Assembly (NCBI RefSeq): GCF_000739655.1
Contig: NZ_BATR01000169.1
Coordinates: 1 to 35,606, forward strand
Origin: Verrucomicrobium sp. BvORR106
Lineage (GTDB): Bacteria > Verrucomicrobiota > Verrucomicrobiia > Verrucomicrobiales > Verrucomicrobiaceae
Reading direction: 5' to 3'
DNA: 35,606 nt
Part shown: positions 1 to 35,606 of the stretch, piece after piece
How positions within the stretch are numbered: the first letter of the stretch is position 1
Layout: each line of letters starts with the position of its first letter
Position numbers and translations under genes: made by a program
Notes under the pieces: generated by a model
The model's database searches: none
Told to the model about the DNA's origin: nothing
Seen by the model: only the letters and a program-made list of their open reading frames with translations

Positions 1-226
1 TTCGCCCCAATCGTCCCATGACGCCGCCCTGCAATGACACGCACAAGCTGAGTTCCCCTCATGGGACGTGCCACGGGACCGGGACAAGAATGTCCCTCCC
101 TCCTTTTACTCTCGCCCGCGATGGCAAATCTATCACCATCGCAGGCAAACAATGCATCCATTCACCCAACAGCGGCCAACACCTTGACCACTGACGAACT
201 GACGTACCGACGCACTGGCTACTGAC
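1..226. other. Intergenic stretch downstream of lysS
   Basis: I see no gene here. A perfect 7-base inverted repeat (GCGATGG at 118-124, CCATCGC at 136-142) could form a hairpin but has no T-run. From 190 to 230 the sequence falls into units of about 8 bases built on ACTGACGN, reaching the lysS stop codon. The left end may belong to the far side of another gene's flank outside the window. Confidence 0.4.
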
Positions 227-1690
227 CTACCGCTTCTTCAACTGCGGGAACAGCACCACATCACGGATGCTCTCCGCGCCCGTGAGCATCATGACCAAGC
301 GATCAATCCCAATGCCGATGCCGCCGGCGGAGGGCATGCCGTATTCGAGAGCAAGGAGGAACTCTTCGTCCACTTTTTGAGTTTCCTCGCCCGCCTGGTG
401 TTCCAGACGCTCGCGCTGCACGATGGGATCGTTGAGCTCGCTGTAGCCGGGGGAGATTTCCTGGCCGTTGATGACCAGTTCGTACACATCCACCACGCTG
501 CCGTCGGCCTTGTTCTGCTTGGCCAGGGGCACCAACTCGGCAGGCACATGGGTGACGAAGAGCGGGTCGAAGCTCTTCTCTTCGATGAGCTTTTCAAACA
601 CCTGCTGGCTCACTTCGTAGTCCACCATGCCGGCGCTCACTTCCACGCCCAGCTCGGCGCACTTCGCCTTCTTGTCCTCGAGTGACAGCTCGAACCAGCC
701 CTCTCCCGCCACGCCCTTGATCAGCTCCTTGTAGGGAGCGCGACGCCAGGGGCGCTGGAGGTTGATGGTGCGGGTCACGTTGCCTTCGTCATCCTTGTGC
801 TCGATGAGCAGGCCACCGCAGAACTTCTCCGCGAGGTGGCAGACCATACTCTCCACGAGGTCCGCCATCTGCTCGAAGTCGGAAAAGGCCCAGTAGGCCT
901 CCAGCATGGTAAACTCGGGGTTGTGACGGCGGCTCAGGCCCTCGTTGCGGAAGTTGCGGTTGAGTTCGAAGATCTTCGTGAACCCACCCACCAGGAGACG
1001 CTTGAGGAAGAGCTCCGGCGCGATGCGGAGGTACATCGCCATGTTCAGCGCCTTGAAGAAGGTCTCGAACGGCGTGGCGGCCGCGCCACCGGGAACGTCC
1101 TGCATCATCGGCGTCTCCACTTCCAGGAATCCGCGATCCTGCAGGAAGCGGCGGATCTCCGCCACCATGAGGCTGCGCTGCACGAAGGTGTCGCGGCTGC
1201 GCTCGTTGCTGATGAGGTCCAGATAACGCTGGCGATACTTGATCTCGCGATCCGTCACGCCGTGCCACTTGTCCGGCAGCGGACGCAGGGCCTTGCTCAT
1301 CACCTGGAGGGTCTCGGTGTGCACGGAGGGCTCACCCGTCTTCGTCACGAAGGTCTTGCCGGAAACGCCGAGCCAGTCGCCGATGTCCACGAGCTCGGTC
1401 AGGAGTTCGAAGGCTTCGTCGCCGATCTCTTTCTTGTTCACGTAGCACTGAATGCGGCCCGTGATGTCGGACAGGTCAAAGAACACCGCCTTGCCCATGG
1501 TACGGCGGGCGGTCACGCGACCGGCCACCTTCACTTCCAGATCCGGCTGGAAATCACGGCGCAGCGCGCCCGGCTGGTGAGTCGTGTCAAAGCGTCCGCC
1601 GAAGGGGTCAATGCCACGCGCGACCATGGTGTTGAGCTTGTCGCGGCGGATTTGCAGCAGTTCGGATTCGGAATGTTCTTGTCCTTGCAT
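227..1690 (-). CDS. lysS: Lysyl-tRNA synthetase, class II
   Basis: This enzyme charges tRNA-Lys with lysine in the cytoplasm, using ATP through a lysyl-adenylate. The N-terminal third is an OB-fold anticodon-binding domain (roughly residues 50-155). The class II catalytic core follows, with motif 2 seen as FRNEGLSRRHNPEFTMLE and motif 3 as GIGIGIDRLVMML near the C-terminus. The length, 487 residues, is normal for bacterial LysRS. I chose the ATG at 1690. A TTG at 1705 would add five residues (MTTLP) and is less likely, and neither has a clear ribosome binding site. The gene is divergent from the phosphoesterase gene, and the two ATG codons overlap on opposite strands within the bases CATG at 1688-1691. 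Identity is certain; only the start is open. Confidence 0.97.
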   Translation of the reverse strand: MQGQEHSESELLQIRRDKLNTMVARGIDPFGGRFDTTHQPGALRRDFQPDLEVKVAGRVTARRTMGKAVFFDLSDITGRIQCYVNKKEIGDEAFELLTELVDIGDWLGVSGKTFVTKTGEPSVHTETLQVMSKALRPLPDKWHGVTDREIKYRQRYLDLISNERSRDTFVQRSLMVAEIRRFLQDRGFLEVETPMMQDVPGGAAATPFETFFKALNMAMYLRIAPELFLKRLLVGGFTKIFELNRNFRNEGLSRRHNPEFTMLEAYWAFSDFEQMADLVESMVCHLAEKFCGGLLIEHKDDEGNVTRTINLQRPWRRAPYKELIKGVAGEGWFELSLEDKKAKCAELGVEVSAGMVDYEVSQQVFEKLIEEKSFDPLFVTHVPAELVPLAKQNKADGSVVDVYELVINGQEISPGYSELNDPIVQRERLEHQAGEETQKVDEEFLLALEYGMPSAGGIGIGIDRLVMMLTGAESIRDVVLFPQLKKR

Positions 1691-2453
1691 GGGAAGTGTC
1701 GTCAATTATGCGGCAGTGAGCGGAAACGCACCTCTAGCCGAGACTCTGGTATTTGCTACTGCAAAGGTGTGCCCGGAGAATGACGTGTGGCTGGACAGCC
1801 GCGGCGCACTGTGGCATCCGGGCAGTCGCTGGCTGGCCGTGGCCGATCTCCACTACGGCTATGAGCTCACCATGCGCCGGGCCGGTGGCCTCTTCCCCCA
1901 GTGGGGCATGGGCGACATCCGCGCCCGCCTCCAGGCCCTGATCCGGCACTATCAACCGGAGAAGCTCATCCTCGCGGGCGACGTCATGGACAGCAGCGGC
2001 TCGGCGGAAGAGACCCTCACCCTGCTGGCCGCCCTTCAGCCCCAGGTGCCCACCCTCATCTGCCTGGAGGGCAATCACGAGCGCCCCGCCCTGCTCAAGC
2101 GCTGGACCTTCCAACGCTGGCACCGGGAAGACGGCGGCTACCTCTTTCACCACGGCCACAACCCGCAGGAGGTGCTGGACTGCCCCGAAGCCACCGCAGG
2201 CGCCACCGTCCAAATCACCGGCCACTGGCACCCCGCCGTCACGCTCAACGACGGTGCAGGCACCTCCATGAAGCTGCCCGCCCTCATCCAGCAGCGCCCC
2301 CGGTCCCGTCGTACTCTATCGGTGCACCACCACCACTGGATCCTCCCCGCCTTCTCCCCCTGGGCCCGCGGCGGCCGCCTGCCAGCCCCCGCTGAAAACG
2401 TGCGACAAGAAACCTGGGCCTGCCATCAGCGGCGAGTTTTCGCGGTGGGGTGA
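1689..2453 (+). CDS. pdeM: PdeM-like metallophosphoesterase (ligase-associated type)
   Basis: This is a calcineurin-like metal-dependent phosphoesterase of the small family often found beside an ATP-dependent DNA ligase, a DEXH helicase and an exonuclease in repair clusters. Those partners are not in this window. Visible metal-binding motifs, in order, are VADLHYG (D-x-H), ILAGDVMDS (GDxxD-like), CLEGNHER (GNHE) and ITGHWHPAV (GHxHP). The C-terminal LPAFSPWARGG resembles the LPAF segment typical of PdeM. The ATG at 1689 gives 254 residues but overlaps the lysS start on the other strand. A GTG at 1767 would leave about 76 bases for two divergent promoters and begins only a little before the family's usual first strand. 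It ends 7 bases before a palindromic repeat and is convergent with the Sel1 gene. The substrate is unknown. Confidence 0.85.
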   Translation: MGSVVNYAAVSGNAPLAETLVFATAKVCPENDVWLDSRGALWHPGSRWLAVADLHYGYELTMRRAGGLFPQWGMGDIRARLQALIRHYQPEKLILAGDVMDSSGSAEETLTLLAALQPQVPTLICLEGNHERPALLKRWTFQRWHREDGGYLFHHGHNPQEVLDCPEATAGATVQITGHWHPAVTLNDGAGTSMKLPALIQQRPRSRRTLSVHHHHWILPAFSPWARGGRLPAPAENVRQETWACHQRRVFAVG

Positions 2454-2459
2454 GGCACT

Positions 2460-2580
2460 AAAAATTAGGAATTCTGAATTAGGAATGATGAATGGAGAAC
2501 CCAATGGCTAAACCCTCTCAGCAGGGTGCAGCTCAGGCGCAGTTCATTCCTAATTCCTAATTCATCATTCCTAATTTTTT
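2460..2580. terminator. Heptamer-built palindrome between convergent genes; probable bidirectional terminator
   Basis: The left arm 2460-2493 reads AAAAAT followed by 7-base units TAGGAAT, TCTGAAT, TAGGAAT, GATGAAT. The right arm 2546-2580 reads ATTCCTA, ATTCCTA, ATTCATC, ATTCCTA, then ATTTTTT, which is the same set of units in reverse complement. The arms can pair imperfectly around a loop of about 52 bases. An A-run starts the left arm and a T-run ends the right, so a transcript from either side would carry a stem followed by U residues. It sits exactly between two converging stop codons (2453 and 2590). Confidence 0.6.
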
Positions 2581-2589
2581 GATCCAGCT

Positions 2590-3735
2590 TTAGCTGATCA
2601 CCACCGGCTTGTCCCCGCTGTCCTGATCCTTCTTCGGCGCGGGCTTCGCACGACGGCGCGGTACGGCTTCCTCCTGCAAAATCCGGTCTTCCACCAGAGG
2701 CTTGGCACCAGACTCCGGCGTGGGATCTTTCTCGGTGAAGGCTGACTGCTTTTTGTAGGTCTTGAGACGCTCGCTGAGTTCCTGTTCCAGCTTCGCTTTG
2801 TCCTCGGGCTTGACGTCGCCGTCCTTGTCGCCATCCAGCATGACGATGGCCTTCATCTGGGTCTGCACGGCTTCGCCGAACTTCCCGCTGCGCGCCAGAG
2901 CCGCCGCCAGGGTGTCGATCATCTCATACTGCTTGCCGCTGAGCTTCTCGACCGCGTTCCGCGCGAACTCAACGGCGGATTCGCCATCATGGAAGCTGTC
3001 GTCCGGGCACACGGCCAGGAACCACGCGAGGTCGTTGCGAGCCCAGGGATCATCCGAGCGCGCGGCCCGACGATACCAGGCCTCAGCCCGACGATAGTCC
3101 AACGGCACGCCCGTGCCCGTGTAGTAAAGGTAGGCCAGGTGCGTCATCGCGCGGATCAGGCCGTTCTGTGCGGCCTTCAGGTACCACTCTGCGGCTTCGC
3201 GGGTGTTCTTGTCGATCCCCAGACCACGCTCCAGCTTGAAGGCATACATCGCCTGGGAGGGGGCAAAGTCCTGATCCGCCGCCCGCTTCAGCCACTTGTT
3301 GGCCTCGGCCTGGTTCTTCTCCACGCCTTTGCCCAGTTCGTAGCACTGGGAGAGATTCTGCTGCGCCAGGGCCAGACCGTACTTGGCGGCCTTTTCATAC
3401 CACTCGAAGGCCTTCTTCTCATCCTTCGGGAAGCCCACCCCCTCTTCATTCATCGTGCCCAGGGCGTTCATCGCCTCCAGCTTCTCCTTCTCCGCCGCCC
3501 GGGTCAGCCATTCGGCCGCTTTTTTCTCATCCTTTGGCATGCCTTCTCCTCCGAGATAGCGGATGCCCAGCTCAAACTGCGCATCGGCATTGCCTCGCTC
3601 CGCCAGCTGCTGCAGCGCGGCCGGATCAAAGTCGTCCCCCACACCTCCATTTTGTGCATGCAAAGGCAGAACACCCACCAGCAGAGCGGCCGCGCCCAGA
3701 AGCGCGAAGCGAAGGATTTTCATGGGATTAAACAT
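2590..3735 (-). CDS. Secreted Sel1/TPR-repeat protein
   Basis: A protein of about 381 residues with an N-terminal signal peptide (MKILRFALLGAAALLVG, cleavage probably after the LHAQ region), so it is exported to the periplasm or surface. Five consecutive Sel1-like helical repeats follow, each with the pattern of a LG...Y..G.GV segment, then D..KA.EWY.KAA (for example KKAFEWYEKAAKYG and REAAEWYLKAAQNG). After the repeats is a TPR-like helical part (residues about 240-320). The tail is charged and rich in Lys, Glu and Pro. Sel1 proteins are usually scaffolds for protein-protein contacts, but the partner cannot be read from sequence. Start: ATG 3735 (MFNPMKIL) or ATG 3723 (MKIL); both keep the signal peptide. 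A TTG at 3783 is unlikely because it would reach almost to the divergent neighbour. Confidence 0.88.
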   Translation of the reverse strand: MFNPMKILRFALLGAAALLVGVLPLHAQNGGVGDDFDPAALQQLAERGNADAQFELGIRYLGGEGMPKDEKKAAEWLTRAAEKEKLEAMNALGTMNEEGVGFPKDEKKAFEWYEKAAKYGLALAQQNLSQCYELGKGVEKNQAEANKWLKRAADQDFAPSQAMYAFKLERGLGIDKNTREAAEWYLKAAQNGLIRAMTHLAYLYYTGTGVPLDYRRAEAWYRRAARSDDPWARNDLAWFLAVCPDDSFHDGESAVEFARNAVEKLSGKQYEMIDTLAAALARSGKFGEAVQTQMKAIVMLDGDKDGDVKPEDKAKLEQELSERLKTYKKQSAFTEKDPTPESGAKPLVEDRILQEEAVPRRRAKPAPKKDQDSGDKPVVIS

Positions 3736-3794
3736 ATCGGGTAAGAATACGAACGACAACCTCAGACATCTTCCCAGCAGCAACCGTTCCGATC

Positions 3795-4208
3795 ATGTTG
3801 CGCTACTTTTCCCGTCTCAATCGCGCCCGGAAGGTCCTTTGGAGCTACCTCCTGTGGTGGATCCACACCGTCGGGCACCATTTTGAGCCCCGGCCACGCC
3901 TCTGGCTCACCTCCCTCGGGCTCAGCGGCATCATCGGCCTGGCCCTTCTGCTGAGCACCCGCACCTCCTCCGCCGGCACCACCCGGCTAGACCGCTGGCA
4001 GATCTTCCGCCTCTTTCTCATGCCGTTTTGCGTCTCCAGCTTCGCCGCCCTGGTAAAGGACCAAGGCTTCCTCCTCATCTTCCCACCCACCTGGCAGGAA
4101 AACCTCAGCGCCCTCACCCTCATCGCCGCCTTCTGGGGACTCACGGGGCTGCTGGAGCGTGTTTATGCGTTGAAGGTACCGGCGCCTCAGCTTGAACGAC
4201 AAAGTTGA
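3795..4208 (+). CDS. Small membrane protein, function unknown
   Basis: A 137-residue protein I do not recognise. The N-terminus is basic and aromatic (MLRYFSRLNRARKVLWSYLL) and is followed by three hydrophobic segments at about residues 39-56, 71-88 and 107-124. It is therefore probably an inner-membrane protein with a cytoplasmic basic N-terminus. Codon positions show the strong third-position G/C of the neighbours, which supports real coding on this strand rather than on the opposite one. It is divergent from the Sel1 gene with about 60 bases between starts. Downstream is a repeat-filled gap. No conserved motif suggests an activity. Confidence 0.6.
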   Translation: MLRYFSRLNRARKVLWSYLLWWIHTVGHHFEPRPRLWLTSLGLSGIIGLALLLSTRTSSAGTTRLDRWQIFRLFLMPFCVSSFAALVKDQGFLLIFPPTWQENLSALTLIAAFWGLTGLLERVYALKVPAPQLERQS

Positions 4209-4226
4209 AGCGGACCTGTTCCGGGG

Positions 4227-4261
4227 AAACTTCAAAGTCCAAACTTCAAACTTCAGAAGTT
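4227..4261 (+). repeat. Heptamer tandem array (AAACTTC)
   Basis: Units are AAACTTC (4227), AAAGTCC (4234), AAACTTC (4241) and AAACTTC (4248), then a degenerate AGAAGTT. The period is exactly 7 bases. It lies in the gap after the small membrane protein gene. Confidence 0.8.
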
Positions 4262-4348
4262 CCCCGGGCCTCGCTGCTACCCACCGCAAATAGCGGTCGC
4301 AAGAGCTTGCTGACGCAAAATCCCGCCCCAAGAGGACCGCGTCTCCGC

Positions 4349-4383
4349 ATTCCTAATTCCTAATTCCTAATTCCTAATTTTTG
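4349..4383 (+). repeat. Heptamer tandem array (ATTCCTA)
   Basis: Four perfect ATTCCTA units fill 4349-4376, followed by ATTTTTG. The unit and the T-rich ending match the right arm of the palindrome at 2546-2580, so this is a dispersed family rather than a local accident. It lies about 40 bases before the LysR start codon. Confidence 0.85.
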
Positions 4384-4422
4384 GTTTCTCTTATGCCCAA
4401 TCGTTCTTAAACTCCCCCACCC

Positions 4423-5394
4423 ATGGAACTCCGGCATCTGCGCTATTTCCAGGCCGTGGCCGAGGAACTCAGCTTCTCGAAAGCCGCGGAGAAGCTCCAC
4501 ATCGCCCAGCCAGCCCTGAGCCGCACGGTCAAGGAGTTGGAGGATGACCTCGGCGCGGAGCTTCTCCAGCGCACGAAGCGCAGCGTGAAACTCACCCCCG
4601 CCGGGGCGGTGCTCCTGCATGAGGCGGGCATCCTGCTGGGCCTGTGCGAGGAAGCCATCCGCAAGGTCCACCGCACTGTGAAAGGCCAGGAGGGCGAGCT
4701 CCGCCTCGGCTTCATCGGACCGCCCACCCAGCCCTTTCTCTCACGACTCCTCAAGGAGTACCGCCGCCGTCATCCCCGCGTGACCGTCATTCTTGAGGAA
4801 CGCACCCCTGAGCGCGTCTGGGAAATGGTCTCCAAGGACCGCATCGACGTCGGCCTCACCCGCCCCGTCGCCGCCAGCGACCGCATCCCCCTCCAGACCC
4901 TCCTCCTGCGTCGCGAGTCCCTCTCCGTCGTCGTCCCCCGCAGCCACCCCCTCGCCAGCGAGGCCAAGGTCACCTGGAAGATGCTGGAAGGCCTCCCCCT
5001 CATCGTCCTCGCCCGCCGCGAAGGCGTCGGCCTGTACGACCGCATCATGATCGGCTGCCACCGCGCCGGGTTCTCCCCCAAGCTCACCCTCACCCCCAGC
5101 ATCGTCGGCACCGTCGTCACCTACGTCGAAGCCGGCGCCGGCATCGGCGTCGTCCCCGAAAGCGTCGACACCCTCACCCGCAACCCCGACCTCATCTTCA
5201 AACCCCTCCACCCCATCGTCTCCGTCGACCTCGTCATGGTCTGGAACAAGGGAGCGGGCGGGAGTAATCCCGCTGCTGAGGCCTTTAGGGCGTTGGTCAG
5301 TGAGTGGGTGAATCAGGACGTACTCATGCCAGTGGGCAGTGGGCAGTCATCAGAAAGTGACACAGCCGTCCCGGCTGTGGTCAGGGGTATTTGA
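4423..5394 (+). CDS. LysR-family transcriptional regulator
   Basis: A 323-residue LysR-type regulator. The N-terminal winged helix-turn-helix is clear (MELRHLRYFQAVAEELSF, then AAEKLHIAQPALSR, with LTPAG at the wing). The C-terminal part is a periplasmic-binding-protein-like effector domain (from about residue 90, GELRLGFIGPP, to about 300). It would bind DNA as a tetramer and respond to a small molecule. The closest overall feel is the CatM/BenM-CbbR type, but the ligand cannot be named. No target gene is obvious: neither neighbour is divergent from it. The last 20 or so residues are odd. They are translated from a CAGTGGG heptamer array and a perfect hairpin (5361-5379), so the original C-terminus has probably been extended or replaced by repeat DNA. 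Confidence 0.93.
   Translation: MELRHLRYFQAVAEELSFSKAAEKLHIAQPALSRTVKELEDDLGAELLQRTKRSVKLTPAGAVLLHEAGILLGLCEEAIRKVHRTVKGQEGELRLGFIGPPTQPFLSRLLKEYRRRHPRVTVILEERTPERVWEMVSKDRIDVGLTRPVAASDRIPLQTLLLRRESLSVVVPRSHPLASEAKVTWKMLEGLPLIVLARREGVGLYDRIMIGCHRAGFSPKLTLTPSIVGTVVTYVEAGAGIGVVPESVDTLTRNPDLIFKPLHPIVSVDLVMVWNKGAGGSNPAAEAFRALVSEWVNQDVLMPVGSGQSSESDTAVPAVVRGI
5330..5357 (+). repeat. Heptamer array (CAGTGGG) inside the LysR 3' end
   Basis: Units CAGTGGG (5330), CAGTGGG (5337), CAGTCAT (5344) and CAGAAAG (5351), period 7, lying inside the coding sequence just before its stop codon. Confidence 0.7.
5358..5383. repeat. Hairpin element at the LysR 3' end
   Basis: CACAGCCG (5361-5368), loop TCC, CGGCTGTG (5372-5379): a perfect 8-base stem with a 3-base loop, extended by TGA/TCA on the outside with one unpaired base. 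It has the form of a small REP-like palindrome and could act as a transcription terminator or mRNA 3' end. It is translated before the stop at 5392-5394. Confidence 0.65.
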
Positions 5395-5764
5395 GCGTTC
5401 TCTGACGGTCATTCACCCTGAGCCATTTGCACCTCTACCCCTTCGTATCCCAGTGCGTCAGTAGGCGGTGCGTCAGTTCGTCAGAATCCGTAATTTTGCT
5501 CACCAAAAAGTGTTTTGCCCCCGTTTAGCGTCAAGTCAGCGTCCGTCAGCGGTTCACTTTCTTATCCCTTGCCCCTTAACCCTCTTCCCTCTCTGAGTCA
5601 GCGGTTCCCCCTTATCCCTCTTCCCTAACCCCTTTTCCCTCTCCCCGTTAGTGTGAATCAGTGGTTCGTCTTTCTCCTAAACCAAGCTCCGCCGCCTAAA
5701 CGCCCGCTTGCGGGCTCTCAACCAGCCGCTTGCGGCGTCTCAACCTAGGCCGTATCTTCCCGGC
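5395..5764. repeat. Gene-free repeat-rich gap before the U32 gene
   Basis: No gene is visible. Around 5450-5500 are units of about 8 bases based on GTCAGTNC. Heptamer arrays occupy 5562-5589 (TTATCCC, TTGCCCC, TTAACCC, TCTTCCC) and 5612-5646 (TTATCCC, TCTTCCC, TAACCCC, TTTTCCC, TCTCCCC). Each array is preceded by the direct repeat GTCAGCGGTTC (5545-5555 and 5597-5607), and a third diverged copy, ATCAGTGGTTC, is at 5657-5667. The segment therefore arose by duplication of a unit of roughly 52-60 bases. Two small hairpins with the core CGCTTGCG follow at 5702-5715 and 5725-5736, each followed by a CTCAACC-like tail. Confidence 0.75.
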
Positions 5765-8391
<2,627 letters not shown>

Positions 8392-8739
8392 CCACAAGGA
8401 AGAAAGCATTCCACTGGAAGCTTTCGGACACGCGCGCATTTTCCCATTCGGCTACTCGCTTTAGCCTCCGCAGTCGCTAGAAACCATTGCTTGGTGCTCC
8501 CCTTAAAAATGGGCCAAGCCTTGGTAGCCATAGGTGCCACAATGCGAAGTCGCTAAAGATCGCAATGGATTTACACGACGAACTATCAGTTTGCAGGCTG
8601 GACATTTTCAATGGCCTACGCAATCCTTAGCCCTCAAGGTGAGCAAATTACCGTTCATCGATCAGAAGTGCTTGCCCTGCGTCCAGTGTCGCCATAGTTC
8701 CACCGTACGCTTGCTCTTCCTCTGCAAAACTTTCTGGAA
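8392..8739. other. Island left boundary; gene-free gap
   Basis: About 350 bases without a convincing gene and visibly less GC-rich than the U32 gene before it. An imperfect palindrome follows the U32 stop at 8402-8425: GAAAGC, a bulged A, TTCCA, then TGGAA and GCTTTC. It may serve as a terminator although no T-run follows. A short open frame on the plus strand (GTG 8534 to the TGA at 8741-8743) ends in an ATGA overlap with the helicase start. Its product (69 residues, with a CLPCVQC motif) matches nothing I know and its composition is not protein-like. No integrase, tRNA or insertion sequence was seen. Confidence 0.5.
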
Positions 8740-11700
8740 ATGACTGAATCGCCCTCTCCAGCCCTTGCCTCACTACGAGACAATCGCCCCACCAGGGGGA
8801 CCGTTGGTGACTTCCTGAAGCAAGAAATACTGCCCGACAGCATACTTTCGTTCGTTTCCGCCTACTTTACGGTTCATGCATATCAAGCTCTCGCTGAACA
8901 GCTTGAGAATGCCGACCACCTGCGATTTCTCTTCGGCGAGCCAACATTCATTTCAGGCATCGACAAAGGAGGCAAGCAGTCAGCGAATTTCAAGCTAACC
9001 GAAAACGGCCTGACCATAGCCAAAACACTGGTGCAGGGGGCAGCAGCAAGAGCTTGTGCCGCATGGATTGATCGCATGGTCCAGATTCGCTCGATCCGCC
9101 AATCGAACTTCCTTCACGGGAAGGCGTACCACATCCAAAACGGTAACGCCTCCAGCGCAATTCTTGGCAGCTCCAACTTCACGGTTCCAGGCCTTGGGCT
9201 GGGCCCGAACAGTAACATTGAGCTAAACCTGATTGTCGACTCTGACCGAGATCGGAGAGACCTCAAAGCTTGGTTCGATGAGGTTTGGACCGACGAGCGG
9301 CTAACCAAGGACGTTAAGCAGGAAGTTTTGACCTACCTCAATCGGCTCTCCGCTCCCAACTCGCCCCAGTTCATTTACTTCCTCACACTCTACCATCTCT
9401 TCAGGGGAGAGCTCGAGGGTGCGAAGGAAACAGATGACAACCTCAGAACCAGCAGTCTCCTTGAGGCAAACGTCTGGAAGATGCTTTACTCGTTCCAAAA
9501 GGACGGGGTTAAGGGTGCAATCAACAAAATCCGCGACTACAACGGCTGCATTTTGGCAGACAGCGTCGGGCTAGGAAAAACTTTCGAGGCCCTGGCCGTG
9601 ATCAAATACTTCGAGCTAAGGAATGAAAAGGTCCTCGTTCTCTGTCCAAAGAAACTCAGGCAAAACTGGACCGTGTTTCGTTCCAACAGCCGCCTGAATC
9701 CGCTGCTCGACGACCGCTTTGCCTTCGACGTGCTTTCCCACACAGATTTATCCCGCACCTCAGGAATGACGGGCGATCACGATCTCGCTAATTTCCACTG
9801 GGACAACTACGGGCTCGTGGTAATTGACGAGTCGCACAACTTCCGCAACAACGCTGTTGGGAAACCAAATGACGACGGAACGTCGCGGCGCACCCGATAT
9901 GAGAGGCTCCTGGAGGACGTGATTCAGTCCGGGCAGAAGACCAAGGTACTCCTGCTTTCCGCCACCCCGGTCAACAACGGTATCTCAGACCTGCGAAATC
10001 AGATTTCCTTCATTGCGGGTGGCGACGTAGCTCGCTCAGCAGACCCGACTCACGATGGTGCCTTCAAAGAGAAGCTCGGCATTCCGAGCGTCAAAGAAAC
10101 AACCCGTAAAGCCCAGGCCAAGTTCACACTCTGGACCAAAAAGCCAGCCGAGCAACGAAAGTCACGCGACCTCATTCATGAGCTGGGCAGCGACTTCTTC
10201 CATCTCCTCGACGGTTTGACGATCGCGCGCTCGCGAGCGCAGATCAAACGCTACTACTCTCAGGAAATGGAGAAGCTTGGCGGATTTCCGAAGCGCAATG
10301 CCCCCCTCGCAGAATATCCTCACATTGATTTGAATCAGGAGTTTCTCTCTTTCGAGGAACTCGACCGGCGGATCGGAGAGTTGACGTTGAGCCTCTACCA
10401 TCCCAGCACCAAGCTGAAAAAGGATCTTCCCCCTCAAGTTCGCGCCCACTACGAGCAAAAAATCGGCAACTTCAACCAGGCCGGCCGCGAGCGGATCCTC
10501 ATCGCCATGATGAAGATCAACTTCCTCAAACGGCTGGAAAGTTCGATCGACTCCTTCCGCCTTACTCTCGCGCGCACGATTGAGAAAATCGACCGTCTTG
10601 AAATGAAGCTCCAGGCTTTCCAGGAAGCTCGGAGCGCCAATCCCCAGCTCGACTTTGCCAATCTCTCCGAAGATGACTTCGACGATCTGGACCTCGACCC
10701 CGAAGATCTTGAGATCGGCGGCAAACACAAGATCAACCTCAGCCACCTCAACCTCCCAGATTGGTTGCTCGCCGTTCGTCTGGATAGGGACCAACTGCAG
10801 AACTTGCTGGATCACGCCAACCCCGTGACTGTCGTGCGCGATGCCAAGCTCACGCGCGTGAGAGAGATCATCACTGAAAAAGTGAAGAGACCGGGCAAAA
10901 ACAAGGACGGTAAGCCGGTGCGAAAGGTCATCATTTTCACGGCCTTTGCCGATACGGCCCGCTACCTGTACGAACACCTCGCCCCTTATTGCCGTGATAC
11001 GCTCGGCGTTCACAGCGCGCTCATCTGCGGTGGGGGGAAGTACAAGACCTCGCTCGGCGGCAATGATTTCGAGCAAATACTGACCAACTTCTCGCCGATT
11101 TCGAAGAAGCGTGACAAGCAGCGTCAGCTTCCTCAAGACGAGGAAATCGACCTACTCATTGCCACCGACTGCATCTCGGAAGGCCAAAACCTCCAGGATG
11201 CCGATCTTCTGATCAACTACGACATCCACTGGAATCCGGTCCGCATCATCCAGCGCTTTGGCCGCATCGACCGGATCGGATCGAAGAACAAGACAGTCTC
11301 GCTGGTCAATTTCTGGCCTACCAAGGATCTTGACGCCTACCTCAATGTGAAGAACCGCGTCGAGGACCGGATGGCGCTTGTCGATCTCACCGCCTCTGGT
11401 GAGGACAATCTGCTCGCCTCAGACCAGATCGAAGATTTGATAAAAACTGATCTGCACTACCGCAACCAGCAGCTCAAACGCCTCCAGAACGAAATCCTCG
11501 ATCTTGAGGAACTGGAAGACGAGATGATCTCGCTCGCTGACTTTTCGCTCACGGACTTTCGACTGGATCTGCTCAAGTTCCTGGAAAACAATCGCGAGCA
11601 GCTTGAATCTGCGGAACTCGGTCTCTACGCCATCGTTCCTCCGGATCCGCAATTACCCGCTTCCCAGCCAGGTATCCTTTTCTGCCTGCGCCAGCGAGAT

Positions 11701-12081
11701 GACAAGCGCTCTACCGAAGTGAACCCACTGGCTCCTCACTATCTGGTCTATGTGTTGGACGATGGCAATGTACGCCTTACCTTCATGCAGCCGAAGCAGT
11801 GTTTGGAGCTCTTCCGAGTATTGGCAGCCGGTTATCCGAGTGCATTCACCGACCTCTGCGACGCATTCGATACTCGGACCCAAAATGGCGAGGACATGAG
11901 CCAAGCCTCCAAACTTCTCGAATCGGCTGTCGCCTCCATCAAGCGCAGCTTCACCAAGCGTGCGACCGCCTCCCTCTTTTCGGGACGCGACGGCCTACTG
12001 CCCAAAGCCAGCGAGACGCCATCATCCACCGATGACATGGAACTCATCACCTGGCTCGTTATCTCGAATCCTTTGAAATGA
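8740..12081 (+). CDS. PLD-nuclease-like domain fused to a superfamily 2 (SNF2/DEAD-like) helicase
   Basis: 1113 residues. Residues about 20-190 form a phospholipase D-like domain with the HxK...GSxN half-motif: H126, K128, then GSSNF at 143-147. The usual Asp five residues after the Lys is Gln133. This fold occurs in nucleases such as BfiI. The helicase has Walker A DSVGLGKT at 274-281, DESH at 363-366, SATP at 407-410 and motif VI QRFGRIDRIG at 838-847, separated by a long charged, coiled-coil-rich insert (about 520-700). It would move along DNA using ATP and may cut it through the PLD domain. First gene of a five-gene unit; the methyltransferase starts 6 bases downstream. The size and helicase class resemble DrmD of class 1 DISARM and other restriction-associated helicases. 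The role in defence is an inference from its partners. Confidence 0.92.
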   Translation: MTESPSPALASLRDNRPTRGTVGDFLKQEILPDSILSFVSAYFTVHAYQALAEQLENADHLRFLFGEPTFISGIDKGGKQSANFKLTENGLTIAKTLVQGAAARACAAWIDRMVQIRSIRQSNFLHGKAYHIQNGNASSAILGSSNFTVPGLGLGPNSNIELNLIVDSDRDRRDLKAWFDEVWTDERLTKDVKQEVLTYLNRLSAPNSPQFIYFLTLYHLFRGELEGAKETDDNLRTSSLLEANVWKMLYSFQKDGVKGAINKIRDYNGCILADSVGLGKTFEALAVIKYFELRNEKVLVLCPKKLRQNWTVFRSNSRLNPLLDDRFAFDVLSHTDLSRTSGMTGDHDLANFHWDNYGLVVIDESHNFRNNAVGKPNDDGTSRRTRYERLLEDVIQSGQKTKVLLLSATPVNNGISDLRNQISFIAGGDVARSADPTHDGAFKEKLGIPSVKETTRKAQAKFTLWTKKPAEQRKSRDLIHELGSDFFHLLDGLTIARSRAQIKRYYSQEMEKLGGFPKRNAPLAEYPHIDLNQEFLSFEELDRRIGELTLSLYHPSTKLKKDLPPQVRAHYEQKIGNFNQAGRERILIAMMKINFLKRLESSIDSFRLTLARTIEKIDRLEMKLQAFQEARSANPQLDFANLSEDDFDDLDLDPEDLEIGGKHKINLSHLNLPDWLLAVRLDRDQLQNLLDHANPVTVVRDAKLTRVREIITEKVKRPGKNKDGKPVRKVIIFTAFADTARYLYEHLAPYCRDTLGVHSALICGGGKYKTSLGGNDFEQILTNFSPISKKRDKQRQLPQDEEIDLLIATDCISEGQNLQDADLLINYDIHWNPVRIIQRFGRIDRIGSKNKTVSLVNFWPTKDLDAYLNVKNRVEDRMALVDLTASGEDNLLASDQIEDLIKTDLHYRNQQLKRLQNEILDLEELEDEMISLADFSLTDFRLDLLKFLENNREQLESAELGLYAIVPPDPQLPASQPGILFCLRQRDDKRSTEVNPLAPHYLVYVLDDGNVRLTFMQPKQCLELFRVLAAGYPSAFTDLCDAFDTRTQNGEDMSQASKLLESAVASIKRSFTKRATASLFSGRDGLLPKASETPSSTDDMELITWLVISNPLK

Positions 12082-12087
12082 TTTTCC

Positions 12088-15000
12088 ATGCCTATTGTCA
12101 CTGATATCCGGCCGCTACTAGCGAACGCTCTTCAGGGGCTTGAATTTGGACTGCTCCGTGATTCCGCAATACACCTTCTAAGTGTGCTCGGATACGAAAG
12201 CGATCGCACCCACGAATTGGCAGATTCTTCACCGCTAGCCTTTCTCGAACTCGTCGAAACGCAGAAAAGCGATGCGAAGTTCGATCAAGCCAAGGCTCTC
12301 TTCGCTGAGTGGAAATCCGCCGACATTCTTTTCCAGCTCACCAGCGAAGACCTTGCGGCCACTTCCAGCCTGTTCAAGGAAACCGATCTCAAGCCCGGCC
12401 TACTCCAGTCCTACCTCTTCTTCTCCATCGAGCTGACGGGCAAAAACTACGCCCGTGGCAAGCTCACCGGCATCGCCCGTCAGATCAACCGCGTTTTCCC
12501 CATGCCCGTCATGGTGCTGATCCGCCATGGCGACGCAACCGGCAGCCCCATCCTCTCCATCGCCGTCATCAACCGGCGGCAAAACAAACTCCAAGCCAGC
12601 AAGGACGTCCTCGAAAAGGTCACCCTCATCCGCAACATCTCCCTGTCTAGCCCCCACCGCGGCCATCTCGACATCCTTGCCTCCTTCGCACTCCAGAATC
12701 TCGTCCACCCGAAGAAACTCCCCATCCAGGACTTCGACACCCTCCACGCCGCGTGGGAGGAAATCTTCAACGTCGAACTGCTAAACAAACGGTTCTACCG
12801 AGAACTGGCCAACTGGTATTTCTGGGCGCTCCCGCAGGTAGAGTTCCCCGCCGACATCGAGAAGGACGACGAGAAACGCCGCGCCACTGGCCTCATCCGG
12901 CTGCTCACCCGCCTCATTTTCTGCTGGTTCCTCAAGGAAAAGGGCCTCATCCCGGAAAAACTCTTCCATCCCACCGACCTCACCAAGCTCCTCAAAGGCT
13001 TCGACCCCGAGAGCGAGACCAGCTCCGTCTATTACCAGGCCATCCTGCAGAACCTCTTCTTCGCCACGCTCAATCAGCGCATGGGCAAGGATTCCAAGGG
13101 CAACCCATACCGCGTCTTCGCCACCGACGAGGGCTTCCTGAAGAACAAGACCACCTACGATGTCAACAATCTCTACCGCTACGAAAAGCACTTCGCCGTC
13201 CCGCAGGACGAAGCCCTCGCCCTTTTCGCCGACATCCCCTTCCTCAATGGCGGGCTTTTCGAGTGTCTCGATCAATCAGAAGAGGGCACCGGCAAAAAAC
13301 GCTACCTCGATGGCTTCTCGCGCAATCCCAAGATGCGCCCCCATGTCCCCGACCGCCTCTTCTTCGACAGCGGCGAGACTGCCGACCTCGCCGAAGTCTA
13401 TGGCGACAAGAAACGCAAGGCCGAGAAGGTCACCGGACTCATCTCCATCCTGAACCGTTACAAGTTCACCATCGTCGAGAACACGCCCATTGATCAGGAA
13501 ATCGCCCTCGATCCCGAGCTGCTCGGCAAGGTCTTCGAGAACCTCCTCGCCTCCTACAACGAAGAAACCAAAACCACCGCCCGCAAGCAGACCGGCTCCT
13601 TCTACACCCCGCGTCCCATCGTTGAATACATGGTGGACGAATCGCTCAAGGCCCACCTCACCGGCGCTCTAACGCAGAACGGCATGAGGGAGACGGACGC
13701 GCAGGCTGGCCTCGACATCCTCTTCGCATACACCGAGCGCGAGCATCCATTCCGCGAGCACGAAGTTGCCGCCCTGCTCGACGCCATCCACACCTGCAAG
13801 ATTCTCGACCCCGCCTGCGGCTCCGGTGCCTTCCCGATGGGGATGCTGCAAAAACTCGTTTACATCATCCACAAGCTCGACCCCGACAACGCCCGCTGGA
13901 AGCAACTCCAGATCGACACCGCCGCGAAGATTCCCGATCCCTCCGCCCGCGACGCCGCCATCACCGCCATCGAACGCGACTTCGCCGACAATGAGGACGA
14001 CTACGGCCGCAAGCTCTACCTCATCGAGAACTGCCTCTACGGCGTGGACATCCAGCCCATCGCCATCCAAATCTCGAAGCTCCGTTTCTTCATCTCCCTC
14101 GTCTGCGACCAGCGCACCAACCGCAGCAAAAAGGAAAACCACGGCATCCGCCCGCTGCCCAACCTCGAAACCAAGTTCGTCGCCGCCGACACGCTCATAG
14201 GGCTTCCGATTCCCGCGCCAGACCTCTTTGTGCGAACTCTGATTGATCCTATTGAAGCCAAGATCGAATTCGCCGTGCATTCCCACTTCGGTGCTCAAAA
14301 TCGTAAACAGAAGCTCAAGCTACAGGATGACATCAATCGCCTGCAGTCAGAGCTCGCTGAAGCGATTGCGACCAGTCTTGGCGCCAAGCCGGGTTCAGAC
14401 GTTGCAGTCAAAGCCCGGCACATTGCAAAGTGGAACCGATTTAATCCTCAGATCGCAGCAGACTTCTTCGATACTCATTGGATGTTCGGGCGCTCATTGG
14501 GAAAAGGCTTCGACATCGTCTTTGGAAATCCGCCTTATATCCAGATTCAGAAGTTTCCCGCCGCACAGAAAGCCATATGGCAATCTCAAGGATTCAAGAC
14601 CTACGCCGCCACTGCTGACATTTATTGCCTCTTTTACGAACGCGGCGCGCAACTCCTCAAACCGGGCGGGCACCTTGCCTACATCACATCTAACAAATGG
14701 ATGCGAGCAGGTTATGGCGATCAGTTGCGCGGCTTCCTCTCATCTGAAGTGGACACTGTCTCGGTGCTCGACTTCGGCATGGCGCAAAACTTCGGGGCAG
14801 CCACTACCTATACCTGCATTGTGCAGCTTGAGAATCAACCCTACGCGCGAAAAACGCTCTCATGCTACGCTGTCGATGACCGTGCAGCCATGGCCGACCC
14901 AGCGAGCTATTTTGAACAAAACCGCGTTCTGCAAGATCACCTGAACGATTCGCCATGGGTCGTCATCTCCAAGGAACGCCAGCGCATCAAGGAACTGGTC

Positions 15001-15975
15001 GAAGCCCAGGGCGTGCCGTTGGAGAAGTGGGCCATTCAAATCAATTACGGCATCAAGACCGGCTTCAACGATGCCTTTTACATCACGCAGGATCAGCGCG
15101 ACGCGATGGTGGCTGAAGATCCAAAGTGCGCGGACTTGATCGTGCCCCTGCTGCGGGGGCGCGATCTGGCCCGATTTCAGTCTAACTGGGACGGGACATG
15201 GATGATCAACACACACAATGGACTCCGAAGTGCTGGAGTTCCGCCGGTTGATGTCCGCAGGAATTTTCCCGCAATCTGGAAGCACCTGATCCAATGGGAG
15301 ACAGAGCTAAAGACGCGCCAAGACAAGGGCAACCATTGGTCGAACCTTCGAAATTGTGCCTACCTGCGTGAGTTCTCGCAGCCGAAGATCATTTATCAGG
15401 ATATCGCGCAGAGCCTCCCGTTCTACTTCGATGACCGCGAACACTTCTTCTTCAACAACACGCTTTGGATGATGAATGGGGACGCATCGCAGCTCCCCTA
15501 CGTCACCGCGATGCTAAACTCATCGGTCTTCCGGTGCTGCTTTCGAGACAACTTCCCTGAATACTCGGGAAACGCCTACCGGCTATTCGCCATCTTCATG
15601 GAGAAAATCCCGGTGAAAAAACCTACAGACCAGCAATCTGCGTTGTTCGAAAAGCTCGTTCCGTTGATCCAGTTCGCCAAACGCACCGACGAGTTGATCG
15701 CCGCACAGTTTCTCGAAGACCTTATCGATGCCTGCGTAATGGAGTGCTACTTCCGCGAGCACATGGCCGAGCGCGACCTGCTGTTTCTCGACGACCTGGC
15801 TCCCCATCTCTCCGCCTACGACCCTAGCGCCTCCGAATCGCAACAGAGCGAGTTCATCGCCCAGCTCCACCGCACGCTGAACGCCCCCACGTCGAAAATC
15901 CGCAACCGCCTCCTCCGCATCTCCGCCGACAGCCCCGACCTCCTCGCCGTCATCAAAGAGGAGGGCGCGGTATGA
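12088..15975 (+). CDS. Eco57I-class adenine-specific DNA methyltransferase
   Basis: 1295 residues. Motif I (S-adenosylmethionine binding) is ILDPACGSG at 572-580 and the catalytic motif IV is NPPY at 814-817, the signature of N6-adenine methylases. KQTGSFYTPRPIVEYMV before motif I is the usual lead-in of type I/IIG-like enzymes. Residues about 990-1190 look like a TaqI-C-type target-recognition region (GIKTGFNDAFYI, PLLRGRDLARF). The first 500 residues are helical, and I see no PD-(D/E)xK nuclease motif, so cutting would have to come from another subunit. The stop overlaps the ATPase start by ATGA. Codon use changes within the gene: about 12400-14190 uses C at most third positions, whereas 14200-15600 (catalytic half and recognition domain) is much more mixed. 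It probably marks self DNA, like DrmMI or PglX. Confidence 0.93.
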   Translation: MPIVTDIRPLLANALQGLEFGLLRDSAIHLLSVLGYESDRTHELADSSPLAFLELVETQKSDAKFDQAKALFAEWKSADILFQLTSEDLAATSSLFKETDLKPGLLQSYLFFSIELTGKNYARGKLTGIARQINRVFPMPVMVLIRHGDATGSPILSIAVINRRQNKLQASKDVLEKVTLIRNISLSSPHRGHLDILASFALQNLVHPKKLPIQDFDTLHAAWEEIFNVELLNKRFYRELANWYFWALPQVEFPADIEKDDEKRRATGLIRLLTRLIFCWFLKEKGLIPEKLFHPTDLTKLLKGFDPESETSSVYYQAILQNLFFATLNQRMGKDSKGNPYRVFATDEGFLKNKTTYDVNNLYRYEKHFAVPQDEALALFADIPFLNGGLFECLDQSEEGTGKKRYLDGFSRNPKMRPHVPDRLFFDSGETADLAEVYGDKKRKAEKVTGLISILNRYKFTIVENTPIDQEIALDPELLGKVFENLLASYNEETKTTARKQTGSFYTPRPIVEYMVDESLKAHLTGALTQNGMRETDAQAGLDILFAYTEREHPFREHEVAALLDAIHTCKILDPACGSGAFPMGMLQKLVYIIHKLDPDNARWKQLQIDTAAKIPDPSARDAAITAIERDFADNEDDYGRKLYLIENCLYGVDIQPIAIQISKLRFFISLVCDQRTNRSKKENHGIRPLPNLETKFVAADTLIGLPIPAPDLFVRTLIDPIEAKIEFAVHSHFGAQNRKQKLKLQDDINRLQSELAEAIATSLGAKPGSDVAVKARHIAKWNRFNPQIAADFFDTHWMFGRSLGKGFDIVFGNPPYIQIQKFPAAQKAIWQSQGFKTYAATADIYCLFYERGAQLLKPGGHLAYITSNKWMRAGYGDQLRGFLSSEVDTVSVLDFGMAQNFGAATTYTCIVQLENQPYARKTLSCYAVDDRAAMADPASYFEQNRVLQDHLNDSPWVVISKERQRIKELVEAQGVPLEKWAIQINYGIKTGFNDAFYITQDQRDAMVAEDPKCADLIVPLLRGRDLARFQSNWDGTWMINTHNGLRSAGVPPVDVRRNFPAIWKHLIQWETELKTRQDKGNHWSNLRNCAYLREFSQPKIIYQDIAQSLPFYFDDREHFFFNNTLWMMNGDASQLPYVTAMLNSSVFRCCFRDNFPEYSGNAYRLFAIFMEKIPVKKPTDQQSALFEKLVPLIQFAKRTDELIAAQFLEDLIDACVMECYFREHMAERDLLFLDDLAPHLSAYDPSASESQQSEFIAQLHRTLNAPTSKIRNRLLRISADSPDLLAVIKEEGAV

Positions 15976-17645
15976 AGTCCCGCCTCCACCGCCTCGAAAT
16001 CCGCAACTTTAAAGCCTTCCGCGAGCCGTTCACTCTCGAGCTCGAAGGCCGTCACCTGCTCGTTTACGGCAGCAACGGCTCCGGCAAATCCTCCCTCTAC
16101 TGGGCGCTCTACACCTTCCTTCAGAGTGCCAACAAGCCGACTCCCGGCGTCGCCAAATACTTCGATCCCGCCGACCCGCAAAACCTGCTCAACATTCACG
16201 AGAAAGACCCGGCCACCAAGCCAGGTGAAATCGCCCTGACCCTGCGCGACATCGCGACGAAGAACGACACGACGTATCGCATCAGCCAGACCGTCCACGG
16301 CACCCGCCAACAACCCGCGATCCTCAAAGGCGACCTCGCCAGCGACTTCATCACCTACCGCTTCTTCTTCGGTTTCTCCGATTTCCGAAACTCGCAGACG
16401 TTCAACGTCTGGCCGTTATTTGAGAAAGAGATTCTCCCTTTCTGTGTCACGACCGCCGGAGGTAGGCAAACGCCGGTTCAGATGTGGAACGCGATTCGGT
16501 CAGGCCAACCTAATCCTTATGCAAACAAAGGCCGCGCTGGGACGTATGCCTATGCCGACTTCCACTCAGCCACTAAGAGGTTCGCGGCCATCCTTCCCGG
16601 AATCATTGATGCCATAAGCTCTGAGGCTCAGTCCTTCTACGACACGCATTTCGCCAAGGACGACCAACCGAGGAAGATCACTTTAAAGCTCGGCCTCACG
16701 ACGCCACCCTCCTCCTCGGGCGACAATCAGGCGGAGTTTCGGTTTACGCCTCCTGCAATCGGGTTTGGCGTCAAAATCGACGGCAGGACCATTGATCGTC
16801 CGCAGAGTTTTCTGAATGAAGCCAAGATGACGCAGCTCGCGCTTTCCGTCCGTTTCGCCGCTTCTCTGGTCAATCTTCACGAGTCCGACCTCAAGCTCCT
16901 CGTCCTCGACGACCTCCTCGTCAGCCTCGATATGAGCAACCGGATGAAGGTCGTCGAAATCCTCCTCTCCGATACCTTCGAGAACTACCAAAAGCTCATC
17001 CTCACTCACGAACTCGGCTTCTTCCGCGAGTTCCGGCGCAAACTCGGTCCCGATCACCCGAATTGGAGTTGTGTGAGTCTGGAAGGCACGCCTGCCACTG
17101 CGATCAGCGGTCGCACGGTCAAAACCGACCTTCAGAAAGCGGAGGAGTATCTCAACGGCTACAATCTGGACGAAGCCGCGCTCTGCCTCCGCAAGGTTGC
17201 CGAGGATACTGCCAAGCGTTTCATCGATCACAATGAAGTGCTCCCCACCAAAGACTTCGTTGGTCTGACGGAGGCTCTCCGAGCTGCACGTAACAAGATC
17301 CAATCAGAGCTGCCGGTGGAACTCTACGAAAAGGTTGTACGCAATACTCCAAACGCCCATCGCAATCTCCTTATCGCTTCAGATGATTCTGATCTTGATG
17401 GAAACACGGCATTAGACCCTCAAACGAAAGGGAGGCTGAAGACCAATCGTAACCGCTTACGCAGCCTCATCTCTACAGAACACGTTGAGCGACTGAAAAC
17501 GGTGAAGCTAATCGACGACATCCTCGCTTGCACCGAGAGGGTTTTGAATCCCGCCGCCCACTCCGGATCTCCACCACTCTACAAAAAGGAGGTGCAAGAC
17601 GCGCTCGATCTTATCGCACAATTGGAAATTCGACTAGCATCATGA
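15972..17645 (+). CDS. SMC/RecF-like AAA family ATPase
   Basis: 557 residues. The N-terminus LHRLEIRNFKAFREPF and Walker A GSNGSGKS (33-40) are typical of RecF/SMC/OLD-type ATPases that bind DNA ends or gaps. A signature-like helix (NEAKMTQLALSVRFA, about 277-291) precedes Walker B LLVLDD (309-314) and the D-loop SLD. There is a D-D pair where many relatives have D-E. No long coiled-coil arms are present, so this is a compact form. After the ATPase core (about residue 365) a helical C-terminal region contains DEAALCLRKVAEDTAKRF and ends NPAAHSG...EVQDALDLIAQLE, resembling helical modules seen in other defence-associated ATPases. It overlaps both neighbours by ATGA, so translation is probably coupled. 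Likely role: sensing DNA structure and licensing the helicase or nuclease (inference). Confidence 0.88.
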   Translation: MKSRLHRLEIRNFKAFREPFTLELEGRHLLVYGSNGSGKSSLYWALYTFLQSANKPTPGVAKYFDPADPQNLLNIHEKDPATKPGEIALTLRDIATKNDTTYRISQTVHGTRQQPAILKGDLASDFITYRFFFGFSDFRNSQTFNVWPLFEKEILPFCVTTAGGRQTPVQMWNAIRSGQPNPYANKGRAGTYAYADFHSATKRFAAILPGIIDAISSEAQSFYDTHFAKDDQPRKITLKLGLTTPPSSSGDNQAEFRFTPPAIGFGVKIDGRTIDRPQSFLNEAKMTQLALSVRFAASLVNLHESDLKLLVLDDLLVSLDMSNRMKVVEILLSDTFENYQKLILTHELGFFREFRRKLGPDHPNWSCVSLEGTPATAISGRTVKTDLQKAEEYLNGYNLDEAALCLRKVAEDTAKRFIDHNEVLPTKDFVGLTEALRAARNKIQSELPVELYEKVVRNTPNAHRNLLIASDDSDLDGNTALDPQTKGRLKTNRNRLRSLISTEHVERLKTVKLIDDILACTERVLNPAAHSGSPPLYKKEVQDALDLIAQLEIRLAS

Positions 17646-18505
17646 AGCCGCAGGACGCCAGTCTTACCATGGTCGATGAAGATGTCGCTCGCTCTCTGCT
17701 AGATCAGCTCCTCGAAGATTCAAAACTCTACAAAACGAGCACGGACTACTTCGAACTGCTAGAGTTCACCAAGCGCCTGAGAAACTTCGCGCCCTTCAAC
17801 GCAATGCTGCTTCACGTGCAGAAGCCAGGCCTTCGCTACGCTGCCTCCGCTTACGACTGGAAAGAACGCTTCGGCCGGAGCCCGAAAGAAAACGCGCGTC
17901 CTTTGTTGATCCTCTGGCCGTTCGGCCCGGTTGCACTCGTCTATGATGTCCAAGACACGGAGGGCAAAGACCTACCAATTGACGTGGACACCTTTTTTGC
18001 ACGAGGTGCAATCACAGCGAAGCAATTATCCGGCGTCATTGAGAAGATGAACCGCAGGAACATTGACTGTACCTTCTTTGACGGTGGCGATGGGAACGCC
18101 GGATCGATACGGGTGGAGAAAGCTCCAACAACGAAAGAGGGTGGCCTCTACTCGATGCAATTAAACCGTAACCATAATGCTCCAGTGCAGTTCGTCACCA
18201 TCGCGCACGAACTGGCTCACCTTTTCCTTGGTCATCTTGGTCCCGATAGGAAACTCAACATTCCAGAGCGTCCGCGCCCAGACCATGCGAAAGAAGAACT
18301 TGAGGCCGAATCCGTCGCCTACCTCGTCTGCGGACGGAATGGGGTAGAATCGAAGTCCCAAGCCTACCTGACCCATTTCGTTGAAGCGAACACGACCGTG
18401 GATAGCCTCGATCTGTACCAAGTCATGCGCGCCGCCGGCCAGATCGAAACCCTGCTCGGGCTAGCGTCTCACACCCGGTACCAGAAACCCAATACCTTAG
18501 CGTAA
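17642..18505 (+). CDS. ArdC-like / IrrE-ImmA-type zinc metallopeptidase
   Basis: 287 residues; the ATG at 17642 overlaps the preceding stop (ATGA). The C-terminal half has the gluzincin motif HELAH at 189-193, with a downstream Glu in LEAESVAYLV (E221 is the probable third zinc ligand), as in ImmA, IrrE and other DUF955 peptidases. The N-terminal half (about 30-125) contains FNAMLLHVQKPG, YDWKERFGR and VYDVQDTEG, a pattern I associate with the single-strand-DNA-binding domain of ArdC-type proteins. ArdC is a plasmid anti-restriction protein, so finding this architecture inside a restriction-like operon is notable. ImmA and IrrE act by cutting a partner repressor, and the next gene encodes a winged-helix protein that could be that target (inference). 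Confidence 0.85.
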   Translation: MKPQDASLTMVDEDVARSLLDQLLEDSKLYKTSTDYFELLEFTKRLRNFAPFNAMLLHVQKPGLRYAASAYDWKERFGRSPKENARPLLILWPFGPVALVYDVQDTEGKDLPIDVDTFFARGAITAKQLSGVIEKMNRRNIDCTFFDGGDGNAGSIRVEKAPTTKEGGLYSMQLNRNHNAPVQFVTIAHELAHLFLGHLGPDRKLNIPERPRPDHAKEELEAESVAYLVCGRNGVESKSQAYLTHFVEANTTVDSLDLYQVMRAAGQIETLLGLASHTRYQKPNTLA

Positions 18506-18524
18506 CCTCTGCCAATTCGGCAAC

Positions 18525-19118
18525 ATGAAGATCGCAACTCCCCCCACTCCAGACGACGTACCCGCAGCTCTCCAGCTTCTCCAGGATGCTCTTGGAGAAG
18601 AAGAGGCTCGCATTCGCAAAGAGGGTTCTAAGGCAATGGAGGGAGGCGACTACGATACCGCCACAGCAGTGATCGATTTTGCCAGGCGACTGCTGGCCTT
18701 TCAGAATAAGGTCGCAGGATTGGAGATCGAATGGGCCGAGCTTGAAGACCTGCGCGATAAGGCCACGCCAGCCGTTCAGGAAATCGTTAGCAAACGCTTC
18801 TTTGGCCGGAGCAAGAAGGGCGACATCACCTCTCAGGACGACTATTGCGCCCCGGTCCTCCGTGTGCTGGTGGAAATGGGCGGCAGCGGCAAGACCAGGG
18901 ATGTCATTACGAAGGTGGGACAGGCCATGAAAGGCACCCTTAAGCCCAAGGACTACGAGAAGACCACCAGCCGTGCGCGAGAGCCCCGTTGGGAAAACAC
19001 CACCCGCTGGGCACGGCAGAAGATGGTGGACGACGGTCGGATGAAGTCAGACAGCCCCACCGGAGTCTGGGAAATCTCCGACAAGGGACGTGCGTGGCTG
19101 AAGAGGTCCGCGGTGTAG
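18525..19118 (+). CDS. Winged-helix protein with Mrr-N-like domain
   Basis: 197 residues. The C-terminal half (about 105-195) follows the pattern of the Mrr N-terminal DNA-binding domain: YCAPVLRVLVEMGGSGKTRD, then WENTTRWARQKMVDDGRM and GVWEISDKGRAWL. The N-terminal half is helical and charged (EEEARIRKEGSKAMEGGDYD, then an AxxVIDFARRLLAFQNKV helix), possibly for dimerisation. No Mrr nuclease catalytic motif (D...QxK) is present, so it is a DNA binder rather than an endonuclease. It starts 19 bases after the peptidase gene and closes the five-gene unit. It could be a repressor or sensor controlled by the peptidase, or a DNA-docking subunit of the restriction machinery. A hairpin follows at 19129-19150. 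Confidence 0.8.
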   Translation: MKIATPPTPDDVPAALQLLQDALGEEEARIRKEGSKAMEGGDYDTATAVIDFARRLLAFQNKVAGLEIEWAELEDLRDKATPAVQEIVSKRFFGRSKKGDITSQDDYCAPVLRVLVEMGGSGKTRDVITKVGQAMKGTLKPKDYEKTTSRAREPRWENTTRWARQKMVDDGRMKSDSPTGVWEISDKGRAWLKRSAV

Positions 19119-19128
19119 CAACTGGACT

Positions 19129-19150
19129 CTGGAAGTGGGAGACACTCCAG
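19129..19150. terminator. Hairpin at the right end of the island
   Basis: CTGGAAGTG (19129-19137) pairs with CACTCCAG (19143-19150) apart from one bulged A, around loop GGAGA. It lies 10 bases after the stop of the winged-helix gene and before the convergent LysR stop. No T-run follows, so termination is only a possibility. Confidence 0.4.
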
Positions 19151-19183
19151 CCAAGGAGGTCGCTTAGATGGAAGCATCCCTCC

Positions 19184-20092
19184 TCACCTTGCCAATTGCT
19201 CCCCGACCTGCTCGCACAGCGTCATAAACGTCTGCTCCGCGAGCGACACGGGCTTCTGCTTCATGTGGGCGACCACCCATTGTCTCTTAATCCTTGAGCG
19301 CACCAACGGCAATGAAACGAGCTCCCCAGACTTGATCTCCGCGGGGGCGGTCCAGGCGGCGACCATGGCGACGCCTAAGCCGAGTTTGACGAGTTCCTTG
19401 ATGGCCTCGGTGTTGCCGAGTTCGATGAAGGACTTGGGGCGGACGCCGAGTTTCAGGAAATACTCACCGATCATCTCGAACGTGGAGCTGTTCCGGCTGG
19501 AGATGATGTAGGTCTCGCCCGCGAGGTCCTTGGTCTTGGGATGCTGCTGGGCCCAGGGGTGGAGGGGGCTGGCGAGGAAGATGAGTTCATCTTCAAACAA
19601 CGGGCGGCAGTCCACGCGGGCGACATCGCGCGGACGCAGGCAGACGGCGAGATCGAGCACGCCTTCTTCAAGACGTTGCAGGGTGTCGGGCGTCTCCCCC
19701 GGCACGACGGAGATGCTATATAAGGGGAAGGAGTCCTTAAACTCCCGCAGCACGGTGGGCAGGATGAACTGGGAGGCGGCGGGCGTGGACCCGATGCGGA
19801 TCTGACCACGCGGATTCTGATCCAGCGCGCCCAGACTGGCACGGGCCAGGGCCATCTGGCGCTGAATTTCCTCCGCATGACGCAGCAGTTCGCGGCCGTG
19901 GTGGGTGAGCAAAACGCGCTTTCCCTGCCGGTGAAACAGCATGCAGCCCAGGTCCTCCTCCAGGGCGCGGATGGCATGACTGATGGCCGATTGCGTCAAA
20001 TGCAGGGACCTCCCGGCCTGGGTAAAGCTCCCCTCACGGGCGAGGACGGTGAAGGCACGAAGCTGACGCGAATCGAGGAGTGGAGAATCCAT
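19184..20092 (-). CDS. LysR-family regulator, probably of nitrate assimilation
   Basis: 302 residues. The N-terminal helix-turn-helix is clear (LDSRQLRAFTVLAREGSF, then LHLTQSAISHAIRALEEDL) and the effector-binding domain runs from about residue 95 (GQIRIGSTPAASQFILP) to the end. It is divergent from nrtA with 168 bases between starts, the usual arrangement of a LysR regulator and its target. By position it is analogous to NtcB of cyanobacteria, but I see no residue-level reason to assign that name, and CysB/Cbl-type sulfur or nitrogen regulators are equally possible. A perfect palindrome with the LysR T-N11-A pattern starts only 2 bases upstream of its ATG (20094-20110), which would allow autoregulation and would place its own ribosome entry inside the operator. 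Confidence 0.92.
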   Translation of the reverse strand: MDSPLLDSRQLRAFTVLAREGSFTQAGRSLHLTQSAISHAIRALEEDLGCMLFHRQGKRVLLTHHGRELLRHAEEIQRQMALARASLGALDQNPRGQIRIGSTPAASQFILPTVLREFKDSFPLYSISVVPGETPDTLQRLEEGVLDLAVCLRPRDVARVDCRPLFEDELIFLASPLHPWAQQHPKTKDLAGETYIISSRNSSTFEMIGEYFLKLGVRPKSFIELGNTEAIKELVKLGLGVAMVAAWTAPAEIKSGELVSLPLVRSRIKRQWVVAHMKQKPVSLAEQTFMTLCEQVGEQLAR

Positions 20093-20093
20093 C

Positions 20094-20110
20094 TATGAAT
20101 GAAATTCATA
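20094..20110. promoter_or_regulatory. Palindromic operator upstream of nrtA/LysR
   Basis: TATGAAT-GAA-ATTCATA is a perfect 7-3-7 inverted repeat and contains T-N11-A (T20096, A20108). A copy with one mismatch in its 15-base core lies at 25992-26006 upstream of the NasS-like gene. Both lie nearly the same distance from a -24/-12 element: 57 bases here and 56 there, measured from palindrome centre to the TGG. Binding by the adjacent LysR protein is likely but an enhancer-binding activator is also possible. Confidence 0.7.
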
Positions 20111-20158
20111 CTTGGCGTTAGAAAGTTGTCGAGCGGTTTTTCATTCTTGGCCCGGCGG

Positions 20159-20174
20159 TGGCACGTGCCGTGCA
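20159..20174 (+). promoter_or_regulatory. Sigma-54-like -24/-12 promoter of nrtABCD
   Basis: TGGCACGTGCCGTGCA fits TGGCAC-N5-TTGCA with one mismatch (G for the first T of TTGC) and keeps GG-N10-GC exactly. The start of transcription would fall near 20185, giving a leader of about 76 bases before the nrtA ATG. Sigma-54 control is common for nitrogen assimilation genes. Confidence 0.65.
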
Positions 20175-20260
20175 GTTCAAAACAGCCGCAAGAGCGCATC
20201 CTGCATTTTTCATTAGCCAGACTCATCCCTCCTTTATCTCCACCCTCCCAACACCTCTCC

Positions 20261-21553
20261 ATGAAGATGCTCCCCGAAGCCGGCCTCACCCGCCGCGAAA
20301 TGATCCGGAAGACCACCAAGGCCCTGGGCGCCAGCGCGTTGTTTTCCGGCCTGCCCGCAGGCTGGGTCGGCTCTGCGTTTGCTGATGACTCCCCGGAAGT
20401 CAAAGATGTGAACCTGGGCATCATCGCCCTCACGGACTGCTCGAGCATCGTCATTGCTCATGAAAAAGGGCTCTTCAAGAAGTACGGCATCAACTCCAAA
20501 GTGAGCAAGGGCGCGAGCTGGGCTGCGATCCGCGACTCGCTCTCCAACGGCGACCTCCACGGCACCCACATGCTGCTCGGCATGCCTATTGCTTCCACCA
20601 TGGGTCTGGGTGGTGCGCCCAAGAAGCCTATGATTGTCCCGTGGCTGCTCAACCGCAATGGCCAGGCTATCACGCTCAAGAAAGAGCTGAAGGGCAAGGT
20701 GGCAGCCGATCCCAAGGCGCTGAAGCCCTTTGTGGATGAAGCCAAGGCGGCGGGCAAGCCGATGACCTTTGCCATGACCTTCCCGCCGGGCACGCACGCC
20801 ATGTGGATCCGCTACTACCTGGCCGCGGGTGGCATCCACCCCGGTGATGCAAGCGGCGCTGGCGCGGACATCTCCCTCATCACCATCCCGCCGCCCCAGA
20901 TGGTGGCGAACATGAAGGTGGGCCAGATGGACGGCTTCTGCGTGGGCGAGCCCTGGAACGCGCGCAGCATCGTGGACGACATCGGCTTCACCTCCATCAC
21001 CACCCAGGCGATCTGGAAGGACCACCCGGAAAAGGTGTGCGCCTTCACCCAGGAGTTCGCGGAAAAAAATCCCAAGACCGTGAAAGCGGTGCTCAAGGGT
21101 CTGCACGAGGCCAGCGTGTGGCTGGACAAGATGGAGAACCGCGAGGAGCAGGCCAGCATCGTGAGTGCGGCCACCTACATCAACTGCCCGCCGGAAATCA
21201 TCCTGCCCCGTCTGCAGGGCAAGTACGACATGGGCGACGGCCGGCGCTTCCGCGACCCGAACTACATGACCTTCAGCGACCGCAACTGCAACTACCCGCA
21301 GGCCAAGTACGGCCTCTGGTGGCTCACCCAGCTCCGCCGCTGGGGCTTCACCGCGGGCGCACCGGAATACGCAGCGGTGACCAAGCAGGTGATGCGCGGC
21401 GACATCTACGAAGAAGCCATGAAGGAGATCGGCTACACCCACGGCGGAGCCGATGACAAACCGGAGAGCTTCTTCGACGGCAGCGTCTTTGATCCCAAGG
21501 CCGACCTGGAGGCCTATGCCGCCAGCTTTGCCATCAAGAGCCTGAAAGCCTAA
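20261..21553 (+). CDS. nrtA: Nitrate ABC transporter, substrate-binding protein
   Basis: 430 residues of the NrtA/CmpA family; it captures nitrate (or nitrite) outside the inner membrane and hands it to NrtB. The N-terminus carries a twin-arginine motif (TRREMIRK, residues 10-17) and a hydrophobic stretch ending near AFA, so Tat export is likely. Family landmarks are IIALTDCSSIVIAHEKGLFKKYG, THMLLGMP, the TFPPGTHAMWIRYYLAAGG segment and MDGFCVGEPWN. The ATG at 20261 is preferred because it starts just before the Tat signal; longer frames upstream would run through the promoter. First gene of nrtABCD, 24 bases before nrtB. Nitrate rather than bicarbonate as substrate is inferred from the neighbouring nitrate and nitrite reductase genes. 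Confidence 0.94.
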   Translation: MKMLPEAGLTRREMIRKTTKALGASALFSGLPAGWVGSAFADDSPEVKDVNLGIIALTDCSSIVIAHEKGLFKKYGINSKVSKGASWAAIRDSLSNGDLHGTHMLLGMPIASTMGLGGAPKKPMIVPWLLNRNGQAITLKKELKGKVAADPKALKPFVDEAKAAGKPMTFAMTFPPGTHAMWIRYYLAAGGIHPGDASGAGADISLITIPPPQMVANMKVGQMDGFCVGEPWNARSIVDDIGFTSITTQAIWKDHPEKVCAFTQEFAEKNPKTVKAVLKGLHEASVWLDKMENREEQASIVSAATYINCPPEIILPRLQGKYDMGDGRRFRDPNYMTFSDRNCNYPQAKYGLWWLTQLRRWGFTAGAPEYAAVTKQVMRGDIYEEAMKEIGYTHGGADDKPESFFDGSVFDPKADLEAYAASFAIKSLKA

Positions 21554-21577
21554 TCCCCCCACCCCACTGAACCGCAG

Positions 21578-22468
21578 ATGAACCTGACCCTGTTCCAGAA
21601 ACTCAAGCTCGAGTCCGTCATGCTGCCAGCCCTGGCCATTCTGGGCTGCTGCCTGATCTGGTACGTGATTGCCGGAAAATCCGTCACCACCGTCAAGACC
21701 GACGACTGGGGCGACACGGTGAAGGTGACGAAACGCAGCGGCATCTCTGCCGATCTCCCCACCCCGGTGGAGACCTGGACGGCGAGCAAGGCGTACATCA
21801 CTGACCCGTTCGCCAAGCGTGGCGAACTGGACCAGGGCATTCTGCGGTTCACCTGGCTGTCTCTGAAACTGGTGGCGCAAGGTTATTTCCTTGCGCTGCT
21901 GATTGGAACCCCCATTGGATTCCTGCTGGGCCTGTCCAAGAAGTTCTCCATGGCGTTTGACCCCATCATCCAGATTCTGCGCCCGGTCTCCCCGCTGGCC
22001 TGGCTGCCCCTGGGCATGATCCTCTTCAGCGGGGTGAAGGTCATGGATGCCGGCGGACGCACCACCTTTGGTGCCTCCGATGCGGCCGCCCTCTTCACCA
22101 TCGCCATCTGCGCCATGTGGCCCACGGTGATGAACACGGCGGTGGGCGTGCGCGCCGTGCCACAGGACTACCTGAACGTGGCCAAGGTGCTGAAACTCTC
22201 CCGCACCAAGACGCTGTGGAAGGTGCTGGTGCCCGCCACCCTGCCCTACATGTTCACCGGCTTCCGCCTCAGCCTGGGGATCGCCTGGCTGGTGATCGTG
22301 GCGGTGGAGATGCTGACCGGCCGGCCCGGCGTGGGCGGCTTCCTCTGGCAGCAGTACAACGCGAACAGCTTCGCCCACATCATCCTTTGCATCAACGTAA
22401 TCGGTCTCGTCGGTTATGTCCTCGACCGCCTCATGAGCCTCGCGGAGTCGAAGCTGAAGACGGCCTGA
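21578..22468 (+). CDS. nrtB: Nitrate ABC transporter, permease
   Basis: 296 residues. Inner-membrane channel subunit of the nitrate importer. One N-terminal membrane segment (about 15-33) is followed by a short periplasmic loop and then the conserved binding-protein-dependent transport domain with about five segments. The coupling EAA-type loop is seen around VGVRAVPQDYLNVAKVLKLS. TLPYMFTGFRLSLGIAWLVIVAVEML and GVGGFLW are typical of the NrtB/SsuC family. It follows nrtA closely and precedes the two ATPase genes by 38 bases, consistent with one transcript. It probably forms a homodimer in the membrane with one NrtC and one NrtD beneath it. Confidence 0.94.
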   Translation: MNLTLFQKLKLESVMLPALAILGCCLIWYVIAGKSVTTVKTDDWGDTVKVTKRSGISADLPTPVETWTASKAYITDPFAKRGELDQGILRFTWLSLKLVAQGYFLALLIGTPIGFLLGLSKKFSMAFDPIIQILRPVSPLAWLPLGMILFSGVKVMDAGGRTTFGASDAAALFTIAICAMWPTVMNTAVGVRAVPQDYLNVAKVLKLSRTKTLWKVLVPATLPYMFTGFRLSLGIAWLVIVAVEMLTGRPGVGGFLWQQYNANSFAHIILCINVIGLVGYVLDRLMSLAESKLKTA

Positions 22469-22506
22469 TGCGAGTTTCCTAAACCCCCATCCTCATTTAC
22501 CAGGTC

Positions 22507-23433
22507 ATGTCCCAACCCATTCTCTCACTCAAGAATGTCAGCAAGGGCTACGGGGCCAAAGGGGCCCGCACGGAGGTGCTGCGCGACATCAGCCTGGAGG
22601 TCCGGGAGGGCGAGTTCGTCGCCATCGTGGGCTACTCCGGCTCGGGCAAGACCACCTTCATCAACATGCTGGCCGGGCTGCTCAAGCCCGACAGCGGCGA
22701 GGTGCTGCTGGATGGCAAGCCCATCACCGGTCCCGGGCCGGACCGCGGCCTGGTCTTCCAGAACTACTCCCTCCTCCCCTGGCTGACGGTAACGGAAAAC
22801 ATCGCCCTCGCGGTGGACAGCGTCTTCCCCACGTGGAGTCAGGAGCAGAAGTCCGCCCACATTGCCAAATACATCGCCATGGTGAAGCTGACCAAGGCGG
22901 CGGGCAAACTACCCCGTGAGCTCTCCGGCGGCATGCGCCAGCGTGTCTCCGTAGCCCGCGCGCTGGCCATGGACTCCCGGGTGCTGCTGCTGGATGAGCC
23001 CCTGAGCGCCCTGGACGCGCTGACGCGGGCCAACCTGCAGGATGACATCAGCGAGATCTGGCAGAGCTCCCGCAAGACGGTGGTGTGGATCACCAATGAC
23101 CCGGACGAGGCCATTCTCCTGGCGGACCGCGTCATTCCCCTGCTGCCCACTGCCCCGGCCACCCTGGGCCAGGCCATCGACATCCCGCTGGCCCGTCCAC
23201 GTGACCGCTCTGCGATCAACCACGACCCGCAGTTCAAGGCCCTGCGCAACCAGCTCATCAACCTGCTGCTGGCCGCCAAGGAAAAGAGCCGCACCACCGT
23301 GAGCAAGAAGCTCGTCCTGCCCGACATCCTCCCCGAGGACATCTCCACGCCGAACTCCATCCAGTACCTGACCCGCCGCGGCCCCCGCCGCCGGTCCGAG
23401 GAAAAACGCGAAGAACTTGAAGTCGCATCATGA
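22507..23433 (+). CDS. nrtC: Nitrate ABC transporter, ATP-binding protein (NrtC position, without the fused sensor domain)
   Basis: 308 residues; powers nitrate import by ATP hydrolysis. Walker A is GYSGSGKT (42-49), the signature LSGGM (139-143) and Walker B VLLLDEP (159-165). The switch-loop histidine is replaced by Asn197 (ITNDPDE). Cyanobacterial NrtC has a second, NrtA-like domain at its C-terminus; here only a short basic tail of about 60 residues follows the ATPase, so the nitrate-sensing regulatory domain is missing. The stop overlaps the start of the next ATPase gene by ATGA. The pair is best read as a heterodimer (see the finding on the asymmetric ATP site). Confidence 0.92.
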
Positions 23434-24350
23434 GCACTGTTTCCGTCCCCCCACCCAAAAAGAAGACCTTGCTGGAAATCTCCCGGCTCTGGAAGTCCTA
23501 CCCAGCCCCGGGCGGTGGAGAAGCCGTCATCGTCAAGGATTTCAACCTCAAGTTGGAAGAGGGCGAGTTCGCCACGCTCATCGGCCACTCCGGCTGCGGC
23601 AAGTCCACCGTGCTCTCCATGGTGGCCGGCCTGAGCGAGGTGACCAAGGGCGGCATCATCCTGGCAGGCCGGGAGACCACCGACCCCGGCCCGGACCGCG
23701 GCGTGGTCTTCCAGGCACCCTGCCTGCTCCCGTGGCAGACGGCGTTTGAAAACGTGATGCTGGGCGTGAACCAGGTGTACTTCACCGCGAGCAAGGCGGA
23801 ACGCCGCCAGATCACGGAGTACTACCTGAGCGTGGTGGGCCTGTCCGACTCCATGCACAAGTATCCCGGCGAGCTCTCCCAGGGCATGCGGCAGCGTGTG
23901 GGCATCGCCCGCGCCTTCGCCCTCCAGCCGAAGATGCTGCTCCTGGACGAGCCCTTCGGCATGCTGGACGCGCTGACGCGGTTCGAGCTCCAACAGGTGC
24001 TGCTGGAGCTGTGGCGCAAGTTCCGCATCACCACCCTGATGGTGACGCATGATGTGGATGAGGCCATCTTCCTGAGTGACCGCGTGGTCATGATGACCGA
24101 CGGCCCCGAGGCCGAGGTGGGCGACATCCTGCGCATCCCCTTTGCCCGGCCGCGCGAGCGGAAGGTCATCATGGAAGATCCGCAATACTATGAGCTGCGT
24201 GAGCACCTCATCACCTTCCTGAATGAGCGCTCTCATCTGCGCCCGAGCAAGGACCCGAACTTCCGGCCCTCGCCCGACATGGCGGCGGAGCTGGCCTCCC
24301 ACCCGCACATCAGCCCGGCCGGAATGAGGCTGCAGACCTCTGCCGCATAG
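23430..24350 (+). CDS. nrtD: Nitrate ABC transporter, ATP-binding protein
   Basis: 306 residues; second ATPase of the nitrate importer. Walker A is GHSGCGKS (52-59), Walker B LLLDEP and the switch histidine is present at 207 (VTHDVDEA). The signature motif is LSQGM (149-153) instead of LSGGQ or LSGGM. It overlaps nrtC by 4 bases, so the two subunits are probably made in equal amounts. The tail after about residue 235 ([16 protein letters not shown]) is typical of NrtD/SsuB-type proteins. A perfect hairpin follows at 24388-24405. Confidence 0.93.
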
Positions 24351-24387
24351 CGCCCGATCGCGCCCCACTAGTTTCCCATAACCGCCA

Positions 24388-24405
24388 GGGTGAACTCCTT
24401 CACCC
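24388..24405 (+). terminator. Hairpin after nrtD
   Basis: GGGTGAA (24388-24394), loop CTCC, TTCACCC (24399-24405): a perfect 7-base stem with a 4-base loop in the 186-base gap between nrtD and the porin gene. There is no T-run, so it may be an mRNA-stabilising or attenuating stem rather than a full terminator. Confidence 0.5.
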
Positions 24406-24496
24406 CACGCCCTTTCCATGCCTTTTCCCGGCCGTCGCAAGGCCACCCGGGGATCCCCTCAAACTCCCGCGCCAAATAAACTGCTGCAACAACCCG

Positions 24497-24516
24497 ACTC
24501 AACTCAACTCAACTCG
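24497..24516 (+). repeat. Five-base tandem repeat before the porin gene
   Basis: Four units of ACTCA (the last ACTCG), ending 20 bases upstream of the porin ATG. The period is 5, unlike the 7-base arrays elsewhere in the window. Confidence 0.75.
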
Positions 24517-24536
24517 TGCTCTCAACACCTACCCAC

Positions 24537-25883
24537 ATGAAACAAGCACTCGTCATCCCGCTGCTCGCCGCCGCCTCCGCCGGCCTCAGCCTCGCTGGTG
24601 AGCCAGCGGCCAAGAACCCGAAGGCCGTGGTCATCCCGCCACCGGAGCCCAAGATCGTCACCTTCGACTTCCAGGAGCGGCTCCGCTTCGAGTACCGGGA
24701 GAACAACTTCGACTTCAACGACGGCGTCAACTCCCTGACCGATGACTCCTGGCTCCTCCAGCGGGCCCGGCTCGGCATCAAGGTCTCCCCCACGGACTAT
24801 CTCAGCTTCTACGTGCAGGGGCAGAGTTCCCTCGAACTCGATTCCGACCGGCCCAATGAACCCGGCGTGATGGGAGCGGAAGGTGATGACGCCATCGACC
24901 TGCGCCAGGCCTACATCAAGATCGGGCCGAAGGATCTCAACGTCACCATCGGCCGCCAGATCCTCAGCTACGGCGATGAGCGCCTGATTGGCTCCTTCGA
25001 CTGGAACAACCTCGGCCGCACCTTCGATGCGGTGAAGTTCCACTACGGCACCAAGGACTGGAACATCGAAGCCTTTGCCGCCACCGTGGTGGTGCCGGAC
25101 AGCGATGACTTCAACTACAGCGACCTCTTTGACGGCAACGAAACCGGTCGCAACCAGATCTTCAGCGGCGTTTACCTGAGCACCGCGGCGCTCTGCCCCC
25201 TGGGCTCCACCACAGACTTCTACGCGCTGCATCTGCATGAGGAGTACCCAGTGGGAGACACCAACTTCGTCACGCTGGGTACCCGTGTGAAGGCCGATGT
25301 CACTAAAACCGGTGGCTGGGACTTCGAGACGGAGATGGCCGCCCAGTTCGGCGAGGTGAAGGACAAGGACCTGAGCGCCTTTGCCGGTCACTGGGGATTT
25401 GGCTATGTCTGGACCAAGAGTGCGTGGAAACCGCGCCTGTTTGCCGAGTACAACTTCGCCACCGGTGACAGCAATGCCAAGGATGGCGATGTGGACACCT
25501 TCCAGAACCTGTTCCCCACGAACCACAAGTTCTACGGCTACATGGATGCCTTCTCCTGGCAGAACATTCACAACCCGGCGGTCAGCTTCTCCGTCCAGCC
25601 GACCAAGACGGTTAAACTGCAGCTCGACTACCACGCCTTCTTCCTGGCAGACACCAATGATGCCTGGTACCGCGCCAATGGCGTGACGGCCGTACGCCCC
25701 ATCAAGGGCAGCGCGAGCGACTTCGTGGGCACGGAGCTGGACTTCACCGCCACGTGGAAGGCCACCAAGAACCTCAGCTTCCTGGCAGGGTACAGCCACT
25801 TCTTCTGCGGCGACTATGCCAAGGCCACCGGCGCAGCGGATGATGCGGACTTCGCCTACGTGCAGGCCACGTTCGACTTCTAA
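24537..25883 (+). CDS. Outer-membrane beta-barrel porin (alginate-export/AlgE-like family)
   Basis: 448 residues. Signal peptide MKQALVIPLLAAASAGLSLA, then alternating hydrophobic/polar strands through the whole length and a C-terminal Phe (VQATFDF), the sorting signal of outer-membrane barrels. Landmarks are FQERLRFEYRENN, SWLLQRARLGIKVSPTDYL, AYIKIGPKDLNVTIGRQIL and the GFGYVWTKSAWKPRLFAEYN repeat, which fit the alginate_exp family. In this locus the barrel most likely lets nitrate and nitrite cross the outer membrane; nothing suggests alginate. The ATG at 24537 is chosen because it starts the signal peptide; a GTG seven codons earlier is unlikely. A hairpin with a short T-run follows. Confidence 0.88.
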   Translation: MKQALVIPLLAAASAGLSLAGEPAAKNPKAVVIPPPEPKIVTFDFQERLRFEYRENNFDFNDGVNSLTDDSWLLQRARLGIKVSPTDYLSFYVQGQSSLELDSDRPNEPGVMGAEGDDAIDLRQAYIKIGPKDLNVTIGRQILSYGDERLIGSFDWNNLGRTFDAVKFHYGTKDWNIEAFAATVVVPDSDDFNYSDLFDGNETGRNQIFSGVYLSTAALCPLGSTTDFYALHLHEEYPVGDTNFVTLGTRVKADVTKTGGWDFETEMAAQFGEVKDKDLSAFAGHWGFGYVWTKSAWKPRLFAEYNFATGDSNAKDGDVDTFQNLFPTNHKFYGYMDAFSWQNIHNPAVSFSVQPTKTVKLQLDYHAFFLADTNDAWYRANGVTAVRPIKGSASDFVGTELDFTATWKATKNLSFLAGYSHFFCGDYAKATGAADDADFAYVQATFDF

Positions 25884-25942
25884 TCCCGCCAGTCGTTCTC
25901 ATTCAGTCAGTTAATCGTTCAGTTTGTTGTTGTGTGTCGTGG

Positions 25943-25975
25943 AACCCCTCTGGCCCTTGGGGTCAGAGGGGTTTT
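25943..25975 (+). terminator. Rho-independent terminator after the porin gene
   Basis: AACCCCTCTG (25943-25952) pairs perfectly with CAGAGGGGTT (25964-25973) around an 11-base loop and runs into TTTT. It separates the nrt-porin transcript from the second nitrate transcription unit. Confidence 0.75.
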
Positions 25976-25991
25976 CCATGACCGGCCACTC

Positions 25992-26006
25992 ATGAACGAA
26001 ATTCAT
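25992..26006. promoter_or_regulatory. Second copy of the palindromic operator
   Basis: ATGAAC-GAA-ATTCAT differs from the 15-base core at 20095-20109 by a single base. It lies 56 bases (palindrome centre to TGG) upstream of the -24/-12 element at 26055, almost the same geometry as at nrtA. Another small palindrome, GCGAT-GA-ATCGC, is at 26023-26034. Confidence 0.7.
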
Positions 26007-26025
26007 CAATATCCTGAAAATTGCG

Positions 26026-27246
26026 ATGAATCGCTCACGCATTTTATTCACGAATGGCACACGGCATGCATTGATCTGCACCGTGAATTCCACCACATCC
26101 ACCCCAGCCCTGAGCTCCAAGCCCGCCCCCAGCAAGGTGCGCGTGGGCTTCATTGCCCTGGCCGACTGTGCCCCGCTGCTCATCGCGGATGAGCTGGGCT
26201 TGTTTGAGAAACACGGGGTGGAGGTGGAGCTGAGCCGGGAGGTCGGCTGGGCCACCATCCGGGAAAAGATCCTCTACGGGCAGATCGATGCCGCCCACTC
26301 CATTGCCGGTCTGGCCCTCTCGCTGCGACTCGGGCTGGAGGGTGCCGTCTGCCCGGCGATCTGCCCGTTTGTTTTCAACCTGCATGGCGATGCCATCACC
26401 CTGAGCATGAATCTCTGGCATCGTGGGGTGCGGGATGCCCAGACCCTGCAGAAGCTCATCCGCAGCACGCCGCAGAGCCTTTTCACCTTTGCCATCGTCG
26501 CCCGCACGTCCTCGCATAATTTCCTCATCCGCCGCTGGCTGAAGAGCGGAGGCATCGATCCGGATCGCGATGTGCGTCTGGTGGTGCTTCCACCCACCCA
26601 GATGGCCGGCTCTCTGAACGCGGGCCTCATCGATGGCTACTGCGTGGGCGAGCCCTGGAACTCCCTCTCCATCGCCCATGGCACTGGCTGGTGCCCGGCC
26701 ATCAGCGAGGACATCATGCCCGGCCATCCGGAGAAGATCCTCCTCACCACAGAGCACTTCGCCGCGAAGAAGCCCGAGGCACTGAACGCGATGATCCGCG
26801 CGCTCCAGGAGGCCTGCGAATACTGCGACAAACCCGAGAACCGCCCCCGCATCGTGGACATCCTCACGGGCGGCGGCCACCTGCGTGTGGATCCCGGCAT
26901 TCTGCGTCTCTCACTCATCGGCCCCTTTGATGACGGCACCAAGCAGCTGCGTGATGCCTCGAACTTCCACATCTTCCACCGGCGGGATGCCAACGTCCCC
27001 ACGCTGGAGAAGGCCGGCTGGCTGCTGGGCGAGTTCGTCCGCCATGGCCTGATCCCGCAGGAGCTCAAGGATGTGGCCGCCCAGGCCTCCGCCGCCTGCT
27101 GGCGCACGGACATCTACCACCGCGCCCTGAAGAAGACTTCCTCAAAGAAAACGCAAAACGCCCAGGCCAAAACCCGGGCGACTCCCACCGCCATCCGCAA
27201 ACCTCGCCGCACGCACGCTTCCACACCTGCATCCGTCACCGCATGA
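26026..27246 (+). CDS. Cytoplasmic NrtA/NasS-like nitrate-binding protein
   Basis: Up to 406 residues, related to NrtA (FIALADCAPLLIADELGLFEKHG, AAHSIAGLALSLRLGLEG, IDGYCVGEPWN) but with no signal peptide, so it stays in the cytoplasm. That is the character of NasS, the nitrate sensor that releases the antiterminator NasT when nitrate binds. No NasT (ANTAR) gene is in the window. An unusual 40-residue tail rich in Lys, Arg, Thr, Ala and Pro (KKTSSKKTQNAQAKTR onward) could contact nucleic acid or a partner. Start is uncertain: the ATG 26026 lies upstream of a good sigma-54-like promoter, so GTG 26083 or GTG 26137 (just before VGFIALADC) may be right. It overlaps narK by ATGA, which ties sensing to transport. 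Confidence 0.85.
   Translation: MNRSRILFTNGTRHALICTVNSTTSTPALSSKPAPSKVRVGFIALADCAPLLIADELGLFEKHGVEVELSREVGWATIREKILYGQIDAAHSIAGLALSLRLGLEGAVCPAICPFVFNLHGDAITLSMNLWHRGVRDAQTLQKLIRSTPQSLFTFAIVARTSSHNFLIRRWLKSGGIDPDRDVRLVVLPPTQMAGSLNAGLIDGYCVGEPWNSLSIAHGTGWCPAISEDIMPGHPEKILLTTEHFAAKKPEALNAMIRALQEACEYCDKPENRPRIVDILTGGGHLRVDPGILRLSLIGPFDDGTKQLRDASNFHIFHRRDANVPTLEKAGWLLGEFVRHGLIPQELKDVAAQASAACWRTDIYHRALKKTSSKKTQNAQAKTRATPTAIRKPRRTHASTPASVTA
26055..26070 (+). promoter_or_regulatory. Sigma-54-like -24/-12 promoter of the NasS-like gene and narK
   Basis: TGGCACACGGCATGCA fits TGGCAC-N5-TTGCA with one mismatch and keeps GG-N10-GC. Transcription would start near 26081, which argues that the following gene starts at the GTG 26083 or, with a normal leader, the GTG 26137. 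Confidence 0.6.
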
Positions 27247-28448
27247 AATTCGCCGACCTCAAGAACTCAGGGCACTGGCCCACCCTGCTCACCACGTTCC
27301 TGTACTTTGACTTCAGCTTCATGGTGTGGACCGTGCTGGGTCCGCTGGGAGCGCAGATCGGGGAGTCCCTGCATCTGGATGCCGGGCAGAAGGGCCTGAT
27401 GGTGGCCGTGCCCATTCTTTCTGGGGCCATCCTCCGCCTCGTGCTGGGCATGCTGGTGGACCGCATCGGTGCCAAGACGACCGGGATCCTGGCACAGATC
27501 ATTGTGATGCTGGGCCTGGCCGGAGCCTGGCTGCTGGGGGTGCAGAGCTTTGCCACCGTGCTCACGCTCGGCTTTGTGCTCGGGTTCGCCGGGGCGAGCT
27601 TCGCCGTGGCGCTGCCGCAGGCAGGTCGCTGGTACCCGCCGCGCCTCCAGGGCGTGGTGATGGGGCTGGCCGGTGCGGGCAACGTGGGCGTGGTGCTGGA
27701 CAGCCTGATCGCCCCGCGTCTGGCCAATGCCTACGGCTGGCAGAGCGTGTTTGGTTTTTCCTTGATCCCGGCCATCCTGGTCTTCATCGCCTACATCCTC
27801 ATCTCGAAAGAGGCTCCCGGTGAGTTCAAGAAGAAGAAGATCCGCGACTATGTGAACCTGCTGAAGGAGAAGGACGCCCACTGGTTCTGCTTCTACTACA
27901 CGGTCAGCTTCGGCGGCTTCGTGGGTCTGGCCAGCTACTACGTGCTGTATTTCAAGAGCGAGTTCGGCCTCACCGCCGTGCATGCCGGTGACTATGCGGC
28001 GGCCTGCACCTTCATTGGCGCCATCCTCCGCCCGGTGGGTGGCGGCGTGGCAGACCGGTTCGGCGGCATCCGCTCGCTGCTCGCCTTCTACTCGCTGGCG
28101 GCCGTCGGTCTGGTGGCAGCAGCTTTCACGCACCATGAGTATGGCAACCTGGCCATCTTTCTGGTCATCAGCGGTGCACTCGGCATGGCGAACGGTTCCG
28201 TGTTCCAGCTCCTGCCCCAGCGCTTCGGCAAGGACCTGGGTGTGATGACCGGCCTCGTGGGCTGCGGCGGTGGGGTGGGTGGCTTCTACCTGGCCACCTC
28301 CCTGGGCTACGCGAAGAACGCCACCGGCTCCTGCAGTGTGGGCTTCCTGGTCTTTGCCGGACTCTGTGTGCTGGCCATCTGCGGTCTGGCGCTGGTGAAG
28401 AACCGCTGGCGCACCACCTGGGGCGCCCTCACCGAGGCCCGCATCTGA
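27243..28448 (+). CDS. narK: Nitrate/nitrite transporter, major facilitator family
   Basis: 401 residues with about 12 membrane segments; member of the nitrate-nitrite porter family (NarK/NasA/NrtP). Visible landmarks are the first helix FLYFDFSFMVWTVLGPLG, the conserved Arg in GAILRLVLGMLVDRIG, GFAGASFAVALPQAGRWYP, and the two Gly-rich nitrate signatures GLAGAGNVGVVLDSL and GLVGCGGGVGGFYL. It moves nitrate (possibly exchanging nitrite) across the inner membrane, so the locus holds both an ABC and an MFS uptake route. It overlaps the NasS-like gene by 4 bases and is followed 52 bases later by the phosphatase/kinase gene. Some family members carry a periplasmic or fused extra domain; this one does not. 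Confidence 0.95.
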   Translation: MKFADLKNSGHWPTLLTTFLYFDFSFMVWTVLGPLGAQIGESLHLDAGQKGLMVAVPILSGAILRLVLGMLVDRIGAKTTGILAQIIVMLGLAGAWLLGVQSFATVLTLGFVLGFAGASFAVALPQAGRWYPPRLQGVVMGLAGAGNVGVVLDSLIAPRLANAYGWQSVFGFSLIPAILVFIAYILISKEAPGEFKKKKIRDYVNLLKEKDAHWFCFYYTVSFGGFVGLASYYVLYFKSEFGLTAVHAGDYAAACTFIGAILRPVGGGVADRFGGIRSLLAFYSLAAVGLVAAAFTHHEYGNLAIFLVISGALGMANGSVFQLLPQRFGKDLGVMTGLVGCGGGVGGFYLATSLGYAKNATGSCSVGFLVFAGLCVLAICGLALVKNRWRTTWGALTEARI

Positions 28449-28500
28449 TCTTTATTTCCTAAATCCCGTTCATCGCCCCCTTTCAGAAACTACTCCGCTC

Positions 28501-30132
28501 ATGAAGATTCACCCCAGCACCTACGGCATGGCCCGGGAGAAGGACACCCCTTCCTCCGACGCCTTTGCGGTGAAGTCCTGGGGTGACACCGTCATCGCCG
28601 TGCTGGCCGACGGGGCTGGCACGGGTGAGCCCGCCCGGGAGGCGGCACAGCGGGCCGTGAGCTCCCTGGTGAGCCACTACCAGGCCCGGCCAAAGTCCTG
28701 GGAGCCCGCGAGGGCGCTGGAGGAGTTCACGAAGCTGCTCAACCGCATGTTCTACCAGGAGTCCATGGCCCGCTTTGAGCGGCCGGAGATGGTCTCCACC
28801 CTGGCTGTGGCAGTGATCGAAGGCGACCGCCTCTATGGCGTCAATGTGGGCGACTCCCGCATCTGCCTGGGTCGCCAGGGCGGCATGCTGGTGCTCTCTG
28901 AAGATCATGTGGATGATGAGCGCCGCAACGTGCTGACGAAGGCCCTGGGCATGGCCCCGGAACTGGATCCCCATGTGTTTGAAACCGAGGTGCGGGACGG
29001 TGATGTGGCCTTCCTCTGCTCCGATGGCGTGAGCAATCACTACGAAGTGGCCGGTCTGGCCACGGCGCTGGAGGGCCGCAGCTCGGCCCGCAGCATTGTG
29101 AAGACGGCGCGCGCGGCCGCCAGTGATGAAACGCTCGATGACATGAGCGCCATTGTCATCGATATTGCCGAAACCGGAAAACTGCGGGCCATGAGTGAAC
29201 GCAGCCTGACCATCCCGACTGCCCTTGCCAAAGGGGAGGTGCTCGACGGCTACGAACTCCTCCGGCCCCTGCAGATCGGCGGACGCGTCTGGCTCGCCGA
29301 AAAGGATGGCATCCACGTGGTGCTGAAGTTTGCGCCCGTAGAGGCTCTGGAGAGCGAGCAGCACCTCAATGCCTATCTGCGCGAGGTGTGGAACGCCACC
29401 CGCATCAAGAACGACTTCTTTGTCCGCTCTGAGGAGCCTGCCGGGGCCACCGCCCGGTATTATGTGATGGAGTTTGTGAATGCGCCCAGCCTGGCGACGC
29501 TCCTCACCACCCGCCGCCTGCATGTGGACGAGGCGCTGGCGCTCGGTAGTTTCCTCTCCCGCTCCTCCGCCGCCCTGCTGAAGCTGGATCTCGTGCACGG
29601 CGACATCAAGCCGGAGAACGTGCTGGTGCTGCGTGAAGGCGATGCCCTGAGCTTCAAGCTTGTGGATCTGGGCAGCGCCGCGGAGATCTTCTCCGTCACC
29701 TCCCGCGCGGGCACGGCCAGCTACCTGGCCCCGGAGCGCTTCCACGGCGGCCCGGTGAGCGAGCGCACCGAGATCTTCGCCATCGGCGTGACGCTCTTCC
29801 AGGCACTCACTGGCCGCCTGCCCTACGGACGTATTGAGCGCTTCCAGACGCCGTCGTTTAGCGCGCCCAAGTCCCCCACCCGGCTGAATGCCAACATCCC
29901 ACCGTGGCTGGAGGCCATCGTCCTGCGCGCCATTTCCATCGATCCCGAGCGCCGCTACCAGCATTACTCGGAGCTCACCTTTGACCTCGCCCACCCGAAC
30001 AAGGTGGAACCCTTCCACGAGCGCGGCACATCCCTGCTGGAGCGCAACCCGCTCGGCTTCTACCGCACCGGTTTCTTCATCCTGCTTTTCACCGTGCTCT
30101 GGCTGCTCCTGCAGCTCCTCTCCCGCCGCTGA
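28501..30132 (+). CDS. Fused PP2C-type protein phosphatase and Ser/Thr protein kinase, tail-anchored
   Basis: 543 residues. Residues 1-235 are a PP2C phosphatase with the metal-binding motifs DGAG (37-40), GDSR (117-120), SDG (D175) and DDMSAIVID. Residues about 245-510 are a Hanks-type kinase: Lys276 in VVLKFAP, catalytic loop HGDIKPEN (366-373; Gly replaces the usual Arg) and DLG (389-391) instead of DFG, followed by GTASYLAPERF. The glycine loop (LQIGGRVWLAEK) is weak. A single hydrophobic helix at about 521-540 ends the protein, so both domains face the cytoplasm on the membrane. Similar fused enzymes sit in nitrate-assimilation clusters of some Pseudomonas (from memory, near nirB and the nitrate transporter). 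Its likely substrate is a nearby transporter or reductase, which is unproven. Confidence 0.92.
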   Translation: MKIHPSTYGMAREKDTPSSDAFAVKSWGDTVIAVLADGAGTGEPAREAAQRAVSSLVSHYQARPKSWEPARALEEFTKLLNRMFYQESMARFERPEMVSTLAVAVIEGDRLYGVNVGDSRICLGRQGGMLVLSEDHVDDERRNVLTKALGMAPELDPHVFETEVRDGDVAFLCSDGVSNHYEVAGLATALEGRSSARSIVKTARAAASDETLDDMSAIVIDIAETGKLRAMSERSLTIPTALAKGEVLDGYELLRPLQIGGRVWLAEKDGIHVVLKFAPVEALESEQHLNAYLREVWNATRIKNDFFVRSEEPAGATARYYVMEFVNAPSLATLLTTRRLHVDEALALGSFLSRSSAALLKLDLVHGDIKPENVLVLREGDALSFKLVDLGSAAEIFSVTSRAGTASYLAPERFHGGPVSERTEIFAIGVTLFQALTGRLPYGRIERFQTPSFSAPKSPTRLNANIPPWLEAIVLRAISIDPERRYQHYSELTFDLAHPNKVEPFHERGTSLLERNPLGFYRTGFFILLFTVLWLLLQLLSRR

Positions 30133-30209
30133 AATGAACTGACCGCCCCCGTGCGCTTCCCCGCCTGCCGCCTCGAAGATACCTCGAACCCCAAGCTTTC
30201 CCGACCCAC

Positions 30210-31881
30210 ATGACCACCGTTCCCATCATTCCTGAGAGCGCCCCCTTCACCTCTGATCAACGAGCCTGGCTCAACGGCTTCCTGGCCGGCATCCTCAGCC
30301 AGGGTCAGGGCGGTGCCCCCGCTCTGGGCGCCCCGGCCCCTGCCGTGGAGAAGCTACCGCTCCTCATCGCCTTCGGCAGCCAGAGCGGCAATGCCGAGTC
30401 TCTCGCGAAGAAGCTGGTCAAGGAGGCCTCCGGACGTGGCTTCGCCGCCCGCGCCGCGGGTCTGGATGCCCTGCAACCTGCGGCACTCGCCGCGGAGAAG
30501 AATCTCATCATCATCACCAGCACCTGGGGTGAGGGCGACATGCCGGACAATGCGGTGAGCTTCTGGGACGGCCTGAATCAGAACGGCTCCTCCCCCAAGC
30601 TGGACGGCCTGCGCTACTCCGTGCTGGCGCTGGGGGACATGAACTACGGCGACACGTTCTGCCTCGCCGGTCGCAAACTCGACGAACGCCTCGAGCAGCT
30701 CGGCGCCTCCCGCATTCACCCGCGGGTGGATTGCGATGTGGAGTTCGATGAACTTGCCAAGAACTGGAGCGAAGGCGTCTTCAAATCCCTGGAGTCCGCC
30801 GGTCCGGCCTCGGCTGGTGCCGCAGTGGCCGCTCCCGCACCCGCCGCAGTCCCGGCTCCGGTGCAGGAGGAAGCCACCGGCTACTCGAAGAAGAACCCCT
30901 TTCCCGCCGCGCTAATCGGCAATCTGGAACTCAACCAACAGGGCTCGTCCAAGGACACCCGCCACATCGCCTTCTCGCTGAAGGACAGCGGTCTGGTGTA
31001 TGAAACCGGGGATGCCCTGGGCGTCTTCACCCAGAACTGCCCGGAGGTGGTGGCCACCATCATCGCCGCCCATGGGTTGGACCCTGAAACTCCTGTGCCC
31101 CTGCCCGATGGCAGCGAGGCCCCGCTCAAGACGGCTCTGCAGACCGCCTATGAGGTGCGCAATCTGCTGGGCGTCACTCCGGAGAAAGCCCCGCGCGACC
31201 ACGGACTTCATCTCCGGGCTCCGCAAGCTCCAGCCCCGGCTTTACTCCATCGCCTCCAGCCCGAAGGCGCACCCGGATGAGGTGCACCTCTGCGTGGGTG
31301 CAGTGCGCTACGAGAAGGACGGCGTGGCGCACAAGGGTGTCTGCTCCACCTTCCTGGCGGACCGCCTGGAGGTCGGTGCCCCCACCGGCGTCTTCGTCCA
31401 CACGGCCAAGCACTTCCGCGTGCCGGCGGATGCCTCCAAGCCGATGATCATGGTGGGCCCAGGCACGGGCATCGCCCCCTTCCGCGCCTTCCTTGAGGAA
31501 CGTGAAGCCACCGGGGCTCCAGGAAAGAACTGGCTCTTCTTCGGTGATCAGAAGGAGTCCACGGACTTCCTCTACCGCAGCCAGATCCAGGACTGGCACA
31601 AGAGCGGGTTCCTCACCCGCCTGGACCTGGCCTTCTCCCGCGATCAGGTGGAGAAGATCTATGTGCAGACCCGGATGCTGGAGAATGCCGCCGAGCTCTG
31701 GCGCTGGCTGGAGGAAGGAGCCCACTTCTACGTCTGCGGTGATGCCTCCCGCATGGCCAAGGACGTGGACGCCGCGCTCCACACCATCATCCAGCAGCAG
31801 GGCGGCAAGTCCGCCGACGAAGCCGCGGCCTATGTGGCCGACCTGAAGAAAACCAAACGCTATGCCCGCGATGTCTACTGA
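30210..31881 (+). pseudogene. CysJ-like FMN/FAD flavoprotein reductase, interrupted near 31190
   Basis: NADPH-dependent diflavin reductase of the sulfite reductase alpha-subunit family, here probably feeding nitrate or nitrite reductase. Frame 1 covers the flavodoxin domain (IAFGSQSGNAESLAKK, STWGEGDMPDN, ALGDMNYGDTFC), a Pro/Ala linker and the first part of the FAD domain up to about [14 protein letters not shown] different frame then carries [19 protein letters not shown], the NADP site [14 protein letters not shown] and the C-terminus KRYARDVY. In relatives a helical stretch of some 40-60 residues separates these two points, so the break is probably a deletion not divisible by three rather than a single base. 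Either the gene is dead or the assembly collapsed here. The stop overlaps the nirA start. Confidence 0.85.
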
Positions 31882-33655
31882 ACTTCTTCCCCCACCCTCC
31901 CGCACCGTGACACCCGCACCCGCACCGGCAGCCCAGGACTTCAGCAGCGATCAGAAGCGCTATCTGGAGGGCTTCTTCGCCGCCCTTCAGGCGCGCGGCG
32001 TGAGCTTCGGCGACATGTCGCCCCTGCCCATGGCCCCGCCTTCCGCTGAGCCACGCGTGAATCTGGAAGACCTCACCAAGGAGGAGCGCATCAAGCGTGA
32101 TGTGCACCCCTTTGACGCGATCGAGCAGCTCATCATCGATGCGCGGTGGAACGCCGCCCCGGAACCGGAGACGGTGTTCCGCAACAAGTGGAACGGCCTC
32201 TTCTGGCTCTCCCCGGTGAAGGACGGCTACATGTGCCGCCTGCGCATCCCCGGTGGCATTGTGAAATCCTTCCAGCTCCGCGAGCTGGCCGCGATCTCCC
32301 GTGAGCTGACCACTGGCTACATCCAGATCACCACGCGGAACAACTTCCAGATCCGGCTCATTGAGCCCAAGAACTGCCCGGAAGTGCTGCGCCGCATCCA
32401 GTCCGTGGGTCTGCACTCCAAGGGCGCCGGCGGGGACAACATCCGCAATATTACCATGAACCCCTGTGCGGGCTATGACCCGTACGAGCTGGTGGATGTG
32501 CGCCCGTATGTGAATGAACTGGCCACCCACATCATCGCCAGCAAGGAGTTCTACGACCTGCCGCGCAAGTTCAACATCGCCTACGACGGCGGTGGTCTGG
32601 TGAGCAGCGTGGAGGACACGAATGACATCGGTGCCACCGCGGTGGAGATCGGCACGAACGACCAGGGCATCGAGCCCGGTCTGTGGTTCCGCATCGGTCT
32701 CGGCGGTGTGACGGGTCACAAGACCTTCGCCAGCGACTGGGGCGTGCTCGTGAAGCCCGAGGAGCTGAACAAAGTCATTCTTGCCATCGTGCGGGTGTTC
32801 ATCCGCGATGGCGACCGGACCAACCGCAAGAAGGCCCGGCTGAAGTATTTGCTGGAGGGGCGGGGACTCGATGGCTTCCGCAATGACGTGGAAGCGGTGC
32901 TGGGATACACTCTGCAAAGTCTGGCACCTGACTCGCCCCTCCAGTTGCCCCGTCGTTTCTCCCAGCAGGGTCACTCCCATGTGGGGGCGTACCCGCAGAA
33001 GCAGGAAGGCCTGCACTACATCGGCGCCAGCGTGCCCGTGGGCCAGCTCACGGCCAAGCAGCTGGAGCGCATCGCGGACATTGCCGACAGCTACGGCACC
33101 GGCGAGATCCGCCTGACCGTCTGGCAGAATTTCATCGTACCCAATGTGCCTACCGCCTTCGTGGCCACGGCCAGCAAGGCGCTTCGAAAGCTCGGCTTCC
33201 CCACAGATCAGAGCCCGCTGCGCAACGGCTTCGTAGCCTGCACGGGCAACCGCTACTGCAAATACGCAGCCAGCGACACCAAGGGTCACGCCATCGCCAT
33301 GATGGACTACCTGGACAAGCGCGTGAAGCTGGACACCCCGGTGAACATCCACTTCACCGGCTGCGCGCACAGCTGCGCCCAGCACTTCATGGGCGACATC
33401 GGCCTCCTCGGCACCAAGGCCAAGGGCGAGTCCGGCGAAGGCTACCACGTCACCGTCGGCGGTGGGTTTGGTGAGAACCGCATGGTCGGCCGCCAGATCT
33501 TCAGCGCCGTGCCCTACGAATCCCTCGGCACCACACTGGAGGCGATGCTCAAGACCTACCTCGCCAAACGCCAGCCAGAGGAGAGCTTCCACAAGTTCTG
33601 CAACCGGCACTCGGTCGGCGATCTGCAGGTGCTGTTCTCGGAAGCGATGGGTTGA
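31871..33655 (+). CDS. nirA: Assimilatory nitrite reductase (siroheme/4Fe-4S, NirA-type)
   Basis: 594 residues. Reduces nitrite to ammonium with six electrons using siroheme coupled to a 4Fe-4S cluster. The cluster cysteines are C457 and C463 (CTGNRYC) and C498 and C502 (TGCAHSCAQ), the C-x5-C...C-x3-C pattern of the family. Two ferredoxin-like half-domains are visible ([20 protein letters not shown] and [19 protein letters not shown]). The fusion-type NirB partner is absent, so this is the NirA rather than NirBD type. A Pro/Ala-rich N-terminus of about 40 residues precedes the core and contains [17 protein letters not shown], echoed in the flavoprotein. ATG 31862 would add three residues; both starts overlap the flavoprotein end. 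Sulfite reductase is the alternative, disfavoured by context. Confidence 0.92.
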
Positions 33656-33663
33656 AAGGCATC

Positions 33664-33682
33664 GGGTTCTGAGAAAGAACCC
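33664..33682 (+). terminator. Hairpin after nirA
   Basis: GGGTTCT (33664-33670), loop GAGAA, AGAACCC (33676-33682) followed by TTTC. A perfect 7-base stem 8 bases after the nirA stop; it may partly end transcription before the DmsBC gene. Confidence 0.55.
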
Positions 33683-33696
33683 TTTCACCTCTAGAG

Positions 33697-33731
33697 ACTT
33701 TTCACTTTTCACTCTTAACTTTTCACTTCAC
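33697..33731 (+). repeat. Heptamer tandem array (ACTTTTC) before the DmsBC gene
   Basis: ACTTTTC, ACTTTTC, ACTCTTA, ACTTTTC, ACTTCAC with an exact period of 7, ending two bases before the ATG at 33734. The array therefore occupies the place of the ribosome binding site. Confidence 0.85.
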
Positions 33732-33733
33732 CA

Positions 33734-35338
33734 ATGACCCTCGACCACCGCACCTCACTCGTGGACAAGCTCCTGGCCGAACAGCAGGACTTTTCCACGG
33801 CGGTGTCGAAGTTCTCTGAATGGCATGACCAGGCCCACGACGAGCCGCTCCAGGCGCGTTATTACAAGAACCTGATCCCGCTGAGCAAACCGCTCAAAGG
33901 GGAGCAGTTCGCGTTTGAGGTGAATCTGGACCAGTGCACGGGCTGCAAGGCCTGTGTGGCCGCCTGCCACTCCATGAACGGACTGGATGAGCACGAGAGC
34001 TGGCGGGACATGGGGGCGCTGGCCGGTTGCCGGGACGAACCCTATGTCCAGACGGTCACCACCGCCTGCCATCACTGCACAGACCCGGCTTGCGCCGAGG
34101 GCTGCCCGGTGCTGGCCTATGAAAAAGATGAGGAAACCGGCATCGTCCGCCATCTGGATGATCAGTGCATCGGCTGCTCGTACTGCATCCTGAAGTGCCC
34201 GTACGATGTGCCCAAGTACAACCCCAAGCGCGGCATTGTGCGCAAGTGCGACATGTGCCAGCAGCGTCTGGCGGTGGGTGAGGCTCCCGCCTGTGTGCAG
34301 TCCTGCCCGAACGGCGCGATTGCCATCCGCATTGTGAAGATGGACGTGGTGAAGGAAGCCACCCGCAAGCCGGGCAAGCGATTGCTGCCTGGCGCGTTTG
34401 ATTCCTCCTACACGCATCCCACCACGAGTTATGTTTCCTCGAAGCCGATTCCTGACTTCGCCCGCCCCCAGCATGACGGGGAGCTGCAACTGGAGGAGAT
34501 GCACGGGCCCCTGGCCTGGATGCTGGTGCTGACCCAGATGGCCACGGGTATTTTCATCGCTGCCCTCTGCTCATGGGTGGAACCCGCGAAGATGCAGGCG
34601 CTGAGCCTGGCCGCACTGGTGGTCCTGGCCGCCGGTCTGGGCACGAGCGTGCTCCACTTGGGGCAACCCTTCCGCGCCTGGCGGGCCTTCCTGGGCTGGC
34701 GCAAGTCATGGCTGAGCCGCGAGGTCATGGCCTTCGGTGGATTCTTCAAGATCGGTGCGCTTGCCTGGTGGTTCAATCATCCTGCACTGGTCGGTCTGAC
34801 GGTCGCGGCGGGTCTGGCCAGTGTCTTCTGCTCCTGCATGGTGTACGTGGACACACGGCGCTCCTACTGGGTTGCGCCCATCACCTTTGCCAAGTTCTTC
34901 GGCACCACGGTGCTGCTGGGCAGTGCCAGTGCGGCGGCCGTGCTGGGCTGGCTGCAGATGCTGGGTCTGTGGCAGGGCGGGCCGGTGTATGCCACGCTCT
35001 TTGCCGCTGCGGCCATCGTCTTCCGCACAGGCCTCTTCGTGTATGAGTGGTCGCTGCAATCCACTGCCCTCGGCAACAGTCACCACCCCTGCCATCGCTC
35101 TGCCAAGACCCTGGCCACGCTGGCTCAGAGCGCTCTGCAAGTGCGGGTGCTGCTCTTCATCATCTCCACCGTCTTCGGATTCCTCGCCATGGGCAATGTG
35201 GGCAACCTCATCGCCGCCTGGGCCACCATCTCACTCGTGACGACCTTCGCCTCTCAGGTGATCGAGCGTCATCTCTACTTCGCCGGCGGAGTCGCCACCC
35301 GGATGCCCGGGGTGCCGATGACTCCGCACCATCATTGA
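33734..35338 (+). CDS. Fused DmsB-DmsC-type iron-sulfur and membrane-anchor subunit
   Basis: 534 residues. The N-terminal 200 residues carry sixteen cysteines in four ferredoxin-like groups: 68/71/74/78, 112/115/120/124, 145/148/151/155 and 172/175/187/191, predicting four 4Fe-4S clusters as in DmsB. From about residue 250 the protein is a DmsC-like anchor with about eight membrane helices (GPLAWMLVLTQMATGIFIAA, then TSVLHLGQPFRAWRAF, the DmsC landmark). In DMSO reductase these are two separate proteins that take electrons from quinol to a molybdenum subunit. Here they are one chain directly before a nitrate reductase gene (16-base gap), so quinol-driven assimilatory nitrate reduction is the likely role. 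There is no signal peptide, which places the iron-sulfur domain in the cytoplasm. Confidence 0.92.
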   Translation: MTLDHRTSLVDKLLAEQQDFSTAVSKFSEWHDQAHDEPLQARYYKNLIPLSKPLKGEQFAFEVNLDQCTGCKACVAACHSMNGLDEHESWRDMGALAGCRDEPYVQTVTTACHHCTDPACAEGCPVLAYEKDEETGIVRHLDDQCIGCSYCILKCPYDVPKYNPKRGIVRKCDMCQQRLAVGEAPACVQSCPNGAIAIRIVKMDVVKEATRKPGKRLLPGAFDSSYTHPTTSYVSSKPIPDFARPQHDGELQLEEMHGPLAWMLVLTQMATGIFIAALCSWVEPAKMQALSLAALVVLAAGLGTSVLHLGQPFRAWRAFLGWRKSWLSREVMAFGGFFKIGALAWWFNHPALVGLTVAAGLASVFCSCMVYVDTRRSYWVAPITFAKFFGTTVLLGSASAAAVLGWLQMLGLWQGGPVYATLFAAAAIVFRTGLFVYEWSLQSTALGNSHHPCHRSAKTLATLAQSALQVRVLLFIISTVFGFLAMGNVGNLIAAWATISLVTTFASQVIERHLYFAGGVATRMPGVPMTPHHH

Positions 35339-35354
35339 TCGACCCCTCACTGGA

Positions 35355-35606
35355 ATGAACATGAGCGCGCGTCTCCCTGAACTGATCCGGGCCTTCAACG
35401 GCCCCATGACCAAGGAACTGGTGCTGGAGCCTGCCAAATTTGGCCTCGGTAGCCTGCCCTCCCGCACCCAGCCAGTCTCCGTGGCCCACGCGGTGTGTGG
35501 CTTCTGCTCCACCGGCTGTGGCCTGAAGATCCACCTGGATGAAAAGGGCCAGGCCATCAATCTCACGCCCAACACGCAGTACCCTGTGAACCTGGGCATG
35601 GCGTGC
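35355..35606 (+). CDS. Assimilatory nitrate reductase, molybdopterin catalytic subunit (N-terminal fragment)
   Basis: Open to the right edge of the window; 84 codons are visible. After about 50 residues comes CGFCSTGCGLKI, the C-x2-C-x3-C start of the 4Fe-4S site of the NarB/NasC/NapA group, and the fragment ends GMAC, the fourth cysteine. There is no Tat signal, which separates it from periplasmic NapA and supports a cytoplasmic assimilatory enzyme. Start ATG 35355 (MNMSARLPEL) or ATG 35361. It lies 16 bases after the DmsBC gene, whose product would deliver electrons. The fate of the rest of the gene, and whether a flavoprotein is fused to it, cannot be seen. Confidence 0.88.
   Translation, partial: MNMSARLPELIRAFNGPMTKELVLEPAKFGLGSLPSRTQPVSVAHAVCGFCSTGCGLKIHLDEKGQAINLTPNTQYPVNLGMAC

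Follow-up and report, generated by a model that had tools for sequence, protein, structure and literature searches.

A five-gene island in Verrucomicrobium sp. BvORR106 contains a conserved unit of three genes with varying accessories, i.e., a PLD-SNF2 helicase (P0001), an Eco57I-class adenine methylase (P0002) and an ABC ATPase with a predicted HEPN domain (P0003). Since the three genes are found together in diverse bacteria, they probably form a restriction system that carries a fallback weapon. We consider it probable that the locus combines ATP-dependent restriction-modification with a PrrC-like abortive RNase as its own back-up.

Gene content and conservation of the island

The analyzed DNA, hereafter the window, comprises 35,606 nucleotides. 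As originally predicted, it carries five co-directional genes at 8740–19118, and their reading frames are all open and on one strand (Table 1). P0001 and P0002 are spaced by 6 bases and P0004 and P0005 by 19 bases, and ATGA overlaps are found at P0002/P0003 and P0003/P0004. The start of P0004 is the ATG at 17642 (287 aa) and not the TTG at 17528 given in a mechanical list of open reading frames. The genes on either side are indeed unrelated chromosomal ones, i.e., two U32 peptidase reading frames, LysR, NMT1 and an ABC transporter, and the GC content is 0.54–0.60 within the island compared with mostly 0.60–0.66 outside. An Rfam search of 8300–19300 gave nothing at gathering scores. Promoter-like sites were not in excess (two found, 3.4 by chance); terminator-like sites numbered 20 against a chance mean of 11.6, with 18 of the 20 on the opposite strand. 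The domain calls made from the sequence for all five proteins were upheld by Pfam, with the ArdC part of P0004 having no Pfam match.

Table 1. Genes of the island and domains of their products, with window coordinates.
Feature	Position	Strand	Basis
P0001, 1113 aa, PLD (HKD)-SNF2 helicase, restriction subunit predicted to act as a translocating DNase	8740..12081	+	
PLD/HKD nuclease domain of P0001, aa 96-183 (H126-x-K128, GSSN, E161)	9025..9288	+	PLDc_2 31.6 bits, cut-off 27
SF2 (SNF2) helicase motor of P0001, aa 249-847	9484..11280	+	Pfam SNF2-rel_dom, ResIII, Helicase_C
P0002, 1295 aa, N6-adenine methylase of the Eco57I class, specificity domain at the C-terminus	12088..15975	+	
Methylase catalytic core of P0002, aa 476-902	13513..14793	+	Pfam N6_Mtase, MmeI_Mtase, Eco57I
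TaqI_C-like target-recognition domain of P0002, aa 1020-1176	15145..15615	+	PF12950 37.4 bits, cut-off 26.5
P0003, ABC ATPase-HEPN protein (HEPN predicted), 557 aa, third core gene	15972..17645	+	
RecF/Rad50/SMC-type ABC ATPase domain of P0003, aa 1-375	15972..17096	+	SMC_N 51 bits, cut-off 40
C-terminal HEPN-like domain of P0003, aa 376-557 (R407, E411, N526, H530)	17097..17642	+	AF2 model, conservation
P0004, ArdC/IrrE-like zinc metalloprotease, 287 aa, accessory	17642..18505	+	
P0005, 197 aa, N-terminal region and Mrr_N winged helix, accessory, predicted to bind DNA	18525..19118	+	

We surveyed 85 loci picked by their ATPase alone, 66 of which have at least 7.4 kb of upstream sequence. A methylase lies directly upstream of the ATPase, within 1.5 kb, in 64 of these 66 loci; methylase and P0001-like helicase are both found upstream in 52, and 14 have no P0001-like helicase upstream, with which tblastn agrees. 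Of 76 methylase-ATPase pairs, 58 are spaced by −3 to +5 bases. In the close clade L015–L028, 12 of 14 loci have all three core genes. The exceptions are L025, a 3.3-kb contig, and L028, where opposite-strand genes precede a partial ATPase (query residues 209–555). Moreover, the distances of the core proteins correlate (r = 0.80, 0.66 and 0.46), and none of 2000 permutations gave values as high. The original prediction would have fallen had the neighborhood not recurred in other genomes. It does recur for the first three genes, and to that extent the prediction withstood this check.

The P0003-family sequences, about 80, come from many phyla. A search of viral contigs with P0003 alone found no relative, and with the P0003 alignment five relatives were found. 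Inserts between helicase and methylase carry Schlafen AlbA_2 in 8 of 19 cases and a YhcG nuclease in 4 of 19. Helicase-methylase pairs also occur without the ATPase (L006, L007, L106, L119).

Predicted domains of the core proteins

The best PADLOC model for P0001 is C3a139 ‘HKD+Snf2’ (403 bits), a model name absent from the literature that we searched. Residues H126, K128, N146 and E161 of the PLD domain are each kept in 59/59 sequences, and Walker A, DEAH and motif VI of the helicase are conserved as well (59–60 sequences). P0002 has REase_MTase_IIG as its best PADLOC model (406 bits), and its motif I and NPPY are conserved across relatives. With regard to a nuclease domain of its own, as in a type IIG REase-methylase, none of the acidic residues within its N-terminal 230 aa is invariant or close to it in the 16-row alignment A4.

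The ATPase domain of P0003 matched SMC, RecF and Rad50 heads in Foldseek (E 1e-9 to 1e-7). The AF2 model of the protein has a pLDDT of 88.0 and a pTM of 0.80, and the C-terminal domain reaches a pLDDT of 91.8. In this domain R, N and H are invariant across the 57 sequences of alignment A5; R407 is kept in 81/81 sequences, E411 in 80/81, and N526 and H530 in 80/80. The triad R-x3-E...H is complete in 79 of 80 family members, with the residue preceding the histidine being Ser (54), Ala (25) or Cys (1), and it matches the published PrrC/RloC anticodon-nuclease triad. For RloC, the motif is given in excerpts of the literature (PMC2610378) as Arg-X3-Glu-X36-52-His, where ‘Ser often precedes His’ and Ala mutants are inactive. 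R523, the arginine of the usual Rx4-6H, is retained in only 33/80.

HEPN structures topped the VIA list for the C-terminal model at Z 8–10 (4nqf, Z 10.4; 1wwp, Z 9.9), which also includes the sacsin HEPN (Z 9.4) and a HEPN toxin (Z 9.2), on a scale where helical bundles can reach Z 13 without kinship. Foldseek gave no match for this domain at E ≤ 0.001, and P0003 had no Pfam HEPN match of its own. When matches up to E = 1 were admitted, 18 of 57 relatives hit DUF4145 and 11 hit HEPN; among ten relatives checked singly, DUF4145 was found in six and HEPN in two, but none of these matches reached the cut-off and most lay in the N-terminal half. Against RloC C-termini, profile comparison was weak (probability 0.8–1.6%). 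The scores were 16.0, where shuffling gave up to 16.3, and 19.0, where it gave up to 18.2 (0/60), and the best-aligned pieces fall on the R-x3-E and N...H stretches. Comparison of the HEPN-like domain with HEPN profiles was weak or null; since the published pair of RloC and HEPN also failed, profile comparison lacks power here. Judged from its model, the P0003 C-terminus likely adopts a HEPN fold, and we predict it to be a HEPN ribonuclease. The original statement that the PLD domain is the only visible nuclease candidate is accordingly doubtful.

Relation to known systems

None of the named systems was matched in full, as had been expected, among the best 25 PADLOC (2023) families per protein and in NCBIfam (2026). 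A large SNF2-type helicase adjoining a large adenine methylase is a layout shared with class 1 DISARM and with ARMADA, and the latter, a helicase and PglX-like methylase set, protects against phage according to excerpts of its description (PMC12458937). P0001 scored 153.6 bits where NCBIfam requires 610 for DrmD, on which ground class 1 DISARM was rejected, in line with the original prediction. Also, none of the five proteins was assigned to DrmA, DrmB or DrmC, the absence of which had been noted before; a 75.5-bit DrmA match of P0001 is to its helicase part.

P0003 resembles PrrC and RloC in combining an N-terminal Rad50/RecF-like ABC ATPase with a C-terminal R-x3-E...[S/A]H, and, as with PrrC beside EcoprrI, its gene lies together with a putative restriction-modification set. 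However, the ATPase belongs to another family (AAA_13 26.4 bits, under the cut-off of 36), and P0003 with its 557 aa is shorter than five AAA_13 proteins of the phylum (739–810 aa). Unlike RloC, P0003 has no CxxC zinc hook in its 557 aa, and the E-to-H spacing in its family is 56–131 compared with 36–52. Unlike PrrC, its partner is a PLD-helicase/Eco57I methylase pair and not HsdRMS.

Type-2 BR is described in excerpts of its source (PMC12839542) as having a SNF2 helicase that carries an HKD-endoDNase at its N-terminus, together with an N6-methylase and an ATPase. P0001 is built likewise, with PLDc_2 at 96–183 and SNF2 from 253, and methylase and ATPase stand alongside. In contrast, the ATPase described in these excerpts is DUF499 (AAA+), whereas P0003 is of the ABC type and bears a HEPN-like domain. 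Neither DUF499 nor DUF3780 matched any of the five proteins in Pfam. Hma (Type-1 BR) also has helicase, methylase and ATPase in a single operon, and its DUF499 ATPase is often HEPN-fused, as stated in the same excerpts. P0003, however, matches SMC_N and AAA_15/AAA_23, P0001 reaches only 88 bits against HmaA, and the Hma helicase usually comes with a REase and not PLD in the portions consulted. HmaB is termed an m5C methylase in the corresponding part of the PADLOC paper (PMC8565338). Identity with Hma was rejected because the Hma ATPase is DUF499.

PbeABCD and CxC share an HKD-SF2 helicase and an ABC ATPase with our locus and differ in the zinc hook of the CxC ATPase and in their cytosine methylases, as far as excerpts of the source tell (PMC10853773). 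PbeA was not among the best 25 PADLOC families of P0001 and was weak in relatives (L076, 72.0 bits; L097, 36.9 bits). Among the five proteins, Pfam DndE had no match, no Methylase_S (HsdS) match pointed to type I R-M, with the specificity domain sitting in the methylase, and no PglZ- or BrxC-type match pointed to BREX. The locus is none of DISARM, Hma, BREX and RloC. The trio is unnamed in the literature searched, in which coverage of ABC-ATPase conflict systems was incomplete, and an earlier description is possible.

Proposed mode of action and alternative readings

Judging from its family, P0002 would mark self DNA by methylating adenine in a target that its TaqI_C-like domain selects. P0001 would use its SNF2 motor to translocate along DNA that lacks the mark, and its PLD nuclease to cut. 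By analogy with PrrC beside EcoprrI, the ABC ATPase of P0003 may keep the HEPN RNase silent as long as the helicase-methylase complex is intact. Upon blocking of the complex, e.g., by a phage anti-restriction protein, or when DNA breaks accumulate, the HEPN domain would cut host RNA, probably tRNA, halting growth. In line with a restriction function, the congener G217 has a type I R-M set behind the same gene that flanks the island. We more tentatively suggest, as a possibility, that P0003 adds a third kind to the RNA-cutting guards of the PrrC/RloC sort, one which, where present, nearly always directly follows a restriction methylase, in many phyla, and that the slot after the methylase may be a general effector socket for an ABC-HEPN RNase, an ArdC-like protease, AbiEii with Mrr_N, or a TIR protein.

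If the proposed mode of action is right, the PrrC idea of a suicide RNase silenced by the restriction enzyme that it guards would be a widespread, hard-wired design and not confined to a few type I systems, and helicase-methylase pairs would be suggested to carry exchangeable third-gene effectors. Whether inhibiting the restriction complex activates the RNase could then be tested directly, with loci available in the cultured environmental hosts Spirosoma (S. arboris, L041), Pedobacter (P. paludis, L046) and Flavobacterium (Flavobacterium sp. NRK1, L060).

The ABC ATPase might instead be a DNA-looping or sensing subunit of a restriction system, with a HEPN-like domain that binds nucleic acid without cutting. 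The infrequent R523 would agree with this, as would HEPN domains without the motif that are thought to be non-catalytic (PMC3710099, in excerpts). But the four polar residues of the anticodon-nuclease signature are near-invariant in about 80 sequences and not obviously needed for binding, and we regard this reading as unlikely. Still less likely is a BREX-like exclusion, in which methylation would guide a block of phage replication and no DNA would be cut: P0002 is weakly PglX-similar (81.7 bits, cut-off 500) and sets such as ARMADA are protective, but the catalytic residues of the PLD domain never vary and none of the five proteins gave a PglZ- or BrxC-type match.

The tail genes bear on two further readings. 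P0004 matched Peptidase_M78 (24.4 bits, cut-off 22) and, under the cut-off of 27.5, MPTase-PolyVal (21.3 bits), and its translation contains a HELAH motif; its ArdC label stems from the annotation of remote relatives and from sequence reading. ArdC is tied to conjugative plasmids, and two P0004 relatives are annotated as ArdC-like ssDNA-binding, which would suit an anti-plasmid or anti-conjugation device. With P0004 outside the conserved core, we hold such a device in place of an anti-phage one to be very improbable. P0005 matched Mrr_N (56.1 bits, cut-off 29.5) and has homologues in L019 and L119; a tblastn search of plasmids with P0005 found nothing. A distinct system requiring all five genes, as the original prediction had it, would be consistent with the tight spacing, with the recurrence of both tail genes next to other helicase-methylase pairs (L106, L019, L119) and with the congener G289, in which this stretch (window 5363–22755, 95% identity) occupies the same site and all five gene positions are kept. 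However, P0004 was found in 0/85 and P0005 in 1/85 of the ATPase-picked loci, of which 78 have at least 2 kb past the ATPase, and P0004 of G289 differs by the loss of one base within a T run. Moreover, dS between G000 and G289 is 0.02–0.07 for P0001–P0003 compared with 0.26 for P0005 and 0.17–0.33 for three flanking genes, from which we conclude that the core was exchanged separately from the tail; the P0004 value (0.73) compares a shifted frame and was set aside. The survey thus replaces the five-gene system, which we deem improbable, by the three-gene core with varying accessories.

P0004 and P0005 look like optional accessories to the proposed restriction system with its RNase back-up. Most simply, these add-ons might be a sensor protease and its DNA-binding target, or else extra effectors.

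The five-gene island and its conserved core

All five ORFs were found where the original prediction had placed them and as tightly packed as it had described, i.e., with spacings, in order, of 6 bases, ATGA, ATGA and 19 bases. The block lies below its flanks in GC and is bordered by U32-peptidase ORFs on one side and a LysR/NMT1 transport cluster on the other. Domain calls of the five proteins were concordant among Pfam, PADLOC and NCBIfam, and no NCBIfam match exceeded its curated cut-off. Among the 25 best families per protein, the top PADLOC models were 'C3a139, HKD+Snf2' (403 bits) for the PLD-SNF2 helicase P0001 and a type IIG enzyme (406 bits) for the adenine methylase P0002.

The ABC ATPase P0003 was aligned with three plasmid-borne relatives identified by tblastn, and this query of four sequences was scanned against the genomes of 84,980 species (one genome each) and against IMG/VR. 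The genome scan returned at least 591 pattern matches and at least 216 relatives, of which the best 80 of 216 were used, i.e., the closest relatives and not a random sample. Together with five relatives from IMG/VR this gave 85 loci, selected by the ATPase alone; 66 of them extend 7.4 kb or more upstream of this gene and 78 extend 2 kb or more beyond it. In 64 of the 66 loci (exceptions L070 and L090) a P0002-family methylase lay on the ATPase strand no more than 1.5 kb upstream, and 52 of 66 had the helicase as well. The five-gene neighbourhood originally predicted recurs in its first three genes, with the tail pair all but absent from the 85 loci.

Of 76 methylase-ATPase pairs, 58 had a gap between -3 and +5 bases. 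Twelve close loci with all three genes came from Pseudomonadota, Desulfuromonadales/Desulfobacteraceae, Verrucomicrobia, Pirellulaceae and Fimbriimonadaceae; the distant loci were mainly from Bacteroidetes, and also from Sulfurovum, Clostridiales, cyanobacteria, Latescibacterota and Poribacteria. Within the window's phylum, P0003 was found in 1 of 288 sampled genomes, namely its own. Over 54 loci and the window, pairwise distances correlated with r 0.80 for helicase and methylase, 0.66 for methylase and ATPase and 0.46 for helicase and ATPase, each exceeding all 2000 permutations, with shared species history adding to the agreement.

In the 14 of 66 loci without an upstream helicase, tblastn gave a P0001-like sequence in L082 only, downstream. 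Loci from Poribacteria and Latescibacterota (L078, L079, L081, L085, L088, L089, L091-L093) carried the methylase-ATPase pair and no P0001-like helicase within the stretch examined; a different motor may take its place there.

Coordinates of features in the window and in other genomes
Feature	Stretch	Position	Strand	Content
Five-gene island	window	8740-19118	+	P0001 to P0005
P0004 start	window	17642	+	ATG
Split U32 peptidase	window	5708-8391		two ORFs of 467 and 432 aa that overlap; single 894-aa ORF in congener G217
P0004 deletion	L135 (congener G289)	about 13231		one base in T run (window 17991), breaks frame
Type I set	L144 (congener G217)	915-7156		HsdR, DUF6308 protein, HsdM, HsdS
Doubled pair	L082 (Cytophagales MAG)	5970-21576		two consecutive methylase-ATPase pairs, then P0001-like helicase (44%)
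Other third gene	L005 (Parabacteroides plasmid)	8256-16823		helicase-methylase pair, then unassigned protein and TIR-domain gene in place of ABC-HEPN gene
P0004-family gene	L014 (Haematobacter plasmid)	1811-19406		ArdC/IrrE-like gene inside or after set of large N-6 methylase, DEAD/DEAH and UvrD helicase genes
P0004-family gene	L013 (Microvirga plasmid)	1-12939		as for L014

A predicted HEPN domain in the ATPase

The whole-chain model of P0003 (pLDDT 88.0) comprises an ATPase part, with SMC, RecF and Rad50 heads as structural matches, and a helical domain at residues 376–557, which folded alone with pLDDT 91.8. In 57 family sequences R407, N526 and H530 were invariant and E411 nearly so; a wider set gave R407 in 81/81, E411 in 80/81 and N526 and H530 each in 80/80.

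HEPN proteins head the VIA list for this domain (4nqf, Z 10.4, 2.5 Å over 105 residues), which further contains 1wwp, sacsin HEPN 3o10, the HEPN toxins 8xdj and 8yuf, Csm6 (4rgp, 5yjc) and AbiV 9bj7. The rows 2q00, 2jpu, 1ufb, 6m6u (HepT) and 9oij (HepS) we take to be HEPN or HEPN-like. Titles or PMC3710099 identify eight of the top 17 rows as HEPN, and the four rows left over consist of a Roquin ROQ domain, a designed protein and two RF2-ribosome entries. These matches are to be read with caution, as structural likeness of helical bundles is treacherous evidence; Foldseek gave no match for the domain alone at E <= 0.001.

RloC carries the triad Arg-X3-Glu-X36-52-His, often with Ser preceding His, and mutation shows that all three residues matter (PMC2610378). 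R-x3-E...H was present in 79/80 P0003-family sequences, with Ser or Ala before His in 79/80; the E-to-H spacing of 56–131 exceeds that of RloC. Five of six AAA_13 matches in the phylum were of readable length, with R-x3-E...SH in 5/5 and N-x3-H in 4/5. Profile comparison was weak and its positive control failed, with 16.0 versus a shuffled maximum of 16.3 for short forms and 19.0 versus 18.2 for long forms.

In PMC3710099 (Anantharaman 2013), PrrC and RloC are classed as ABC-HEPN proteins, and R-M-linked HEPN domains are predicted to be kept silent by the R-M enzyme, a prediction which the P0003 family fits. From their families, the helicase-PLD fusion would act as the motor of restriction and the methylase would mark self DNA. 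By analogy, the ABC-HEPN protein would be silent while restriction works and lethal once it is defeated; it is placed beside its restriction genes similarly to PrrC beside EcoprrI. Type-2 BR systems, as described in PMC12839542, share the HKD-SNF2 helicase and N6-methylase, whereas their ATPase is DUF499, unlike P0003; Hma is Type-1 BR there. PbeABCD combines an HKD helicase with an ABC ATPase, but of the CxC kind and with DndE (PMC10853773).

Variable genes and the tail pair

Nineteen genes picked between helicase and methylase included Schlafen AlbA_2 (8/19), YhcG (4/19), Fic (1/19) and a Fic-like_C domain (3/19). The 74 genes chained downstream were mixed, and the commonest family among the first 25 of 58 was nitroreductase with only 5/74; many downstream genes are therefore just neighbours. 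Where the ATPase is absent, the third position holds an ArdC-like protein in L106, AbiEii in L119 and an unassigned protein followed by TIR in L005. On these few loci, the position after the methylase would be an 'effector socket'.

By picked ORFs and by tblastn, the ArdC/IrrE-like P0004 had a homologue in 0/85 loci and the Mrr_N protein P0005 in 1/85 (L019, 59%), there after the core plus two further genes. Among 240 sampled genomes of the phylum, own genome included, P0004 occurred in four and P0005 in nine (7/9 partial matches). Both recur in settings related to the core. L106 has a PLD-helicase (60%), a methylase (37%) and, overlapping it by four bases, a P0004 homologue (83%), with no P0003 match; in L119 the helicase and methylase are joined by AbiEii and a P0005 homologue (61%). 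L100 and L101 are nearly identical stretches in which P0004 relatives come after genes that, by eye, look like type I R-M. P0004 relatives at L011, L107 and L108 had no R-M, methylase or helicase neighbour within the stretches read. The methylase and helicase sets of L014 and L013 resemble ARMADA type II.

Probable exchange at the chromosomal site

Three congeners were compared (G289, G217, G288). G289 contains the whole stretch at 95% identity. A recent exchange of the core as one block is probable, because dS (Nei-Gojobori) between G289 and the window is 0.02–0.07 for P0001–P0003, compared with 0.26 for P0005 and 0.17–0.33 for three flanking genes. The P0004 deletion in G289 may be real decay or a sequencing or assembly error. 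A type I set comes after the same U32 gene in G217, and the site therefore looks like a swapping place for restriction systems, with a contig break between the flanks, as the other flank lies close to the end of a different contig. In G288 (76% complete) the two flanks are on different contigs. The split of the U32 peptidase in the window is a frameshift or a sequencing error.
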